A stretch of 64,000 nucleotides of DNA, from NCBI RefSeq assembly GCF_036169555.1, contig NZ_CP108032.1:4650001-4714000 (forward strand), given 5' to 3'. Positions within the stretch are counted from its first letter, which is position 1, and each line of letters starts with the position of its first letter. Under the pieces are notes generated by a model that made no database searches, had not been told where the DNA came from, and saw nothing but the letters and a program-made list of their open reading frames with translations. Origin of the DNA: Streptomyces sp. NBC_00306 (GTDB lineage: Bacteria > Actinomycetota > Actinomycetes > Streptomycetales > Streptomycetaceae). Positions 1-64,000 of this stretch are shown piece after piece. The position numbers and the translations under genes were made by a program.

Positions 1-1325
1 ATCGGGTGCGCGGTGGGGCGGTTCCACGGGCCCGTGTAGCGGTGGGCCGCTGTCGCCGGCCACTGGCCGCACCACTCGTAGTCCCCCACCCAGCGGCGGC
101 CGAGGTCGCCCGCGCGTGCCGCGCTGAACGCGTCGAGTTCGGCATAGCGGCTGAGGACACGAGGGTTGGGGCTCTCGGAGCAGACGACGGCGGCCTCCTG
201 CTCGAAGCCCGGGTAGGCCGTGCTCTCAGGGGCCGCCGGCAGGCTCGGAGCGCGTCCCTGCCACAGCGTCTGCAGTGTCTCGGCCGCGTCGGTCCACCCC
301 GGCGTGACGAAGTAGAGCGAGGACCGCACGGTGTCCACGGTCTTGGCGTAGGTCCAGTCACCGACCGGTCGGCGTCGGAGCCGTTCCATCAGAGTGGTCA
401 GTTTGGTGCGGGTGGCACCCGGGCTGCGGGCGGAGAACGCGCAGCGTGATGCCGGGCCTTGACCGCACAGGTCGAGGAACTGATCCAGTGTCGCGGCCGA
501 CCCCAGGTCCGAGCCCATGCGCAACGCGGTGGTCAGCCGCGCTGGTGCGGTCATGGCTCCGTCCGCGTAGCCGAGGGGGTCGACGTTGCCGTCCAGGAGC
601 AGGCCGCCCACCTTGTCGGGGAAGAGGTTCGCGTAGACGGCACCGAGAAACGTGCCGTACGAGATGCCCCAGTAGCTGAGCTGTTCGTCCCCCACCGCCT
701 GGCGCAGCCGGTCCAGGTCGCGGGCGCTGTCAGGGGTGGAGACATACGGCAGCAGCTTCGCGGCCCGCTGCTTGCAGCCCTTGGCCAGCTCGGCCCTCCC
801 GGCGAACCAGGCCTGTCGTTCTTTCTCCCCGACCGGGAATCCCGCCGGCTGCCGCGCCCACCAGGCGGTCGCCTCCTCCGCGCTGCCGAAGCAGCGCACC
901 GCGGTGCTGCGGCCCACACCGCGGGGATCCCAGCTGACGATGTCGAAACGTTCGCGCAGCTCGGCCGGGAAGTACCGTTCGTACCAGGCGGGCAGGGCAT
1001 GGGTGCCGGCTCCGCCGGGGCCGCCGGGGTTGAAGAACAGCGACCCGAGCCTCTCGGAAGGGCCGGTGGCTCGGCGCCGGATCAGAGCGAGATCGATGCT
1101 CTCTCCGACCGGACGGTCGTAGTCGAGCGGAACGTCCAGCGTCGCGCACTCGAATCCCCGCTGTGCCTCTTCCTCGCACGGCCGCCATGTCGGTGCCGCT
1201 GCCCCGGAGCCCCCACCACGAACGGCCGGCGGTGCGGTGGCACCGGTGGTCAGGAGTACACACGGCAGCAGCATCGCGACGCACCACGCGGCGCGCCTTC
1301 GCCGGCCGGATATCGGGCCTGGCAT
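1..1325 (-). CDS. Secreted S33-family alpha/beta-hydrolase (tripeptidyl aminopeptidase-like), 3' end outside window
   Basis: This is probably an exported serine peptidase of the tripeptidyl-aminopeptidase (S33) type, which trims short peptides from protein N-termini outside the cell. Seen: ATG at 1325 behind a GGAGGAG ribosome site, an Arg-rich start and hydrophobic stretch (residues 8-30) typical of a signal peptide, the oxyanion-region motif FFNPGGPGG (97-105), DPRGVGRS (133-140) and the nucleophile elbow GISYG with Ser222. The reading frame stays open to the window edge (441 codons), so the C-terminal Asp/His part is not visible. It is transcribed divergently from the epimerase gene. The family is well supported; the true substrate is unknown. 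Confidence 0.85.
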   Translation of the reverse strand, partial: MPGPISGRRRRAAWCVAMLLPCVLLTTGATAPPAVRGGGSGAAAPTWRPCEEEAQRGFECATLDVPLDYDRPVGESIDLALIRRRATGPSERLGSLFFNPGGPGGAGTHALPAWYERYFPAELRERFDIVSWDPRGVGRSTAVRCFGSAEEATAWWARQPAGFPVGEKERQAWFAGRAELAKGCKQRAAKLLPYVSTPDSARDLDRLRQAVGDEQLSYWGISYGTFLGAVYANLFPDKVGGLLLDGNVDPLGYADGAMTAPARLTTALRMGSDLGSAATLDQFLDLCGQGPASRCAFSARSPGATRTKLTTLMERLRRRPVGDWTYAKTVDTVRSSLYFVTPGWTDAAETLQTLWQGRAPSLPAAPESTAYPGFEQEAAVVCSESPNPRVLSRYAELDAFSAARAGDLGRRWVGDYEWCGQWPATAAHRYTGPWNRPTAHP

Positions 1326-1564
1326 CAGATCTCCTCCGCCGTCCATGTGCCGGGCCGCCGTCGCCGGTGGTCCCCTGGTCTGGACTCACCTCACCATCGC
1401 CCGGGGCAGGGCAGCACCCGTTGCGCACCCGAACGCGGTACGGCCCGGGGGAGCCCCGGCTCCCGGCTCCGACGTGCGCGGCGGGACGCGGGGGCGGAGA
1501 TTGGAACGACCGGAGATCGCGGGGAGCGGACACCGGCCGCGTCGTACGAGCTGAGGAGCCGCCC

Positions 1565-2488
1565 ATGTCGTCCGGCCCGACAGGCGAACAGTGGGAGATA
1601 TGCCGGGACGGCCGGCGTGCCGTGGTGGTCCAGCTGGGTGCGGCGCTGCGCCACTACGAGGTGGACGGCAGACCGGTGCTGGACGGCTTCGGCGCGGACG
1701 AGCCGATCAGCGGCGGACGGGGCCAGATCCTCGTCCCCTGGCCCAACCGGGTGGGGGGCGGGCGCTACCGCTTCGCCGGCGACGACCTCCAACTGCCGCT
1801 CACCGAACCGGAGAAGCACAACGCGATCCACGGCCTGCTCCGCTGGAGCCCGTGGCGGCTGCTCGTCCACGGCGAGGATGTGGTGACGGCCGGGACGACC
1901 GTCTTTCCCCAACCGGGATACCCCTTCCGGCTGGACGTCGTCGCCGAGTACCGGCTCGGGCCCGAGGGACTCGAAACCACCGTCTCCGCCACCAACACGG
2001 GCCATGTCCCCGCGCCCTACGGCGTGGGGCAGCATCCGTATCTGACGGTCGGCACCGACCGGGTGGACGACGCCCTGCTGACGGTCCCCGCCCGGTACCG
2101 GCTGCGCACCGACGACAACGGGCTGCCCGTCGGCCGGGAAGACGTCGACGGCACGGAGTACGACTTCCGCACCGCCCGCCCGATCGGCGGCGCCCAGCTG
2201 GACACCGCCTTCGCCGGGCTGGAGCGCGACGCGTCGGGCCGTGCCGTCGTACGGCTCGCGCACCCCACCGGGCGGCACGGTGTCGACCTCTGGCTCGGCG
2301 ACGGCACTCGGTACGTGCAGATCTACACGGGTGACACGCTCGACGAGCCCCACCGGCGCCGCGGCATCGCCGTGGAGGCCATGTCCTGTCCGGCGGACGC
2401 CTTCCGCAGCGGCACCGATCTCACCGTCCTGGAGCCGGGGGACGGTCATGTGCTGCGGTGGGGCCTGAGCCCTTGGGGGACCGGATGA
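1565..2488 (+). CDS. Aldose 1-epimerase (mutarotase) family protein
   Basis: A 307-residue aldose 1-epimerase, cytosolic, interconverting alpha and beta anomers of hexoses such as glucose or galactose. Seen: substrate-binding Asn61-Arg62, His89 in NAIHGL, the second histidine His157 in GVGQHPY, Asp213 in QLDTAF, and Glu271 in the C-terminal EAMSCPADAF segment that carries the general base in this family. The ATG at 1565 follows GAGGAG at 1552-1557; an upstream in-frame extension has no coding character. The stop overlaps the ATG of the next gene by 4 nt (ATGA), so the two are probably translationally coupled. Confidence 0.9.
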   Translation: MSSGPTGEQWEICRDGRRAVVVQLGAALRHYEVDGRPVLDGFGADEPISGGRGQILVPWPNRVGGGRYRFAGDDLQLPLTEPEKHNAIHGLLRWSPWRLLVHGEDVVTAGTTVFPQPGYPFRLDVVAEYRLGPEGLETTVSATNTGHVPAPYGVGQHPYLTVGTDRVDDALLTVPARYRLRTDDNGLPVGREDVDGTEYDFRTARPIGGAQLDTAFAGLERDASGRAVVRLAHPTGRHGVDLWLGDGTRYVQIYTGDTLDEPHRRRGIAVEAMSCPADAFRSGTDLTVLEPGDGHVLRWGLSPWGTG

Positions 2489-3426
2489 CCTCACCTTCGC
2501 CGGCGGCCGGGGAGCGGATGAGCGACGACGCGTTCCGGTCGCTGTACACGCGGCTGCGGGACGGGACGCGGACGGCGGATCCCCGCGGGGCGCTGCGCCA
2601 TCTGACTCCCGAACGGGTCGTGGCGGCCGCAGCGCGGGTGCGGATCGGCCGTACGGTGTCGCTGGCCGCCCCGGTGGACACCCACCCCGCCCCGGACAAC
2701 CCCGAACCGGCGGAACACCGGATGCTGGCGCCCGCTGCCGGTGAGACCCATGCCGAGGGGCTGCACTTCGCCCTGGACCGCATCGCCATGAACGTCCACG
2801 GGGACGCGACCAGCCATCTCGACGCCCTCTGCCACGTCCTGTACGACGGCGAGCTGTACGACCGGGTCCCCGCGAGCACCGTGACGGCCGAGGGGGCCCG
2901 TGCGCTCTCCGTGGACCTGGTCGCGGAGGGCATCGTCGGCCGTGGGGTCCTGCTGGACATCCCCCGGCTGCGCGGCGTGCCCTGGCTGGAGCCCGGTGAC
3001 TGGGTGACCCCGGACGATCTGACGGCGGCCGAGGCCGCGCAGGGGGTCCGGGTCTCTCCCGGTGATCTGCTGTTCGTGCGCGTGGGGCACCGCCGGCGCC
3101 GCGACGAACTCGGCCCGTGGGACGTGGCACGGGAGCGGGCAGGACTGCACCCGGATGCCGTGGCGTTCCTGGCCGAGCGGCAGGTCGCGGTCCTCGGCGG
3201 GGACGGCAACAACGACACCGCGCCCAGCCTGGTGGCGGACGTCGCCTTCCCGGTGCATGTACTGGCCATCCACGCCATGGGCGTGCACCTGATGGACTAC
3301 CTCCAGTTCGAGGAGCTGGCCCCGGCCTGCGCGGACGCGGGCCGCTGGGACTTTCTGTGCACGGTCGCGCCGCTGCGGGTGCCGGGGGCCACGGGCTCGC
3401 CCGTGAACCCGATCGCCGTGCTGTGA
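2485..3426 (+). CDS. Cyclase family protein (kynurenine formamidase-like metal-dependent hydrolase)
   Basis: A 313-residue member of the cyclase/kynurenine-formamidase superfamily, which hydrolyses amides or lactones with a divalent metal. Seen: the metal-binding run HGDATSHLDALCH (His105, His111, Asp113, His117), a variant of the family's HxGTHxDxPxH. The later LGGDGNNDTAPS and the IHAMGVHLMD segment are also typical of the fold. It starts inside the stop codon of the epimerase gene, suggesting one transcript. The substrate is not deducible; nothing nearby points to tryptophan catabolism, so kynurenine formamidase itself is only one possibility. Confidence 0.85.
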   Translation: MTSPSPAAGERMSDDAFRSLYTRLRDGTRTADPRGALRHLTPERVVAAAARVRIGRTVSLAAPVDTHPAPDNPEPAEHRMLAPAAGETHAEGLHFALDRIAMNVHGDATSHLDALCHVLYDGELYDRVPASTVTAEGARALSVDLVAEGIVGRGVLLDIPRLRGVPWLEPGDWVTPDDLTAAEAAQGVRVSPGDLLFVRVGHRRRRDELGPWDVARERAGLHPDAVAFLAERQVAVLGGDGNNDTAPSLVADVAFPVHVLAIHAMGVHLMDYLQFEELAPACADAGRWDFLCTVAPLRVPGATGSPVNPIAVL

Positions 3427-3597
3427 CCGGGGCGGGGCCGGCGGACCGGCGTCCGGTCGCCGTCCACCCGGAGGGCGGATACGTTCGAAGGGGCGGGGCG
3501 ACAGGTCTCACGGGTGGGGCAGCAGGTCTCCGCAGCGCGGAGTGACAGGTCCTGGCGGCGCCAGGGCAGGGCCCCGAGCGCAAGGACGGTGGTCGCT

Positions 3598-5178
3598 GTG
3601 GGCGACTTCCCCCACTACGACGTCATCATCATCGGCACCGGCGCCGGCGGCGGCACCCTCGCCCACCGGCTCGCCCCCTCCGGCAAGCGGGTCCTCCTCG
3701 TCGAGCGCGGCGACTACCTCCCGCGTGAACGGGACAACTGGGACTCCACCGCCGTGTTCGTGAAGGGCAAGTACCGGGCCCCGGAGTTCTGGCTGGACCA
3801 GCACGGCAACGAATTCCCGCCCGAGGTCAACTACTACGTCGGAGGGAACACCAAGTTCTACGGCGCCGCGCTGTTCCGGCTGCGGCCCGAGGACTTCGGC
3901 GAGATCCGGCACCACGGCGGCCTCTCGCCCGCCTGGCCGATCCGGTACGAGGAACTGGAGCCGTACTACACCGAGGCCGAGCACCTCTACCTCGTGCACG
4001 GGCAGCACGGGGAGGATCCGACGGAAGGGGCGGCGAGCGCCCAGTACGCCCATCCGCCGGTGGAACACGAGCCGCGCATCCAGCAGTTGAGTGACGACCT
4101 GCAGAAGCGGGGCCTGCATCCGTTCCACCTCCCCATCGGTGTCAACCTCAGCCAGGACGGCAACGGCAGGGCCACGCACGCGAGTGTCTGCATCCGGTGC
4201 AACCGGGTGGACGGTTTCCCGTGTCTGGTGCGCGGCAAGTCCGACGCCGAGGTGATCTGTGTGGAGCCGGCGCTGCGCCACCCCAATGTCGAGATGATCA
4301 CCAACACCCATGTGGTGCGGCTGGAGACCGACGCGACCGGACGCAGCGTGAAGTCGGTCGTCGGCCGGCTCGCCGACGGGTCGGAGGTCCGCCTCACGGC
4401 GGATGTCGTGGTCGTCTCCTGCGGCGCGGTCAACTCCGCCGCCCTGCTGCTGGCCTCGGCCGACGACCGTCATCCCGCGGGCCTCGCCAACAGCTCCGAC
4501 GTGGTCGGCCGTTACTACATGCGGCACAACAACCTGGCGCTGATGGCCGTTTCGAAGGAACCCAACGACACCCAGTTCCAGAAGACCCTTGCCCTGCACG
4601 ACTGGTACTTCGGCGCCGACGACTGGGAGTTCCCGCTCGGCGGCATCCAGATGCTCGGCAAGTCGGACGCCGAGCAGATCCACGGCGAGGCCCCGAAGTG
4701 GGCGGGTGCCGTGGCTCCCGACATGCCGTTCGAGGTCCTGGCGCACCACGCCGTCGACTTCTGGCTGTGCGGTGAGGACCTCCCGCTGCCCGGCAACCGG
4801 GTCACCCTGGACGGCGACGCCCGTATCCGGCTGGCTCTCGACGAGACGAACAACATGGAGGGCCTGAAGCGGCTGCGGCACAAACTCCAGGGAATGCTGG
4901 GCCACTTGGGCATGCACGAACACAAGCTGCTGTCCCACAGCATCTATCTCCACAAGGGCATGCCGATCGGCGCCACCGCGCACCAGGCGGGCACCGTGCG
5001 CTTCGGCACCGACCCGGCCGCCTCCGCCCTGGACCTCAACTGCAAGGCCCACGACCTCGACAACCTCTATGTCGTCGACACGAGTTTCTTCCCGAGCATC
5101 GGTGCGGTGAACCCGTCGCTGACGGCCATCGCCAATGCCCTGCGGGTCGGTGACCACCTCGTGGAGCGGCTGGGCTGA
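3598..5178 (+). CDS. GMC family FAD-dependent oxidoreductase
   Basis: A 526-residue glucose-methanol-choline family flavoprotein that oxidises an alcohol or sugar. Seen: the N-terminal dinucleotide motif DVIIIGTGAGGG (residues 8-19), the C-terminal active-site pair His462 (TAHQAGT) and Asn505 (GAVNPSL), and a second FAD-contact segment near LDNLYVVDTSFFPS. A cysteine cluster (Cys198, Cys201, Cys209) lies mid-protein and might bind a cofactor or form disulfides. GTG at 3598 is chosen because AAGGAC sits 10 nt upstream; an in-frame GTG at 3589 is an alternative. It is followed by an SDR and cydAB on the same strand, so it may feed electrons into the same respiratory context. Substrate unknown. 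Confidence 0.9.
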   Translation: MGDFPHYDVIIIGTGAGGGTLAHRLAPSGKRVLLVERGDYLPRERDNWDSTAVFVKGKYRAPEFWLDQHGNEFPPEVNYYVGGNTKFYGAALFRLRPEDFGEIRHHGGLSPAWPIRYEELEPYYTEAEHLYLVHGQHGEDPTEGAASAQYAHPPVEHEPRIQQLSDDLQKRGLHPFHLPIGVNLSQDGNGRATHASVCIRCNRVDGFPCLVRGKSDAEVICVEPALRHPNVEMITNTHVVRLETDATGRSVKSVVGRLADGSEVRLTADVVVVSCGAVNSAALLLASADDRHPAGLANSSDVVGRYYMRHNNLALMAVSKEPNDTQFQKTLALHDWYFGADDWEFPLGGIQMLGKSDAEQIHGEAPKWAGAVAPDMPFEVLAHHAVDFWLCGEDLPLPGNRVTLDGDARIRLALDETNNMEGLKRLRHKLQGMLGHLGMHEHKLLSHSIYLHKGMPIGATAHQAGTVRFGTDPAASALDLNCKAHDLDNLYVVDTSFFPSIGAVNPSLTAIANALRVGDHLVERLG

Positions 5179-5211
5179 CGGGCGGCGGCATTGGGCCGCC
5201 TGGGCGAAGAT

Positions 5212-5228
5212 GCTCCGCCAGGCGGAGC
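5212..5228. terminator. Near-perfect GC hairpin between GMC oxidoreductase and SDR genes
   Basis: GCTCCGCC and its exact reverse complement GGCGGAGC are separated by one base. It lies 34 nt after the GMC stop codon and has no T tract. It could weaken read-through into the SDR-cyd genes, stabilise an mRNA end, or be a dispersed Streptomyces palindrome. Confidence 0.3.
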
Positions 5229-5328
5229 AACCCCCGCTCGCCGGACACGCCTCCCGCCGCCGCCGGTGATTGCGTGGCCCCGCCCCAGCCGGGTGGACCG
5301 GGGCGCCGCAGCGAGGAGGCAGGGCATC

Positions 5329-6168
<840 letters not shown>

Positions 6169-6201
6169 CCTTCCCGCACGTCACGAACAGGGAAGGCGTT
6201 C

Positions 6202-7680
6202 ATGCACACCTCGTTCCACCTGCTGGCGGATGCCCCGGCCCAACTGCTGCCCGCCCGGGAACTCATGGCGTTCACCCTCGCCTCCCACATCATCCTGGTG
6301 CCCATGGGGGTGGCGCTCCCCTTCATCACCCTGGTGATGCACTACCGCGGACTGCGCCGGGGGGATGCGACCGCCCTCCTGCTGGCACGGCGCTGGTCGG
6401 CCGTCATGGCGGTGCAGTTCGCCGTCGGTGTGGTCACCGGCACCGTGCTGTCCTTCGAGTTCGGCCTGCTCTGGCCGGGTCTCATGGGCCGGTGGGGGGA
6501 CGTCTTCGGGATCGGCTTCGGCATCGAGGCATGGGCGTTCTTCCTGGAAGCCGTGCTCATCGCCATCTATCTCTACGGATGGCGGCGGCTGAAGCCGCGG
6601 ACCCACTTCCTCCTCGGGCTCCCGCTGCCGGCCACCGCGCTGCTCGGGGCGTTCGGCATCCTCGCCGCCAACTCCTGGATGAACACCCCGCAGGGCTTCT
6701 CCCTCGACAGCGAGGGCAACCCGGTCGACGTGGACGTCTGGAAGGCGATCTTCACGCCGATGTTCGGGCCGCAGTACTGGCACTTCGTCGTGGCGATGCT
6801 CATCACCGCGGGCTATGTGGTGGCGGGCGTCTACGCCGTCGGCTGGCTGCGAGGCCGCCGGGACCACTACCACCGGCTCGGATTCGCCGTTCCCTTCACC
6901 ATCGCCGCGGTGGCCACACCCGTGCAGTTCATTCTGGGCGACTCCATCGCCCGGTCGGTGTTCCACAAGCAGCCGGTGAAGTTCGCGGCCCTGGAGATCG
7001 TCTGGAAGACCGACACCCGGGTTCCGGAGTACCTCTTCGGCCGCCTGCATCCCGACGGTTCCGTCTCGGGCGGCATCAAGATCCCGCTGCTCGACTCCCT
7101 CCTGGCCGGATTCAGCCCCAACACCACCGTGGTGGGGCTGACCTCGGTCCCGGCCGACCAGCGGCCGACGGCCACTCAGGCGACCATCGCGCACTGGGCC
7201 TTCGACCTGATGGTGGTCATCGGGTCGGTGCTGGTGCTGCTCGCCCTCTGGTACGGCCTCGTCTGGCTGCGGCACCGCCGGCTTCCCGAGTCGAAGTGGT
7301 TCTACCGCAGCGCTGCCTGTGCGGGCGTCGCGTCCGTCGTCGCCGTCGAATGCGGCTGGATCGCCACCGAGGTGGGACGCCAGCCCTGGATCGTCTACCA
7401 GAACATGCGGGTCGCCGAGGCCGTCACCTCGACCCGCTCCACCACCCTGTGGATCATGCTCGCTCTGGTGATCGTGGTGTACGTGTTCATCTTCGGCTCG
7501 TTCCTCGCGATCCTGCTCCGGATGCGCACGCGCTGGCGGCTCGCGGACGAACAGCGGGCGGCTGGGACCCCGGCGCCGCCGCCCGAGGCGGACACCCCGT
7601 ACGGGCCGCGGGCGCCCGTTCCCGCGGGCGACGCCCCCGCAGCGGGCCCGGAGACCCCGTCGGAAGGCGGCCGTCCGTGA
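6202..7680 (+). CDS. cydA: Cytochrome bd-type ubiquinol/menaquinol oxidase subunit I
   Basis: Subunit I (492 residues) of cytochrome bd, the membrane quinol oxidase that reduces oxygen to water. Seen: multiple membrane helices; candidate haem ligands His29 (b595), His194 and Met337 (b558) in the expected contexts; Lys260 and Glu265 in KFAALE, matching the quinol-binding Lys/Glu of the E. coli Q-loop; and GRQPW (392-396), the family signature. The C-terminus from about residue 450 is a Pro/Ala-rich soluble tail. ATG at 6202 follows GGGAAGG. The stop overlaps the cydB start by 4 nt. I saw no clear Rex-type inverted repeat in the short upstream gap, and no cydCD is in the window. Confidence 0.95.
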   Translation: MHTSFHLLADAPAQLLPARELMAFTLASHIILVPMGVALPFITLVMHYRGLRRGDATALLLARRWSAVMAVQFAVGVVTGTVLSFEFGLLWPGLMGRWGDVFGIGFGIEAWAFFLEAVLIAIYLYGWRRLKPRTHFLLGLPLPATALLGAFGILAANSWMNTPQGFSLDSEGNPVDVDVWKAIFTPMFGPQYWHFVVAMLITAGYVVAGVYAVGWLRGRRDHYHRLGFAVPFTIAAVATPVQFILGDSIARSVFHKQPVKFAALEIVWKTDTRVPEYLFGRLHPDGSVSGGIKIPLLDSLLAGFSPNTTVVGLTSVPADQRPTATQATIAHWAFDLMVVIGSVLVLLALWYGLVWLRHRRLPESKWFYRSAACAGVASVVAVECGWIATEVGRQPWIVYQNMRVAEAVTSTRSTTLWIMLALVIVVYVFIFGSFLAILLRMRTRWRLADEQRAAGTPAPPPEADTPYGPRAPVPAGDAPAAGPETPSEGGRP

Positions 7681-8732
7681 GCGCCGATCTCATCGCCGTG
7701 GTGCTGCTGCTCGCGGTGGCCGCGTACACCTGCGCGGGCGGCACCGACTACGGCGCCGGCTTCTGGGACCTGACCGCCGGGGGCGCCGAGCGCGGCAAGC
7801 GGCCCCGGTGGCTGATCGACCACGCCATGGCGCCCGTGTGGGAGGTCAACAACGTCTGGCTGGTCTTCATCCTCGTCATCACCTGGACCGGTTTCCCCAC
7901 GCTCTTCCAGACCGTGTTCTCCGCGATGTGGCTCCCGCTGGCCCTGGCGGCCGTGGGCATGGTCCTGCGCGGGGCGGGCTTCGCGTTCCGCAAGCCCGCC
8001 CGTCGGCTCGCCGGACGGCGGCTGTACGGAGCGGTGTTCGCCGTGGCGTCGCTCGTGACGCCGTTCTTCCTCGGCGCCGCCGTCGGCGGTGTCGCCTCGG
8101 GCCGGGCGGCGCCCGGTACCCCGGCCACGGCGGACGTCTGGGCCAACCCCACCTCGGTGCTGTTCGGGCTGCTCGCCGTCGCGACCACGGCGCTCCTCGG
8201 CGCGGTGTTCCTCGCCGGGGACGCACGCCGTTTCGACGCGCCCGACCTCGTCGGCTACTTCCGCCGTCGCGCGCTCGCAGCGCTGGCCGTGCTCGCGGTG
8301 CTGGCCGTGATCACGCTGTTCGTCACCCACGACGACGCTCCCCATGTGTGGCACGGACTCACCCACGGCGTCGGCCTGTTCTTCGTCGTCCTGGCCACCG
8401 TGGCCGCACTCGCGACCGCCTGGCTGCTGCTGCGGACACCCGGCAACTGGGCCCGCGTCACGGCCGTCTGCGTCGTCGCGTCCGCGGTGATCGCCTGGGG
8501 CATGGCCCAGCGCCCCTACCTCGTCCCGACCTCGCTGACCGTGGCGGACGGCGCGGGTGCGCCCTCGACCCTGACCTGGCTGGCGGTCGTCACGCTGGTG
8601 GCCGTGGTGATCGTCTTCCCGGCCGTCGGCCTGCTGTACTGGCTCGACACCCACGGCGAACTCGAAGAACTCAGCGACACCGACCTGAGGCAGGGCGGCG
8701 CGGGCGGCGACAGCCCGTCCGGGAGCAACTGA
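7677..8732 (+). CDS. cydB: Cytochrome bd oxidase subunit II
   Basis: Subunit II (351 residues) partners CydA in the bd oxidase and has no haem of its own. Seen: GTG at 7677 inside the cydA stop (GTGA), the conserved opening with YTCAGGTDYGAGFWDL, the WEVNNVWLVFILVITWTGFP region typical of CydB, and about eight to nine hydrophobic helices. The C-terminus ends in a short acidic/glycine tail. The start is fixed by coupling and by homology of the first helix. Together with cydA it gives a complete oxidase core; the assembly transporter CydCD must be encoded elsewhere. Confidence 0.95.
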   Translation: MSADLIAVVLLLAVAAYTCAGGTDYGAGFWDLTAGGAERGKRPRWLIDHAMAPVWEVNNVWLVFILVITWTGFPTLFQTVFSAMWLPLALAAVGMVLRGAGFAFRKPARRLAGRRLYGAVFAVASLVTPFFLGAAVGGVASGRAAPGTPATADVWANPTSVLFGLLAVATTALLGAVFLAGDARRFDAPDLVGYFRRRALAALAVLAVLAVITLFVTHDDAPHVWHGLTHGVGLFFVVLATVAALATAWLLLRTPGNWARVTAVCVVASAVIAWGMAQRPYLVPTSLTVADGAGAPSTLTWLAVVTLVAVVIVFPAVGLLYWLDTHGELEELSDTDLRQGGAGGDSPSGSN

Positions 8733-8785
8733 CCCGCTGCCACGGGTGATTCCCCGCCGCCCGGACTCCGACGAAGGGAGCCGCT

Positions 8786-10555
8786 GTGACCGATGACGAG
8801 ATCCTTCTCGGCTTCGCGCTGACGCTGGTCATCGCGACCGGATCGCAGATCCTGGCGAGCAAGCTGCGCGTGCCCGCCCTGATCCTGCTGCTCCCCGCCG
8901 GGTTCGCCGCAGGCGCCCTGACGGACGTCATCCACCCGGACAGACTGATGGGACAGAACTTCTCCGTCCTGGTGTCGCTGTCCGTCGCGGTGATCCTCTA
9001 CGACGCCGGGCTGGGCCTCAACCTGCGCAAACTCACCGGTCACACCCGGTCGGTCGTGGGACGGCTGCTCCTGCTCGGCATCCTGATCACCTTCTTCGCC
9101 ACCAGCTCGGTGGCGCCGGCCATGTTCGACATGCCCCTCAGGGTGGCAGCGATGCTCGGCACCATCCTCGTCGTCTCCGGGCCCACCGTGGTGGGACCGC
9201 TGCTCGACTTCGTACGGCCCTCCGACCGCGTACGCCGCATCCTCATCTGGGAGGGGACGCTCACCGATCCGATCGGCGGCATCCTCGGCGCGCTGGTGTT
9301 CCACGCCATCGCCACGACGCACCGGGTCGACATCGGGCGCGGCTACCAACTGGGTCAGTTCGGCCTCAGCCTGCTCGTGGGGCTGATCGGCGGGGCCGTG
9401 GGAACCGCGCTGCTGTGGCTGACGCTGCGCACCCTGCGGCTGGGGGAGACGCTGGGCACCCTGGCGCAACTGGCCACGGTGATCGCCGTCTCCGCGGGCT
9501 GCGACATCGTCCGGGACGACACCGGGCTGATCGCCGCCATCGTCACCGGACTCGCCGTGACCAACATCCCCGGCTTCGACATGCCCGCCCGACGCCCCTT
9601 CTTCGAGACCCTGGCCCAGCTGATCATCGGGCTGCTGTTCGTCTCCATCTCCTCCACCGTCACCCCGGCGTCCCTGGTGCCCGTGCTCCTGCCCGCGCTG
9701 GGACTCATCGCGATCCTCGTCCTGGTGGTGCGTCCGCTGGTGGCCTACCTCTCGACGACCGGCACCGGCATGAGCCGGGGGGAGCGGGCGTTCACCGGCT
9801 GGATGGCGCCACGCGGCATCGTCGCGGCGGCCACCGCGTCGGCCTTCTCGGCGAGCCTCGTGGACCGGGGAGTGGACGGAGCGTCCCGGATCCTCCCGGT
9901 CACCTTCCTCGTGATCGTGGGCACCGTTCTGCTGTACGCCCTGACCGCGGGACCGGTGGCCCGGCGGCTGGGCATCGTCAAACCGGCGGGCACCCGGATC
10001 CTGCTGGTGGGCGGGAAACGGTGGGTGATCGAGCTGGGGAAGGCTCTGCGGTCCGCCGGGCTGGACGTGCTGATGTGGGCCGGGCTCGACGAGGAGCGGC
10101 AGCGGATCAGGGACGAGGGGATCGAGCTGGCCACGGGTGACCTGCTGGCCACCGCCACCAATCCCGGGGCCCGGCTGGAGGGTGTGACCGCCGTCTTCCT
10201 GGCCACCGACGACGACGACTTCAACGCGCTCGCGTCCGTGGTGATGCAGGACAACGTCGAAGGCCCCGTCTACCGGGTCGGGCCCCCGCACGACAGCCAC
10301 GGGGTCATCGCCCCCTACACAGGAGGAGACATCCTGTTCGGCCGTCCTCTCGTCCGCCAGGTCCTGGCCGACCGCTACGAGCAGGGGGCCCGGTTCCTGG
10401 TGCAGCCGGCCTCGTCCCCGGTGCCGCCGGAGTACGACACCCTCTTCGTGGTGCGGGCCGACAACAGGCTGGAGCCGGTGACCGAGAAGCAGCGGATCAC
10501 CCCGGAGGAAGGCGACACCGTCGTCCTGCTGGGCGCCGCCCCCACCGCGGGGTGA
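8786..10555 (+). CDS. CPA1-type cation:proton antiporter with cytosolic RCK/TrkA-N domain
   Basis: A 589-residue membrane antiporter, probably exchanging Na+ or K+ for H+. Seen: roughly twelve hydrophobic helices over residues 1-395, including LYDAGL, the WEGTLTDPIG segment typical of NhaP/CPA1 ion sites, and GWMAPRGIVAAA. The C-terminal part from about residue 405 (RILLVGGKRWVIELGKAL) is a Rossmann-like TrkA-N domain that may sense a nucleotide, ending with a short TrkA-C-like piece. GTG at 8786 follows AAGGGAG. It is on the same strand 53 nt after cydB. A link of pH/ion balance to the bd oxidase is inference from position. Confidence 0.9.
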   Translation: MTDDEILLGFALTLVIATGSQILASKLRVPALILLLPAGFAAGALTDVIHPDRLMGQNFSVLVSLSVAVILYDAGLGLNLRKLTGHTRSVVGRLLLLGILITFFATSSVAPAMFDMPLRVAAMLGTILVVSGPTVVGPLLDFVRPSDRVRRILIWEGTLTDPIGGILGALVFHAIATTHRVDIGRGYQLGQFGLSLLVGLIGGAVGTALLWLTLRTLRLGETLGTLAQLATVIAVSAGCDIVRDDTGLIAAIVTGLAVTNIPGFDMPARRPFFETLAQLIIGLLFVSISSTVTPASLVPVLLPALGLIAILVLVVRPLVAYLSTTGTGMSRGERAFTGWMAPRGIVAAATASAFSASLVDRGVDGASRILPVTFLVIVGTVLLYALTAGPVARRLGIVKPAGTRILLVGGKRWVIELGKALRSAGLDVLMWAGLDEERQRIRDEGIELATGDLLATATNPGARLEGVTAVFLATDDDDFNALASVVMQDNVEGPVYRVGPPHDSHGVIAPYTGGDILFGRPLVRQVLADRYEQGARFLVQPASSPVPPEYDTLFVVRADNRLEPVTEKQRITPEEGDTVVLLGAAPTAG

Positions 10556-10588
10556 GCCGGCCCGGACCGTGGTGGCCCGGATCTCTCC

Positions 10589-10606
10589 GCCGGACCCGGG
10601 TCCGGC
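10589..10606. terminator. 18-nt perfect palindrome between convergent genes
   Basis: GCCGGACCC followed directly by GGGTCCGGC, between the antiporter stop (10555) and the stop of the convergent GH15 gene (10622). The position suits a bidirectional transcription terminator of the U-less type common in Streptomyces. Confidence 0.5.
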
Positions 10607-10621
10607 AGGTCTCCGCGGTAC

Positions 10622-12463
10622 TCAGGACCGGGCCTCGCGCGCCCGGTTGATGGCGTCGTCCAGGGTGATCGCCGTGTCGATCATCGCGAGGTGCGTGAAC
10701 GCCTGCGGGAAGTTGCCCAGTTGCCGTCCCGTCAGGTCGATCTCCTCCGAGTACAGGCCCAGGTGGTTGGCGTACGTGAGCATCTTCTCCAGCACCAGTC
10801 GGGCCTGGTCAGTCCGTCCCGCCCTGGCCAGGGCGTCGACGTACATGAACGTGCAGAGCGAGAACGTGCCTTCGGAGCCGCGCAGCCCGTCGGGGGAGGC
10901 TTCCGGGTTGTAGCGGTAGACGAGGCTGTCGGTGACCAGCTCCCGGTCCATCGCGTTCAGCGTCGACGTCCACATCGGGTCGTCGGGCGTGATGAACCCC
11001 ACCGTCGGCATCCGCAGCAGCGCCGAGTCGAGGACATCGCTGCCGTAGTGCTGCACGAAGGCGCCGCGCTCCTCGTGCCAGCCCCGCGCCAGGACCTGCT
11101 CGTAGATCTTGTCGCGCTCGGTCGTCCAGCGGCCCTTGGCGGCAGGCCGGCCGCTCGAGTTGGCGAGCCGCAGGGCGCGGTCGAAGGCGACCCAGCACAT
11201 CACCCGTCCGTACGTGAAGTCCTGCCTGCCGCCGCGGGTCTCCCACAGCCCCTCGTCCGGCTGGTCCCAGTGGTCCACCAGCCAGTCGAGGAGCGTGTGC
11301 AGCGAGGTCCAGCCCCGGTTGTCGAGCTGGATGCCGTGCTGATGTGCGAAATAGATGCTGTCCAGTGCCTCGCCGTAGATGTCCAGCTGCAACTGGTCGG
11401 CGGCCCCGTTGCCGATGCGCACGGGAGAGGACCCGTGGTACCCCTCCCAGTGATCCAGGGTCTCCTCGACCAGGTCGGAGGAGCCGTCCACCCGGTACAT
11501 GATGTTCAGCGGTCCGGCGTCGCCGCCCACCTTCTCCTGCACCCGGTCGCGCAGCCAGCCGGTGAAGGCCTTCGCCTCTTCCTTGAAGCCGAGGCCGAGC
11601 AGGGCATACACCGAGAACGAAGCGTCCCGGATCCAGGTGAACCGGTAGTCCCAGTTGCGTTCGCCGCCCAACTGCTCGGGCAGACCCGCCGTCGGGGCCG
11701 CGACCAGGGCGCCGCTCGGTGCGTAGGTCATCAGCTTCAGCGTGATGGCCGAGCGTTCCACCGCCTCGCGCCAGCGGCCCGAGTAGCGGGACTGGGCCAG
11801 CCACCCCCGCCAGTAGTCGACGGTCTCCCCGAAGAGCTGCTCGAACTCGCCGAGGCCCACTTCGCGCGCCGGCCCGCGGGGCGACGACTCCAGCAGCAGT
11901 CCTCGCTGTTGGCCCGCCTCCAGCGTCAGCTTGAAGCGCAGGTCCCTGTCACCGGACACCGCGTTCAACAGCCGGTCGTCCTCCGGGTTCCGGACGGCGT
12001 GAACGGCCAGTTGCAGCCCGTCCGAGACGAACATGGCGCCGTGCTGCGAGATGTGCAGCTCGTGAGGCTTACGGCCGTAGTCGAACCGAGGGGCGATCTC
12101 CACCTCGAAGGTCATGCTGCCGCGTACGCAGCGCAGCATGCGGACGATCCGGTGGCGGTCGGTGGCCTCCGAGCCGGTCACCGGCATGAAGTCGAGCACT
12201 TCACCCGCACCGGCCTCGGTCATGAAGCGGGTCACGAGAATCGCGGTGTCGGGAAGGTACAACTGCTTGGTCGAATAGTCGTTCACCGCCGGTTTGACCG
12301 TGCAATGGCCACCCTTTTCCCGGTCCAGCAGGGCACCGAAAACACTGGGCGAATCGAAACGCGGACAGCAGAACCAGTCGATCGTCCCGTCGGTCGCCAC
12401 GAGCGCCGCGGTCTGCAGATCTCCGATCAGACCGTGATTCTCGATGAGCGGGTATTCGTCCAT
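10622..12463 (-). CDS. Glycoside hydrolase family 15 protein (glucoamylase/trehalase-like)
   Basis: A 613-residue cytosolic GH15 enzyme; relatives in actinomycetes act as trehalases or glucoamylases. Seen: an N-terminal beta-sandwich domain starting IENHGLIGDLQTAALV (about residues 7-230), then the alpha/alpha-barrel with GERNWDYRFTWIRDA, an acidic cluster VEETLDHWEGY and the C-terminal LYSEEID, where the catalytic Glu pair of the family lies. There is no signal peptide. ATG at 12463 follows GGAAGGGG. It is convergent with the antiporter gene and divergent from the DUF2254 gene. Trehalase activity would fit an osmotic-stress context but is not proven by sequence. Confidence 0.92.
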   Translation of the reverse strand: MDEYPLIENHGLIGDLQTAALVATDGTIDWFCCPRFDSPSVFGALLDREKGGHCTVKPAVNDYSTKQLYLPDTAILVTRFMTEAGAGEVLDFMPVTGSEATDRHRIVRMLRCVRGSMTFEVEIAPRFDYGRKPHELHISQHGAMFVSDGLQLAVHAVRNPEDDRLLNAVSGDRDLRFKLTLEAGQQRGLLLESSPRGPAREVGLGEFEQLFGETVDYWRGWLAQSRYSGRWREAVERSAITLKLMTYAPSGALVAAPTAGLPEQLGGERNWDYRFTWIRDASFSVYALLGLGFKEEAKAFTGWLRDRVQEKVGGDAGPLNIMYRVDGSSDLVEETLDHWEGYHGSSPVRIGNGAADQLQLDIYGEALDSIYFAHQHGIQLDNRGWTSLHTLLDWLVDHWDQPDEGLWETRGGRQDFTYGRVMCWVAFDRALRLANSSGRPAAKGRWTTERDKIYEQVLARGWHEERGAFVQHYGSDVLDSALLRMPTVGFITPDDPMWTSTLNAMDRELVTDSLVYRYNPEASPDGLRGSEGTFSLCTFMYVDALARAGRTDQARLVLEKMLTYANHLGLYSEEIDLTGRQLGNFPQAFTHLAMIDTAITLDDAINRAREARS

Positions 12464-12677
12464 GACGAGCCCCTTCCGGGTTCCCTTCGCTCAGCTTAAG
12501 CACGGACCCCACGGGCGGGCCTGCCGAGAAGGCGGTGCCGCAGTCGCGGCCTTCTGCCGCTGCGGCCGTCCCCGAGCGGCCTTAACGTGGTGGGGGAGGG
12601 CTGTGCCGAGCCGGAACTGGAGGGCGTCCTGTGCGGTACCGCCGAGCACCGGCTCCCACGAGTGGACGGGCCCGCAC

Positions 12678-13991
12678 ATGCGGGGCGTGACGTCCTGGGC
12701 AGCGGTCTTCGGGCTGCGGCAGTACGCCAAGGCCAGTCTGTGGATCCTGCCCCTGGTCGGACTCGTGCTCGGTACCTTCCTCGCCGAATTCGCCATCACT
12801 TTGGACGGAAAGGACTGGCCGCCGAGCGGCTGGCGGTATTCCGCGGCCACGGCGAGCGGAGTACTCAGCTCCATTGTCGGGGCGATGGTGGCGCTGCTCG
12901 GATTCGTGGTGACCATCGGCGTTCTCGTCGTTCAGCAGGCGACCGGAACTCTTTCACCGCGGTATATGCGCCTGTGGTATCGGGACCGCTTGCAAAAGGC
13001 CGTGCTCGCCACGTTCACCGGGACGTTCGCTTTTGCGTTCTCCCTGCTGCGCAGTATCGAGGCGAACTCCGTTCCGGACCTCGGAGTCACCCTCGCCGGG
13101 GTGGCGGTAGCCGTCAGCCTGCTGCTCCTGCTCGTCTATCTCAACCGGTTCACCCACAACCTCAGGCCCGTGGCCATCGCGGCTCTGGTGGGAAGAATGG
13201 GGCAGAACGTCTTTTCCCATGGGGCCACGAAAATCCGCGACGCCGCTCCTGGCGCCGACGAGTCCGAGCCGTCCGGCGACCCGACGACGGTGATCCGCTC
13301 CGAACGCGGCGGTGCCATCCAGGCGTTCAACATCACCGGGCTGGTGGCAGAGGCGACGCGCCACGACTGCGCCTTCGTCGTGACCCGCCTGATCGGTGAC
13401 TTCGTCCTGCCCGGCACCGTGCTCGTCGAAGTCCACGGCGGCACCTCGACACCCGACCCGGACCGGGTGAACGGCCTCGTCGCGCTGGGGGCCGAGCGCA
13501 CCATCGAGCAGGATCCCGCCTTCGCCCTGCGGATTCTGGTCGACATCGCCATCCGGGCGCTCTCCCCGGCGGTGAACGACCCGACGACCGCGGTACAGGT
13601 CATCAACTACATCGAGACCCTGCTCCAGTCGGCCGGCACTCTGCCGCTCCCCGGCCGATACGTCCTGGCCGACGACCAGGGCCGGCCACGACTCGTGCTG
13701 CCCGGGCGGGACTGGGACAACTATCTTCAGCTCGGCGTCTGCGAGATCCGCGAATACGGAGGATCGTCCGTGCAGATCTGCCGCCGGCTCCGCGCGCTGC
13801 TCGAAGACCTGCTGGACACCCTGCCGCCCTCACGTCATCCAGCCCTGCGGGTCGAGTTGCAGCTGCTCCAGGAGTCGGTCGAGCGGGTGTTCACGGACCC
13901 GGTCCGCCGGGCGGTGGCGGAAGCGGCCGACTGTCAGGGCATCGGCGGGCGGTACGGTTCCCCCCGCCGCCCGCACGGCCCGACGGCCTGA
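12678..13991 (+). CDS. DUF2254 family membrane protein
   Basis: A 437-residue DUF2254 protein of unknown function. Seen: four hydrophobic helices (roughly residues 12-35, 55-82, 108-128 and 140-160) followed by a long cytosolic or periplasmic domain. That domain contains the family-typical block RALSPAVNDPTTAVQVINYIE (shown up to its core, positions about 295-315) and a glycine-rich LIGDFVLPGTVL segment. The family has been discussed as channel- or receptor-like, without firm function. ATG at 12678 is chosen because the frame upstream loses coding character; only a weak GGACGG precedes it. Confidence 0.85.
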   Translation: MRGVTSWAAVFGLRQYAKASLWILPLVGLVLGTFLAEFAITLDGKDWPPSGWRYSAATASGVLSSIVGAMVALLGFVVTIGVLVVQQATGTLSPRYMRLWYRDRLQKAVLATFTGTFAFAFSLLRSIEANSVPDLGVTLAGVAVAVSLLLLLVYLNRFTHNLRPVAIAALVGRMGQNVFSHGATKIRDAAPGADESEPSGDPTTVIRSERGGAIQAFNITGLVAEATRHDCAFVVTRLIGDFVLPGTVLVEVHGGTSTPDPDRVNGLVALGAERTIEQDPAFALRILVDIAIRALSPAVNDPTTAVQVINYIETLLQSAGTLPLPGRYVLADDQGRPRLVLPGRDWDNYLQLGVCEIREYGGSSVQICRRLRALLEDLLDTLPPSRHPALRVELQLLQESVERVFTDPVRRAVAEAADCQGIGGRYGSPRRPHGPTA

Positions 13992-14065
13992 CCAACCGCG
14001 GCCGGACGGTTTCTGAGTCGTTCAGTCGGGCGAGGGCGAACGGCCAGAAGGACAGGCGCATTCAG

Positions 14066-14310
14066 TTGTCGCTCCGGATCGTGACGGGAGCGGACGGAGT
14101 CGTATGCGCGGGCGGCGGGGCGACGGGCGGCGGGCGGCGGGCGCTCTCGGCGGAACGGGCCGCGTGGGAGGCGGCGTTCCGGACGGCGGTCGGCAACCCG
14201 GTGCCGGTGGGGTTCGTACCTCCCGAAAGCGTGTCGTACCCGGTGAAACCCGGCACGGCCCAAGAGGATGTGGCGCTGGTCGTGACGTCCACCGGGGCGC
14301 GAGGCGGTCG
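14066..14310 (+). other. Orphan coding-like frame in the 349-nt gap 13992-14340
   Basis: Between the DUF2254 stop and the permease start, one + frame keeps strong third-position GC and ordinary amino-acid composition (for example AERAAWEAAFRTAVGNPVPV) for about 80 codons. Coding character then decays near 14310. GTG codons exist but no ribosome site precedes them. It may be a remnant of a gene, an unannotated small protein, or chance in high-GC DNA. I see no other feature in the gap. Confidence 0.2.
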
Positions 14311-14340
14311 ACAGCCTGGACGGCCACTACGGAAGGTGCG

Positions 14341-15819
14341 GTGGCTGAGATGGCGAAGGAGACGATGGATGCGCAGGACAGCGAGAGTGCCGTCGAACTC
14401 GGGGGCTACCGGCAGGAGCTGAAACGGACGCTCGGCTCCTTCCAGGTGTTCGCGATCTCGTTCGCCTTCATCTCGGTGGCGGTCGGCATCTTCGCGACGT
14501 ACGACGAAGTGCTGTTGACCGCGGGGCCGGTCGGGATCTGGCTCTGGATCATCGCGGCGGTGGGGCAGACCCTGGTGGCCTTGGTGGTCGCGCAGTTCGC
14601 GGCCCGCATCCCGCTCAGCGGCTCCTCCTACCAATGGGCCTCGCGGCTGGCGAACCCGAAGATCGGCTGGGGATTCGGTTGGCTGACCTTCTGTTACCTG
14701 GCGATCGGCGTGGTGGCGGTCGACAACGCCCTGGCGAGTCAGGCATTCATGCCGCTCCTCGACATGGAGCCCGACGAGGGCACCGCGCGTCTGATCACCC
14801 TGGTGGTGCTGTTCATCCAGACCGTGCTCGCCGTGGCCTCCACACGCCTCGTCAGCCTGATCAACGTGGCGGCGGTGGGACTCGAACTGCTGCTCGTCGT
14901 GGGCGTGGCGATCGCGCTGATCATTGCTGTGCTGGTCACAGGTGACGGTGCGGTCGGCAACCTCACCTCGCGGGGTGTCACCGAGAACGCCACCGACTAC
15001 TTCGCCGTCGGCGGCGGACTGATGATCGCGATGATCATGGGCCTCGCCACACTCGTCGGGTTCGACTCCGCGGCGAACCTGGCCGAGGAGGCCAAGGACC
15101 CCTATCGCTCCGTCCCCCGCGCGATCGTGGGATCGGTCGTGGCGGCCGGGCTCCTGGGACTGCTCTTCCTGATCACGCTCACCGTCGCGATCGACGACAT
15201 CTCCAGGATCAGCGCGGACGGCTCCCCGGTCGCGGCGATCATGCGCGTCCACCTCGGTCCGGGGATGGAGGCGGGGCTGCTGATCGCGATCACGATCGCG
15301 TTCTTCGGCGCCGGGATCGTGGGGATGGTCGCGTGCGCACGGCTTGTCTTCGCGATGTCGCGCGATGGGCGCTTCCCTGCCCACCAGCTGATGCGGCGGG
15401 TCAACCGGCGCACGCGGACACCGATCCCGGCGACGATCCTGATCTTCGTCCTCGGAGTCGTCCTGATGGTCGCGCTGCCTGGCGCCGCGCTGCTGGAGCT
15501 GATCACGGCATCGACCATCCTCCCGGCGATCATCTACGGCTCGACGATCGTTCTCTATCTGGCGGTGCGCGGACGGCTGGATCGCAGGAAGGGCGCGTTC
15601 GACCTCGGGCGCTTCGAGCTGCCCGTCGCGATCTGCGCACTGGTGTGGACGCTCGTGGCGCTGTTCGTGCTGGTGACACCCGGGGAGGCGCTGGTCTCCG
15701 TCGTGATCGTGGCCGGCCTGCTCGTCGGCGGCGGGCTGTTCTTTCTCGTCATGCTGACCTTCGACCGCCAGGCACTGGAGACCGAGCCCGGGGAGGCGGA
15801 CGCCTTCGGCGAGAGGTGA
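14341..15819 (+). CDS. APC family amino acid permease
   Basis: A proton-coupled amino acid (or choline/GABA-like) permease of the APC superfamily, 492 residues. Seen: about twelve membrane helices; the helix-1 GIFATYD region; the conserved GFDSAANLAEEAKDPYRSVPRAI loop (shown for orientation around residues 240-260), which is diagnostic of APC transporters; and FGAGIVGMVACARLVFAMSRDGR in the helix-8 region. The start is uncertain: GTG 14341 has GGAAGG 4 nt upstream, ATG 14350 is in frame, and ATG 14365 has AAGGAG just upstream. Neighbours give no substrate clue. Confidence 0.9.
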   Translation: MAEMAKETMDAQDSESAVELGGYRQELKRTLGSFQVFAISFAFISVAVGIFATYDEVLLTAGPVGIWLWIIAAVGQTLVALVVAQFAARIPLSGSSYQWASRLANPKIGWGFGWLTFCYLAIGVVAVDNALASQAFMPLLDMEPDEGTARLITLVVLFIQTVLAVASTRLVSLINVAAVGLELLLVVGVAIALIIAVLVTGDGAVGNLTSRGVTENATDYFAVGGGLMIAMIMGLATLVGFDSAANLAEEAKDPYRSVPRAIVGSVVAAGLLGLLFLITLTVAIDDISRISADGSPVAAIMRVHLGPGMEAGLLIAITIAFFGAGIVGMVACARLVFAMSRDGRFPAHQLMRRVNRRTRTPIPATILIFVLGVVLMVALPGAALLELITASTILPAIIYGSTIVLYLAVRGRLDRRKGAFDLGRFELPVAICALVWTLVALFVLVTPGEALVSVVIVAGLLVGGGLFFLVMLTFDRQALETEPGEADAFGER

Positions 15820-16027
15820 CGACGTGAGCGGGTGACGGGTGAATCTGCGTGCGGCGGAATCTGCGTGCGGCGGCCGTAGCGGGCGCGTGCGGGGCCTTCT
15901 TGTCGTCCCTGTCGTCCCTGTCGTCCCTGTCGTCCTTGTTGTTCTTGTCGTCGGAATGCGTCGCCGGAGCGGGGTGGGCCGGAGGAGGCGCGGCCGACGG
16001 GGCCGTCGTGCGCGGAGTCCCGCTCAT
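15749..16027 (-). CDS. Possible small Asp/Arg-repeat protein (doubtful)
   Basis: A 92-codon minus-strand frame with high third-position GC in its first half. Its centre reads DDKNNKDDRDDRDDRDDKK because it covers the 9-nt tandem repeat at 15901-15954. The N-terminal part is Pro/Ala/Thr-rich; the C-terminal part is Arg/Pro-rich and overlaps the end of the permease gene by 71 nt. No good ribosome site precedes the ATG at 16027. It could be a real disordered protein or only repeat-driven open frame. No function is suggested. Confidence 0.25.
   Translation of the reverse strand: MSGTPRTTAPSAAPPPAHPAPATHSDDKNNKDDRDDRDDRDDKKAPHAPATAAARRFRRTQIHPSPAHVVTSRRRRPPPRARSPVPGGRRSA
15841..15872. repeat. Exact 16-nt tandem duplication
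   Basis: GAATCTGCGTGCGGCG occurs twice head to tail just after the permease stop codon. It is a recent replication-slippage duplication, close to the 9-nt repeat array. Confidence 0.9.
15901..15954. repeat. 9-nt microsatellite, six imperfect units
   Basis: Six consecutive 9-mers: three are TGTCGTCCC and the other three differ by one to a few bases. The period is a multiple of three, so a minus-strand frame keeps reading through it as Asp-Asp-Arg/Lys. Confidence 0.9.
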
Positions 16028-16130
16028 GTTGGGTGGCCATGTGGTGTCCGTGGGTGACCAGGGGTGGGGGGTGTCCCCGCCCGGGACCACCGAAAACCGC
16101 CCCCGGCCACGGGTGGGGTACCGTTGACGA

Positions 16131-16234
16131 CTGCGAAGGGGAGTAGCCCCGCGAACCGGTCGTCGACACACTGGAGCCCCCGGGCTCCCGGTGGCCGGGC
16201 CTGCGGATGACGCGGGCGGGCGAGACCTTCGGTC
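16131..16234 (+). promoter_or_regulatory. yybP-ykoY (manganese) riboswitch upstream of GDT1 family exporter
   Basis: The leader contains the two conserved blocks of the yybP-ykoY class. The first is CGAAGGGGAGTAGC (from 16134). The second is GAGACCTTCG (16222-16231). CGAAGG (16134-16139) pairs with CCTTCG (16226-16231) to form the basal P1 stem, with GC-rich hairpins between. The class binds Mn2+ and activates Mn exporters. The gene 116 nt downstream is exactly such an exporter family, which strengthens the call. The expression platform lies in 16235-16349; it has no poly-T terminator, so control may be by ribosome-site masking. Confidence 0.8.
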
Positions 16235-16349
16235 AGGTATGACGTGCCCGCGCCCTGCGGGTTCGCCGTCGTGCCGGGCCGAGCGGTCCTCCGTCGCCTC
16301 TGGCGCTTCGCGAAGATCGGGGCCCGGCGCTTACAGAAAGCCACCCGGA

Positions 16350-16934
16350 ATGAGCCTCGACCCTCTGGCGATCGTCACCGCCTTCGGACTGATCTTCCTC
16401 GCGGAACTTCCCGACAAGACGATGTTCGCCTCCCTGGCCATGGGCACGCGGATGCGCCCTCTCTACGTCTGGTTCGGCACATCGAGCGCTTTCCTCGTGC
16501 ACGTCGCGATCGCGGTCGGAGCGGGCAGTCTGATCGGGCTTCTGCCGGACTGGATCGTCAAGCTCGTCTCCGCTCTCCTCTTCGCCTTCGGCGCGTTCAT
16601 GCTGCTGCGCGGCGGAGCCGAGGACGACGAGGAGGGCGCCGGCGGCAAGACCGTGACCGGCTTCTGGCCCGTCTACTCGACCGCATTCATGGCGGTGTTC
16701 ATCAGCGAGTGGGGCGACCTCACCCAGATCACCACCGCCAACCTCGCCGCGAGCAACGGCACGTGGTCCACCGCCATCGGCTCCGCCGCCGCCCTCATGT
16801 CCGTCTCCGCTCTGGCTCTGCTCGCCGGCCGCTTCATCGCCAAGCGCGTGCCGCTGAAGACCGTGCAGCGCATCGGCGGCCTGTGCATGCTCGGTCTCGC
16901 CATCTGGTCGGTGACCGAGATCTTCACGGGCTGA
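16350..16934 (+). CDS. GDT1/TMEM165 (UPF0016) family manganese exporter
   Basis: A 194-residue membrane protein of the UPF0016/GDT1 family, known in bacteria (MneA-type) and eukaryotes to export Mn2+ (or Ca2+). Seen: six hydrophobic helices in two repeats, each with the acidic signature, here ELPDKTMFASL near residue 19 and SEWGDLTQ in the second half, separated by an acidic loop (EDDEEGAGGK). ATG at 16350 is preceded only by a weak ribosome site, consistent with riboswitch control. The yybP-ykoY leader just upstream makes manganese the likely substrate. Confidence 0.9.
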   Translation: MSLDPLAIVTAFGLIFLAELPDKTMFASLAMGTRMRPLYVWFGTSSAFLVHVAIAVGAGSLIGLLPDWIVKLVSALLFAFGAFMLLRGGAEDDEEGAGGKTVTGFWPVYSTAFMAVFISEWGDLTQITTANLAASNGTWSTAIGSAAALMSVSALALLAGRFIAKRVPLKTVQRIGGLCMLGLAIWSVTEIFTG

Positions 16935-17116
16935 CCCGGCCGGCGCGGGGCGCGCACAGCGCCCCCGGCCGAGGGTGCGGCGGCCCCTGCACATGCGGCC
17001 CGATGCGGCCGAATGTATGAAGGAAGTGCGGGCGGGGGGACCGGGCCGAAGCGCCCTTCCCCACCCTGGGGCGGGTCCGCAGGGCACGCAGGGGGTATCG
17101 GATGGAGAGGCATCTC

Positions 17117-17371
17117 ATGGCCCGAAGAACAGACCCGCTGTCGAAAACGCCCTTCTTCTCCCGCCCCGCCGTCCGCCGCCTCCTACCGTTCGCCCTGATC
17201 ACCGCGATCGCCCTGATCTTCATCTTCGAGAACCGCACGAGCGTCAGGATCCGGCTGCTGATCCCCGAGGTGACCATGCCACTGTGGGGCGCCCTGCTGA
17301 TCGCCTGGGGCCTCGGGATGCTCGCCTGCCTCTTCACGGTGCGCCGGCGGGAGTCCCGGCGAACGATGTGA
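17117..17371 (+). CDS. Small LapA-like (DUF1049) membrane protein
   Basis: An 84-residue protein with two hydrophobic helices (about residues 21-39 and 55-72) separated by NRTSVRIRLLIPEVTMPLW. This is the usual pattern of LapA/DUF1049 domain proteins, whose bacterial role is poorly defined (lipopolysaccharide assembly in proteobacteria, unknown in Gram-positives). ATG at 17117 has GGAGAGG 6 nt upstream; an in-frame ATG at 17102 is a weaker choice. The C-terminus is Arg-rich. Confidence 0.7.
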   Translation: MARRTDPLSKTPFFSRPAVRRLLPFALITAIALIFIFENRTSVRIRLLIPEVTMPLWGALLIAWGLGMLACLFTVRRRESRRTM

Positions 17372-17392
17372 CGCTGCCGAGTGGCCCCGGCG

Positions 17393-17407
17393 GGGCCGGG
17401 GCTCGCG
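17393..17407. terminator. Hairpin between convergent genes
   Basis: GGCCCC-GGC-GGGGCC lies 21 nt after the LapA-like stop and 10 nt before the end of the convergent SDR gene. It may serve both strands as a U-less terminator. Confidence 0.4.
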
Positions 17408-17416
17408 GGCCGGGTG

Positions 17417-18181
17417 TCAGAGGTCGCGGTGGACCTTGGAGTTGGAGGCCTGGGCGCGGGGGCGGACCACCAGGAGGTCGATGTTGACGTGGGAGGGGCG
17501 GGTGACCGCCCAGGTGATCGTGTCGGCCACGTCGTCCGCTGTCAGGGGCTCGGCGACACCTTCATAGACCTTGGCGGCCTTGTCCGTGTCGCCGCGGAAG
17601 CGCGTCGTCGCGAACTCCTCCGTCCTGACCATCCCGGGCGCCACCTCGATCACGCGGACCGGGGTGCCGACGATCTCCAGGCGGAGGGTCTCGGCGAGGA
17701 CGTGCTCACCGTGCTTGGCGGCCACATAGCCCGCACCGCCCTCGTAGGTGGAGAGCCCGGCGGTGGAGGAGAGGATCACGACCGTGCCGTCGCCGCTCCC
17801 GGTGAGGGCCGGCAGCAGGGCCTGGGTCGTGTGCAGCGTGCCGATGACGTTGACCTCGAACATCTCCCGCCAGTCGGCGGGGTCGCCGGTGGCGACCGGG
17901 TCCGCGCCGAGCGCGCCGCCCGCGTTGTTGACCAGGACGTCGCAGCGGTCCAGGCTCGCGGCGAAGGCGTCGACGGCCGGGCGGTCGGTGACGTCGAGGG
18001 CGTACGCGGTGGCCCGGTGGCCCGCCGCGACGAGCTCCGCGGCGAGTGCCTCGATGCGGTCCTTGCGGCGGGCGGTGAGGACGACGTGGTACCCGGCGGA
18101 GGCGAGTCCGCGGGCGGTCGCGGCGCCGATGCCGCTGCTGGCTCCGGTGATGACGGCGACGGGGGTGCCGGCGGCGGTCAT
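17417..18181 (-). CDS. SDR family NAD(P)-dependent oxidoreductase
   Basis: A 254-residue short-chain dehydrogenase. Seen: TGASSGIG (12-19), LDVTDR for cofactor choice, NNAGG, the catalytic Ser in ILSSTAG, the Tyr-x-x-x-Lys pair in GYVAAKHG, and EVAPGMVRTEEF. This resembles serine 3-dehydrogenase/YdfG-like NADP enzymes acting on hydroxy acids or small alcohols. ATG at 18181 follows GAGGAG with 6-nt spacing. It lies downstream of the ynfA-like gene on the same strand with a 53-nt gap, so co-transcription is possible. Substrate unknown. Confidence 0.88.
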   Translation of the reverse strand: MTAAGTPVAVITGASSGIGAATARGLASAGYHVVLTARRKDRIEALAAELVAAGHRATAYALDVTDRPAVDAFAASLDRCDVLVNNAGGALGADPVATGDPADWREMFEVNVIGTLHTTQALLPALTGSGDGTVVILSSTAGLSTYEGGAGYVAAKHGEHVLAETLRLEIVGTPVRVIEVAPGMVRTEEFATTRFRGDTDKAAKVYEGVAEPLTADDVADTITWAVTRPSHVNIDLLVVRPRAQASNSKVHRDL

Positions 18182-18234
18182 GTCCAACTCCTCGCGCATG
18201 TGATCGGTACGCGGCCCAGGATAGGCGGCACGGT

Positions 18235-18570
18235 TCAGCGGCCGCGGGGCGCGTACATGATCAGCGCCATGCCGGCGAGGCACACCAGCGCACCGAGAAT
18301 GTCCCAGCGGTCGGGGCGGTAGCCGTCGGCGACCACGCCCCAGGCGATGGAGCCGGCGACGAAGACACCGCCGTACGCGGCGAGGATCCTGCCGAACTCG
18401 CCGTCCGGCTGAAGCGTCGCGACCAGGCCGTACGCCCCGAGCGCGATGACCCCCGCCCCGATCCAGAGCCAGCCGCGGTGCTCCCTGAGGCCCTGCCAGA
18501 CCAGCCAGGCGCCGCCGATCTCGAACAGTGCGGCGACGACGAACAGAAGGGCCGAGCGAGCGACGAGCAT
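18235..18570 (-). CDS. YnfA family (UPF0060) small membrane protein
   Basis: A 111-residue four-helix membrane protein of the UPF0060/YnfA family, related in size and layout to small multidrug-resistance transporters. Seen: [21 protein letters not shown] near the N-terminus, and [26 protein letters not shown] in the third helix and following loop, both diagnostic. The start is set at the ATG that begins the first helix (18570); a longer form from 18621 exists but its extra 17 residues look unstructured. Function in actinomycetes is not established. Confidence 0.88.
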
Positions 18571-18617
18571 GGGCACAGCGTGCCATGGGAGCCGCCGGGA
18601 CGCGCCGGGCCTGATGG

Positions 18618-18657
18618 GCAATCAGTTATATAGGCACATAAAAGGTATCTTCAGGAT
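18618..18657. promoter_or_regulatory. AT-rich divergent promoter region
   Basis: This is an AT-rich island in GC-rich DNA between ynfA (leftward) and the secreted-protein gene (rightward). TATCTT at 18647-18652 could be a rightward -10. The reverse strand offers TATATAAC as a leftward -10. No protein-binding dyad is obvious. Confidence 0.4.
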
Positions 18658-18666
18658 ATGTGTGTG

Positions 18667-19137
18667 ATGCGTAAGGTGCTGCTCGCGGTGTCCGCGGCTG
18701 TCGTACTGGTGATCGGCATGGGCGGGGCGAGCGCCGGTGCCCGCGTGATCGCGCCCGAGGCGGACGTGGCGCACCATGGCCATGTCTCGCTGACCGGCGG
18801 GCGGCTGGGGATCGCGCTGGTGTCCCAGAGCTATGGTCCGGCCAGTCTGGACAACGCCACCGTGAAGTTCACGTTCTCGGCGCCGCTGGCCGGAGCTCAG
18901 GTGCTGCCGGAGCGGTGCCTGTGGGGATCCGACCGGGTCGTGCTGTGTGCGGCGGGACCGCTGCGGGCCGGGGGCACGGGGCGGACCGTCGCCCTCGACC
19001 TGCGGACGCTGGGCGTCCCGGACGAGGTGGTCGTGAAGGTCGGCACCCACTGGAACGGCGGCGCGACCGACCGGAATTCGGCGAACAACGAGCACGAGGT
19101 GCTGGTGCCGTCCACCGGAGACCCGTACGTCTTCTGA
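18667..19137 (+). CDS. Secreted protein of unknown function
   Basis: A 156-residue protein that I do not recognise. Seen: a classical signal peptide (MRKVLL followed by about 15 hydrophobic residues, cleavage likely after ASA near residue 24), then a beta-rich domain of about 130 residues with two cysteines (ERCLW and VLCAAG) that probably form a disulfide. The composition suggests a small extracellular Ig-like or DUF11-like domain. ATG at 18667 is preferred over 18658 because AGGA lies 10 nt upstream rather than directly adjacent. Confidence 0.65.
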   Translation: MRKVLLAVSAAVVLVIGMGGASAGARVIAPEADVAHHGHVSLTGGRLGIALVSQSYGPASLDNATVKFTFSAPLAGAQVLPERCLWGSDRVVLCAAGPLRAGGTGRTVALDLRTLGVPDEVVVKVGTHWNGGATDRNSANNEHEVLVPSTGDPYVF

Positions 19138-19236
19138 GGCCCGGCCCATGCTGGTGCGTCCGGTCCGGCGCGGTGAGCCAGGGTCCGTGCCGGTGGGTCT
19201 GCACCGTACCGGTGAGCTCTGGTCCACACTGGTCCC

Positions 19237-19947
19237 GTGATCGTCGAACGCGCGTACGCCCACCTCGCCTCCTACGACGAGGACGCCTGGCCCTGGTCGG
19301 TGCCCTGCGTCCGGCAACTGCTCGACGAAGGGCTGCGCTTCACCGCGCCGGTGACCTTTCTCGTCGGTGAGAACGGCTCGGGAAAGTCGACCCTGGTCGA
19401 GGCTCTGGCGGAGGGCTTCGGCCTGGACTCCTACGGCGGTTCGCACGACTGGCGCTACTCCTCCGCGCGCGGCAAATCGCTTCTCGGCGAACGCATGCGC
19501 TTCGAGGCGGCCCCGCGCGGACGCCGCATGGTCAGCAGCTGGTCGGCCCGCAAAGGATTCTTCCTGCGGGCCGAGACCGCGCTGGACGCCCTGGACCGGG
19601 AAGGCTTCGCACCGGACTTCGTCAGCCACGGTGAGGGCTTCCTCGCCGCGTTCCGCGGGAAGTTCCTCCAGGCGGGGCTCTATGTGATGGACGAGCCGGA
19701 GGCGGCCCTCTCCTTCTCCTCCTGCCTCGAACTGATCGGGCACATGGACCGGTTGACCAAGGAGGGCGGCCAGATCATCTGTGCCACGCACTCCCCGCTG
19801 CTGACCGCCCTGCCCGGCGCGGACATCGTGGAGGTGGGGGAGCACGGCATGCGGCGGGTCGCCTGGCGGGAGCTCGGCGTGGTCGACCACTGGCGCCGCT
19901 ACCTCGCCGAACCGCAGGCCTACCTGCGCCACATCGTCGAGCCCTAG
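19237..19947 (+). CDS. Stand-alone AAA/ABC-type ATPase (OLD/RecF-like predicted ATP-binding protein)
   Basis: A 236-residue soluble ATPase. Seen: Walker A GENGSGKS (44-51), a Q-loop-like region, a signature-like SHGEGF (130-135), Walker B YVMDEPEAAL with Asp152-Glu153, and an H-loop His185 in CATHSPLL. This is the arrangement of SMC/RecF-like single-domain ATPases (COG3910-type), which lack a transporter partner. GTG at 19237 opens it. There is no obvious effector gene beside it; the next gene is convergent. Function is unknown; a DNA-repair or defence role would be guesswork. Confidence 0.8.
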   Translation: MIVERAYAHLASYDEDAWPWSVPCVRQLLDEGLRFTAPVTFLVGENGSGKSTLVEALAEGFGLDSYGGSHDWRYSSARGKSLLGERMRFEAAPRGRRMVSSWSARKGFFLRAETALDALDREGFAPDFVSHGEGFLAAFRGKFLQAGLYVMDEPEAALSFSSCLELIGHMDRLTKEGGQIICATHSPLLTALPGADIVEVGEHGMRRVAWRELGVVDHWRRYLAEPQAYLRHIVEP

Positions 19948-19951
19948 CCGG

Positions 19952-20058
19952 ACGCTCCCCGGGCCGCGAGCACTCCCCGGGCCCCGAGCATCCCCCAAGC
20001 CCCGAGCACTTGCCGGGCCCCGGACACTCCCCAAGCCCCGAGCGTTCCCCGGGGCCGG
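19952..20058. repeat. Degenerate 18-nt tandem repeat, about six units
   Basis: Units resembling CACTCCCCGGGCCCCGAG start near 19952, 19971, 19989, 20007, 20025 and 20043. They alternate CGGGCCCC and CAAGCCCC cores. The array fills the gap between the convergent ATPase and monooxygenase genes and could also act as a termination region. Confidence 0.85.
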
Positions 20059-20108
20059 TCCGCCCCGGGAGGTCCGCCCGGTCGGGCGGACCTCGGCCGG
20101 CACTGCGC

Positions 20109-21617
20109 TCATCTGCCGTCCTCCGCCCAGGCGATGTACCCGTCGGGGCGGATCAGGAGGGAGTCCCCGCGGCCCGACGCCCAGTGGGCCCGGACGACGT
20201 TCCCCGGGACAGGGGGTATGGCGCGTGGGCCCACCGCCTCGGCGGAGGTGCCGGTGCCGGGGGTGACGAGCACGAACTCGCCCTTGCGCAGCAGCTCGTA
20301 GAGCCTTCCCTCGCCGAGCTCCAGGTCCGGGGCGCGGGTCCCGGTGAGGCGGTGGGCTCCGCGCGGCCTGTCGTACGCGATGCCGATGCCGGAGATCATG
20401 CCCATCGCCTTGGCGGCGGCCGGCCGGGTGGCGCTCACGAAGCGGGAGAGCAGGGAGCGGACCGCACGCCGCAGCGGGGTGTGGGCCATGGCGAGGCGGA
20501 CGATCCCGCCGCTGGAACGCAGCACCATCGCACCGACGGGGTGCCGCTCCGAGTGGTAGCTGTCGAGCAGTGCCTCCGGGTCGGGAGCCCGGCCATTGAG
20601 GACCGCCGCCAGCTTCCACGAAAGGTTTGCCGCGTCCTGGAGGCCGGTGTTCATCCCCTGGCCGCCTGCGGGGGAGTGCACGTGTGCCGCGTCGCCCGCG
20701 AGGAAGACCCGGCCCACGCGGTAGGAGGGGACCTGGCGTTCGTCGCTGTGGAAGCGGGAGATCCAGCGGGCGTCGTGCATGCCGTGGTCCGTGCCGAGGG
20801 CGAGGCGGGCGATCTCGCGCACCTCGTCGAGGTCGACGGGCTCGCTGTCCGGCACCTGACGGGACCGGTTCCACCCCATGACGCGGTACCAGCCGTCCCC
20901 GAAGGGGGCGATGAAGGCGAAAGCCTCCCCCGCGCCGTTCACCGTGAGCAGTCCCTCGGGCTCCTCGGTGAGCCGGACGTCCGCGAGGACGATGGAGCGG
21001 ATGACGGAGTCGCCGGGGAACGGCATGTCCAGTGCGGAGCGCACCGCGCTGCGCACACCGTCGGTGCCGACGAGATAGCGGGCGCGCACGGTGGTCCGCG
21101 CCCCGTCGCCGCCGCGGACCTCGGCCGTCACCGTCTCGGCGGACTGCTCGAGGCCCAGCAGCTCCGTCCCGTACCGGAAGGTGACGCCCGTGGCCCGCGC
21201 ACGGCGCTCCAGCAGTCGCTCCACCTCGTACTGCGGGGTGATGAGCAGGAACGGGAAGCGGGACCGCAGCAGCGACAGGTCGAGGGAGAGCCGGCGGAAG
21301 AGCCGGAGCCGGGTGATGGGTGTGCCCGTCGTGATGAGCTCGTCGGCGAGGTCTCTCGCGTCCAGCTGCTCCAGCGTGCGGGCATGGACGCCGAAGGCCC
21401 GCGTCATGTTGCTCGTCCCGTGGGGGCGGCGCTCGATCAAGGTCACCGAGATGCCGGCAGCGGCGAGGTCGCCCGCGAGCAGCAGGCCGGTCGGACCGGC
21501 TCCCACGACGAGGACATCGGCGGTCATGCCCTCGGTGGCCATGTCCTCGGCGGTCGGGGCGTCGGTGGTCGCGGCATCGGTGGTGCTGCCCGCTTCCCGT
21601 GCGGCCTTGTCGTTCAT
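20109..21617 (-). CDS. FAD-dependent aromatic monooxygenase (PheA/TetX-like group)
   Basis: A 502-residue flavin monooxygenase that hydroxylates aromatic compounds using NAD(P)H and O2. Seen: GAGPTG (39-44) in the first FAD motif, the DG motif in YLVGTDGVRSAVR, and the GD motif in GRVFLAGDAAHVHSPAGGQGMNTG. Relatives include Rif-Orf/PgaE-type and 2-polyprenylphenol hydroxylases, used for degradation or antibiotic inactivation/tailoring. ATG at 21617 follows AAGGAGG. The first 30 residues are Ala/Thr-rich, so a start at the internal Met31 is possible. It is divergent from a TetR gene with paired operator boxes, so it is probably induced by its substrate. Confidence 0.9.
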   Translation of the reverse strand: MNDKAAREAGSTTDAATTDAPTAEDMATEGMTADVLVVGAGPTGLLLAGDLAAAGISVTLIERRPHGTSNMTRAFGVHARTLEQLDARDLADELITTGTPITRLRLFRRLSLDLSLLRSRFPFLLITPQYEVERLLERRARATGVTFRYGTELLGLEQSAETVTAEVRGGDGARTTVRARYLVGTDGVRSAVRSALDMPFPGDSVIRSIVLADVRLTEEPEGLLTVNGAGEAFAFIAPFGDGWYRVMGWNRSRQVPDSEPVDLDEVREIARLALGTDHGMHDARWISRFHSDERQVPSYRVGRVFLAGDAAHVHSPAGGQGMNTGLQDAANLSWKLAAVLNGRAPDPEALLDSYHSERHPVGAMVLRSSGGIVRLAMAHTPLRRAVRSLLSRFVSATRPAAAKAMGMISGIGIAYDRPRGAHRLTGTRAPDLELGEGRLYELLRKGEFVLVTPGTGTSAEAVGPRAIPPVPGNVVRAHWASGRGDSLLIRPDGYIAWAEDGR

Positions 21618-21632
21618 GGCGCCTCCTTAATG

Positions 21633-21660
21633 CCAACGCTTGTTGGTCAACGCTTGTTGG
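21633..21660. promoter_or_regulatory. Tandem operator boxes next to the monooxygenase start
   Basis: Two directly adjacent 14-mers: CCAACGCTTGTTGG (21633-21646) and TCAACGCTTGTTGG (21647-21660). Each is a CAAC-N4-GTTG inverted repeat. They lie 16 nt upstream of the monooxygenase ATG. They are the likely binding site of the divergent TetR regulator. Confidence 0.75.
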
Positions 21661-21687
21661 CAAAGGTAGACCCGGGGGTCTGGTGTG

Positions 21688-21715
21688 TCAACACTTGTTG
21701 GCCTACAGTTGTTGG
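21688..21715. promoter_or_regulatory. Tandem operator boxes next to the tetR start
   Basis: A second adjacent pair, TCAACACTTGTTGG (21688-21701) and CCTACAGTTGTTGG (21702-21715), of the same box type. It ends one base before the tetR ATG, and TACAGT inside it could be a -10. That predicts a leaderless, autorepressed tetR transcript. Confidence 0.7.
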
Positions 21716-21716
21716 C

Positions 21717-22292
21717 ATGACGACGGAAGCCCCCGGCCCCCCGCGCCGATCGGATGCCACCAGAGCCGCGATCCTCGAAGCCGCCCGCGAGCGCTTCGCG
21801 GAGGACGGATACGAGCGCGCCACCATCCGCGCCATCGCGCGCGACGCCGGGATCGACCCGTCGATGGTCATGCGGTACTACGGCAACAAGGAGGGGCTGT
21901 TCGCCGCGGCCTCCGAGTTCGACCTGCGGCTGCCGGGCCTCGGTGCCGTCCCCGACCGGCACATCGGCGCGGTCCTCGTCACCCACTTCCTCGACCGGTG
22001 GGAGCAGGACGACGTGCTGACCGCGCTGCTGCGGGCCGGGGTCACCAATACCGCGGCCTCGGAGCGCATCCGCGAGATCTTCAAGGGGCAGATCGGGCCT
22101 GTCGCGGCGGCCGTCTGCCCCGACCCCGCCGACGCTCCCCGCCGGGCCGCACTGGTCGCCTCGCAGATACTGGGCATGGCCCTCGCCCGCTATGTGCTGC
22201 GCTTTCCGCCCGCCGTGGACATGTCCCGGGAGGAGGTGATCGCCTGGCTGGCGCCGACCATTCAGCGCTATCTGACGGCGGAGCGGCCGTAG
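21717..22292 (+). CDS. TetR/AcrR family transcriptional regulator
   Basis: A 191-residue repressor. Seen: the TetR helix-turn-helix over residues 12-58 (AARERFAEDGYERATIRAIA, then GIDPSMVMRYYGNKEGLF), followed by a variable ligand-binding domain with a LVASQILGMALARYVLRFPP helix typical of the C-terminal TetR_C family. The start is fixed at ATG 21717, directly after operator box four. It is divergent from the monooxygenase gene, and both promoters carry the same paired boxes. The simplest model is repression of itself and of the monooxygenase, relieved by an aromatic ligand. Confidence 0.92.
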   Translation: MTTEAPGPPRRSDATRAAILEAARERFAEDGYERATIRAIARDAGIDPSMVMRYYGNKEGLFAAASEFDLRLPGLGAVPDRHIGAVLVTHFLDRWEQDDVLTALLRAGVTNTAASERIREIFKGQIGPVAAAVCPDPADAPRRAALVASQILGMALARYVLRFPPAVDMSREEVIAWLAPTIQRYLTAERP

Positions 22293-22385
22293 TTGGGGAC
22301 TCGCGGGCGCGCCACAGTGGCCCGGGGCTCCCGCGCGCACGGCCGTGACCAGGGCCGGAGCCTGGGCCAGGCCCCAGTGGGTGAA

Positions 22386-23147
22386 CTACGCCGGTGCGCC
22401 GCCGAATTCGCGGACCGCGTCGTCGACGATCGCCTCCAGCCGGGCGTGGTGCGCGCCCCTCCAGTACACCCGCCGGCACTCCAGGCACTGGGCGAACACG
22501 TCATAGGTGCGCTCGGTGCCCTGCTCCAGTCGGTCCTGGACCGCGTCCTTGTCGGCAGCGCTCAGCCGCCCGTTGCACGCGGTGCACCGCGTCCAGGGCG
22601 CGAGCATGGGCGTGAACCGCTCCAGGACGTCCCGCAGTTGGTCGTCCGGCTTGTCGCTGTAGACGTAGGCACCGGCCCAGATCTCGCGGCGCCGCAGCAG
22701 TCCGCGGTCCCGCGAGAGCAGGACGCGCTTCTCCTGCGCGGACAGGGTCGCGAGCGCCGGGTCGCCGATGTCCTCGTTCTCGTACGACGCGTCCACACCG
22801 AGCAGCCGCAGCCGCCGGGCCAGGGTGCCGAGGTGGACGTCGAGCAGGAAGCGCAGCGGGGCGCCGGGCACCTGTTGCGGCCGCTCGACACCGAGCACCT
22901 CGACGCTCTCGCCCGCGCTCGGAATGTGCGAGACGGCCACGTCGCGGCCGTCGACGAGCAGCCGGCCGGCCTCCGTGAGAGGGACGCCGAGCGACTCGAC
23001 GACATGGCCGAGCGTGGAGGAGCCATCGGTGGCCAGGGGCGTTGCGCCCTGGCGGCGCTCCGGCGGGACGAAGAGGCGCAGCTCAGGGGCGACGCGCAGC
23101 TGGATTTCCGGTCCGTTCACGCGGCCAAGCATGTCATCGGGCGGCAC
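22386..23147 (-). CDS. Mut7-C RNAse domain protein with N-terminal ubiquitin-like domain
   Basis: A 253-residue predicted ribonuclease. Seen: residues about 15-95 form a ThiS/ubiquitin-like Mut7-C-associated domain. From RFLLDVHLGTLARRLRLLG onward is the PIN-fold Mut7-C domain with acidic residues (LDVHLG, NEDIGD, SRDRGLL) and a C-terminal zinc ribbon (CTAC and CLEC). The pairing of these two domains is a known architecture in actinobacteria and cyanobacteria, thought to act on RNA; the target is unknown. The ATG at 23147 is the first plausible start. Confidence 0.88.
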   Translation of the reverse strand: MPPDDMLGRVNGPEIQLRVAPELRLFVPPERRQGATPLATDGSSTLGHVVESLGVPLTEAGRLLVDGRDVAVSHIPSAGESVEVLGVERPQQVPGAPLRFLLDVHLGTLARRLRLLGVDASYENEDIGDPALATLSAQEKRVLLSRDRGLLRRREIWAGAYVYSDKPDDQLRDVLERFTPMLAPWTRCTACNGRLSAADKDAVQDRLEQGTERTYDVFAQCLECRRVYWRGAHHARLEAIVDDAVREFGGAPA

Positions 23148-23321
23148 GTGAGGGGAGCGGGAAGCGCCCGGACAGGGCCGAGGAGCCTGCGCCCCGGATA
23201 AACAGCTGAGCCCCGGACCACGGAAAGAGCTCGGTACGGTCGGCCCGCGGGCACGCCTCGTACAGCGGCACGCCTCCTACGCCGGTCGGCGGACTCGGTC
23301 GTGAGGCTGGGCCCGCCCGGC

Positions 23322-23855
23322 CTACGAGTCCGGCAGGGACTCCAGGTCAAGCCGCCAGTCGTTCGACCGCAGCGGGTTGCCCGGCGGGTACTCGAAGTCG
23401 TACTCACCGAGCAGCTCGAAACCGGCCTTCCGGCACACCCCGTTGGACGGGGCGTTCTCGATGGACGGGAAGGCGTGCAGATAGCGGTGCTTGTGCTCGG
23501 CGCGGGCCGCCCGGGCCACCGCGAGGGTGGCGGACGTGGCGATGCCCCGGCCCTGGAAACCGGGCAGGACGCTCCAGCCCGTCTCGTACACCTGCTGCCC
23601 CTGCCACTCGTGCTCCCAGAAGCCGACCGAGCCCGCCGCCTCCCCGGTCTCCTCGAGAACCACGCGGTACATCCTGCCCTTGCCCGTGCGGTCGGAACTC
23701 AGCTCCACATAGCGCTGATGGCGCTTGACCAGCTGTTCATCGGATTCAGGACCGCCGAGGTGGTCCATCATCTCCGGGACGTTCGCCGCGCGCAGCAGCT
23801 CGAAGTCGCCCGCCGACCATGGCTCGATACGTACCGCCGATGCTTTGATCTCCAT
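23322..23855 (-). CDS. GNAT family N-acetyltransferase (RimJ/RimL-like)
   Basis: A 177-residue acetyltransferase using acetyl-CoA. Seen: VGFWEHEWQGQQVYETGWSV strands, then the CoA pyrophosphate loop GFQGRGIATSATLAV (Q/RxxGxG/A), and SNGVCRKAGFELLGEYDFEYP at the C-terminus, as in the Acetyltransf_3 group that modifies protein N-termini, small metabolites or antibiotics. ATG at 23855 begins MEIKASAV; an upstream in-frame extension does not look coding. The 45-nt gap to the divergent unknown gene must hold both promoters. Confidence 0.88.
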   Translation of the reverse strand: MEIKASAVRIEPWSAGDFELLRAANVPEMMDHLGGPESDEQLVKRHQRYVELSSDRTGKGRMYRVVLEETGEAAGSVGFWEHEWQGQQVYETGWSVLPGFQGRGIATSATLAVARAARAEHKHRYLHAFPSIENAPSNGVCRKAGFELLGEYDFEYPPGNPLRSNDWRLDLESLPDS

Positions 23856-23900
23856 GGAACGCACTGTAGGAGGCAGGTCCGACAACCGGGGGTCAGGACG

Positions 23901-24521
23901 ATGAGCTTCACCGGTGTCTGGGCGATCGGCGCCGTTCCCGACGCCGAAGTGGCCGCGCTGCCGGCCCGGTTCAGCCATGCGGAAGGCGAGTGGACGACAC
24001 CGCCGGGCTATGCCGAGGATCTGGCCTGGTGGATCGGCGGCGGTGACCGCGAGCCCTATTTCACGCCCCTGCCGACACCGGCAGCGCATCGTTTCGCCGC
24101 CTTCGCACGTAGTGGTGGCCCGAGTTCACCGGCCGTCGCCGCCATGAAGGAGGCGAGCATGGATCTGTTGCGCGACGCGGAGGGCGATGCCGCCTTCGCC
24201 GCGGCCGCGCGCAAGGGCGATCCGGCCGTGGCCCTCTACTACGGCCTCGGGGCGGAGGCCGCGGCGCGGTTGCCCGGCTGGTTCGGCGATTTCCTGCTCA
24301 CGGCGGCGGAGGTACGCGCGGTTCTGCCGCACGCCGAGTCGGTGCTCGCCGTGAACGGGCCGCGCCGGGCAGAGATCCTCGGCCGTATCGACGTATGGAT
24401 GTCCGCCATGAGCGACGAACCGGGCTTCGACGCCGGCACGCTGCTGGACGGTCCGTTGCGGGTACTGCGGTATGCCGCGGAGCACGGGGCGGGGGCGGTC
24501 GGGGTCAGCGAGACGTACTGA
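23901..24521 (+). CDS. Hypothetical protein
   Basis: A 206-residue soluble protein that I do not recognise. It is Ala-rich and largely helical in appearance, with a Trp-rich patch (DLAWWIGG) near residue 43 and the C-terminal segment LRYAAEHGAGAVGVSETY. It has no signal peptide and no transmembrane segment. ATG at 23901 follows CAGGA. It lies between a divergent GNAT gene and a convergent AraC gene; neither suggests a role. The third-position GC pattern is normal, so it is very likely a real gene. Confidence 0.75.
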   Translation: MSFTGVWAIGAVPDAEVAALPARFSHAEGEWTTPPGYAEDLAWWIGGGDREPYFTPLPTPAAHRFAAFARSGGPSSPAVAAMKEASMDLLRDAEGDAAFAAAARKGDPAVALYYGLGAEAAARLPGWFGDFLLTAAEVRAVLPHAESVLAVNGPRRAEILGRIDVWMSAMSDEPGFDAGTLLDGPLRVLRYAAEHGAGAVGVSETY

Positions 24522-24565
24522 ACCGTCCCGGGGTGCGCGGCCTGGGCACAGGGAATCCACGGACC

Positions 24566-25396
24566 TCAGAAACCGGGCGGACGGGCATACGCCGTCGGCG
24601 GTACGCCCACCGTCGCCGTGAAGTCCCGTACGAGATGGGCCTGATCGCTGTAACCGAGCTCGGCCGCCAGCGCCGCCCAGTCCGGTGCGGTCTGCGGATC
24701 CTCGCTCGACTCGGCGCGCTCCAGAGCCTCATGGATGCGGTAGCGCAGGATCACCCACTTCGGCCCCACCCCGACGTACGCGGCGAACAGCCGTTGCAGC
24801 GACCGGGCCGACAGCCCTTCCACCTCTGCCAGTTGTGCGACCCGGCGGATCGTACGGTCGCTGCGCACCCGGTCCACCAGTTCCATGGCGCGCAGTGACT
24901 GGGGGTCGGGCTCGGGGGCGAGGCCGAGGAGGAACGCGTCGAGAGCGGCGACCCGGTCATCCTCGTCGTCGGGGCCGCAGATCGCTGCCGGAGCAGTCAC
25001 GGGGTCGGTGCCCGGCAGGGCGTCCGCGATCGGCACCCGGCGCCCCGTCCAGTCCGCTACCGGCCGCTCGGGAGTGAACGGCCGGTAGCCGCCCGGCCGG
25101 AACTGCACCCCGCACACCCGGCCCTCGCCCTCCAGCTTCTGTGTGAACAGCTCCAGGCCGATGCCGGCCACCTCGCCCCAGGGCGGCTCGCCGCCGTACC
25201 GCTGGAACACGATGTTGACGCAGGGGTGGGGAACGACGTGCGAGGCATACGGCTCCGGCAGATCCCAGTCGATGAGCCAGTAGTGCTCGAGGTACGGACG
25301 CAGCGCCGGCGCGGGCTCGCGGCGTCGGAAACGGACACGGCTGAACAGCTCGCGGGCTTCGACGATGCCGCGGGTGTCGCGGCGCGGACCTGCCAT
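24566..25396 (-). CDS. AraC family transcriptional regulator (DUF6597-type N-terminus)
   Basis: A 276-residue regulator. Seen: an N-terminal ligand/sensor-like domain with LRPYLEHYWLIDWDLPEPYASHVVPHPCVNIVF, then a C-terminal AraC DNA-binding domain: first HTH around RRVAQLAEVEGLSARSLQRLF, second around AALAAELGYSDQAHLVRDFTATVGVPPTAYA. ATG at 25396 is separated by 63 nt from the divergent TIGR03086 gene. This pairing of an AraC of this type with a DinB/TIGR03086 protein is common in actinomycetes, so that gene is its likely target. Confidence 0.92.
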   Translation of the reverse strand: MAGPRRDTRGIVEARELFSRVRFRRREPAPALRPYLEHYWLIDWDLPEPYASHVVPHPCVNIVFQRYGGEPPWGEVAGIGLELFTQKLEGEGRVCGVQFRPGGYRPFTPERPVADWTGRRVPIADALPGTDPVTAPAAICGPDDEDDRVAALDAFLLGLAPEPDPQSLRAMELVDRVRSDRTIRRVAQLAEVEGLSARSLQRLFAAYVGVGPKWVILRYRIHEALERAESSEDPQTAPDWAALAAELGYSDQAHLVRDFTATVGVPPTAYARPPGF

Positions 25397-25459
25397 GACG
25401 GGGATCCTATGTCGCGTTTGTTCAATACGCAGCGCTGTTGCCGGGCCTACGGTCGGTCC

Positions 25460-26035
25460 ATGACGAACACCATCAGTGATCTTCTCGAAGCGGCGGCGGA
25501 GTGTGCTGTTCCGGTGGTGCGCGGCATCACCGACGACCGGCTGGACGATCCGACGCCGTGTGCGGAGTACGACGTACGGGCGCTGATCGACCACCTCACT
25601 CAGGTGGTGATCAACTTCCAGGCGTTGGCGGCGAAGAAGGACGCGGACTTCGGCGTGGAGGCGCGCTTCGTCGACGGCGGCGGGGACTGGCGCGAGCGGT
25701 TCGCCGAGGAAACGGCGACGCTGGTCGGCGCGTGGGCGGCGCCGGGCGCGGAGGAGGGCACCACGGGCACGTTCGGCCTGCCGGCCAGGACGGTGGGGCA
25801 CATGGTGCTGGGCGATCTGACCGTGCACGCGTGGGATCTGGCGAGGGCGACGGGTCAGGAGTTCACGCCGCCCGCGGCGGTGGTGGCGGAGCTCGGTCCC
25901 GCGCTGGACCGGATGGCCCCGATGGCCCGCGAGGGTGGCGTGTTCGGGGAGCCGGTGGCGTTGGGGGAGGGGGCGTCCGCGTTCGAGAGGGTGCTGGGGG
26001 TGACGGGGCGGGATCCGGGGTGGGTACGGGGGTAG
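25460..26035 (+). CDS. TIGR03086 family metal-binding protein (DinB/MDMPI-like)
   Basis: A 191-residue member of the TIGR03086 branch of the DinB/mycothiol-dependent maleylpyruvate isomerase superfamily. Seen: CAEYDVRALIDHLTQVV at residues 34-50 with the first metal histidine, and GHMVLGDLTVHAWDLARATG, which supplies the second Asp/His set of a four-helix bundle metal site. Related enzymes use mycothiol in actinomycetes; the reaction here is unknown. ATG at 25460 has no strong ribosome site. It is divergent from, and probably controlled by, the AraC-type gene. Confidence 0.88.
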   Translation: MTNTISDLLEAAAECAVPVVRGITDDRLDDPTPCAEYDVRALIDHLTQVVINFQALAAKKDADFGVEARFVDGGGDWRERFAEETATLVGAWAAPGAEEGTTGTFGLPARTVGHMVLGDLTVHAWDLARATGQEFTPPAAVVAELGPALDRMAPMAREGGVFGEPVALGEGASAFERVLGVTGRDPGWVRG

Positions 26036-26040
26036 GGGGT

Positions 26041-26276
26041 TCGCATCAATCGCCGGCGGAGCTTGATGGGGCTTGGCCCGGTTCGATCCGCCCGGGCCCT
26101 TGATCGCGGGTTCGCCTCAAGCGCCGGCGGGGCTTCAAGTGGTTGGCCCAGCTTGGTTCGTGCGGGTTTCTCGGTGCGGGCCTCGCCTCAAGCGCCGGCG
26201 GGGCTGGACATGCGTGCCCGGGCCTCTGTTCACGGGGTTCGCCTCAATCGCCGGCGAGGCTTCAAGTGGTTGGACA
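26041..26276. repeat. Four-copy intergenic palindromic repeat, 56-71 nt spacing
   Basis: Copies begin at 26041, 26112, 26183 and 26239. The core resembles CGCCTCAAGCGCCGGCGGGG followed by CTTCAAGTGGTTGG. Each core is itself partly palindromic (CAAGC...GCTTG around CGCCGGCG), so each can fold. Similar CTCAAGCGCCGG elements are dispersed between genes in many Streptomyces chromosomes. The array occupies most of the 349-nt gap 26036-26384; the rest, near 26318-26380, is relatively AT-rich and probably carries the promoter of the next gene. Confidence 0.85.
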
Positions 26277-26384
26277 TCCCGGCCACGCGCTGGACGGCCG
26301 GCCGCTGCCGGCCGATTGATTTCTTACACGAGCGAACGGCTCACGACACGCTAATTTGGGGCACCCCTAAGCAGAGGAGAGCCC

Positions 26385-26966
26385 GTGGGCAAGGTGGTCA
26401 TGTACGCCTCGGTGTCGGTGGACGGCTTCGTCGCGGACGAGAACGACCAGCCCGGACCGCTGTTCGACTGGTTGTCCAGCGGTGACGTCCCGTTGGACGA
26501 GAGCGGCGCGTTGAAGGTGTCACAGACGTCCTACGACTACACCCGGCCGTACTGGGACCAGATCGGGGTGACCATCGCAGGACGCCACGTCTTCGACCTG
26601 ACGGACGGCTGGGACGGGAAGCCTCCGAGCGGGATCGATCACGTGGTTGTCGTGACGCACCGGCCGCAGCCCGAGGGCTGGGACCCCGAGGCGCCGTTTC
26701 ACTTCGTCGACGGCGTCGAGGCAGCCGTGGCCAAGGCACAGGAGCTTGCGGGCGACCGCACGGTCGAGGTCGCCGCCGGCGATGTCGGTGGCCAGGTGCT
26801 TGCCGCGGGCCTGGTCGACGAGGTGCGCATGGACGTCGTACCCGTCGTGTTCGGGTCCGGCAAGCGCTACTTCGGGTCGGTCGACGCGCAGCACCTGTTG
26901 GAGGATCCTGACGTGGTGATTCAGGGCAACCGGGTGCTTCACCTGCGCTATCGCGTGCGCCGTTGA
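26385..26966 (+). CDS. Dihydrofolate reductase family protein (RibD C-terminal domain)
   Basis: A 193-residue RibD_C/DHFR-fold reductase, presumably NADPH-dependent. Seen: an opening VVMYASVSVDGFVADEND typical of this family, AGRHVFDLTDGW in the cofactor half, VAAGDVGGQVLAAGLVDEVRMDVVPVVFGSGKRYFG in the second half. It is not the folate enzyme FolA; family members are riboflavin-type or general reductases of unknown substrate, sometimes acquired with resistance traits. GTG at 26385 follows AGAGGAGA. The upstream repeats and AT-rich stretch suggest an inserted accessory gene. Confidence 0.88.
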   Translation: MGKVVMYASVSVDGFVADENDQPGPLFDWLSSGDVPLDESGALKVSQTSYDYTRPYWDQIGVTIAGRHVFDLTDGWDGKPPSGIDHVVVVTHRPQPEGWDPEAPFHFVDGVEAAVAKAQELAGDRTVEVAAGDVGGQVLAAGLVDEVRMDVVPVVFGSGKRYFGSVDAQHLLEDPDVVIQGNRVLHLRYRVRR

Positions 26967-27128
26967 CCGATCTGAGCGGGTAAGCGAAGAACCGAGGCGG
27001 ACAACCGCGCCGCCGAGGGTAGGACGACGGAGAGCCGCCCGCCGCCCAGGGCACATCAGCGCCCCAGCGAAACCAACGTGCGCTCAATGCGCCGTGGCCG
27101 CCTGACGCCCCCTCTCGGCACATGACAA

Positions 27129-27152
27129 AGGCGGGGTCCGAAAACCCCGCCT
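27129..27152. terminator. Bidirectional terminator hairpin
   Basis: AGGCGGGGT and ACCCCGCCT form a perfect 9-bp stem with a 6-nt loop, between the convergent reductase gene and the gene ending at 27173. It is one of the clearest terminators in the window. Confidence 0.75.
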
Positions 27153-27172
27153 CGAACCAGTGAAACCCCAGC

Positions 27173-27604
27173 TCAGGGCCACACCAGGCAGTACGGCTGA
27201 TGCCCCGCCTCGTGCAGGCGGTGGCTGAAGTCCTGCCATTCGTGCAGCAGCTGGTACACGTTGAACGCGTCCCGCGGGCCCCCGCGGTCCGGGACCGTCG
27301 ACCAGATGAAGGCCGCCGCGCCCACCGACTCCTCGCCGATGTCCCGCAGCGGGTCGACCACCGTCATCGGGAGTTTGACCACCGCGTAGTCCGGGTGCAG
27401 CACCACGAGCTCCAGCGGCGGCACCTTGTTCAGGGGCATGCCCTGGATTCCGGTCAGCACCATCGCCGCTATCGTCTCGGGCTTGATCTTGGTGAACAGC
27501 CCGCCCATACCGAGTTCGTCGCCGCCCAGCTCTTCCGGGCGCATCGAAATCGGCACCCTGGCGGCCGTGGCCCCGTCAGGTGCTCCGAAGTATTTGTAGG
27601 TCAC
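27173..27604 (-). CDS. Conserved hypothetical protein next to hemL
   Basis: A 143-residue soluble protein that I know only as a conserved actinomycete hypothetical. Seen: KYFGAPDGATAARVPISMRPEELGG at the start, then GLFTKIKPETIAAMVLTGIQGMPLNKVPPLE and a C-terminus ending CLVWP. No catalytic motif is evident. GTG at 27604 begins the part with strong coding character. A longer in-frame form from ATG 27778 or GTG 27817 adds an Arg/Gly-rich leader and cannot be excluded. It is divergent from hemL across a 402-nt gap. Confidence 0.75.
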   Translation of the reverse strand: MTYKYFGAPDGATAARVPISMRPEELGGDELGMGGLFTKIKPETIAAMVLTGIQGMPLNKVPPLELVVLHPDYAVVKLPMTVVDPLRDIGEESVGAAAFIWSTVPDRGGPRDAFNVYQLLHEWQDFSHRLHEAGHQPYCLVWP

Positions 27605-27858
27605 CCCCACTCGGCCGCTCCTGCTTCCCGTGGGCTCGTGCGCCGCCGATTCGCCTCGCCGGTGCTTTCCCCGCCGGGCAGGCTCGGGACCCAGGTCGTC
27701 GGTCCCCTCGCCCAGTCCGCCACCGCGATGCATATCTCCACCCGACCACTCGCAGCCCCCGCCGCGCAACCCGATCATCGTGACAGTGACCTCCCCCACG
27801 AACGTGCTGTGAAACACCCGTCCGCAAGAACGTCACAGCCTCTGACACCATGGATTCC

Positions 27859-27906
27859 GTGAGCTTTCCCTGTGTCGCCCCAGTTTCGCAGACGCGAGGG
27901 GGGTGA
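27859..27906 (+). other. 15-codon frame duplicating the hemL N-terminus
   Basis: GTG at 27859 opens a 15-codon frame ending TGA at 27904-27906. Codons 7-11 are GCC-CCA-GTT-TCG-CAG (APVSQ), identical in sequence, frame and codon position to codons 7-11 of hemL starting 148 nt downstream. It is probably a vestige of a partial duplication of the hemL start, or a regulatory upstream frame. The rest of 27605-28006 shows no further gene. Confidence 0.5.
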
Positions 27907-28006
27907 CGCCGTTTCGTAATACGAGGAGATCGCGCTCCCTGCTCACCGGTGGCCGAGATCATCCTCCTTGGCTGCCCGAACACCCGAACCGCAGATCAGG
28001 ACCAAA

Positions 28007-29314
28007 GTGGCGTATTCATACGAAGCCCCAGTTTCGCAGGCGCTTTTCGACCGCGCGTCCCTCGTGACGCCCGGCGGCGTCAATTCCCCCGTGCGTGCCT
28101 TCCGTGCTGTGGGCGGTACGCCCCGGTTCATGGTGTCCGGTACCGGTCCGTACCTCACCGACGCGGACGGACGCGAGTACGTGGACCTCGTCTGCTCGTG
28201 GGGGCCGATGATCCTCGGGCACTCCCACCCGGCCGTCATCGAGGCGGTACAGGCGGCGGTGGCCCGCGGTACCTCCTTCGGGACGCCCGGTGAGGGCGAA
28301 GTCGCCCTGGCCGAGGAGATCGTGGCCCGGGTCGCGCCCGTCGAGCAGGTACGGCTTGTTTCCAGCGGTACCGAGGCCACGATGTCGGCCATCCGCCTCG
28401 CCCGCGGATTCACCGGCCGTGCCAAGGTCGTGAAGTTCGCCGGCTGCTACCACGGTCACGTGGACGCGCTGCTGGCCGCCGCGGGCTCGGGCGTCGCGAC
28501 GTTCGGGCTGCCCGACACACCCGGGGTCACCGGCGCCCAGGCCGGCGAGACCGTCGTCCTGCCGTACAACGACCTGGAGGCCGTACGCCAGGCCTTCGCC
28601 GCGCACCCCGGCGAGATCGCCTGTGTGATCACCGAGGCCTCGCCCGGCAACATGGGCGTCGTTCCGCCGCTGCCGGGCTTCAACCAGGGCCTGAAGGACA
28701 TCTGCCGCGAGAACGGCGCGCTCTACATCTCCGACGAGGTGATGACCGGCTTCCGCACCAGCAGGTCCGGCTGGTTCGGCGTGGACGGTGTCGAGGCCGA
28801 CCTGCTGACCTTCGGCAAGGTCATGGGCGGCGGGTTCCCGGCCGCGGCGTTCGGCGGCCGCGCCGACGTCATGGCCCACCTCGCCCCGGCCGGCCCCGTC
28901 TACCAGGCGGGCACGCTCTCCGGTAACCCGGTCGCGACCGCCGCTGGACTCGCGCAGCTGCGGCTGCTGGACGACGCCGCGTACGCCAAGGTCGACGCCG
29001 TGTCCGCGGAGATCCGGTCCCTGGTGACCGACGCGCTGAGCAAGGAGGGCGTGGCGCACCGGCTGCAGACCGCGAGCAACATGTTCTCCGTCTTCTTCAC
29101 CGCGGACGAGGTGCGCGACTACGAGGACGCGAAGCGCCAGGAGGCCTTCCGCTTCACCGCCTTCTTCCACGCGATGCTGGCCGCGGGTGTCTATCTGCCG
29201 CCGTCCGCCTTCGAGTCCTGGTTCGTCTCGACCGCCCACGACGAGCGGGCCGTGGAGCGGATCGCCGCCGCACTGCCGTCCGCCGCCCGCGCCGCCGCGG
29301 AGGCCACGGCATGA
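28007..29314 (+). CDS. hemL: Glutamate-1-semialdehyde 2,1-aminomutase
   Basis: A 435-residue PLP enzyme that converts glutamate-1-semialdehyde to 5-aminolevulinate in the C5 route to haem. Seen: [21 protein letters not shown] near the N-terminus, [15 protein letters not shown], the GCYHGHVD loop, SDEVMTGFR, and the PLP-binding Lys271 in [14 protein letters not shown] at 28007 has CAGGA 5 nt upstream. The stop overlaps the next gene's ATG (ATGA). The nearby cytochrome c maturation operon uses the haem this pathway supplies. Confidence 0.97.
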
Positions 29315-30054
29315 GCGACAACAAGGACAACGACAACAAGGACAACGGCACCAGGGACATCGACGACAAGGCCGTCGACGGCAAGGACATCACCGTCGTC
29401 CACCTGATGCGGCACGGCGAGGTCGACAACCCGGACGGCGTGCTCTACGGCCGTCGCGCCGGCTATCACCTGTCCGAGCTGGGCCGGCAGATGGCCGACC
29501 GGGTCGCCGAGCACCTCGCCGGCCGGGACATCACCCATGTCGTCGCCTCCCCGCTGGAGCGCGCCCAGGAGACCGCCTCGCCGCTGGCCAAGAGCCACGG
29601 TCTGACGCTCGAGACCGATGACCGGCTGATCGAGGCCGGCAATGTCTTCGAGGGCAAGACCTTCGGTGTCGGCGACGGCGCGCTGCGCAAGCCGGCCAAC
29701 TGGCGCCATCTCACCAATCCGTTCCGTCCCTCCTGGGGCGAGCCGTACGTCGACCAGGTCGTCCGCATGATGAGCGCGCTGAGCGCCGCACGGGACGCCG
29801 CCCGTGGGCACGAGGCCGTGTGCGTCAGTCACCAGCTGCCGATCTGGACGGTGCGCAGCTTCGTCGAGCGGCGCCGGCTGTGGCACGACCCGCGTCGCCG
29901 GCAGTGCACGCTGGCGTCGCTGACCACCTTCACCTACCAGGGCGACAGGATCGTTTCGGTCGGCTATTCGGAGCCCGCCCGTGATCTTGTTCCCGCGCAT
30001 CTGCTTGCCGGTGCGAAGCCTGTGAAGGGTAAAGCGAAGGCATTCGGCGCGTAG
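29311..30054 (+). CDS. Histidine phosphatase family protein
   Basis: A 247-residue phosphoglycerate-mutase-like phosphatase. Seen: LMRHGE with Arg34-His35 as the phospho-accepting histidine motif, [10 protein letters not shown], and the second catalytic histidine in CVSHQLPIW. The first 25 residues are an unusual Asp/Asn/Lys-rich tail ([11 protein letters not shown]). It is translationally coupled to hemL by a 4-nt overlap, an arrangement usual in Streptomyces. Substrate is unknown; a haem-pathway phosphatase role has no direct support. Confidence 0.9.
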
Positions 30055-30167
30055 TTCTTCGCAAAAATGTGCTGTTGGCGCGGGAACCCCCGTCGTGCGT
30101 GGCCCATCTCAACCGGTGGCCGGTTTGTATGGGCTCTCTCCTCCGGGAGGGTGCGGATGGGATCGAT

Positions 30168-31412
30168 ATGCGCGACATCAGCCGAAGGGGCTTGCTCGGG
30201 GCAGGACTTGGAGCCGCGGCCGCGATGGGGATCGCGGGCTGCGGCTCCCTCGGGTCGGACAACAATGGACAAACCGGGTCAAGTGGCAGCGGTAAGGGCG
30301 GGACGGGGAAGCCGTCGCCCTCCGAGAGCCAGGCCCGGCTCATAGGCGACGGCTCCACCTCCGACACCGGGGCGCAGCCGCACCAGCCCGCGAAGCCGGT
30401 TCCCCTCGAACCGGGACAGACGCCCCCGCAGTTCGTCGTCTTCTCCTGGGACGGTGCCGGCGAGGTCGGCAACGGCCTCTTCCCCCGCTTCCTCGAACTG
30501 GCCAAGAACCACGACGCGGCCATGACGTTCTTCCTCTCCGGGATCTATCTGCTGCCCGAGTCGAAGAAGTCCCTCTACCGCCCGCCGAACAACGCCACCG
30601 GCGCCTCCGACATCGGCTACCTCACCGACGACCACATCAAGGAGACGCTGAAGTACGTGCGCCAGGCCTGGCTGGAGGGCCATGAGATAGGCACGCACTT
30701 CAACGGGCACTTCTGCGCGGGCTCCGGCTCGGTCGGCAACTGGTCGCCCGCCGACTGGGAGAACGAGACGGAGCAGGCTGTGTCGTTCGTCACCCGCTGG
30801 CGCACCAACAGCGGCTGGAAGGATCTCGATCCGCTGCCCTTCGACTACCGCAAGGAACTCGTCGGCGCCCGCACCCCCTGTCTGCTCGGACAGGACCGGC
30901 TGCTGCCGACGGCCAAGAAGCTCGGCTGGCGCTACGACGCCAGCTCGCCCGGCGGCCGCCAGAAGTGGCCGGAGAAGCGCAAGGGCCTGTGGGACCTGCC
31001 GCTGCAGCAGATACCTTTCCCCGGCCGCTCCTTCGAAGTCCTCTCGATGGACTACAACATCCTCGCCAACCAGTCGCAGAATTCGACCAAGGGCATGCCC
31101 GAGAACTACCCGCGCTGGAAGAAGCAGGCGACCAAGGCATACCTCGAAGGATTCAAGCGCGCCTACGAGACCAATCGCGCGCCCTTCTTCATAGGCAACC
31201 ACTTCGAGCAGTGGAACGGCGGCATCTACATGGACGCCGTCGAGGAGGCGATCAAGGGCATGGCCGGAAAGAAGGACGTACGGCTGGTGTCCTTCCGGCA
31301 GTTCTGCGACTGGATCGACGTCCAGGACCCGCAGGTGCTCGCCAAGCTCTGCTCGCTGGAGGTCGGCCAGGCCCCGGCGGGCGGCTGGAACACCTTCTTC
31401 AAGGCCGCCTGA
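30168..31412 (+). CDS. Tat-exported lipoprotein, polysaccharide deacetylase-like
   Basis: A 414-residue exported protein. Seen: a twin-arginine motif SRRGLLG (residues 5-11), a hydrophobic stretch and a lipobox with Cys25 (GIAGC), so it is probably Tat-secreted and lipid-anchored. A Ser/Gly/Pro linker follows. The main domain begins FVVFSWDGAGE and contains MTFFLSGIYLLP, HEIGTHFNGHFC and RTPCLLGQDRLLPTAKKLGWRYD, which match NodB-fold deacetylases in layout (Asp, His, His). Its NodB motif 1 is SWDGAGE rather than the usual TFDDG, so activity is uncertain. ATG at 30168 sits directly before the Tat signal. Confidence 0.85.
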   Translation: MRDISRRGLLGAGLGAAAAMGIAGCGSLGSDNNGQTGSSGSGKGGTGKPSPSESQARLIGDGSTSDTGAQPHQPAKPVPLEPGQTPPQFVVFSWDGAGEVGNGLFPRFLELAKNHDAAMTFFLSGIYLLPESKKSLYRPPNNATGASDIGYLTDDHIKETLKYVRQAWLEGHEIGTHFNGHFCAGSGSVGNWSPADWENETEQAVSFVTRWRTNSGWKDLDPLPFDYRKELVGARTPCLLGQDRLLPTAKKLGWRYDASSPGGRQKWPEKRKGLWDLPLQQIPFPGRSFEVLSMDYNILANQSQNSTKGMPENYPRWKKQATKAYLEGFKRAYETNRAPFFIGNHFEQWNGGIYMDAVEEAIKGMAGKKDVRLVSFRQFCDWIDVQDPQVLAKLCSLEVGQAPAGGWNTFFKAA

Positions 31413-31479
31413 CACGCGGCCCCACGGACGCGCAGGGGGGCGCGGAAGATCGCCGGAAGCGCCATGCGAAACTTTTCAC

Positions 31480-32085
31480 ATGAGTATTCGCCGTGCCCCC
31501 CGCACCGTCCTGCTGGCCTCTTGTGCCGCGGCCGGCGCGCTTGTCCTGTCCGCCTGCACCGGCGAGGACTCCGGGAAGTCGGGCGGTGGCGGCGACACCA
31601 ACTTCGTCACCGACACGGGCGGCATCTCCACCGTGGCGAAGGGGAAGCGCACGGCGCCCCACAAGCTCGCCGGTGAGACCCTCGACGGCGCGCAGCTCGA
31701 TGTCGCCGACCTCAAGGGCAAGGTCGTCGTGATGAATGTCTGGGGCTCCTGGTGCCCGCCGTGCCGTGCCGAGGCGCGGCACTTCGCGAAGGTGGCCAAG
31801 GAGACCAAGCCGAAGGGCGTGGAGTTCGTCGGGATCAACACCCGAGACGCCAACAAGGGCCCGGCCATCTCCTTCGAGAAGGACTACGGCATCGAGTACC
31901 CGAGCCTTTACGACCCGGCGGGCAAGCTGATCGTCACGGGCTTCCCGAAGGGCAGTCTCAATCCGCAGGCCATTCCCTCCACGATCGTTCTCGACCGTGA
32001 CGGAAAGATCGCGGCGCGTTCGCTGAAGGCGCTCGACGAGAGCGAACTGCGCAAGCTCGTCGAACCGCTGATCGCGGAGAAGTGA
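31480..32085 (+). CDS. resA: Thiol-disulfide oxidoreductase ResA-like lipoprotein (TlpA family)
   Basis: A 201-residue membrane-anchored thioredoxin-like protein that keeps apocytochrome c CxxCH thiols reduced outside the membrane. Seen: a signal peptide with lipobox Cys26 (LVLSAC), then the redox motif WCPPC (Trp91-Cys95) in NVWGSWCPPCRAEA and the cis-Pro loop QAIPSTIVLDRDG. It starts the resA-ccdA-resB-ccsB operon. Its stop shares one base with the ccdA ATG (TGATG). Confidence 0.94.
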   Translation: MSIRRAPRTVLLASCAAAGALVLSACTGEDSGKSGGGGDTNFVTDTGGISTVAKGKRTAPHKLAGETLDGAQLDVADLKGKVVVMNVWGSWCPPCRAEARHFAKVAKETKPKGVEFVGINTRDANKGPAISFEKDYGIEYPSLYDPAGKLIVTGFPKGSLNPQAIPSTIVLDRDGKIAARSLKALDESELRKLVEPLIAEK

Positions 32086-32822
32086 TGAACGAGACGGTCT
32101 TCAGCGGGGCCCTGCTGCTCGCCCTGCCCATCGCCGTACTCGGAGGGCTCGTCTCCTTCTTCTCGCCGTGTGTCCTGCCGCTGGTCCCCGGCTACCTCTC
32201 GTACGTCACCGGGGTCACCGGAACCGATCTCGCCGAGGCGAAGCGGGGCCGGATGGCCGCCGGTGCGGCGCTCTTCGTCCTCGGCTTCTCCGCCGTCTTC
32301 ATCTCCGGCGGCGCGCTCTTCGGCTACTTCGGCTGGACGCTCCAGGAACACCGGGAGACGCTGACCACCGTCCTCGGTGTGCTGATGATCGTCATGGGGA
32401 TCTTCTTCGTGGGTCTCATGCCGTGGTTCACCCAGCGTGAATTCCGCTTCCACAAGCGGCCGGTGACCGGGCTGGTCGGCGCGCCGGTGCTGGGCGCCCT
32501 GTTCGGCATCGGCTGGACCCCGTGCATCGGCCCCACCCTGACCTCGGTCAACGCACTCGCCGCCGAGCAGGCCAGCGCGGGCCGCGGGGCGATCCTGACC
32601 GCCGCGTACTGCGTGGGGCTCGGGCTGCCGTTCATCCTCGCCGCGATCGCCTTCCGCAAGGCGCTCGGCGCGTTCGGCTGGGTCAAGCGGCACTATGCGT
32701 GGGTGATGCGGATCGGCGGCGGCATGATGGTCGCGACCGGTCTGCTGCTGCTCACAGGTGCGTGGGACAGCATGGTCCAGGAGATGCAGGGCTGGTCCGA
32801 AGGCTTCCAGGTGGGGATCTGA
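32085..32822 (+). CDS. ccdA: Cytochrome c biogenesis protein CcdA
   Basis: A 245-residue membrane protein that carries reducing equivalents from cytosolic thioredoxin to ResA. Seen: six hydrophobic helices and the two redox cysteines, Cys29 in FFSPCVLPLVPGYLSY and Cys147 in GIGWTPCIGP. ATG at 32085 overlaps the resA stop; GTG at 32082 is an in-frame alternative. The resB ATG follows three bases after the stop, so the four maturation genes are tightly coupled. Confidence 0.96.
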   Translation: MNETVFSGALLLALPIAVLGGLVSFFSPCVLPLVPGYLSYVTGVTGTDLAEAKRGRMAAGAALFVLGFSAVFISGGALFGYFGWTLQEHRETLTTVLGVLMIVMGIFFVGLMPWFTQREFRFHKRPVTGLVGAPVLGALFGIGWTPCIGPTLTSVNALAAEQASAGRGAILTAAYCVGLGLPFILAAIAFRKALGAFGWVKRHYAWVMRIGGGMMVATGLLLLTGAWDSMVQEMQGWSEGFQVGI

Positions 32823-32825
32823 TCC

Positions 32826-34508
32826 ATGAGCAAGACCGAGACCGAAGAGCAGCGGGACAGCGGGGAGTACGCCGCCGCCGGCGCGCAGCTCTCGACCGCC
32901 CCCGCCGAGGAGGCCCCCGTCTCCGGGCCTTCGTTCGGGGTGGTCGCCTGGGCCCGCTGGTTCTGGCGGCAGCTGACCTCGATGCGGGTCGCGCTGATCC
33001 TGCTGTTCCTGCTCTCGCTGGGCGCGATTCCCGGCTCGCTGGTACCGCAGAACAGCGTGGACGAGCTGAAGGTGCAGTCGTGGAAGGCCACCCACGAGTT
33101 CTGGACACCGCTCTTCGAGCGGTTCCAGCTCTTCGACGTCTACAGCTCGGTGTGGTTCTCGGCGATCTACATCCTGCTGTTCGTCTCCCTCATCGGCTGC
33201 ATCGTGCCGCGCACCTGGCAGTTCGTCGGCCAGCTCCGCAGCCGCCCGCCGGGCGCGCCGGGCCGGCTGAACCGGATGCCCGCGTACACGACGTGGCGTA
33301 CGGAGGCGGAACCCGAGCGTGTCCGTGAGGCCGCGCTCACGATCCTGCGGCGCCGCCGCTTCCGCGCCCACACCGTCGGCAACGCCGTCGCCGCCGAGAA
33401 GGGCTATCTGCGCGAGACCGGCAACCTCCTCTTCCACATCGCGCTGATCGTGATGCTGGTGGCGTTCGCGGCGGGCCAGCTCTTCAAGTCCGAGGGCGGC
33501 AAGCTGATCGTCGAGGGCGACGGCTTCTCCAACACGCTCACCCAGTACGACGACTTCAAGTCCGGCTCGCTGTTCAGCACGGACGAGCTGTCGCCGTTCA
33601 GCTTCACGCTCGACCGGTTCACGGGGACGTACGCGAAGAGCGGGCCGCAGCGCGGTACGCCGCGCACCTACGAGGCCGGCGTCAGCTACACGCGCGCCGA
33701 CGGCACCGAGGGCACGAAGACCATCGAGGTCAACAAGCCCCTCGTGTTCGACGACACCAAGGTCTATCTCAACGGCCACGGGTACGCGCCCGTCGTCACC
33801 GTCCGGGACGGCAAGGGCCATGTCGTCTTCAACGGCGCCGTGCCGCTGCTGCCCATCGACAACAACGTCACCTCGACCGGCGCGATCAAGGTGATGGACG
33901 GCTACCGGGACAAAACCGGACGTAAGGACCAGCTCGGTTTTCCGGCGATGTTCGTGCCCACGTACGCGGGCAAGGGCAAGGGCCAGATGTTCTCGCAGTT
34001 CCCGGGGCTGGAGTTCCCGGTACTGAACGTCGGCGCCTACCACGGCAGCCTGGGTGTCGACTCGGGTCTGCCGCAGAACGTGTACCAGCTCGACACCCGG
34101 AAGATGAAGCCGTTCAAGGACGCCGACGGCAACATCCTGAAGAAGAACCTGCTGCCCGGCGAGACGCTGACCCTCCCCGACGGGGCGGGCTCCATCACGT
34201 TCGAGAAGGACGTGAAGGAGTGGGCGACCTTCCAGATCACGCACCAGCCGGCCACCGGATGGGCGCTGACCGGAGCGATCGTCGCCATCGCGGGTCTGAT
34301 CGGCTCCCTGTTCATCCAGCGCCGCCGCGTCTGGGTGCGGGCCGTCACCGGCGAGGACGGTGTCACCGTCGTCGAGATGGCGGGCCTCGGCCGCAGCGAG
34401 TCGGCGAAGCTGCCCGAAGAACTGGCCGACCTGGCCGCGACCCTCAACACAGAGGCGCCCACCGCGCCCGAACCAGTGGAAGTTTCTTCCGAAGGGGCTG
34501 AGAAGTGA
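32826..34508 (+). CDS. resB: Cytochrome c biogenesis protein ResB
   Basis: A 560-residue membrane protein that forms the haem delivery/ligation complex (System II) with CcsB. Seen: an Ala/Glu-rich N-terminal tail, helix near residues 56-75 (SMRVALILLFLLSLGAIPG), the family segment ETGNLLFHIALIVMLVAFAAGQLF, a large extracytoplasmic domain, and a last helix near residue 475. The frame overlaps the ccsB GTG by 4 nt. It is complete in length for actinobacterial ResB. Confidence 0.96.
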   Translation: MSKTETEEQRDSGEYAAAGAQLSTAPAEEAPVSGPSFGVVAWARWFWRQLTSMRVALILLFLLSLGAIPGSLVPQNSVDELKVQSWKATHEFWTPLFERFQLFDVYSSVWFSAIYILLFVSLIGCIVPRTWQFVGQLRSRPPGAPGRLNRMPAYTTWRTEAEPERVREAALTILRRRRFRAHTVGNAVAAEKGYLRETGNLLFHIALIVMLVAFAAGQLFKSEGGKLIVEGDGFSNTLTQYDDFKSGSLFSTDELSPFSFTLDRFTGTYAKSGPQRGTPRTYEAGVSYTRADGTEGTKTIEVNKPLVFDDTKVYLNGHGYAPVVTVRDGKGHVVFNGAVPLLPIDNNVTSTGAIKVMDGYRDKTGRKDQLGFPAMFVPTYAGKGKGQMFSQFPGLEFPVLNVGAYHGSLGVDSGLPQNVYQLDTRKMKPFKDADGNILKKNLLPGETLTLPDGAGSITFEKDVKEWATFQITHQPATGWALTGAIVAIAGLIGSLFIQRRRVWVRAVTGEDGVTVVEMAGLGRSESAKLPEELADLAATLNTEAPTAPEPVEVSSEGAEK

Positions 34509-35587
34509 CTCTCGCCGCCGCAACCAACGAGAACCTGGCGAACATCAGCAATGTGCTGATCTATTCGGCGATGGCCGTCTACACGCTGGCCTTCTTCGCC
34601 CACATCGCCGAGTGGGTCTTCGGCAGCCGCAGCAAGGTCGGCCGCACGGCCGCCGCGCTGACCGGTGCCGCCTCCGCCGCGGCCCCGGCGGTCACGGTCC
34701 GCTCGAAGCAGGGCGGTTCGACCGCCGTGCTCGACCGGCCGAAGATCGTCACGCGCTCGGCGGCGGGCACCCGCGACGTCCCGGACGGGCCCGGCGCGGC
34801 CGGCGGTACGGAGAAGGGCGATCTGTACGGCCGGATCGCCGTCTCGCTGACCGTTCTCGCGTTCCTGATCGAGGCCGGCGGTGTCGTCGCGCGGGCGATG
34901 TCGGTGCAGCGCGCCCCCTGGGGCAACATGTACGAGTTCTCCATCACCTTCTCCACGGTGGCGGTCGGCGCGTACCTCGCGTTCCTGCTCGCGAAGAAGA
35001 ACATCCGCTGGGTCGGTCTGCCGCTGGTCACCACGGTCCTGCTGGACCTGGGCATCGCGACCACCGTGCTCTACACCGAGAGCGACCAGCTGGTGCCGGC
35101 GCTGCACTCGTACTGGCTGTGGATCCACGTCTCCACCGCGATCATCTGCGGCGCGGTGTTCTACCTGGGCGCGGTGGGCACGGCGCTGTACCTGTTCCGC
35201 GACTCGTACGAGAACAAGCTCGCCAAGGGCGGCAGGCCCGGCGCCTTCGCCACCTCGGTCCTCGACCGGCTGCCGTCCGCGGCCTCGCTGGACAAGTTCG
35301 CCTACCGCGTCAACGCGGCGGTCTTCCCGCTGTGGACGTTCACGATCATCGCGGGCGCGATCTGGGCGGGCGACGCATGGGGCCGGTACTGGGGCTGGGA
35401 CCCCAAGGAGGTCTGGTCCTTCATCACCTGGGTCGCGTACGCCTGTTACCTGCACGCCCGCGCGACGGCCGGCTGGAAGGGCCGCAAGGCCGCCTACCTG
35501 GCACTGATCGCCTTCGGCTGCTGGCTGTTCAACTACTACGGCGTGAACATCTTCGTGACCGGCAAGCACAGCTACGCGGGCGTCTGA
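34505..35587 (+). CDS. ccsB: System II cytochrome c synthase subunit CcsB/ResC
   Basis: A 360-residue membrane protein that handles haem and ligates it to apocytochrome c. Seen: the tryptophan-rich haem-binding WWD motif (WGRYWGWDPKEVW, around residues 297-309), eight or so helices, and histidines in ALHSYWLWIHVSTA and in the last helix region. An Ala/Pro linker of about 60 residues lies between helix 1 and helix 2. GTG at 34505 overlaps the resB stop. It ends the operon; a hairpin follows at 35607. Confidence 0.96.
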   Translation: MTLAAATNENLANISNVLIYSAMAVYTLAFFAHIAEWVFGSRSKVGRTAAALTGAASAAAPAVTVRSKQGGSTAVLDRPKIVTRSAAGTRDVPDGPGAAGGTEKGDLYGRIAVSLTVLAFLIEAGGVVARAMSVQRAPWGNMYEFSITFSTVAVGAYLAFLLAKKNIRWVGLPLVTTVLLDLGIATTVLYTESDQLVPALHSYWLWIHVSTAIICGAVFYLGAVGTALYLFRDSYENKLAKGGRPGAFATSVLDRLPSAASLDKFAYRVNAAVFPLWTFTIIAGAIWAGDAWGRYWGWDPKEVWSFITWVAYACYLHARATAGWKGRKAAYLALIAFGCWLFNYYGVNIFVTGKHSYAGV

Positions 35588-35606
35588 GACTCCCACTCCT
35601 CACCGA

Positions 35607-35642
35607 GGCCGGTTCCTGTGACCCACGTCACCGGCACCGGCC
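35607..35642 (+). terminator. Terminator-like hairpin after ccsB
   Basis: Outer stem GGCCGGT/ACCGGCC (35607-35613 with 35636-35642) encloses inner stem GTGAC/GTCAC (35618-35622 with 35627-35631) and is followed by TTTG. It ends only 6 nt before the sigma-factor start codon, so it may also shape expression of that gene. Confidence 0.6.
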
Positions 35643-35648
35643 TTTGCC

Positions 35649-36269
35649 GTGCGGACAGTTGAAGGTGTGGACACCATACGAGCCCGGATCCGGGCGGGGG
35701 ACCGAGAGGCCTTCGGAGAACTCTTCGACACGTACGCACGCTCGGTCTACAACCACGCCTACCGACTGACGGGGGACTGGTCACTCGCGGAGGATGTCGT
35801 CTCGCTGACGTTCCTGGAGGCCTGGCGGTTACGGGGAAAGACCGATCCGGACGGCGGATCGCTGCGGCCGTGGCTGCTGGGCACCGCCACGAACGTGACA
35901 CGCAATGCCCGCCGGGCGACCCGGCGGCACGCGGCAGCCGTGTCCCGGCTGCCGCGTGACGAGGTGGTGCGGGACTTCGCGGAGGACGTCGCGGGCCGCC
36001 TCGACGACACGGCGCAACTCGCACTGATCCAGGCTGCCCTGGCGAAACTCCGGCGACCGGAACGCGAGGTCTTCGCGCTGTGCGTCTGGGCCGGACTGGA
36101 CTACGCGGCTGCCGCCGAGGCGCTCGGCGTGCCGATGGGCACGGTGAGATCCCGTCTGTCGCGGGCCCGCGTCAAGCTCGCGCGGCAGGTGGAACTGCTC
36201 CGGTCGTGCGGACAGGTAAGAGGTGGCCGCATCCCCGCGGCGGGGCAGATCCAGGAGGGGAACCGATGA
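35649..36269 (+). CDS. ECF-type RNA polymerase sigma factor
   Basis: A 206-residue sigma-70 family factor of the extracytoplasmic-function type. Seen: region 2 (AFGELFDTYARSVYNHAYRLTGDWSLAEDVVSLTFLEAWR, about residues 20-60) and region 4 (LRRPEREVFALCVWAGLDYAAAAEALGVPMGTVRSRLSRAR, about 132-175). A short non-conserved C-terminal tail follows. The start is uncertain: GTG 35649 gives the full region 2, GTG 35667 is in frame with GAAGG almost touching it. The next gene overlaps by 4 nt and is the probable regulator or effector partner. Confidence 0.92.
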   Translation: MRTVEGVDTIRARIRAGDREAFGELFDTYARSVYNHAYRLTGDWSLAEDVVSLTFLEAWRLRGKTDPDGGSLRPWLLGTATNVTRNARRATRRHAAAVSRLPRDEVVRDFAEDVAGRLDDTAQLALIQAALAKLRRPEREVFALCVWAGLDYAAAAEALGVPMGTVRSRLSRARVKLARQVELLRSCGQVRGGRIPAAGQIQEGNR

Positions 36270-37198
36270 CCGAACTTCCCGAGAGGGACCTCCCGCCTGG
36301 TCGCCATCGCGTCCTGAAGGAGCACCTCATGAGCGAGATCGGCAACGAGAAGAGCGCGGCAACCGCACGGAAGGTGTGGCGCAGGCCGGCCTTCATGGGT
36401 CCGCTCCTCGCGGGCGCGGTCGCGGCGAGCATGGTGATCGCACTTGCCGTGTCGGGGCAGAGCAGCGGCGACAGCGACGGCGACGGCGCAGACAGGCCTC
36501 CGACGGAGGCGGCCGCGCTGCTGGAGGACATCGCTCTCGCCGCCGAGCACTCCGAACAACTCGGCGACATCCGCGACGACCAGTTCGTCTACATCGAGAG
36601 CCGGGTCGGCTATGTCAGGTACGTCATGGGCGAGAAGAGGCCGCACTTCGACCCCGTCCACAAGCGGGAGGTCTGGCTCTCGGTCGACGGCACGAGGCAA
36701 GGGCTGCTCCGTGAGGACAACGACAACGGCGAATCGCCTCTGGATGCCCAGCCTGCCGGCATCGAAAGAAATACCTCCTACCGCCATCTTCAGACCCTGC
36801 CCACCGACCCTGACGGCATGCTGAAGTGGCTGCACCGGGTGAGTGAGAACGGCAAGAGCGAGGACCAGAGCACGTTCACCCTCGTCGGCGACCTGCTGGG
36901 CGAGTCGCTGATGCCGCCCGACGTGAGCGCCGCTCTGTACCGGGCAGCCGCGAAGATTCCCGGTGTCGAGGTCGTGGAGGACACCGTGGACGCGGCGGGC
37001 CGGCGGGGTGTCGGTGTCGCCCGGGAGTCCGACGGAGTGCGCGAGGAGCTGATCTTCGACAAGAGGACCAAGGCGTACCTCGGCGAGCGGGGAGTCGCGG
37101 TGCGGGACACCGTGGCGGGACTGCGTAAGGGGGAAGTGGCAGGTACGAGGGCGATCATGAAGCGGGTGGTCGTCGACCGGGTCCGGCAGACGTCGTAG
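36266..37198 (+). CDS. CU044_5270 family membrane-anchored protein (sigma factor partner)
   Basis: A 310-residue protein of the CU044_5270 type found next to ECF sigma genes in actinomycetes. Seen: a short cytosolic N-terminal segment (ERDLPPGRHRVLKEHLMSEI), one membrane helix near residues 46-64 (MGPLLAGAVAASMVIALAV) and a long extracellular domain with conserved beta strands (RDDQFVYIESRVGY, EVWLSVDGTRQG). The layout is that of an anti-sigma factor or its sensor, but no zinc-binding HxxxCxxC is visible. ATG at 36266 follows AGGAGGGG and overlaps the sigma stop (ATGA). Confidence 0.8.
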   Translation: MTELPERDLPPGRHRVLKEHLMSEIGNEKSAATARKVWRRPAFMGPLLAGAVAASMVIALAVSGQSSGDSDGDGADRPPTEAAALLEDIALAAEHSEQLGDIRDDQFVYIESRVGYVRYVMGEKRPHFDPVHKREVWLSVDGTRQGLLREDNDNGESPLDAQPAGIERNTSYRHLQTLPTDPDGMLKWLHRVSENGKSEDQSTFTLVGDLLGESLMPPDVSAALYRAAAKIPGVEVVEDTVDAAGRRGVGVARESDGVREELIFDKRTKAYLGERGVAVRDTVAGLRKGEVAGTRAIMKRVVVDRVRQTS

Positions 37199-37280
37199 GG
37201 CGCACTGCGTCGACGGCCGGAGGGTCGGCGGCGCTGCGGCTCCGCAACCGGTGGCCACCGTCTCCGCCGGTGGAGCCGGG

Positions 37281-38210
37281 TCAGTCCGCCGAGATCGCGT
37301 CCAGCTGGGCGCGCAGGTGGACGTGCGAGTCCACGCCCCGCACATCGGTGCCGGGATCGCACTCGTAGAAGTAGACCAGCGACATCAGCTCCTCCGCCGG
37401 CGCGTCCGCCGGCGGAGGCAGCACCCGGTGGCGGCCCGAGCGCCAGCGGCCGTCCGTCCAGCGGGCCATCAGATCACCGATGTTGATCGTGAAGGCGTCC
37501 GGGGCGAAGGGCGCGTCCTCCCAGCCGGCCTCGTCGGTGAAGACCTGGAGACCGCCCCTGCCCTCCTGCCGGTCCAGCACGGTGACCGTGCCGAAGTCGG
37601 TGTGCGGGCCGATGCGGAACTGGCCCGGCCGCGGGTCTCCGATGCGGTCCCGGCTCGGGTACCAGTTGATGTTGAAGCCCCAGGTCGGGTGTCCCGTGTG
37701 CCGGGTGAAGAAGGACTCCGGCTCGCCGAGCGCGACCGCGAGGAGCTCCAGAAGACCGTCCGACAGGGCCCGCATCTGCCCCAGGTACGTCTCGACCAGG
37801 GCTTTGAGCCGGGGCACCTCACCGGGCCAGGTGTTGGGCAGGAACCACTCGGCGTCCACGGCCGCGTCGCCGGTCGGCTCGTCGGCCGCGAAGGACAGCG
37901 ACTCCTTGAGGTCCGGCGGTGTCTCGGTGCCCTCCGCATAGCCGTTGGCCTCCGCGCCCGGACCGAGCCAGCCCCGGCCGCCGACCCGTACCGCGTACGG
38001 CTCCTTCACGGTCCGCGGCAGCCGGAAGAACTCCCGCGCCACGTCCCGGATCTCCGCGCGCACCTCCGGGTCGACACCATGACCCGTGACGAGGAGGAAG
38101 CCGGCGCGGCGCAGCGCCTCGTCGGCGACCGCCGCGATGCCCGCGCGGTCCTCCGTGTCTCCGTAGTGCCAGTGGCGCAGATCGATGGTGGGAATCCCGC
38201 GTCCGGTCAC
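37281..38210 (-). CDS. 2-oxoglutarate/Fe(II)-dependent oxygenase (isopenicillin N synthase family)
   Basis: A 309-residue non-haem iron oxygenase. Seen: the DIOX_N region IPTIDLRHW at the start, HGV after strand 1, the iron triad His203-x-Asp205 (GPHTDFG) and His261 (SGRHRVLPP). The overall layout follows isopenicillin N synthase-like enzymes. The usual RxS motif for 2-oxoglutarate is not clear (RVLPP follows His261), so the cosubstrate is uncertain. GTG at 38210 follows GAGGA. It lies 10 nt after the upstream PLDc_N gene on the same strand. No biosynthetic gene cluster surrounds it. Confidence 0.88.
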   Translation of the reverse strand: MTGRGIPTIDLRHWHYGDTEDRAGIAAVADEALRRAGFLLVTGHGVDPEVRAEIRDVAREFFRLPRTVKEPYAVRVGGRGWLGPGAEANGYAEGTETPPDLKESLSFAADEPTGDAAVDAEWFLPNTWPGEVPRLKALVETYLGQMRALSDGLLELLAVALGEPESFFTRHTGHPTWGFNINWYPSRDRIGDPRPGQFRIGPHTDFGTVTVLDRQEGRGGLQVFTDEAGWEDAPFAPDAFTINIGDLMARWTDGRWRSGRHRVLPPPADAPAEELMSLVYFYECDPGTDVRGVDSHVHLRAQLDAISAD

Positions 38211-38220
38211 CGAAGTCCTC

Positions 38221-38613
38221 TCAGCGGTCGTCGTCCTCGCGCTCGCGGCGCCGCAGCTCCTCCGCGTCGGCGTCCTTCGCCGCCTGGGCCTCGTCCGCGT
38301 CCTTCGCCGCCCGTGCGTCCTTCTCGGCCTTCTCGTCCTTCAGGGACTTGAGGAAGTCGGGGTTGTCGTCCGGGGCGACCCACTGGGTGCGGCGGCGCTC
38401 GAACGGCGAGCCGCCGCCTCGCGCGCCCTTGCGGGGGCGGCCCGCGACCAGCCAGGCGACGGGGCCGAGCAGCACCTGTCCGAAGAGCAGCACGATGATC
38501 ACCCAGACGACCTTCGGCAGGTGCCGGACCTCCTTCTCGGGAGTGTTCAGGCAGTCGATGAAGGCGTAGATCCACAGGGCCAGGACCAGGAGGAAGGGCA
38601 GATACCTGAGCAT
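38221..38613 (-). CDS. PLD nuclease N-terminal domain membrane protein
   Basis: A 130-residue protein with two N-terminal helices (residues 2-19 and 35-58) and the PLDc_N signature DCLNTPEKEVRHLPKVVWVIIVLLFGQVLLGPVAWLVAGRP. The rest is a highly charged Ala/Asp/Lys tail that may form a coiled coil. Such proteins are widespread and small; they carry no phospholipase catalytic HKD domain. It is divergent from mqnL across 89 nt and probably in one transcript with the oxygenase gene downstream. Confidence 0.85.
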   Translation of the reverse strand: MLRYLPFLLVLALWIYAFIDCLNTPEKEVRHLPKVVWVIIVLLFGQVLLGPVAWLVAGRPRKGARGGGSPFERRRTQWVAPDDNPDFLKSLKDEKAEKDARAAKDADEAQAAKDADAEELRRREREDDDR

Positions 38614-38702
38614 GGTCGTACGGTCCCCCAGGAAGAGGCGGAAGGGCGCGGAACGGGCCCCGGTGACGCCGCCAGGGTAGCCCGTACCGGATACTGGAGC
38701 GC

Positions 38703-40154
38703 ATGGCTTACGACGATCTTCGCTCCCTGCTCAGGGCGCTGGAGCGCGAGGGTGACCTCAAGCGCATCAAGGCCGAGGTCGACCCGTATCTCGAGGTCGG
38801 CGAGATCGTCGACCGGGTGAACAAGGCCGGCGGCCCCGCCCTGCTCTTCGAGAACGTGCGCGGCTCCGCGATGCCCCTGGCGATGAATGTGTTCGGCACG
38901 GACCGCAGGCTGCTCAAGTCGCTTGGACTGAAGTCCTACTCCGAGATCAGCGACAAGATCGGCGGGCTGCTGAAGCCCGAGCTGCCGCACGGCTTCGTCG
39001 GGGTGCGCGAGGCGTTCGGCAGGCTCGGCACGATGGTGCACGTCCCGCCGAAGAAGGTGAAGGACGCCCCGGTGCAGGAGGTCGTCCTGCACGGCGACGA
39101 CGTCGACCTGGACCGGCTGCCGGCACTGTTCACCTGGCCCGAGGACGGCGGCTCCTTCTTCAACCTGGGGCTCACACACACCAAGGACCCGGAGTCGGGG
39201 GTGCGCAACCTCGGTCTCTACCGGCTCCAGCGCCACGACCGGAACACCATCGGCATGCACTGGCAGATCCACAAGGACAGCCGCAACCACTACCAGGTGG
39301 CGGCCCGGCGCGGGGAGCGGCTGCCGGTCGCGATCGCCTTCGGCTGCCCGCCCGCGGTCACCTACGCCTCCACTGCGCCGCTCCCGGGCGACATCGACGA
39401 GTACCTGTTCGCGGGCTTCGTCTCGGGCAAGCGGATCGAGATGGTCGACTGCAAGACCGTTCCGCTCCAGGTCCCGGCGCAGGCCGAGGTCGTGCTGGAG
39501 GGCTGGCTGGAGCCCGGGAAGACGCTTCCCGAGGGGCCGTTCGGCGACCACACGGGCTTCTACACGCCGCAGGAGCCGTTCCCGGCGCTCACCATCGACT
39601 GTGTGACCATGCGCAAGCGGCCGCTGCTCCAGTCCATCGTGGTGGGCCGTCCGCCGACCGAGGACGGTCCGCTGGGCCGGGCGACGGAGCGCTTCTTCCT
39701 GCCGCTGCTCAAGATCATCGTGCCGGACATCGTGGACTACCACCTCCCCGAGTCGGGCGGCTTCCACAACTGCGCGATCGTCTCGATCGACAAGAAGTAC
39801 CCGAAGCACGCGCAGAAGGTCATGCACGCCATCTGGGGCGCGCACATGATGTCGCTGACGAAGCTGATCGTGGTCGTCGACGCCGACTGCGACGTGCACG
39901 ATCTGCACGAGGTCTCCTGGCGCGCCCTCGGCAACACCGACTACGCCCGGGACCTGACCGTCGTCGAGGGGCCGGTGGACCATCTCGACCACGCCTCCTA
40001 CCAGCAGTTCTGGGGCGGCAAGGCGGGCATCGACGCGACGCGGAAGCTTCCCGAGGAGGGATACACCCGGGACGGCGGCTGGCCGGAGATGGTCGAGTCC
40101 GACCCGGAGACGGCGGCGAAGGTCGACCGCCGCTGGAAGGAGTACGGCCTGTGA
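38703..40154 (+). CDS. mqnL: UbiD-family menaquinone decarboxylase MqnL
   Basis: A 483-residue prFMN-dependent decarboxylase of the UbiD family. In the futalosine menaquinone route it removes the carboxyl group from the prenylated naphthoate. Seen: the family blocks YDDLRSLLRALEREGDLKRI, LQRHDRNTIGMHWQIHKDS with the cofactor-contact Asn/His, AEVVLEGWLEPGKTLPEGPFGDHTGFY with the catalytic Glu/Asp region, and GGKAGIDATRKLPEEGY. It heads the mqnL-X-mqnP run, followed by mqnM (UbiX, the prFMN maker). The stop overlaps the next GTG (GTGA). Confidence 0.94.
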   Translation: MAYDDLRSLLRALEREGDLKRIKAEVDPYLEVGEIVDRVNKAGGPALLFENVRGSAMPLAMNVFGTDRRLLKSLGLKSYSEISDKIGGLLKPELPHGFVGVREAFGRLGTMVHVPPKKVKDAPVQEVVLHGDDVDLDRLPALFTWPEDGGSFFNLGLTHTKDPESGVRNLGLYRLQRHDRNTIGMHWQIHKDSRNHYQVAARRGERLPVAIAFGCPPAVTYASTAPLPGDIDEYLFAGFVSGKRIEMVDCKTVPLQVPAQAEVVLEGWLEPGKTLPEGPFGDHTGFYTPQEPFPALTIDCVTMRKRPLLQSIVVGRPPTEDGPLGRATERFFLPLLKIIVPDIVDYHLPESGGFHNCAIVSIDKKYPKHAQKVMHAIWGAHMMSLTKLIVVVDADCDVHDLHEVSWRALGNTDYARDLTVVEGPVDHLDHASYQQFWGGKAGIDATRKLPEEGYTRDGGWPEMVESDPETAAKVDRRWKEYGL

Positions 40155-40627
40155 GCCCGATCGCCGTGGGCGGCCCCGCCCTGTTCCTCGGGGCCGACAC
40201 ACCGTGCGTCGCCCTGCTGCGCCCGGAGATCGACCCCACCCGGCCGGAGGTACGCGAGGCGGCCGAGCGCGCGGGCGTCACCCCCGAGGAGTTCGCCGGA
40301 CCGTCGGGCCTGTGGCAGCTGATCGCCGACCGTACGGACGGCGAGGGGCGGGAGGTCGCGCTGCCCGAGCTCGGCGACGCGGCGGCGGCCGCCTTCGCGG
40401 AGCGGCTGCTGGCCGCCCTGGACGACCCGGACGCGGAGTTCACCGAGACGCTGACGGTGGCGGGCCGCGAACTGCTGCGTCTGGACGGTCGCCCGGCCGG
40501 TGAGGGCTTCGCGTTCCTGGCGCGGCTCACCCCGCCGGAGTCGGCTCCGCTCGATGTGGAGATCGGCCCCACGTCCACGGCGGACCTGCGTGCCGAGCTC
40601 GAACTGTTCCGGAGGAACCTCGGATGA
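40151..40627 (+). CDS. Hypothetical protein embedded between mqnL and mqnP
   Basis: A 158-residue acidic protein of unknown function. It overlaps mqnL by 4 nt at its start (GTGA) and mqnP by 4 nt at its end (ATGA), so it is surely translated and coupled to both. Seen: an N-terminal hydrophobic segment (IAVGGPALFLGADTPCVALL) and an Ala/Glu-rich helical body; no catalytic motif. Its position suggests an accessory or stabilising role in late menaquinone steps, but that is inference only. Confidence 0.85.
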   Translation: MSPIAVGGPALFLGADTPCVALLRPEIDPTRPEVREAAERAGVTPEEFAGPSGLWQLIADRTDGEGREVALPELGDAAAAAFAERLLAALDDPDAEFTETLTVAGRELLRLDGRPAGEGFAFLARLTPPESAPLDVEIGPTSTADLRAELELFRRNLG

Positions 40628-41544
40628 TGACGACCGCCGACGGCGTGGCCCGTCCCGGCCCGGCGCCGCAGTCCGGACGCACCAAGGCGTTCCTGCGCCT
40701 GGTGATGATCGAGCACTCGGTCTTCGCGCTGCCGTTCGCCTACATCGCCGCGCTGACCGCGATGTTCGAGCTGGACAAGAACATCCACTGGGGCCGGCTG
40801 CTGCTCGTCACCGTCGCGATGGTGGGGCTGCGGACCTTCGCGATGGCGTGCAACCGCATCATCGACCGGGAGATCGACGCCCGGAACCCGCGCACGGCCT
40901 CCCGCGAACTGGTCACCGGAGCGGTGAGTGTGCGCTCCGCGTGGACCGGGGCGCTCGTCGCCGTCGTGGTCTTCCTGGGCGCCGCGGCCGCGCTGAACCC
41001 GCTGTGCCTGGCGCTCGCGCCCATCGCGGTGATTCCGATGGTGGTCTATCCGTACGGCAAGCGGTTCACCAACTTCCCGCACGCCATCCTCGGTCTCGCC
41101 CAGGCCATGGGCCCGGTCGGCGCCTGGATCGCGGTCACCGGGTCGTGGTCGTGGGACGCGGTGATCCTCGGACTCGCGGTCGGCATCTGGATCGGCGGCT
41201 TCGACCTGATCTTCGCCTGCCAGGACGTCCAGGCGGACCGGGCCCACGGCGTGAAGTCCGTCCCGGCCCGCTTCGGCATCCCGGCGGCGCTGTACGGCGC
41301 ACGCGGCTGCCACGTCGTGACGATGGCGCTCTTCGTCTGGTACGCGCTGGCGACGGACGCGGGCGTGTTCCTGTGGCTGGGCCTCGCGCTCGTGGCGGCG
41401 GCGTTCCTCTACGAGCACTCGATCGTGCGCCCGCACGACCTGTCCCGGCTGAACAGGGCGTTCTTCACCGTCAACGGCTTCATCGGCATTGCCCTGTTCG
41501 TGTGTGCGCTGCTCGATCTCCTGGTTCGCGGTCTGACCGTGTAG
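40624..41544 (+). CDS. mqnP: UbiA-family prenyltransferase MqnP
   Basis: A 306-residue membrane prenyltransferase that attaches the polyprenyl chain to dihydroxynaphthoate-type acid in the futalosine pathway. Seen: nine or so helices, the first Asp-rich motif with Asn77, Asp81 and Asp85 (NRIIDREID), and the second with Asp201 and Asp205 (QDVQADRAHGVKSVPARFG). ATG at 40624 overlaps the upstream stop. Together with MqnL and MqnM it gives the three late enzymes of the route. Confidence 0.95.
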   Translation: MMTTADGVARPGPAPQSGRTKAFLRLVMIEHSVFALPFAYIAALTAMFELDKNIHWGRLLLVTVAMVGLRTFAMACNRIIDREIDARNPRTASRELVTGAVSVRSAWTGALVAVVVFLGAAAALNPLCLALAPIAVIPMVVYPYGKRFTNFPHAILGLAQAMGPVGAWIAVTGSWSWDAVILGLAVGIWIGGFDLIFACQDVQADRAHGVKSVPARFGIPAALYGARGCHVVTMALFVWYALATDAGVFLWLGLALVAAAFLYEHSIVRPHDLSRLNRAFFTVNGFIGIALFVCALLDLLVRGLTV

Positions 41545-41580
41545 CTACGGTGCGCCTTGGTGCAGGGAACGGAGGCCGAC

Positions 41581-42144
41581 GTGACCATCTCGGAGAGCGA
41601 CCGCCTGCACGCGCAGCTCAGCCGGTTCGAGGACATGTTCCCCGGATACCGGACGGAGATTGTCGAGGGCAACATCGTGCTGAGTCCGGTCAAGCCGCAC
41701 CACGGCAAGACGATCAGGCAGCTGTGGAACGCGCTGGAGCCCCAGGTCCCGGAGGAGTGGGACTTCCTCAGCGATGTCGCCGTGCCCATGGACGACAGCA
41801 ACGAGTTCTGCCCCGACCTCGCCGTGATCCCCGCCGCCGAGGTGGCCAAGAACCTCAGCGCGTACTCTCCCGAACTCATCGAGATCGCGATCGAGGTGGT
41901 CTTGCCGAGCAGTGCGCGCAACGACTACGAGGTCAAGGACCGGGCCTACGCGCGGCGCGGTATTCCGCACTACCTGATCTTCGACCCGTACCGGCGGCAC
42001 TGCGTGACGCTGTGGAACCCGGGGCCCGACGGCTACCTCGGGCGGGACACGATCCCCTACGGGAAGCAGGTCACCGTGGCGAGCGGCATCGGGACGCTCT
42101 CGGTCGACACCGCCGCGCTGCCTGTGGACCCCTCGGCCGCCTGA
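41581..42144 (+). CDS. Uma2 family (DUF820) restriction-endonuclease-like protein
   Basis: A 187-residue protein of the Uma2/DUF820 family, PD-(D/E)xK nuclease fold. Seen: RTEIVEGNIVLSP near the N-terminus, PHHG, FCPDLAVIP (first acidic residue), IEIAIEVVLPSSARNDYEVKDRAYARRGIPHYLIFDP with the E-x-V and K positions of the fold. The family is abundant in cyanobacteria and actinomycetes with unknown function. GTG at 41581 follows GGAGG 5 nt upstream. It interrupts the mqnP-mqnM order but is probably carried on the same transcript. Confidence 0.88.
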   Translation: MTISESDRLHAQLSRFEDMFPGYRTEIVEGNIVLSPVKPHHGKTIRQLWNALEPQVPEEWDFLSDVAVPMDDSNEFCPDLAVIPAAEVAKNLSAYSPELIEIAIEVVLPSSARNDYEVKDRAYARRGIPHYLIFDPYRRHCVTLWNPGPDGYLGRDTIPYGKQVTVASGIGTLSVDTAALPVDPSAA

Positions 42145-42211
42145 CCCCGGCCGGGGAACGTCAGGCCACCGCGTTCGGTTCCGGGTCCGCGCCGCCGGAT
42201 AGGCTCACTGT

Positions 42212-42886
42212 GTGGAGCAAGGAGAAGTGAACGGCCGCCGGCCCTGGATCGTCGGAGTGTCCGGCGCGTCCGGGACCCCGTACGCCGCCGCCGTACTGCG
42301 TGGCCTGCTCGCCGCGGGCGAGAGTGTGGACCTGGTGGTCAGCCGGGCGTCGCGGCTGACGCTGCTCGACGAGACCGGCATCGCCTTCCGTGACGCGCAC
42401 TGGCGCGACGATCTGCGGGAGTGGCTGGCGCGCGGTGCCGACGGCAAGCCGGGCACCTTCACGGTGGACGTGGACGACGTCCGGCACTGGGCCGCCGGTG
42501 ATCTGGCCGCCGGGCCGTCCTCGGGGTCGTATCCCGTCAAGGGGATGCTGATCGTGCCGGCGTCGACGGCGTCGGTGGCCGGGGTGGCGCTCGGACTGTC
42601 GAAGGATCTGCTCCAGCGGGCGGCGAGCGTGACGCTCAAGGAGCGCCGGCCCCTGGTGGTCGCGGTCCGCGAGACCCCGCTCAACGGGCAGACGCTCAGG
42701 CATCTGGTGACGCTGGACGAGGCGGGCGCCGTGGTGCTGCCCGCCTCTCCTGCGTTCTACGCGGGGGCGACGCACATCCAGGACCTGGTGGACTTCGTCG
42801 CCGGGCGGGTGCTGGACGCGGCAGGGGTGCCGCACCGGCTCTACCGCCGCTGGGAAGGAGAGCTCGGTGGCTCTCGTGCGGATTAG
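42212..42886 (+). CDS. mqnM: UbiX-family flavin prenyltransferase MqnM
   Basis: A 224-residue UbiX-type enzyme that prenylates FMN to prFMN, the cofactor needed by MqnL. Seen: the opening IVGVSGASGTPYAAAVLRGL (FMN-binding), VPASTASVAGVALGLSKDLLQRAA, and KERRPLVVAVRETPLNGQTLRHL, all diagnostic. GTG 42212 lies 6 nt after TAGGCT, a possible -10, giving a leaderless transcript. GTG 42227 with AAGGAG just upstream is the alternative start. A UbiX beside its UbiD client is the expected arrangement. Confidence 0.92.
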   Translation: MEQGEVNGRRPWIVGVSGASGTPYAAAVLRGLLAAGESVDLVVSRASRLTLLDETGIAFRDAHWRDDLREWLARGADGKPGTFTVDVDDVRHWAAGDLAAGPSSGSYPVKGMLIVPASTASVAGVALGLSKDLLQRAASVTLKERRPLVVAVRETPLNGQTLRHLVTLDEAGAVVLPASPAFYAGATHIQDLVDFVAGRVLDAAGVPHRLYRRWEGELGGSRAD

Positions 42887-42907
42887 GGGGTGTCCGAAGA
42901 CTCCCCC

Positions 42908-43048
42908 TCAGGCCTTCCTGCCGGCCTTGCGCGCCTTGTCGGTGCGGCGGGCGGCCGCGGGGTGGTGGGCACGCGAGCGGTTGGCCAGCTCCTGAAGCTG
43001 TCGCATGTGGGCGTGGGCCATCTCGATCGTGTACACGGTGAAGCACAC
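42908..43048 (-). CDS. Small basic protein (about 42-46 residues)
   Basis: A short minus-strand frame with good third-position GC, ending in a lysine/arginine tail (RRTDKARKAGRKA) after a helical segment VYTIEMAHAHMRQLQELANR. The outer GTG is 43048, directly after AGGA; GTG 43036, with AGGAG 11 nt upstream, may be the real start. It is divergent from the Lrp gene and convergent with mqnM. It could be a small DNA- or ribosome-binding protein. I do not recognise a family with certainty. Confidence 0.5.
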   Translation of the reverse strand: MCFTVYTIEMAHAHMRQLQELANRSRAHHPAAARRTDKARKAGRKA

Positions 43049-43116
43049 TCCTGAAGGATCGTCGCTGATTTTTTGAAAGATTCGCAGGGCTACTGCCCCT
43101 GCATGCCTTAGATTCT

Positions 43117-43123
43117 ATACGTA
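43117..43123. promoter_or_regulatory. ATACGTA site upstream of the Lrp gene
   Basis: ATACGTA sits in an AT-rich stretch (43108-43140) between the small basic gene and the Lrp gene. The same 7-mer recurs at 43654-43660 before mqnE. In such GC-rich DNA two copies flanking one regulator suggest a shared binding site. Confidence 0.35.
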
Positions 43124-43162
43124 AACTCGCTGGATTGCTGAACAATGGAAGGCTCCAGGCAT

Positions 43163-43624
43163 ATGGACGCGGTGGACAGGCAGCTCATCCAGGCGCTGCG
43201 GGAGAACGGCAGAGCCTCGTACGCCGAGCTCGGACGGCTTGTGGGCCTCTCCGGGCCGAGCGTCACGGACCGCATCAACCGCCTCGAAGCGGCGGGTGTC
43301 ATCACCGGTTACCGCGCCACCGTCGACTCGGCCTCGCTCGGTCTCGGTGTCACCGCACTCATCGGCATCTCGCTCTCCGACGCCGCCGACCACGAGGACG
43401 TGGCCCGCCGGCTGAAGGACCTCGCCGAGATCGAGGACTGCTGGTTCATTGCGGGAGACGACTCGTACATGCTCAAGGTGAGGGCGAGCGACGTGGACGG
43501 TCTGGAGAAGACGATCCGCAGGCTGTCCGGCACCCGGGGCGTCTCGCGCACCCGTACCACCATCGTGCTGTCCACGAAGTGGGAGAACCGGGTCGGCGAC
43601 TTGCCCGAGGAGAGCTGGACGTAG
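43163..43624 (+). CDS. Lrp/AsnC family transcriptional regulator
   Basis: A 153-residue regulator. Seen: the N-terminal HTH (LIQALRENGRASYAELGRLVGLSGPSVTDRINRLEAAGVITG) and the C-terminal RAM/AsnC ligand-binding fold with LGVTALIGISLSDAADHEDV and EDCWFIAGDDSYMLKVR. Such proteins bind amino acids and form octamers. ATG 43163 is chosen because GGAAGG lies 10 nt upstream; an in-frame ATG at 43145 adds six residues. It lies directly before mqnE with a 52-nt gap, so it may regulate menaquinone synthesis; that is inference from context. Confidence 0.92.
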   Translation: MDAVDRQLIQALRENGRASYAELGRLVGLSGPSVTDRINRLEAAGVITGYRATVDSASLGLGVTALIGISLSDAADHEDVARRLKDLAEIEDCWFIAGDDSYMLKVRASDVDGLEKTIRRLSGTRGVSRTRTTIVLSTKWENRVGDLPEESWT

Positions 43625-43652
43625 TCTTGCTGGGTTGGTGGAGCCCGATTGG

Positions 43653-43662
43653 CATACGTATG
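43653..43662. promoter_or_regulatory. Palindrome CATACGTATG before mqnE
   Basis: A perfect 10-nt palindrome directly before the mqnE ribosome site GGGAGG (43663-43668). It shares ATACGTA with 43117-43123 and is a candidate Lrp-type or other regulator site. Confidence 0.4.
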
Positions 43663-43676
43663 GGAGGCCGTCGCAC

Positions 43677-44840
43677 ATGGACGCGGGACTCAAGCGCGAG
43701 CTCGAGGAGAAAGTCCGGGCCGGAGAGCGGCTGACCCGTGAGGACGGTATCGCCCTCTACGAGTCGGACGATCTCGCCTGGCTCGGCGGCCTCGCCCACG
43801 AGGTGCGCACGCGCAAGAACGGCGACGTCGTCCACTTCAACGTCAACCGTCACCTCAACATGACGAACGTGTGCACCGCGTCGTGCGCCTACTGCTCGTT
43901 CCAGCGCAAGCCGGGCGAGAAGGACGCGTACACCATGCGCATCGAGGAGGCCGTCCGCCTCGCCAAGGCGATGGAGGGCGAGAACCTCACCGAGCTGCAC
44001 ATCGTCAACGGCCTCCACCCCAACCTGCCGTGGCGCTACTACCCGCGGTCCCTCAGCGAGCTGAAGAAGGCGCTGCCCAACGTCTCGCTGAAGGCCTTCA
44101 CCGCCACCGAGATCCACCACTTCGAGACGATCTCCGGGATGTCGGCGTCCGACATCCTCGACGAGCTGATCGAGGCCGGCCTCGAGTCGCTCACCGGCGG
44201 CGGCGCCGAGATCTTCGACTGGGAAGTGCGCCAGCACATCGTCGACCACCGCACCCACTGGGAGGACTGGTCGCGCATCCACCGCCTCGCGCACTCGAAG
44301 GGTCTGAAGACCCCGAGCACGATGCTGTACGGGCACATCGAGGAGCCCCGTCACCGCGTCGACCACGTGCTGCGGCTGCGTGAACTCCAGGACGAGACCG
44401 GCGGTTTCCAGGTCTTCATCCCGCTGCGCTACCAGCACGACTTCGTCGACATGCAGGACGGCAAGGTCCGCAACCGCCTCCAGGCGCGCACCACCATGGC
44501 GACCGGCGCCGAGGCGCTCAAGACCTTCGCGGTCTCCCGGCTGCTGTTCGACAACGTCCCGCACGTCAAGGTGTTCTGGGTGATGCACGGTGTGCAGACC
44601 GCCCAGCTCGCGCTCCAGCACGGCGCCGACGACATGGACGGCTCGGTCGTCGAGTACAAGATCACGCACGACGCGGACAACTACGGCACGCCGAACAAGC
44701 TGACCCGCGACGATCTGCTCGACCTGATCCGCGACGCCGGCTTCCGGCCCGTCGAGCGCAACACCCGCTACGAGATCATCCGCGAGTACCCGGGCCCGGA
44801 CGCCGACCGTCGTGAGTCGCCGCAGCCCATGCGCCTCTGA
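43677..44840 (+). CDS. mqnE: Aminofutalosine synthase MqnE (radical SAM)
   Basis: A 387-residue radical SAM enzyme that joins 3-(1-carboxyvinyloxy)benzoate with the adenosyl part of SAM to make 6-amino-6-deoxyfutalosine, the second step of the futalosine menaquinone pathway. Seen: the iron-sulfur motif Cys66-x3-Cys70-x2-Cys73 (CTASCAYCSF), GGAEIFDWEVRQHIVDHR, and the FIPLRYQHDFVDM block. ATG at 43677 follows GGGAGG. The stop overlaps the GNAT start by one base. The other early enzymes (MqnA, MqnB, MqnC, MqnD) are not in this window. Confidence 0.96.
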   Translation: MDAGLKRELEEKVRAGERLTREDGIALYESDDLAWLGGLAHEVRTRKNGDVVHFNVNRHLNMTNVCTASCAYCSFQRKPGEKDAYTMRIEEAVRLAKAMEGENLTELHIVNGLHPNLPWRYYPRSLSELKKALPNVSLKAFTATEIHHFETISGMSASDILDELIEAGLESLTGGGAEIFDWEVRQHIVDHRTHWEDWSRIHRLAHSKGLKTPSTMLYGHIEEPRHRVDHVLRLRELQDETGGFQVFIPLRYQHDFVDMQDGKVRNRLQARTTMATGAEALKTFAVSRLLFDNVPHVKVFWVMHGVQTAQLALQHGADDMDGSVVEYKITHDADNYGTPNKLTRDDLLDLIRDAGFRPVERNTRYEIIREYPGPDADRRESPQPMRL

Positions 44841-45364
44841 TGGCCCTGGCGTTCACCCTGGATCCCGCCGTCGACCGCACGCTGCACGACGGCCTCGTCA
44901 CGCTCTGGACCGATGTGTCCAACGCGGGCGGCGCCGTCGGCTTCGTGCCCCCGGTCACGGCGGATGCCGTGCGGCCCGAACTGGTCAAGCACCTCGCGTC
45001 GATGACCGAGGGCCGCACCCGGCTGCTCGTGGGTCACGACGCGAACGGCGAGGTCGCCGCCGCCGCCTTCCTCGCCCTCAACACGCACCGGCTCATGCGG
45101 CACTGGATCTGGCTCTACACGGTCATGGTCCATCCCACCCATCAGGGCAAGGGATACGGCCGCGACCTCCTGGCCTCCGCGGCCGAGGCCGCCCGGGGTC
45201 TGGACGGCATAGAGGCCATACGGCTCACCTGCCGCGGCGGCACCGGCGCCGACCGGTTCTACGAGGCCTGCGGCTACAAGGAAGTCGGCCGGGTGCCCGG
45301 CGCGATCCGGGTCGCCGAGGGCGACGACCGCGACGACGTCGTGATGCTGCTACCGCTGTACTGA
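44840..45364 (+). CDS. GNAT family N-acetyltransferase
   Basis: A 174-residue acetyltransferase using acetyl-CoA. Seen: the core strands LVGHDANGEVAAAAFLAL and WIWLYTVMVHP, the CoA loop HQGKGYGRDLLASAA (Q/RxxGxG), and GADRFYEACGYKEVGRVPG with the late catalytic-region Tyr. ATG at 44840 shares its A with the mqnE stop, so the two are coupled. A direct chemical role in menaquinone synthesis is not suggested by the family. Confidence 0.9.
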   Translation: MALAFTLDPAVDRTLHDGLVTLWTDVSNAGGAVGFVPPVTADAVRPELVKHLASMTEGRTRLLVGHDANGEVAAAAFLALNTHRLMRHWIWLYTVMVHPTHQGKGYGRDLLASAAEAARGLDGIEAIRLTCRGGTGADRFYEACGYKEVGRVPGAIRVAEGDDRDDVVMLLPLY

Positions 45365-45427
45365 GCCGCCGGGGGTCGTGCTTCACTGGTTTGGCACGAT
45401 CTGTCGTACGAAGAGAGAAGGCCCACC

Positions 45428-45721
45428 GTGTCCGCCAAGTCGAGCGCCGCGATCCGGTACACCACTCTGCGCCTCGCCATCTTCATCGGCTGCTTCCTCG
45501 CCGTGGGCGGTCTGGTGCAGATCGGCGCGCTCCCCAAGGGACTCGGCGACTCCAACTTCGTCTGGGTCGTCCTGCTCGCCCTGCTCATCTCCGCGCCGCT
45601 CAGCTTCGTGCTGCTGCGCAAGCAGCGCGACGCGATGTCCGAGCAGATCGTCACCAAGGTCGACCACGCGAAGGCGCGCCTGGACGCCAACCGGTCGCAG
45701 GAGGACGGCGCGGTGCAGTAG
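45428..45721 (+). CDS. DUF4229 domain membrane protein
   Basis: A 97-residue small membrane protein of the DUF4229 family, common in actinobacteria and of unknown function. Seen: two helices (about residues 14-34 and 42-63, the second LLALLISAPLSFVLLRKQRDAM) and a charged C-terminal tail that looks coiled-coil. GTG at 45428 follows AGAGAAGG. In many actinomycetes a gene of this type lies near menaquinone genes, but no role is known to me. Confidence 0.85.
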   Translation: MSAKSSAAIRYTTLRLAIFIGCFLAVGGLVQIGALPKGLGDSNFVWVVLLALLISAPLSFVLLRKQRDAMSEQIVTKVDHAKARLDANRSQEDGAVQ

Positions 45722-45733
45722 CCCGCACGGCGG

Positions 45734-45827
45734 TCCGCGTCACACACCCCGAGCCTCGCCTGCCTCGAACACCCCGCACGCGTCCGCGTCACACTCCCCG
45801 GACGTTGTCTGCGTCACACATCCCGGA
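45734..45827. repeat. Three copies of a degenerate 20-nt repeat
   Basis: TCCGCGTCACACACCCCGAG (45734-45753), TCCGCGTCACACTCCCCGGA (45783-45802) and TCTGCGTCACACATCCCGGA (45808-45827). They are spaced irregularly after the DUF4229 gene, so this is not a CRISPR array. Confidence 0.8.
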
Positions 45828-45855
45828 CGGAAGCAGCCGCTTCCGCCGGGGTTTT
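45822..45855 (+). terminator. Strong hairpin terminator with T tract
   Basis: Outer CCCGG/CCGGG and inner CGGAAGC/GCTTCCG (loop AGCC), separated by a bulged A, followed by GTTTT (45851-45855). It is the intrinsic terminator of the mqnE-GNAT-DUF4229 unit. Confidence 0.75.
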
Positions 45856-45888
45856 CCGTTGCCCCGACGGCCACTTGGGATTCCCCGT

Positions 45889-45917
45889 CTCAAAGAGGTC
45901 CTTTGAGTAGCTCAAAG
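45889..45917. promoter_or_regulatory. Triple half-site operator at the leader promoter
   Basis: CTCAAAG (45889-45895), CTTTGAG (45901-45907) and CTCAAAG (45911-45917). The last two form a perfect 7-bp inverted repeat around TAG that overlaps the predicted -35 box. A bound regulator there would block or recruit polymerase. The regulator is unknown. Confidence 0.6.
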
Positions 45918-45940
45918 TTCAAGTGTTAACGTGTTCGACG
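45903..45940 (+). promoter_or_regulatory. Predicted promoter for a leaderless transcript
   Basis: TTGAGT (45903-45908) and TAACGT (45927-45932) with an 18-nt spacer. The expected start point is at about 45939-45940, the GTG of the leader peptide itself. This explains why the leader has no ribosome site. Confidence 0.6.
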
Positions 45941-46047
45941 TGACGACAGCAGTGCGCCTCCACGATGCCGCGAGCCCCCCGCTCGTGGCGCGCCTGCATG
46001 TCGACCTCTGCCGCTGTATGTCCGCGGTCTGTTGCCGCTCGGTCTGA
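45940..46047 (+). CDS. Cys-rich leader peptide (attenuator peptide)
   Basis: A 35-codon frame beginning at GTG 45940 and ending TGA at 46045-46047. Its C-terminal half reads LVARLHVDLCRCMSAVCCRSV, with four cysteine codons among the last eleven residues before the final Val. Leader peptides of the ARLHVDLCR type with clustered Cys occur upstream of sulfur-metabolism genes in Streptomyces and mycobacteria and are thought to sense cysteinyl-tRNA by ribosome stalling. Here it precedes a DAACS transporter by 127 nt. In-frame GTG 45931 and GTG 45952 are alternative starts; the predicted promoter favours 45940. Confidence 0.7.
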   Translation: MTTAVRLHDAASPPLVARLHVDLCRCMSAVCCRSV

Positions 46048-46059
46048 CCCCGGCATCTC

Positions 46060-46093
46060 AGCGGCGCCGCGCCATCGCGCACCGGGCGCCGCT
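46060..46093 (+). promoter_or_regulatory. Candidate attenuator hairpin after the leader peptide
   Basis: AGCGGCGCC (46060-46068) and GGCGCCGCT (46085-46093) form a perfect 9-bp stem, 13 nt after the leader stop codon. GCCGCT in the leader Cys codon run (46034-46039) can pair instead with AGCGGC (46060-46065). A ribosome stalled at the Cys codons could thus change the fold. No T tract follows, so it may act through Rho or by hiding the transporter ribosome site. Confidence 0.5.
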
Positions 46094-46174
46094 CTCCTTG
46101 CTCCGTATGGCCCGCATCCCCTGTGTCCCCGCATCCGCCGTATCCACCCGATACGCCGCAACTGGAGTGTGTCC

Positions 46175-47524
46175 GTGTCCGCGAACGCCGCGTCCACCAC
46201 GACGGAAGAGCCCTCGGGCTCCGGTTTCCGCATACCCAAGGTCCCGTTCTGGGCCCAGATCGTCGCCGGTCTCGTCCTCGGTGTCCTGCTCGGATGGCTC
46301 GCCCGCAGCCAGGACATCAACTGGCTCTACAAGACCCTGGAGCAGGTCGGCGACATCTTCGTCCAGCTGCTGAAGCTGGCCGTCGCGCCGCTGGTCTTCT
46401 TCGCCATCCTGGTGTCGATCACCAATCTGCGGAAGGTCAACAACGCCGCGCGGCTGGCCACCCGCACCCTGCTCTGGTTCATGATCACCTCGCTGATCGC
46501 CGTCGCGATCGGCCTGGCCATCGGCCTGATCACCAACCCCGGCGCCGGTACCGGCCTGACCCCGAAGGACGGCGAGAAGCCCGAGCACGCGGGCAGCTGG
46601 ATCGACTTCCTCACCGGCATCGTCCCCACCGACGTCATCACGCCCTTCACCGAGCTGAACGTCCTGCAGATCGTCTTCATGGCCGCCGTCGCCGGCGTCG
46701 CCGCACTCAAGCTCGGTGAGAAGGCCCAGCCGATCCTCACCCTCAGCGAGTCCGTGCTGGAGCTGCTGCAGAAGGCCCTGTGGTGGGTCATCCGGCTGGC
46801 GCCCCTCGGCACCGTCGGCCTGATCGGCTTCGCCATCGCGGACTACGGCTGGGACCTGATCGGCAAGTACGCGACCTTCACCGCCGATGTCTACATCGGC
46901 TGCGCGCTGGTCCTCTTCGGTGTCTACCCCCTGCTGCTCGCGACGGTCGCCAAGGTCAACCCGATCCAGTTCTTCCGCGGTGCCTGGCCCGCGATCCAGC
47001 TGGCGTTCGTCTCCCGCTCCTCGGTCGGCACGATGCCGGTGACGCAGAAGGTCACCGAGCGGCTCGGTGTGCCGAAGGAGTACACGTCCTTCGCCGTCCC
47101 GTTCGGCGCGACGACGAAGATGGACGGCTGCGCCGCGATCTACCCGGCACTGGCCGCGATCTTCATCGCGCAGATCTTCGACGTGCAGCTGGGCATCCAG
47201 GACTACCTGCTGATCGCCTTCGTCTCGGTCGTCGGCTCGGCGGCCACGGCGGGCCTCACCGGCGCGACCGTCATGCTCACCCTGACGCTGTCCACGCTGG
47301 GCCTCCCGCTGGAGGGCGTGGGTCTGCTGATGGCGATCGACCCGATTCTGGACATGATGCGGACCGCGACGAACGTCGCCGGTCAGGCGCTCGTGCCCGT
47401 GATCGTCGCGGCGCGGGAGAAGATCCTGGACCACGACGCGTACAACTCGGCCACCTCGTCCCCGATCGACGAGGCCGAGCCGCGCGCGACCGAACAGAAG
47501 ACGGCGGTGCCCGTCGCCGCCTGA
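46175..47524 (+). CDS. DAACS family cation symporter, probable cystine or dicarboxylate transporter
   Basis: A 449-residue transporter of the dicarboxylate/amino acid:cation symporter family (glutamate transporter fold). Seen: about eight helices; VAPLVFFAILVSITN; SRSSVGTMPVTQ, the serine-rich hairpin; the FGATTKMDGCAAIYPALAAIFIAQ region; and MAIDPILDMMRTATNVAGQALV in the core. Members transport glutamate, succinate or, in TcyP/YdjN, L-cystine. The Cys-rich leader upstream argues for cystine here. GTG 46175 has GGAG 7 nt upstream; GTG 46169 is in frame. A strong terminator follows. Confidence 0.9.
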   Translation: MSANAASTTTEEPSGSGFRIPKVPFWAQIVAGLVLGVLLGWLARSQDINWLYKTLEQVGDIFVQLLKLAVAPLVFFAILVSITNLRKVNNAARLATRTLLWFMITSLIAVAIGLAIGLITNPGAGTGLTPKDGEKPEHAGSWIDFLTGIVPTDVITPFTELNVLQIVFMAAVAGVAALKLGEKAQPILTLSESVLELLQKALWWVIRLAPLGTVGLIGFAIADYGWDLIGKYATFTADVYIGCALVLFGVYPLLLATVAKVNPIQFFRGAWPAIQLAFVSRSSVGTMPVTQKVTERLGVPKEYTSFAVPFGATTKMDGCAAIYPALAAIFIAQIFDVQLGIQDYLLIAFVSVVGSAATAGLTGATVMLTLTLSTLGLPLEGVGLLMAIDPILDMMRTATNVAGQALVPVIVAAREKILDHDAYNSATSSPIDEAEPRATEQKTAVPVAA

Positions 47525-47554
47525 CCAGGTCACGGCGCGTAGGTGAACAGCATG

Positions 47555-47586
47555 AGACCCCCCTTCCGTAAGGGAGGGGGGTCTTT
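47555..47586 (+). terminator. Strong intrinsic terminator
   Basis: A 13-bp stem with one G-T pair (AGACCCCCCTTCC with GGGAGGGGGGTCT), loop GTAA and a short T run. It ends the transporter unit and insulates the next tetR gene. Confidence 0.85.
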
Positions 47587-47619
47587 GCACGTCGTGCCGC
47601 CTTGCGGCTGGCCGTAGGC

Positions 47620-47635
47620 TTACCGCGGAGTAGGG
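47620..47635. promoter_or_regulatory. Operator-like box upstream of tetR, matching the fabG-fadA boxes
   Basis: TTACCGCGGAGTAGGG, 27 nt before the tetR ATG. It matches TTACTCAAGAGTAAGG at 50527-50542 in 11 of 16 positions, mostly the outer TTAC and GAGTA/GG parts. It is a probable autoregulatory site. Confidence 0.55.
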
Positions 47636-47661
47636 GTGCGGGGGCGGAGGGAAGTTCTGAG

Positions 47662-48318
47662 ATGAGTGCGGTCAAGGGCGTGAAGAGCAAGCGCATGCCG
47701 AGGGCGGTGCGCGAGCGGCAGATGATGGACGCCGCGGTGCAGACGTTCGGGCAGCGCGGCTACCGGGCGGCCTCGATGGACGAGATCGCGGAGCTGGCCG
47801 GGGTCTCCAAGCCCCTGGTCTATCTGTATCTGAACTCCAAGGAGGAGTTGTTCACGGCGTGCATCCGCCGTGAGGCCGCCGCGCTCATCGCGGCCGTGGA
47901 GGCGGCGGTGGAGCCGGGGCTGCCGGCGGACCGGCAGCTGTGGGCCGGGCTCGCGGCGTTCTTCACGCACACCGCCGAGCACCCGGACGGCTGGGCCGTG
48001 CTGCACCAGCAGGCGCGGACGCACGGGGAACCGTTCGCGCTCGAAGTGGCCGCGATGCGCGACGAGATCGTCACCTTCGTGACCGGTCTGATCGCGACCG
48101 CGGCCCGCGAGGCGGGGGCTGCCCGGCAGGACCCCGAACTGGCCGACCGGGACGTGGCGGGCCTCGCGCAGGCGCTGGTCGGTGCGGCCGAGTCGCTGGC
48201 CGGGTGGATGAACCAGACGGGTGCGGTGTCGGCGAAGGAAGCCGCGGCGACGCTCATGAACTTCGCCTGGATGGGCCTCGGTGAGCTCATGAAGGGTGAG
48301 CGCTGGTCCTCCCGCTGA
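47662..48318 (+). CDS. TetR/AcrR family regulator of the adjacent lipid genes
   Basis: A 218-residue TetR regulator. Seen: HTH over residues 15-62 (MMDAAVQTFGQRGYRAASMDEIAELAGVSKPLVYLYLNSKEELF) and a helical ligand-binding domain containing HTAEHPDGWAVLHQQARTHGEPF. ATG at 47662. Its 3' end overlaps the end of the convergent MaoC gene by 32 nt. Boxes upstream of itself and between the fabG and thiolase genes suggest that it controls both. The ligand could be an acyl-CoA, by analogy with FadR/FasR-type TetR proteins. Confidence 0.9.
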   Translation: MSAVKGVKSKRMPRAVRERQMMDAAVQTFGQRGYRAASMDEIAELAGVSKPLVYLYLNSKEELFTACIRREAAALIAAVEAAVEPGLPADRQLWAGLAAFFTHTAEHPDGWAVLHQQARTHGEPFALEVAAMRDEIVTFVTGLIATAAREAGAARQDPELADRDVAGLAQALVGAAESLAGWMNQTGAVSAKEAAATLMNFAWMGLGELMKGERWSSR

Positions 48319-49147
48319 GATGGATGCGGTCGCCGCTGCGGAGCTGGAACGCCGTACCGGAGCCGGCCGGCTCCGCGGCGTAGGTCACGGATGCGGGCAG
48401 CAGCACCGGCGCCCTGAACTCGGCGCTCGCCGCCGTGAGTTGCGGGCTGGCCGACTCCGCGAGGCAGCGGGCGAAGGTCCACATCCCGTGGGCGATCGCC
48501 CGGGGGAAGCCGAAGGCCCTGGCGGTCAGCGGATGCAGATGGATGGGATTGCGGTCGCCGGACGCCGCGCCGTAGCGGCGTCCCAGGTCCGCCGGGAGCT
48601 GCCAGGTGCCGACGGCGGGCAGAGGCTCGTCGGGACGGTGGTCCGTGTCGTGCGCGGTCCGGTGCCGCGTTTCGGGCGCCGGGCGGTCGGTGTCGTACGA
48701 CGTCCGGTGCCGGGCCAGATAGCCGCTGCGGGACTCCCACACCAGGTCGCCGTCCCGGTGCGCCCGGGTGACGACGGTGACCTCGGTGCCCCGCCGGTGC
48801 GGGGTCAGCGCCTCGGCATGGACGGTCAGGACGGGCGTGTCCTCGGGGGTCAGCGGCCGGTGCCCGGTGATCTCGATACGGGTGTGGACCAGCCCGAGCA
48901 GCGGGAGCGGGAAGCGGCGGGCGGCCATCAGGCGCATGGCGAGCGGGAAGCCCAGGACATGCGGATAGGGGAGCGGGAGGGGTCCGTCGCCCGGGAAGCC
49001 GCAGATCCGGGCGTACGCGGCGAGGCGCGCGGGATCGATACGGACGGGGCCGCCGATCCGGGTCGCGGGCAGTTCGGCGTCCGCGTGGACGCCGCGCTTC
49101 AGCGGTGAGGTGAGGGCCCCGCGGGCCAGGGTGAGGGCGAGTGGCAT
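48287..49147 (-). CDS. MaoC-like hot-dog dehydratase (HtdX-like)
   Basis: A 286-residue double hot-dog protein of the MaoC/hydroxyacyl-thioester dehydratase group. Seen: an N-terminal half with LPLPYPHVLGFPLAMRLMA and a C-terminal half with YGAASGDRNPIHLHPLTARAFGFPRAIAHGMW, the latter carrying the Asp-x4-His hydratase motif. It acts on 3-hydroxyacyl thioesters. It is transcribed after the two-domain FabG gene with a single-base gap. The gene order resembles mycobacterial Rv0241c-Rv0242c. ATG 49147. Confidence 0.88.
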   Translation of the reverse strand: MPLALTLARGALTSPLKRGVHADAELPATRIGGPVRIDPARLAAYARICGFPGDGPLPLPYPHVLGFPLAMRLMAARRFPLPLLGLVHTRIEITGHRPLTPEDTPVLTVHAEALTPHRRGTEVTVVTRAHRDGDLVWESRSGYLARHRTSYDTDRPAPETRHRTAHDTDHRPDEPLPAVGTWQLPADLGRRYGAASGDRNPIHLHPLTARAFGFPRAIAHGMWTFARCLAESASPQLTAASAEFRAPVLLPASVTYAAEPAGSGTAFQLRSGDRIHLSGRTSAHPS

Positions 49148-49148
49148 G

Positions 49149-50498
49149 TCAGGCTCCCAGCAGGCTCTGGCCGCAGACGCGCAGCACCTGGCCGGTGACC
49201 GCACCGGACCCGGGGTGGGCGAACCAGGCCGCGGCTTCCGCGACATCGACGGGGAGCCCGCCCTGGGCGAGGGAGTTCATCCGGCGTCCCGCCTCCCGGA
49301 CGAACAGCGGGACGGCGGCCGTCATCCGGGTCTCGATGAAGCCGGGCGCGACGGCGTTGACGGTGATGCCCCGGTCGGCGACGCGGGGAGCGAGGGAGCG
49401 GACGAGGCCGATGATCCCGGCCTTGCTCGCCGCGTAGTTGGTCTGGCCGGTGTTCCCGGCGATACCGGCGATGGACGAGGTCGCGACGATCCGGCCGCCG
49501 TCCCCGACCACCCCGGCTTTCAGGAGCGCGTCGGTGATGTCGAGTACGGCGGTGAGATTGACGTCCAGGACCGAACTCCACCGGTCCGCGGGCATGTTGG
49601 CGAGGCGCCGGTCGCGGGTGATGCCCGCGTTGTGGACCAGGATGTCGAGGCCGTCGGGGAGGGCGGCCGTGATGCGGTCGGCCGCGTCGGCGGCGGTGAT
49701 GTCGAGGGTGAGCGCGGTGCCGCCGATCCGGTCGGCGGTGGCCCGGAGGTCGGCCTCGGCCGGGGGCACGTCCAGGCAGAGGACGTCCGCGCCGTCGCGG
49801 GCGAGGGTCTCGGCGACGGCCGCCCCGATGCCGCGCGCCGCGCCGGTGACCAGAGCGGTACGCCCGGCGAGCGGGCGCGCGGGATCGCCGCCCGCCGCCC
49901 GCTCCTCGTCCACCGCGCGCCCGGCGATCTCGATGACCTGCCCGCTGATGTAGGCGGACTTGGGCGAGAGCAGGAAGCGCAGGGTCGATGCGGCTGCGGC
50001 GGGAGCGGTGAGGCGGACGAGGTTGGCGGTGCGTCCGCGGCCCAGCTCCTTGCCCAGGGAGCGGGTGAATCCCTCCAGCGCCTGCTGAGCGGCGGCCTGG
50101 TGGTGATCGTCGGCCGCGAGCGGTGAGCCGAGGACGACCACCCGGCCGCCGGCGCCGAGTGACCGTACGGCCGGGTGCAGCGCGGCGTGGACCTCGGCGA
50201 GTCCTGCGGCGGAGGTGACGCCGGTCGCGTCGAGGACGAGGGCGGCGGGCGTCTGCCGCCCCGCGGGTCCCTCGTCCGGCGCGGTGAGCGGCAGCCCGGC
50301 GTCGGTCAGCGACAGCCCGGCGTCGGACAGCGGCTCCCGCAGCGCCGAACTCCCGGCGGTGAGCCGCAGCAGCGGCCCGTCCAGGGCGGGCGTGTCGGCG
50401 CTCCAGCGGCGCAGAGGGTGCGGCTGGGGCAGGCCGAGCCGACGGGTCAGAAATCGGCCGGGTGCTGTGCGGGTGAGGTGCAGATAGCGATCGGCCAT
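49149..50498 (-). CDS. Two-domain 3-oxoacyl-ACP/CoA reductase (FabG4-like, high molecular weight)
   Basis: A 449-residue reductase. Seen: an N-terminal 200-residue degenerate Rossmann-like domain and a C-terminal classical SDR domain with TGAARGIG (218-225), HNAG, Ser342, Tyr355 and Lys359. This layout is that of the high-molecular-weight FabG4 of mycobacteria, which reduces long 3-oxoacyl-CoA using NADH. ATG at 50498 follows AAGGACA. It forms a two-gene unit with the MaoC gene and is divergent from the thiolase. Together, thiolase, reductase and dehydratase could run a CoA-level chain elongation or shortening cycle. Confidence 0.92.
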   Translation of the reverse strand: MADRYLHLTRTAPGRFLTRRLGLPQPHPLRRWSADTPALDGPLLRLTAGSSALREPLSDAGLSLTDAGLPLTAPDEGPAGRQTPAALVLDATGVTSAAGLAEVHAALHPAVRSLGAGGRVVVLGSPLAADDHHQAAAQQALEGFTRSLGKELGRGRTANLVRLTAPAAAASTLRFLLSPKSAYISGQVIEIAGRAVDEERAAGGDPARPLAGRTALVTGAARGIGAAVAETLARDGADVLCLDVPPAEADLRATADRIGGTALTLDITAADAADRITAALPDGLDILVHNAGITRDRRLANMPADRWSSVLDVNLTAVLDITDALLKAGVVGDGGRIVATSSIAGIAGNTGQTNYAASKAGIIGLVRSLAPRVADRGITVNAVAPGFIETRMTAAVPLFVREAGRRMNSLAQGGLPVDVAEAAAWFAHPGSGAVTGQVLRVCGQSLLGA

Positions 50499-50526
50499 TG
50501 TCCTTGCTCCCAGCTCGGTCGTAGAT

Positions 50527-50558
50527 TTACTCAAGAGTAAGGTTACTGAGAAGTCAGG
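50527..50558. promoter_or_regulatory. Tandem operator boxes between the FabG4-like and thiolase genes
   Basis: TTACTCAAGAGTAAGG (50527-50542), with a perfect TTACTC-AA-GAGTAA palindrome, is followed directly by a weaker copy TTACTGAGAAGTCAGG (50543-50558). The pair lies centrally in the 71-nt divergent gap and could control both genes. The TetR regulator at 47662 is the leading candidate to bind. Confidence 0.65.
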
Positions 50559-50569
50559 AGCTGGTCGAG

Positions 50570-51832
50570 ATGTTCGCTCACGCGCCTCGCCGGGTCGCGG
50601 TGATCGGTGGCAGCCGTATCCCCTTCGCCAGGTCCGACGGTGCCTACGCCACCGCCTCCAACCAGGAGATGCTGGGCGCCGCGCTGGACGGGCTCGTCGA
50701 GCGGTACGGCCTCCAGGAGCCGGACGCGGTGGGCGAGTTCGTCGCCGGCGCCGTCCTCAAGCACAGCCGTGACTTCAATCTCGCTCGCGAGACCGTCCTC
50801 GGCTCGGCGCTCGACCCGCGGACCCCCGCGTACGACATCCAGCAGGCCTGCGGCACCGGACTGCAGGCGATCATCGCCGTGGCGAACAAGATCGCGCTCG
50901 GCGCGGTGGACAGCGGGATCGCGGGCGGCGCCGACACCGCGAGCGACGCACCGCTCGGCGTCAACGACGAGCTGCGCCGGATCCTGCTGGAAGCGCGCCG
51001 GGCGAAGGGGGCGGGCGGCCGGCTGCGGGCGCTCGCGCGGATCCGGCCGCGGCACCTCGTGCCCGACATCCCGCGCAACGCCGAACCCCGCACCGGGCTG
51101 TCGATGGGCGAGCACGCCGCGATCACCGCACGGGAGTGGGGGATCGGCCGCACCGAACAGGACGAGCTGACCGTCGAGAGCCACCGCCGGCTCGCCGCCG
51201 CGTACGACCGCGGGCTTCTGGACGACCTCGTCGTGCCGTACCGGGGCCTGGCCCGGGACGGGAATCTGCGGCCCGGCTCCACCGTGGAGAAACTCGCCAC
51301 GCTGAAGCCGGTGTTCGGCACGGCGCACCCCGACGCGACGATGACCGCCGCCAACTCCACCCCGCTCACCGACGGCGCGGCCACCGTGCTGCTGGCGAGC
51401 GAGGACTGGGCGGCGGCGCGGGGTCTGCGGCCGCTCGCCTTCCTCACGGCGTACGAGACGGCCGCCGTCGACCATGTCGGCGGGCGGGACGGACTGCTGA
51501 TGGCACCCGTGTACGCCGTCCCCCGGATGCTGGAGCGGGCCGGGCTCACCCTCGGCGATTTCGATCTGGTGGAGATCCACGAGGCGTTCGCCTCGCAGGT
51601 GCTCGCCACGCTGGCCGCCTGGGAGAAGCAGGGCCTCGCTCCCGTGGACCGGGCGCGGCTGAACGTCGGCGGCTCCTCGCTCGCGACCGGGCATCCGTTC
51701 GCCGCGACGGGCGCGCGGATCGTCGCGACGCTCGCCACGCTGCTGGCGGAGCGGGAGGGTCCGGGACGCGGACTCGTCTCGGTCTGCGCGGCGGGCGGCC
51801 AGGGGGTCACGGCGATCCTCGAACGTGCCTGA
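50570..51832 (+). CDS. Acetyl-CoA C-acyltransferase (thiolase, FadA2-like)
   Basis: A 420-residue thiolase that condenses or cleaves acyl-CoA. Seen: nucleophile Cys94 in QQACGTGLQA, ADTASDAPLG, the EIHEAFASQVLATL block, His375 in GSSLATGHPFAATG and Cys406 in VSVCAAGGQG. All three catalytic positions are present. ATG at 50570 follows TCAGGAG. It is divergent from the reductase. This gene set (MaoC, FabG4-type, thiolase) resembles the mycobacterial htdX-fabG4-fadA2 group. Confidence 0.94.
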   Translation: MFAHAPRRVAVIGGSRIPFARSDGAYATASNQEMLGAALDGLVERYGLQEPDAVGEFVAGAVLKHSRDFNLARETVLGSALDPRTPAYDIQQACGTGLQAIIAVANKIALGAVDSGIAGGADTASDAPLGVNDELRRILLEARRAKGAGGRLRALARIRPRHLVPDIPRNAEPRTGLSMGEHAAITAREWGIGRTEQDELTVESHRRLAAAYDRGLLDDLVVPYRGLARDGNLRPGSTVEKLATLKPVFGTAHPDATMTAANSTPLTDGAATVLLASEDWAAARGLRPLAFLTAYETAAVDHVGGRDGLLMAPVYAVPRMLERAGLTLGDFDLVEIHEAFASQVLATLAAWEKQGLAPVDRARLNVGGSSLATGHPFAATGARIVATLATLLAEREGPGRGLVSVCAAGGQGVTAILERA

Positions 51833-51907
51833 ACCCCGCCCTCCCGTGGGGCCGTTGCCCCGCAGCCACGCCCCCCCCGCATGTCCCACGCGCACAAGGA
51901 GTCGCCC

Positions 51908-53785
51908 GTGACCGCCGAACCGGTCGAGCCGAGCAAGAGCCTTCAGGGCGGTGTCGTACGCGAGGTCCTTCTGCCGCCGCTCGTGCCCGTCGTCCGCCAC
52001 GGTTCGCTCGCCGACATCCCCTTCGACAACGCACGCGAGGCGCCCGCCGACGCGGTCCTCAGCCGCAAGGGCCCCGGCGGCGACTGGAAGGACGTGACGG
52101 CCGGTGAGTTCGCGGACCAGGTGCTGGCGGTGGCCAAGGGCCTGATCGCCGAAGGGCTGCGGCCCGGCGACCGGCTCGCGATCATGTCCCGTACGACCTA
52201 TGAGTGGACGCTGCTCGACTTCGCGGCCTGGGCCGCCGGGCTGATCACCGTCCCCGTCTACCCGACCTCGTCCGCGTTCCAGGCCCGCTGGATCCTCCAG
52301 GACTCGGGAGCCGTCGCGTGCGTCGTGGAGGACACCGCCCAGGCGCGGTTGATCAGCCAGGAACGCAAGCAACTGCCCGACCTCACCCGGCTGTGGGCGT
52401 TCGCCACGGGCGCGGTGGACACGCTCATGAAGGCGGGCGCGCAGATACCCGACACGGTCGTCACCGCGCGGCGGGGCGGCCTGGGGCCGGAGTCGGTCGC
52501 GACACTGCTCTACACCTCGGGAACGACCGGCCGCCCCAAGGGCTGTGTCCTCACCCACGGGAACTTCTTCGCCGAGGTGGACAACGCGATCGAGCTGCTG
52601 CACCCGGTCTTCCGGTCGCTGAGCCGCGAACCCGCCGCCACGCTGCTCTTCCTGCCGCTGTCCCACGTGTTCGGGCGGATGGTGGCGGTGGCCTGTCTGC
52701 GGGCCCGCGTGCGGCTCGGGCACGCACCCTCCATCCGGACCGAGGACCTGCTCGCCGACCTGGCCGGCTTCCGGCCCACGTTCCTGCTCGCCATTCCCTA
52801 CGTCCTGGAGAAGGTCTACAACACCGGCCGCGCGACGGCCGAAAAGCTCGGCCGGGCCTCGTCGTTCGACCGGGCGGCGAGGATCGCCCGGCGCTACGGG
52901 GAGGCGGTGGAGGCGGCCCACCACGGCACCGGACCGGGGCCCTCGCGGTCCCTGCGAGCCGCCCGCGCGCTGTACGACCCGCTGGTCTACCGGCGTATCC
53001 GTGCCGCACTCGGCGGCAAGGTCCGGTACGCGATCTGCGGAGGTTCACCGCTCGGACGCCGCCTCGCCGCCTTCTACGCCGGAGCCGGTGTCCAGGTCTT
53101 CGAGGGGTACGGGCTCACCGAGACGACGGCCGCGGCCACCGTGACGCCGCCGCTCAAGCCCCGGATGGGCACGGTCGGTTGGCCCCTGCCCGGAACAGCG
53201 GTACGGATCGCCGACGACGGCGAGGTGCTGCTCCGCGGCGGCCAGGTGTTCAGCGGGTACTGGGACCGGGAGCGGGGTGCGATCGTGCCGGTGACCCGGG
53301 ACGGCTGGTTCGCCACGGGCGACCTCGGTTCGATCGACGCCGACGGCTATCTGACCATCACCGGTCGCACGAAGGACATCCTCATCACCTCCGCAGGGAA
53401 GAACGTCGCCCCGGCGCCGCTGGAGGACTGGCTGCGCGCCCACCCGCTCATCGGCCAGTGCATGGTGGTCGGCGACAACCGCCCCTATGTCACCGCCCTG
53501 TTGACGCTGGAGCCCGACGGCATCGCGCACTGGTGCCGGATGAAGAAGAAGCAGCACCTCACCGCGGCCCAACTGGCCGTGGACGAGGACCTGCTGGCGA
53601 CGCTCCAGCGCGCGGTGGACGAGGCGAACCGGCTGGTGTCGAGGGCCGAGTCGATCCGCCGCTTCCATGTTCTGGCAGGGGACTTCACGGAGGAGAGCGG
53701 CCATCTGACGCCGTCGCTGAAGCTGCGGCGGAGCGCGATCGCGCGTGACTTCACGGCGGAGATCGAGGGCCTGTACCGCCGGTGA
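51908..53785 (+). CDS. Long-chain fatty acid-CoA ligase (AMP-binding, FadD15-like)
   Basis: A 625-residue acyl-CoA synthetase that activates fatty acids with ATP. Seen: the P-loop-like YTSGTTGRPKGC, YGLTETTAAATV, the GDLGSIDADGYLTITGRTKD hinge region, and the GKNVAPAPLED segment carrying the C-terminal lysine region. GTG at 51908 follows AAGGAG with 6-nt spacing and begins VTAEPVEPS; an ATG at 51881 is in frame but has no ribosome site. It is 75 nt after the thiolase and likely co-transcribed, supplying acyl-CoA to the cluster. Confidence 0.93.
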   Translation: MTAEPVEPSKSLQGGVVREVLLPPLVPVVRHGSLADIPFDNAREAPADAVLSRKGPGGDWKDVTAGEFADQVLAVAKGLIAEGLRPGDRLAIMSRTTYEWTLLDFAAWAAGLITVPVYPTSSAFQARWILQDSGAVACVVEDTAQARLISQERKQLPDLTRLWAFATGAVDTLMKAGAQIPDTVVTARRGGLGPESVATLLYTSGTTGRPKGCVLTHGNFFAEVDNAIELLHPVFRSLSREPAATLLFLPLSHVFGRMVAVACLRARVRLGHAPSIRTEDLLADLAGFRPTFLLAIPYVLEKVYNTGRATAEKLGRASSFDRAARIARRYGEAVEAAHHGTGPGPSRSLRAARALYDPLVYRRIRAALGGKVRYAICGGSPLGRRLAAFYAGAGVQVFEGYGLTETTAAATVTPPLKPRMGTVGWPLPGTAVRIADDGEVLLRGGQVFSGYWDRERGAIVPVTRDGWFATGDLGSIDADGYLTITGRTKDILITSAGKNVAPAPLEDWLRAHPLIGQCMVVGDNRPYVTALLTLEPDGIAHWCRMKKKQHLTAAQLAVDEDLLATLQRAVDEANRLVSRAESIRRFHVLAGDFTEESGHLTPSLKLRRSAIARDFTAEIEGLYRR

Positions 53786-54256
53786 CAGCGCGACACCGCG
53801 ACGACACCGCGACAGCGATGACACCGCGTCCGTGCGCCGTGGCGCGGGTCGTGCGGACCATGGGTCCGGAAAAGCGCTCCGGAGTCACCCGGGGTGACGT
53901 GACCGGCACCCTGCGGAGGGGGATTAGGGCCGATTCGTGCGTGCGCTTCGCCACAGCCGGACAAATCTCTACGCGCGGGTAGGCCGCCTTCCGCGGTTCC
54001 CGACTCCCCGGGGCGAGCTGCGACGATGCCCACCTGTCGGGGGTCCGGCAGGGCAGTGCCACTTACCGGCCTTGTGCCCCGGACAACAGGCGAGTCGGGT
54101 CAACGCTGGATAAACTCCTCGTTTGCCGTGCGCGGAACGGGGATTCGCAGCGCACTCCACGACCGAGGGAGAGTGAGAGATGCGTACCAGGCCGTCGCGT
54201 GTCGACCGGGGCGAGCGCGGTCCCGGGGATCTGTCCGCCGGCGAACGGCGGACTGC
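53786..54256. other. 471-nt gap before the Pls/PosA-like gene
   Basis: No convincing gene lies here. Seen: a short ACACCGCGA-type repeat (53789-53828), the inverted repeat GTCACC-CGG-GGTGAC at 53884-53898 followed by another GTGAC, and a locally AT-richer piece around 54105-54125 (GGATAAACTCC) that could hold a -10 for the synthetase gene. The gap size suggests a regulated promoter. Confidence 0.45.
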
Positions 54257-57200
54257 ATGACCGTCGCCCCGGAGACCCCGGCTCTCCTCGAAACCCTTCT
54301 GGCCGAAGCGCCCTCCCCGGCGCTCTACACCGCCGGCGGCGCCGCACCCGAGCGCACTCTCGTCGACATGCTCGACGAGACCGCCCGCCGCCACCCGGAC
54401 GCTCTCGCCGTCGACGACGGCGTCGCACCCCTCACCTACCGTGCGCTCCTCGACGAGGTCGAGACGCTGCGCCGGCAGCTCGCCGAGACCGGCACGGGGA
54501 CCGGCGACCGGGTGGGCATACGCGTCCCCTCCGGGACCGCCGACCTGTACGTCTCCATCCTCGCCGTCCTCGCGGCCGGCGCCGCCTACGTCCCCGTCGA
54601 CGCCGAGGACCCCGACGAGCGCGCCGACCTCGTGTTCACCGAGGCCGCGGTGAGCGCCGTCATCGGCGAAGGCCGCACCATCGTCCCGAGCAGCACCCCC
54701 GGCGGCGACACCGGCCGCAGGCCGGCGCCCGACGACGACGCCTGGATCATCTTCACCTCCGGCTCCACCGGCAAGCCCAAGGGCGTCGCCGTCACCCACC
54801 GCAACGCCGCGGCGTTCGTCGACGCGGAGGCCGGTCTCTTCCTCACCGGCGCCCCGCTCGGCCCCGGCGACCGCGTCCTGGCCGGCCTCTCCGTCGCCTT
54901 CGACGCCTCCTGCGAGGAGATGTGGCTGGCCTGGCGGCACGGCGCCTGCCTGGTGCCCGCCCCCCGCTCCCTCGTCCGCACCGGACTCGACCTCGGCCCC
55001 TGGCTCGTCGAACAGCGCATCACCGTCGTCTCGACGGTCCCCACACTCGCGGCCCTGTGGCCCGCTGAAGCGCTCGACGAGGTACGTCTGCTGATCTTCG
55101 GCGGTGAGGCCTGCCCGCCCGAGCTGGCGGAACGCATGGCGGTCCCCGGCCGCGAGGTGTGGAACACCTACGGCCCGACCGAGGCCACCGTCGTCGCCTG
55201 CGCGGCCCCGCTGACCGGCGAGGGCCCGGTGCGCATCGGCCTGCCGCTCGACGGCTGGGAGCTCGCCGTCGTGGACGGCCGCGGCGAGATCGTGGCGATG
55301 GGCGAGACCGGCGAGCTGGTGATCGGCGGCGTCGGCCTGGCGCGCTACCTGGACGAGGCGAAGGACACCGAGAAGTACGCTCCCCTGCCCGCACTCGGCT
55401 GGGACCGCGCCTACCGCAGTGGTGACCTGGTGCGCGCGGAGGAGGAGGGCCTGCTCTTCGTGGGCCGCGCCGACGAGCAGATCAAGCTCGGCGGCCGCCG
55501 TATCGAGCTGGGCGAGATCGACGCGGCGCTCCAGGCGCTGCCGGGCGTGGCAGGCGCGGCGGCGGCGGTCCGCACGACCGGTGCGGGCCATCAGCTGCTG
55601 GTGGGCTACGTCGTACCGGCGGCGCCGGACGGCGTGACGCCCGCGGACGTGCTCGACGACTCCGCCGAGGTGCGGGAGACCGAGGGCGCCGAGGCCGTGG
55701 CTCAGGGAACGGACGCGCCCGCCGATGCACCGGCCGCCGCGGATGCCGATATCGACCACGCCGACGCCGACGCCGGTATCGATGCCGACGCCGTGCCCGA
55801 CGCCGCCGTCGCGTTCGACCTCGACGACTCGCTCGCGCGGCTGCGCAAGGAGCTGCCCGCCGCGCTCGTCCCGCTCATCGCCGTCGTCGACGATCTGCCG
55901 ACCCGCACCTCCGGCAAGGTCGACCGCAACGCCCTGCCCTGGCCGCTGCCGAACACCGGCACCGGCGACAGCGCTCAGGCCGCCGAGCTCACCGAGACCG
56001 AGGCCTGGCTCGCCGAACAGTGGACCGACCTCCTGGGCGTGCCGGTGAGCGGGCCCGACGCCGACTTCTTCGCCGGCGGAGGTGGCAGTCTCGCCGCCGC
56101 ACAGCTCGTCTCGCGGATCCGTGAGCAGTACGCCACCGGGTCCGTCGGCGACATCTACCAGAACCCGACGCTCGGAGCCCTCGCGCTCACGCTGGAGCGG
56201 ACCTCCCCGCGCAGCACGAAGGCCCGCCCGGTGCGGCCGGTGCCGCGCAGGACCGGGATCGCGCAGATTCTGCTCATGCTGCCGCTGCTGACCGTCACCG
56301 GACTGCGCTGGTCGGTCGTCGCGGCCGCCGTCAACAACGTCGTCGCCCTGCCCTGGGCCCCCACCGTCTCCTGGTGGTGGGTGGCGCTCGGCTGGCTGCT
56401 GTTCCTCAGCCCGGCCGGGCGGATCGTCATCGCCGCCGGCGGCGCGCGGATGCTGCTGCGCGGGGTGCGCCCCGGGACGTACGCGCGCGGCGGCGGCACC
56501 CATCTGCGCCTGTGGACTGCCGAACGCCTCGCCGAGCTCAGCGGTGCGACCAACCTCGCGGGCACCTGGCTCACCTACTACGCCCGCGCGCTCGGTGTCC
56601 GGATCGGCGAGGACGTCGACCTGCACTCCCTGCCTCCGGTGACCGGCATGCTCCGGCTCGGCCGCGGCAGCGCCGTGGAACCCGAGGTGGACCTCTCCGG
56701 CCACTGGCTGGACGGGGACCGGCTGCACATCGGAGCCGTACGCATCGGCGCCGGTGCCACCGTCGGCGCCCGCAGCACGCTCTTCCCCGGCGCGCGGATC
56801 GGCAAGCGCGCCGAGATCGCGCCCGGGTCCGGCGTGACCGGGACCGTGCCGGCCGACGAGCGCTGGTCCGGTGTGCCGGCCACCCGCAAGGGCAAGGCCA
56901 ACCGCCGGTTCCCCGAAGGCCGTCCCCGGCGCAGACGCCGCTGGACCGCCGTCTACTCCCTGACCTCGCTGTTCCTCAGCCTGCTGCCGGCGCTCGCGGC
57001 GCTGCCCGCGCTGCTGGTGATGGGCGCCTTCGTGGACGGCACCCACGGGCTCGGTGACGCCCTGGCCGCCGCGCTCACCGCCGTACCGCTCGCCACGCTG
57101 GTGGCGATGGCCGGCTACGCCCTGCTGATCGTCGCCGGCGTCCGTACGCTCGGCGTCGGCCTGCGCGAGGGCCATCACCCCGTGCACGGCCGGATCGCCT

Positions 57201-58321
57201 GGCAGGCATGGGCGACCGAGCGGCTGATGGACATGGCGCGCGTCCATCTCTTCCCCCTCTACGCGAGCCTGTTCACGCCCGTGTGGCTGCGGGCGCTGGG
57301 CATGAAGGTGGGCCGCGGCGTCGAGGCGTCGACGGTGCTCGCACTCCCCGCGATGACCACGGTCGGCGACGGCGCGTTCCTGGCCGACGACACACTGGTG
57401 GCTTCCTACGAACTCGGCGGCGGCTGGCTGCGGATCGCCGAGGCCCGGGTCGGCAAGCGCGCGTTCCTCGGCAACTCCGGGATGACCGCCGCCGGGCGCC
57501 GGGTGCCCAAGCGGGGTCTCGTCGGTGTGCTGTCGTCGACCCCGAAGCGGGCCAAGGCGGGCTCGTCCTGGCTCGGTATGCCTCCGATGAAGCTGCCGCG
57601 TTCGGCGGAGGAGAGCGACCAGAGCCGTACCTTCGCCCCGCCCGCCCGGCTGAAGTGGGCGCGCGCCTGCGTCGAGCTCTGCCGGATCGTGCCGGTGATG
57701 TGCAGCGTCGCGCTCGCCGTCCTCGGGCTCGCGGTCTTCGAACTGCTGGCGGCCCGGTACGGATTCACCGTCGCCATCCTGGCCGGCGGAGCGGTGCTGT
57801 TCGCCGCCGGTGTGGTGGCGTGCCTGGTGGCGATCGCGGCGAAGTGGCTGCTGGTGGGCCGGTTCAAGGCCGTCGAGCACCCGCTGTGGTCGTCGTTCGT
57901 GTGGCGCAACGAGGTCGCGGACACCTTCGTCGAGGTGCTGGCCGTGCCGTGGCTGGTCGGTGCGAGCGCCGGCACCCCGCTGATGAACTTGTGGCTGCGC
58001 GGGCTCGGCGCCCGCATCGGACGAGGTGCCTGGTGCGACACCTACTGGCTGCCCGAGGCGGACCTGGTGAGCGTCGGCAGCGGCGCGAGCGTCAACCGCG
58101 GATGCGTCGTCCAGACCCACCTCTTCCATGACCGGATCATGCGCATGGACAATGTCGTTCTCGGAGCGGGCGCGACACTCGGCCCGCACGGCATCGCGCT
58201 GCCCGGCGCGGTGATCGGCGACCGGGCCACCGTCGGTCCGGCGTCGCTGGTGATGCGCGGGGAGAGCGTGCCCGCGGACAGCCGCTGGCTGGGCAACCCG
58301 ATCGCGGCATGGCGGAAGTGA
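54257..58321 (+). CDS. Pls/PosA-type membrane non-ribosomal peptide synthetase (homopoly amino acid synthetase-like)
   Basis: A 1354-residue single-module synthetase. Domains in order: adenylation about 40-570, with A3 TSGSTGKPKG (167-176) and A10 lysine Lys554; peptidyl carrier about 575-640 with Ser611 (GGGGSLAAA); then six membrane helices in pairs (about 670-718, 897-965, 1141-1198), separating three soluble repeats rich in left-handed-helix hexapeptides. This matches S. albulus epsilon-poly-L-lysine synthetase (1319 residues). By hand alignment to GrsA the pocket is D-A-E-S-I-G-T-V-V-K, lysine-like. A D/A-rich insert (about 457-517) splits the adenylation C-terminal part. ATG 54257; no strong ribosome site. 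The product could be a cationic homopolymer; the exact monomer is inferred. Confidence 0.9.
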   Translation: MTVAPETPALLETLLAEAPSPALYTAGGAAPERTLVDMLDETARRHPDALAVDDGVAPLTYRALLDEVETLRRQLAETGTGTGDRVGIRVPSGTADLYVSILAVLAAGAAYVPVDAEDPDERADLVFTEAAVSAVIGEGRTIVPSSTPGGDTGRRPAPDDDAWIIFTSGSTGKPKGVAVTHRNAAAFVDAEAGLFLTGAPLGPGDRVLAGLSVAFDASCEEMWLAWRHGACLVPAPRSLVRTGLDLGPWLVEQRITVVSTVPTLAALWPAEALDEVRLLIFGGEACPPELAERMAVPGREVWNTYGPTEATVVACAAPLTGEGPVRIGLPLDGWELAVVDGRGEIVAMGETGELVIGGVGLARYLDEAKDTEKYAPLPALGWDRAYRSGDLVRAEEEGLLFVGRADEQIKLGGRRIELGEIDAALQALPGVAGAAAAVRTTGAGHQLLVGYVVPAAPDGVTPADVLDDSAEVRETEGAEAVAQGTDAPADAPAAADADIDHADADAGIDADAVPDAAVAFDLDDSLARLRKELPAALVPLIAVVDDLPTRTSGKVDRNALPWPLPNTGTGDSAQAAELTETEAWLAEQWTDLLGVPVSGPDADFFAGGGGSLAAAQLVSRIREQYATGSVGDIYQNPTLGALALTLERTSPRSTKARPVRPVPRRTGIAQILLMLPLLTVTGLRWSVVAAAVNNVVALPWAPTVSWWWVALGWLLFLSPAGRIVIAAGGARMLLRGVRPGTYARGGGTHLRLWTAERLAELSGATNLAGTWLTYYARALGVRIGEDVDLHSLPPVTGMLRLGRGSAVEPEVDLSGHWLDGDRLHIGAVRIGAGATVGARSTLFPGARIGKRAEIAPGSGVTGTVPADERWSGVPATRKGKANRRFPEGRPRRRRRWTAVYSLTSLFLSLLPALAALPALLVMGAFVDGTHGLGDALAAALTAVPLATLVAMAGYALLIVAGVRTLGVGLREGHHPVHGRIAWQAWATERLMDMARVHLFPLYASLFTPVWLRALGMKVGRGVEASTVLALPAMTTVGDGAFLADDTLVASYELGGGWLRIAEARVGKRAFLGNSGMTAAGRRVPKRGLVGVLSSTPKRAKAGSSWLGMPPMKLPRSAEESDQSRTFAPPARLKWARACVELCRIVPVMCSVALAVLGLAVFELLAARYGFTVAILAGGAVLFAAGVVACLVAIAAKWLLVGRFKAVEHPLWSSFVWRNEVADTFVEVLAVPWLVGASAGTPLMNLWLRGLGARIGRGAWCDTYWLPEADLVSVGSGASVNRGCVVQTHLFHDRIMRMDNVVLGAGATLGPHGIALPGAVIGDRATVGPASLVMRGESVPADSRWLGNPIAAWRK

Positions 58322-59673
58322 GCACGGGCGCGACAGCGCAGTACACGCAAGACCCAAAGGACGCACGGGTGACGGACTTGTATCTGCCGCAGCACGGCGA
58401 CAGCGGTTACGGGACGACGCGGTACGACCTGGAGCTGGACTACATCCCGCACACCGGGCGGCTGTCCGGCCGGGCCCGGATCACCGCCGTCGCCGAGCGC
58501 GCGCTGCCCGAAATCGTCCTCGACCTCGGGCAGTTCCGGCTCAGCAAGGTGCTGGTGGACGGCGCCCGCCCGGCCCGGTACACACACCGCGGGGACAAAC
58601 TCCGGATACGTCCGGCGCGACCGCTGCGGGCGGGCGCCGGCTTCACCGTCGAGGTGCGCTACACGGGAGTGCCGCATCCCGTGCGCACCCGTGACTGGGG
58701 CGACCTCGGCTGGGAGCAGCTGGACGAGGGCGCGCTGGTGGCCTCCCAGCCGCACGGCGCCCGGTCCTGGTTCCCCTGCAACGACCGCCCCGACGACAAG
58801 GCCGTGTACCGGATCGCGGTGACGGCGCCCACGCCGTACACGGTGATTGCGAACGGCACGCTCACCTCGCGCACGATGAGCGCCTCCACGACGACCTGGG
58901 TGTACGAGCAGTCCGCCCCGATGGCCACGTATCTCGCGACCGTGCAGATCGGGCCCTACGAACTGGTCGACGTCCCGCACGCGGGAGCCGTGCCGCAGCC
59001 CGCCGCCGTGCCGCGTTCGCTCCTCGGGCGCTTCGGGCGCGACTTCGCGCGCCAGCCGCAGATGATGACCGTCTTCCAGGACCTGTTCGGGCCCTACCCC
59101 TTCGACGACTACGCGGTCGTGATCGTCGACGAGGAACTGGACGTGCCGGTCGAGGCCCAGGGCCTGTCCATCTTCGGCGCGAACCACGTCGACGGGCGGC
59201 GCGGCAGCGAACGCCTGGTGGCGCACGAACTGGCCCACCAGTGGTTCGGCAACAGCCTCACGGTCGCCGACTGGCGGCACATCTGGCTCAACGAGGGCTT
59301 CGCGAAGTACGCCGAGTGGCTGTGGTCCGAGATGTCGGGCGGCCCCTCCGCGTCGGCGATGGCCGCGAAGTCCCGGGCGCGCCTGGCGCTGCTGCGGCAG
59401 GACGTCCGCATCGCCGACCCCGGTCTGCGGCGGCTGTTCGACGACCGGGTCTACGAACGCGGTGCGCTGACGCTGCACGCGCTGCGCATGGAGATCGGGC
59501 ACGCGGCCTTCGTGGGGCTGCTGCGGCAGTGGACGTCGACGCACCGGCACGGTGTGGTCACGACGGAGGAGTTCATCGCGCTGGCCCGCGAGCACTCACC
59601 GCGCCCGCTGGACAAGCTGTTCACGACGTGGCTGTACGAGCCGAAGCTGCCGCCGCTGCCGCGGCAGCGCTGA
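58309..59673 (+). CDS. M1 family zinc metallopeptidase (aminopeptidase)
   Basis: A 454-residue M1 aminopeptidase. Seen: the zinc site His306-Glu307-x-x-His310 with Glu329 exactly 18 residues on (HELAHQW, NEGFAKYAEW), and the substrate Tyr382 in RVYERGAL. It has no signal peptide or membrane helix and is shorter than PepN-type enzymes. It overlaps the Pls-like gene by 13 nt, so the two are coupled. In S. albulus an epsilon-poly-lysine-degrading aminopeptidase is reported as a zinc enzyme tied to pls; a role in trimming or self-protection against the polymer is therefore a fair inference, not proof. The family's GxMEN motif appears replaced by VEAQG (about residue 283). Confidence 0.92.
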   Translation: MAEVSTGATAQYTQDPKDARVTDLYLPQHGDSGYGTTRYDLELDYIPHTGRLSGRARITAVAERALPEIVLDLGQFRLSKVLVDGARPARYTHRGDKLRIRPARPLRAGAGFTVEVRYTGVPHPVRTRDWGDLGWEQLDEGALVASQPHGARSWFPCNDRPDDKAVYRIAVTAPTPYTVIANGTLTSRTMSASTTTWVYEQSAPMATYLATVQIGPYELVDVPHAGAVPQPAAVPRSLLGRFGRDFARQPQMMTVFQDLFGPYPFDDYAVVIVDEELDVPVEAQGLSIFGANHVDGRRGSERLVAHELAHQWFGNSLTVADWRHIWLNEGFAKYAEWLWSEMSGGPSASAMAAKSRARLALLRQDVRIADPGLRRLFDDRVYERGALTLHALRMEIGHAAFVGLLRQWTSTHRHGVVTTEEFIALAREHSPRPLDKLFTTWLYEPKLPPLPRQR

Positions 59674-59712
59674 GCCGGCCGCTCGGCGGCGCGGGTGTCG
59701 GGGCCCGGCCCC

Positions 59713-60132
59713 TCAGCCCTCCGCGCGCCGGTCCTTCGCGCGGGCCGCGCGCCATTCGGTGAGGACCGCGTCGATGTCGAACGGCTTGCGCCCCAGCGGC
59801 GGACCCGGCGGCGGACGGAGAATCGCGGCGGTGATCTTCTCGTTGATCCCGGTCAGGATGCGCCGGACCTCGGACTCCGTCGTGGCGCGGTCCACCGCGT
59901 CCCGGGCGTCCTCCGCCTCCTTGCGCAGCGCCAGTGTCGGCGGCAGGACGGAGACGCCCTCACGGTGCATCTTGCTCTTGACCCACCACAGTTCGTCGTA
60001 CGGCGCCTTGTCGTCCGGCAGCGGCTTCCCGAAGCCGGGCAGTGAGGTGAAGTCACCCCGTTCCGTCGCGTCGCGGATCTGCTTGTCCACCCACGACTCG
60101 AAACTGACGCCCGGGGGCTTTCGTTCGGTCAC
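59713..60132 (-). CDS. DUF1992 (DnaJ-C28-like) protein
   Basis: A 139-residue DUF1992 protein. Seen: the signature SFESWVDKQIRDATERGDFTSLPGFGKPLP near the N-terminus and a helical, charged C-terminus. Family members are small soluble proteins related to the DnaJ homologue subfamily C member 28 region; function in bacteria is not established. GTG at 60132 follows GGGAGG. It is on the opposite strand to the M1 gene, with a 39-nt gap. Confidence 0.88.
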   Translation of the reverse strand: MTERKPPGVSFESWVDKQIRDATERGDFTSLPGFGKPLPDDKAPYDELWWVKSKMHREGVSVLPPTLALRKEAEDARDAVDRATTESEVRRILTGINEKITAAILRPPPGPPLGRKPFDIDAVLTEWRAARAKDRRAEG

Positions 60133-60225
60133 GTCCCGACCTCCCGTCTCGGTCCCTCCATCGTAGGCGGGCCGGGAAAACGAAGGGGGGTGGCCGTGGT
60201 CCGGCCACCCCCGCCCCCGGCGGCG

Positions 60226-61374
60226 TCAGCAGTTGCCGGCAGCCGCCCGTCCCGCGAACCGGTCCGCCAGCCAATTGGCCGCCGGAATCGCCTCGGTGAT
60301 CACTCCGGTGACGTGCTCGCCGAGCACGATCGTCCGCCACTTCACGTTCGCGCCCTTCGCGCACCAATCCTTGCGCAGCTGCGCCCCCTGGCCGTAGGGG
60401 ATCAGCTCGTCGGCCAGCGCGTGGTACAGGTACACGGGATGGCCGGGGCGGCGCGAGCCGAGGTCGGACTCGTGCAGCCGCTTCTGCCACTGCGGGGTCT
60501 CCAGCGGATTGCGCACCGTCATCTCGGAGATCTTCTTGAAGGATCCGACGGTGGTGTCGAGGGCCACGCAGTTGTTGCTCAGGAACGAGATGAGCGCCCT
60601 GCCCGCCGGGTTCAGATACGAGTCCAGTTTCAGCTCGGGGAAGGCCGCGTCCTGGCCGGCCGCCGCCATGAACAGCAGCCCCGATCCGTAGGAGCCGTCG
60701 TGTACGGGGGCGAGCCCGGTCAGCCGGGCGGGTACGCCGCCGGTCACCGTGCCCCTGACCTTCAGTTCCGGGGCGTACGAGCCGTGCAGTTCGGCCGCCC
60801 AGCTCGACGCCTGTCCGCCCTGCGAGTAGCCCATGATCCCGACGGGGGAGTCGGCGGAGAGGCCGGCCTCCGGCAGCGCGATCGCGGCGCGGGCCGCGTC
60901 CAGCACGGCGTGGCCGGCCGAGCGGCCCACCGTGTAGGTGTGCTCGCCCGGGGTGCCGAGCCCTTCGTAGTCGGTGACCGCGACGGCCCAGCCGCGCAGG
61001 GTCAGCTGCTGGATCAGATTGGCCTCGACGGTCGTGCCGGTGGGGAATCCGGCGCTCGGTGCGCAGCTGTCGGCGAGGCCGACGGTGCCCACCGCGTAGG
61101 TGACCAGAGGACGCGGGCCGGCGCGGCCGTCCTGGGGGACGATCACCGTGCCGGAGACGGTGTTCGGGGCGCCGTCGGCGGTGGTGGAGCGGTAGGTGAT
61201 CCGCCAGGCCTTGGTCGCGGTGGGCTGTCCGGGCAGGGGATGGAAAGCGCTCGGCGCCGAGCCGACGATGTCGCCGGGGCCTGCGGCCGACGTGTCGTCC
61301 GCGGACGCTGTGGGGGTGGCTGCCGAGAGGGCGAGTGCGGCCATGACGGCCAGCACCCGGGTGGGTACACGCAT
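60226..61374 (-). CDS. Secreted lipase (LIP family, alpha/beta hydrolase)
   Basis: A 382-residue exported lipase/esterase of the secretory LIP family (Candida lipase A-like). Seen: a signal peptide (MRVPTRVLAVMAALALSAA, cleavage near residue 25), the nucleophile motif GYSQGG, a D-x-L-I-P segment with the likely acid, and a HVTGV histidine near the end. Cysteines CAPS, NNC, WCAKG and the C-terminal C suggest two disulfides. It lies on the minus strand downstream of the AraC regulator, which may control it. Confidence 0.9.
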   Translation of the reverse strand: MRVPTRVLAVMAALALSAATPTASADDTSAAGPGDIVGSAPSAFHPLPGQPTATKAWRITYRSTTADGAPNTVSGTVIVPQDGRAGPRPLVTYAVGTVGLADSCAPSAGFPTGTTVEANLIQQLTLRGWAVAVTDYEGLGTPGEHTYTVGRSAGHAVLDAARAAIALPEAGLSADSPVGIMGYSQGGQASSWAAELHGSYAPELKVRGTVTGGVPARLTGLAPVHDGSYGSGLLFMAAAGQDAAFPELKLDSYLNPAGRALISFLSNNCVALDTTVGSFKKISEMTVRNPLETPQWQKRLHESDLGSRRPGHPVYLYHALADELIPYGQGAQLRKDWCAKGANVKWRTIVLGEHVTGVITEAIPAANWLADRFAGRAAAGNC

Positions 61375-61479
61375 TGCGGCTCTCCCAACGGTCCAGTGAT
61401 GCTGGGCAGTTGACGGAAAGGTAGTGACCCGTGAGTAAGTTCCGTCCTGACCGGGCAGCTCAGCTTCACTGACTTCGGG

Positions 61480-62526
61480 TCAACTCGCGTCGGCCGACCC
61501 GTCGTGATCAACGACGTCGGCCTGTCCGCGGTACGCCCCCGGTGTCGTCCCCGTCCACCGGCGGAACGCCCGGTGGAAGGAGGTGTCCTCGGAGAAACCG
61601 AGGCGGGCCGCGAGTTCCGCGATCGGCTCGTTCCCCTCGGCGAGACCGGCGATCGCCGCGTCCCGCCGCACCGCGTCCTTCAGTTGCCGGTAGGACGTCT
61701 CCTCCTGCTGAAGCCTTCGCCGCAGCGTCGCCGGGCTGACCGCGAGCCGGGCGGCGGTCTCGTCCAGCGAGGGGAGCCTCGGGGAGGCCCGCAGCGAGCG
61801 GGCGAGCGCGCGGCGCACCTGCTCGCCGACGGTCGCCGCGTACTCCCGCCGGCTCAGCAGCTCGAACGGCGAGGCCCGCAGCATCTTCTCCAGCGCCGGC
61901 TCGTCCCGCAGCAGCGGCGATGCCAGCCAGTGGGCGGAGAAGACGGCCGTGGTCACCGGCTCCCCGTAGCGGACGGGGCAGCCGAAGAGGTACGGGTACT
62001 CGTCGTGGTGCGGCGGCGGGGGGTAGCCGAACCCGGCCCGCAGCAGCGGGATGCGGCGGCCGATGAACCAGCTGCACAGGCGGTGCCAGATGACCACCAG
62101 ACACTCGGCGAGGAAGCGGTCCTCGTCCCGGCCGAGGTCGTTGCGCACCACGAACACCGCCTCGTCGCCGTCCCGGGTGAGGGCGAGGTCGGGGCCGCCG
62201 GGGAACAGCCCGTAGAAGGCGGCACCGCGCTCGATCGCCGCGCCCAGATCACGGCAGCCCAGCGTGGCGTGGCACATCATCGCGAAGGTGCCCGGGCGGC
62301 TCGGCGACGGGCCGAGACCGAGGAACTCGTCGTGGGTCGCCCGGTACAGCGCCCGGAACAGCAGGCCGAACTGGTCGGCGGTGACGCGGGCCCGGTCGTC
62401 GCTCAGCAGCAGCGGGGGGATGCCGGCGGTCTGGAGCAGCGGGACGGTGTCGAGGCCGTGACGCTCCGCCCCACGCAGCACGGCCCGCACATGGTGCACG
62501 GTGATCGTCCGCTTCCCCATGGTCAT
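61480..62526 (-). CDS. AraC family regulator with Arabinose_bd-like (QdtA/OruR-type) N-terminal domain
   Basis: A 348-residue regulator of the long AraC group (OruR/ArgR-like). Seen: an N-terminal domain beginning TITVHHVRAVLRGAERHGLD and a C-terminal HTH pair (SLDETAARLAVSPATLRRRLQ and PIAELAARLGFSEDTSFHRAFRRWTGTTPGAYR). ATG at 62526 (or 62520). Neighbours are a secreted lipase downstream and a divergent acyl-CoA synthetase, so control of fatty-acid or ester use is likely. The 88-nt gap to the synthetase holds a good inverted repeat. Confidence 0.92.
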   Translation of the reverse strand: MTMGKRTITVHHVRAVLRGAERHGLDTVPLLQTAGIPPLLLSDDRARVTADQFGLLFRALYRATHDEFLGLGPSPSRPGTFAMMCHATLGCRDLGAAIERGAAFYGLFPGGPDLALTRDGDEAVFVVRNDLGRDEDRFLAECLVVIWHRLCSWFIGRRIPLLRAGFGYPPPPHHDEYPYLFGCPVRYGEPVTTAVFSAHWLASPLLRDEPALEKMLRASPFELLSRREYAATVGEQVRRALARSLRASPRLPSLDETAARLAVSPATLRRRLQQEETSYRQLKDAVRRDAAIAGLAEGNEPIAELAARLGFSEDTSFHRAFRRWTGTTPGAYRGQADVVDHDGSADAS

Positions 62527-62563
62527 CGACGGTAGCGGGGTTGAGCGGTGGGGTCAGCGGGCG

Positions 62564-62578
62564 TGACGGTTTCCGTCA
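62564..62578. promoter_or_regulatory. Inverted repeat between araC and acyl-CoA synthetase genes
   Basis: TGACGG-TTT-CCGTCA, a perfect 6-bp dyad centrally placed in the divergent gap. It is a candidate binding site for the AraC regulator or another factor. Confidence 0.4.
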
Positions 62579-62614
62579 TGCCACCGGCGGTGGCCACGTC
62601 CTTACGTTCGGTGC

Positions 62615-64000
<1,386 letters not shown>

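What the first reader, a model, noticed from the sequence alone, without database searches (positions are those of the whole stretch)
54257..59673. Poly(amino acid) synthetase of the Pls/PosA type coupled to an M1 aminopeptidase
The full A-T-(TM-C)x3 layout of epsilon-poly-lysine synthetase is present, with all key residues in the A and T domains. The hand-read pocket D-A-E-S-I-G-T-V-V-K is close to lysine codes. The overlapping zinc peptidase could control chain length or protect the producer. This locus may make a cationic homopolymer antibiotic.
Basis: partly seen in the sequence, partly recalled or inferred. Interest (0 to 1): 0.8.

Follow-up and report, generated by a model that had tools for sequence, protein, structure and literature searches.

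The report
Polylysine synthase with its degrading peptidase
An actinobacterial genome, probably Streptomyces, carries the known two-gene unit that makes and trims the antimicrobial polymer epsilon-polylysine, a food preservative; the genes look intact, but the arrangement is already described in the literature.

Summary
Window 54257-58321 (+) encodes a complete Pls-type synthetase: an adenylation domain, one carrier domain and three transmembrane-plus-beta-helix repeats. Its adenylation domain is 70% identical to the solved epsilon-poly-L-lysine synthase domain 7WEW, and the nine pocket residues compared (DAESIGTVV) are identical, not merely close. 133 of 136 distinct homologues share them. 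An M1 zinc peptidase with intact catalytic residues overlaps the 3' end. An M1 homologue lies downstream in 81 of 81 first-set loci (window included) and within 100 bases in 79. The eight other window neighbours tested occur in at most 1 of 80 at E 1e-30, at most 16 at 1e-5. This is the published pls-pldII operon; PldII is reported to be coupled to Pls, to affect chain length and to protect the producer (PMC8117764, PMC9223678). Corrections: the 'C domains' are beta-helix acyltransferase-like folds; the peptidase may start at GTG 58318. Not met in the passages I read: C3 residue 1291 is His in all 135 lysine-code rows and Glu in 9 of 10 others, though shared descent could explain this. Polymer production is untested.

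The parts
54257..58321 (+). pls-type epsilon-poly-L-lysine synthetase, 1354 aa (A-T-(TM-C)x3)
   Evidence: TIGR02353 786 bits, TIGR01733 329 bits; codon-position GC supports the start
54434..55561 (+). adenylation domain core (TIGR01733 extent); pocket residues D216 A217 E220 S259 I280 G282 T304 V312 V313
   Evidence: identical at 309 of 439 positions (70%) to 7WEW
55604..55909 (+). stretch before motif A10 with a long acidic insertion (102 residues here; 39-53 in 135 of 139 rows)
55916..55918 (+). A10 lysine, Lys554
   Evidence: K in 138 of 139 rows, one gap
56006..56185 (+). thiolation (carrier) domain, phosphopantetheine Ser611 at 56087-56089
   Evidence: PF00550; S in 138 of 139 rows, one gap
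56261..58303 (+). membrane polymerisation domain: three helix pairs each followed by a beta-helix (C1, C2, C3)
   Evidence: TIGR02353; AlphaFold model
58112..58132 (+). C3 motif Q1286-T-H1288-L-F-H1291-D1292, proposed single active site of the polymerisation domain (inference)
   Evidence: Q1286 and H1288 in 144 of 145 rows, D1292 in 143; residue 1291 is His in 135, Glu in 9, Phe in 1
58309..59673 (+). pldII-like M1 zinc peptidase, 454 aa from the ATG; alternative start GTG at 58318, which overlaps the pls stop codon (GTGA)
   Evidence: PF01433, PF17900; overlap seen in the sequence
59224..59295 (+). HELAH-x18-E zinc and catalytic motif of the peptidase

Best explanation
This is a pls-pldII operon. 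The A domain activates L-lysine with ATP and loads it on carrier Ser611. The membrane domain, a pseudo-three-fold set of beta-helices on a helix bundle, joins lysines through their epsilon-amines. This gives a short cationic isopeptide polymer (epsilon-poly-L-lysine) released at or through the membrane. The co-translated M1 peptidase hydrolyses the polymer, which limits chain length and protects the producer. Shown here: gene structure, motifs, identical pocket, conserved pairing, predicted folds. From the literature on S. albulus: the polymer, the coupling, and the protective and chain-length effects of PldII. Inferred: substrate, product, export route and expression in this strain. A further inference, not tested on the model: an aminopeptidase-type site could cut this polymer internally because every linkage carries a free alpha-amine on its acyl side, and this peptidase lacks the C-terminal domain present in larger M1 enzymes.
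For: A domain 70% identical to 7WEW over 439 positions, nine of nine pocket residues identical. The same nine in 133 of 136 distinct homologues (134 of 137 rows). TIGR02353 well over its cut-off. Intact A3, A10 and carrier Ser. Confident C-terminal model with three repeats, as described for PosA (PMC10522769 passages). M1 downstream in 81 of 81 first-set loci, within 100 bases in 79, and in 53 of 58 genus loci. Eight other window neighbours occur in at most 1 of 80 loci at E 1e-30. Six M1 catalytic residues kept in 134 of 134 rows. Best PDB fold match of the peptidase is the two-domain M1 peptidase of Deinococcus radiodurans, TM 0.88. Literature.
Against: No expression or product data. Some carriers are silent: C. 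variabile gave no polymer under the culture conditions tried, nor did its gene in C. glutamicum, though the gene worked in S. coelicolor (PMC8117764 Results). PldII is reported on the outside of the membrane, yet by crude hydropathy no hydrophobic N-terminus is seen in this peptidase or in 131 of 134 rows. One genus homologue with the lysine code (L166) has no M1 beside it, and the best match in its genome is 41% identical to the window's. At a looser threshold (E 1e-5) TetR-like and FabG-like proteins are also found in 15 and 16 of 80 loci, as expected of large families.
Confidence: 0.92

Rival explanations
1. The synthetase makes another cationic homopolymer (poly-ornithine, poly-Dab, poly-Dap or poly-beta-lysine).
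For: Members of the family do so (PMC10522769 and PMC8117764 passages and sections).
Against: The pocket has Ala where PosA (ornithine) has Met and the Dap/Dab enzymes have Phe, and equals 7WEW at nine of nine positions. The published Dab and Dap synthetase genes lie in a different gene context from pls-pldII. None of the neighbouring genes scanned is a diamino-acid supply gene.
Confidence: 0.05
2. The operon is intact but its main role is not antibiotic: the polymer serves inside the cell or in the envelope, and the peptidase recycles it.
For: The pair is kept in genera other than Streptomyces, such as Mycobacterium, Nocardia and Rhodococcus; the peptidases mostly lack a visible hydrophobic N-terminus.
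Against: S. albulus secretes an antimicrobial polymer, and cells of pldII-repressed strains dissolve in the fermenter (PMC9223678 passages).
Confidence: 0.15
3. The M1 peptidase is an unrelated housekeeping aminopeptidase that happens to sit downstream.
For: The genome has 8 matches to it, itself included, and its sequence is a plain M1.
Against: M1 within 100 bases in 79 of 81 first-set loci, against at most 1 of 80 (E 1e-30) or 16 of 80 (E 1e-5) for eight other window neighbours anywhere in the loci. The 53 linked M1s aligned (of 133) are 47-84% identical to the window's, whereas the seven other matches in its own genome are 30-40%.
Confidence: 0.02

Closest known systems
Pls, epsilon-poly-L-lysine synthetase (A domain solved as 7WEW)
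   Same: Domain order, nine-residue pocket, TIGR02353 domain, operon with a peptidase gene
   Different: A domain 70% identical; a stretch before A10 about 60 residues longer and acidic; the homologues nearest 7WEW (L171, L170, L172, L166, L174, L173; 74-79%) are not the window's nearest (L007, L163; 79%)
PldII, type II epsilon-polylysine-degrading enzyme of S. albulus
   Same: Adjacent and coupled to pls; aminopeptidase; similar length (1404 bp, against 1365 bp here); its Glu281 is close in number to Glu282 here
   Different: The PldII sequence was not in hand, so identity was not measured and Glu281 was not aligned
PosA, delta-poly-L-ornithine synthetase of Acinetobacter baumannii
   Same: A-T plus six-helix C-terminal domain with three beta-helices (PMC10522769 passages)
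   Different: Pocket DMEHNGTVSK against DAESIGTVVK; no M1 partner met in the passages read
Two-domain M1 peptidase of Deinococcus radiodurans (6A8Z, 6KOZ)
   Same: Two-domain M1 fold
   Different: 32% identity; GxMEN region differs; any link with a polymer synthetase was not looked for

Membership tests
epsilon-poly-L-lysine synthetase (Pls) | A-T followed by three TM/tandem domains (TIGR02353) | tested here: met
epsilon-poly-L-lysine synthetase (Pls) | Lysine pocket identical or nearly so to characterised Pls | tested here: met
   nine of nine identical to 7WEW; A10 Lys554 present
epsilon-poly-L-lysine synthetase (Pls) | Operon with a peptidase gene, unlike the Dab and Dap synthetases | tested here: met
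   overlapping genes; criterion from PMC8117764 Results; co-transcription itself not tested
epsilon-poly-L-lysine synthetase (Pls) | Activates L-Lys and makes epsilon-linked polymer | not testable with these tools
   needs assay and mass spectrometry
PldII | M1 zinc peptidase with intact catalytic residues | tested here: met
PldII | Translationally coupled to pls | tested here: inconclusive
   the frames overlap (ATG 58309 or GTG 58318; stop at 58319-58321), which fits coupling, but coupling itself was not tested
PldII | Sits outside the membrane (as reported in PMC9223678) | tested here: inconclusive
   no hydrophobic N-terminus: highest 17-residue mean in the first 60 residues is -0.45; 131 of 134 rows below 1.6; crude hydropathy only
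PldII | Hydrolyses epsilon-polylysine | not testable with these tools
   needs purified enzyme
PosA / Dab / Dap synthetases | Met or Phe at pocket position 2 | tested here: not met
   Ala217; criterion from PMC10522769 passages

The most novel reading that the evidence does not exclude
The three 'C domains' are one pseudo-trimeric acyltransferase with a single active site in C3 (Q1286-x-H1288-x3-D1292). The neighbouring residue 1291 (His in the lysine-code rows, Glu in nearly all others) helps set which side-chain amine is acylated, so the polymerisation domain, not only the A domain, carries substrate specificity.
Probability: 0.35. Interest if true: 0.45.

Novelty: new member of a known kind. 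Interest (0 to 1): 0.2.

Why it matters
Epsilon-polylysine is a commercial food preservative, so another intact pls-pldII operon adds a candidate producer with a divergent synthetase. The wider value is the comparison: 133 of 136 distinct actinobacterial homologues share the lysine pocket, and in that group the peptidase gene is adjacent in 130, further off in 2 and missing in 1. Such a pairing suggests that making this polymer without its peptidase is costly. The C3 residue that goes with the A-domain code gives a testable handle on the polymerisation step, for which PMC10522769 (2023) states that no structure was available.

Tried and rejected
Rejected: chance pairing with a housekeeping M1 peptidase; a start at 54026 (codon-position GC); another cationic monomer; a wider conserved cluster around the pair, since the eight window neighbours tested (TetR, MaoC, FabG-like, thiolase, FadD, DnaJC28, lipase, AraC) occur in at most 1 of 80 related loci at E 1e-30. 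At E 1e-5 the numbers are TetR 15, FabG 16, FadD 4, AraC 2, thiolase, DnaJC28 and lipase 1 each, MaoC 0, against M1 80; 70 of the 80 loci hold at least 7 kb on both sides. A Foldseek search with the C-terminal model gave acetyltransferase beta-helices with low TM scores in the 50 rows shown, so it adds the fold class and nothing more. Listings of two paper searches showed no solved polymerisation domain; the phrase 'pls posa family' gave no paper.

Rows dropped or to be read with care: of the 119 matches listed (my count), 58 were fetched: open frame of about 1290 aa or more, plus one cut at a contig end. The shorter A-less or broken ones, contig fragments and the three own-genome rows were not fetched there. 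L167 was left out of the pocket count because of its length, and it is poorly aligned. L050 and L149 are the same sequence in the two collections, so 138 loci are 137 distinct ones. L175 and L167 have only 417 and 644 bases after the synthetase, so their lack of an M1 says little. The M1 distance of -1045 for L129 I take as an artefact of where the alignment began, and counted it as adjacent. L095 gave no row.

Full report
What is there. The window lies in a single-contig 8.5-Mb genome, probably Streptomyces: the nearest named relative of the synthetase is from Streptomyces sp. ISL-1 (80%). The reading frame 54257-58321 (+) encodes 1354 aa. It matches the Pls/PosA terminal domain TIGR02353 with 786 bits against a cut-off of 423, and an adenylation domain TIGR01733 with 329 bits against 317. 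Pfam adds a carrier domain and hexapeptide repeats. The ORF can be read back to 54026, but codon-position GC there is flat (0.66/0.71/0.69) against 0.75/0.55/0.93 in the gene, so 54257 is the better start. A10 Lys554 and carrier Ser611 are each conserved in 138 of 139 rows with one gap.

Substrate. The A domain aligns with the solved epsilon-poly-L-lysine synthase A domain 7WEW with identity at 309 of 439 positions, 70%. The nine pocket residues are D216, A217, E220, S259, I280, G282, T304, V312 and V313; all nine are the same in 7WEW. The choice of these positions rests on recalled PheA numbering; its D-x-x-x-E part agrees with the PosA crystal structure as described in PMC10522769 (passages). 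There, pocket position 2 is Met for ornithine, Phe for Dap/Dab and Ala for lysine; the window has Ala. Of 137 homologue rows aligned (80 and 57 of the 58 genus loci), 134 share the nine residues; the other three read DFECLSVVT twice and DFEYFGTVT once. One sequence is in both collections, so the distinct count is 133 of 136.

Polymerisation domain. An AlphaFold model of the last 695 residues, built on 61 sequences, has mean pLDDT 86.3 and pTM 0.89. It shows three units, each of long helices followed by a stretch of short beta-helix strands. PMC10522769 describes this plan for a model of PosA and argues for one joint domain with approximate three-fold symmetry (passages). It is not a classical NRPS condensation domain. 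Solved-structure matches are beta-helix acyltransferases and carbonic-anhydrase-like proteins by profile and acetyltransferases with low TM scores by fold. In an alignment of 145 rows that also holds six A-less homologues, Q1286 and H1288 of C3 are kept in 144 rows and D1292 in 143. In the stretches of C1 and C2 that I matched to it by eye there is no conserved histidine; the nearest, H816 of C1, is His in 71 of 145 rows. Residue 1291 is His in 135 of 135 rows with the lysine code (134 distinct, window included), and Glu in 9 of the 10 other rows: three with other codes and six without an A domain. The tenth, L167, is Phe and poorly aligned. The lysine-code rows are each other's close relatives, so shared descent alone could explain this.

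Peptidase. The frame 58309-59673 overlaps the synthetase by 13 bases from its ATG; a GTG at 58318 overlaps the stop codon as GTGA. It has the M1 N-terminal and catalytic domains only, HELAH-x18-E, a GxMEN-like P-V-E-A-Q with Glu282, and Tyr382; His306, Glu307, His310, Glu329, Glu282 and Tyr382 are kept in 134 of 134 rows. The model (pLDDT 92.1) matches the two-domain M1 peptidase of Deinococcus radiodurans best (TM 0.88, 32% identity). A hydrophobic N-terminus is lacking here, and only 3 of 134 rows pass a crude threshold. PMC9223678 states that PldII lies on the outside of the membrane (passages). How it would get there is open.

Pairing. In the window and 80 related loci an M1 match lies downstream in 81 of 81. 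In 79 its projected start is within 100 bases of the synthetase stop; in two Tsukamurella loci it is 565 and 2106 bases away. In 58 genus loci it is found in 53; it is absent in L166, L167, L168, L169 and L175, of which L166 has the lysine code. Of 134 pairs, 63 have a start codon overlapping the pls stop and 131 have one within -50 to +130 bases. Eight other window neighbours occur in at most 1 of 80 loci at E 1e-30 and in at most 16 at E 1e-5, M1 in 80 at either. The 53 linked M1s aligned are 47-84% identical to the window's, while the seven other M1 matches in its own genome are 30-40%.

Known or new. PMC8117764 (Results read) reports that Streptomyces pls forms an operon with the peptidase gene pldII, unlike the Dab and Dap synthetases, and uses the pocket to argue for lysine. 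PMC9223678 (passages) reports translational coupling, polymer above 40 residues on pldII repression, dissolving cells in repressed strains, and a self-protection role. In a genus sample 81 of 150 genomes have a TIGR02353 match at E 1e-50, so the family is common.

Mechanism. Shown by sequence: intact activation, loading and peptidase motifs. Taken from literature: the lysine polymer and its trimming. Inferred: in epsilon-polylysine each linkage has a free alpha-amine on the acyl residue, so every internal bond resembles the N-terminal bond that an M1 aminopeptidase needs. A small M1 without a C-terminal domain could then cut internally, which fits the 'endo-type aminopeptidase' label in PMC9223678. 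This was not tested on the model.

Limits. No assay, no expression data, no PldII or full-length S. albulus Pls sequence at hand, and hydropathy in place of a real localisation predictor. Of the papers cited I read one Results section (PMC8117764), one section plus passages (PMC10522769), and passages (PMC9223678, PMC4668381).

Noticed in passing
L088 (G000:C1:778000-797900), 8207-16872: Another Pls/PosA-type gene of the genome, without an A domain (carrier + membrane domain), next to a separate A-T protein (residues at the nine pocket columns DIWQSTADD, a rough reading), a TauD-type dioxygenase, an ornithine-cyclodeaminase-like and a PLP-dependent gene. The last two resemble the cysteine-synthase/cyclodeaminase pair that makes L-Dap in the poly-Dap pathway (PMC4668381 passages). 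Possibly a split synthetase for a Dap-containing product.
   Followed up: partly
L087 (G000:C1:7785000-7804900), 8874-12071: Another Pls/PosA-type gene: three near-identical carrier domains in tandem before the membrane domain, no A domain in the protein. No A-domain match among the ten neighbouring frames scanned, seven of which matched nothing in Pfam.
   Followed up: partly
window 55604-55909: Stretch before A10 of 102 residues with a D/A-rich acidic part; 39-53 residues in 135 of 139 rows, 90 and 60 in the relatives L007 and L008, 7WEW cut short. It could bind the cationic product or simply be a low-complexity expansion.
   Followed up: partly
L074 and L085 (Tsukamurella): The only two of 81 first-set loci in which the M1 gene is well separated from pls, by 565 and 2106 bases.
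   Followed up: no
L166 (genus locus): Lysine-code synthetase with no M1 beside it; best M1 match in that genome is 41% identical to the window's.
   Followed up: partly
window 48287-53785: Fatty-acid or beta-oxidation-like genes upstream (MaoC-like, FabG-like, thiolase, FadD), not conserved beside pls elsewhere.
   Followed up: partly
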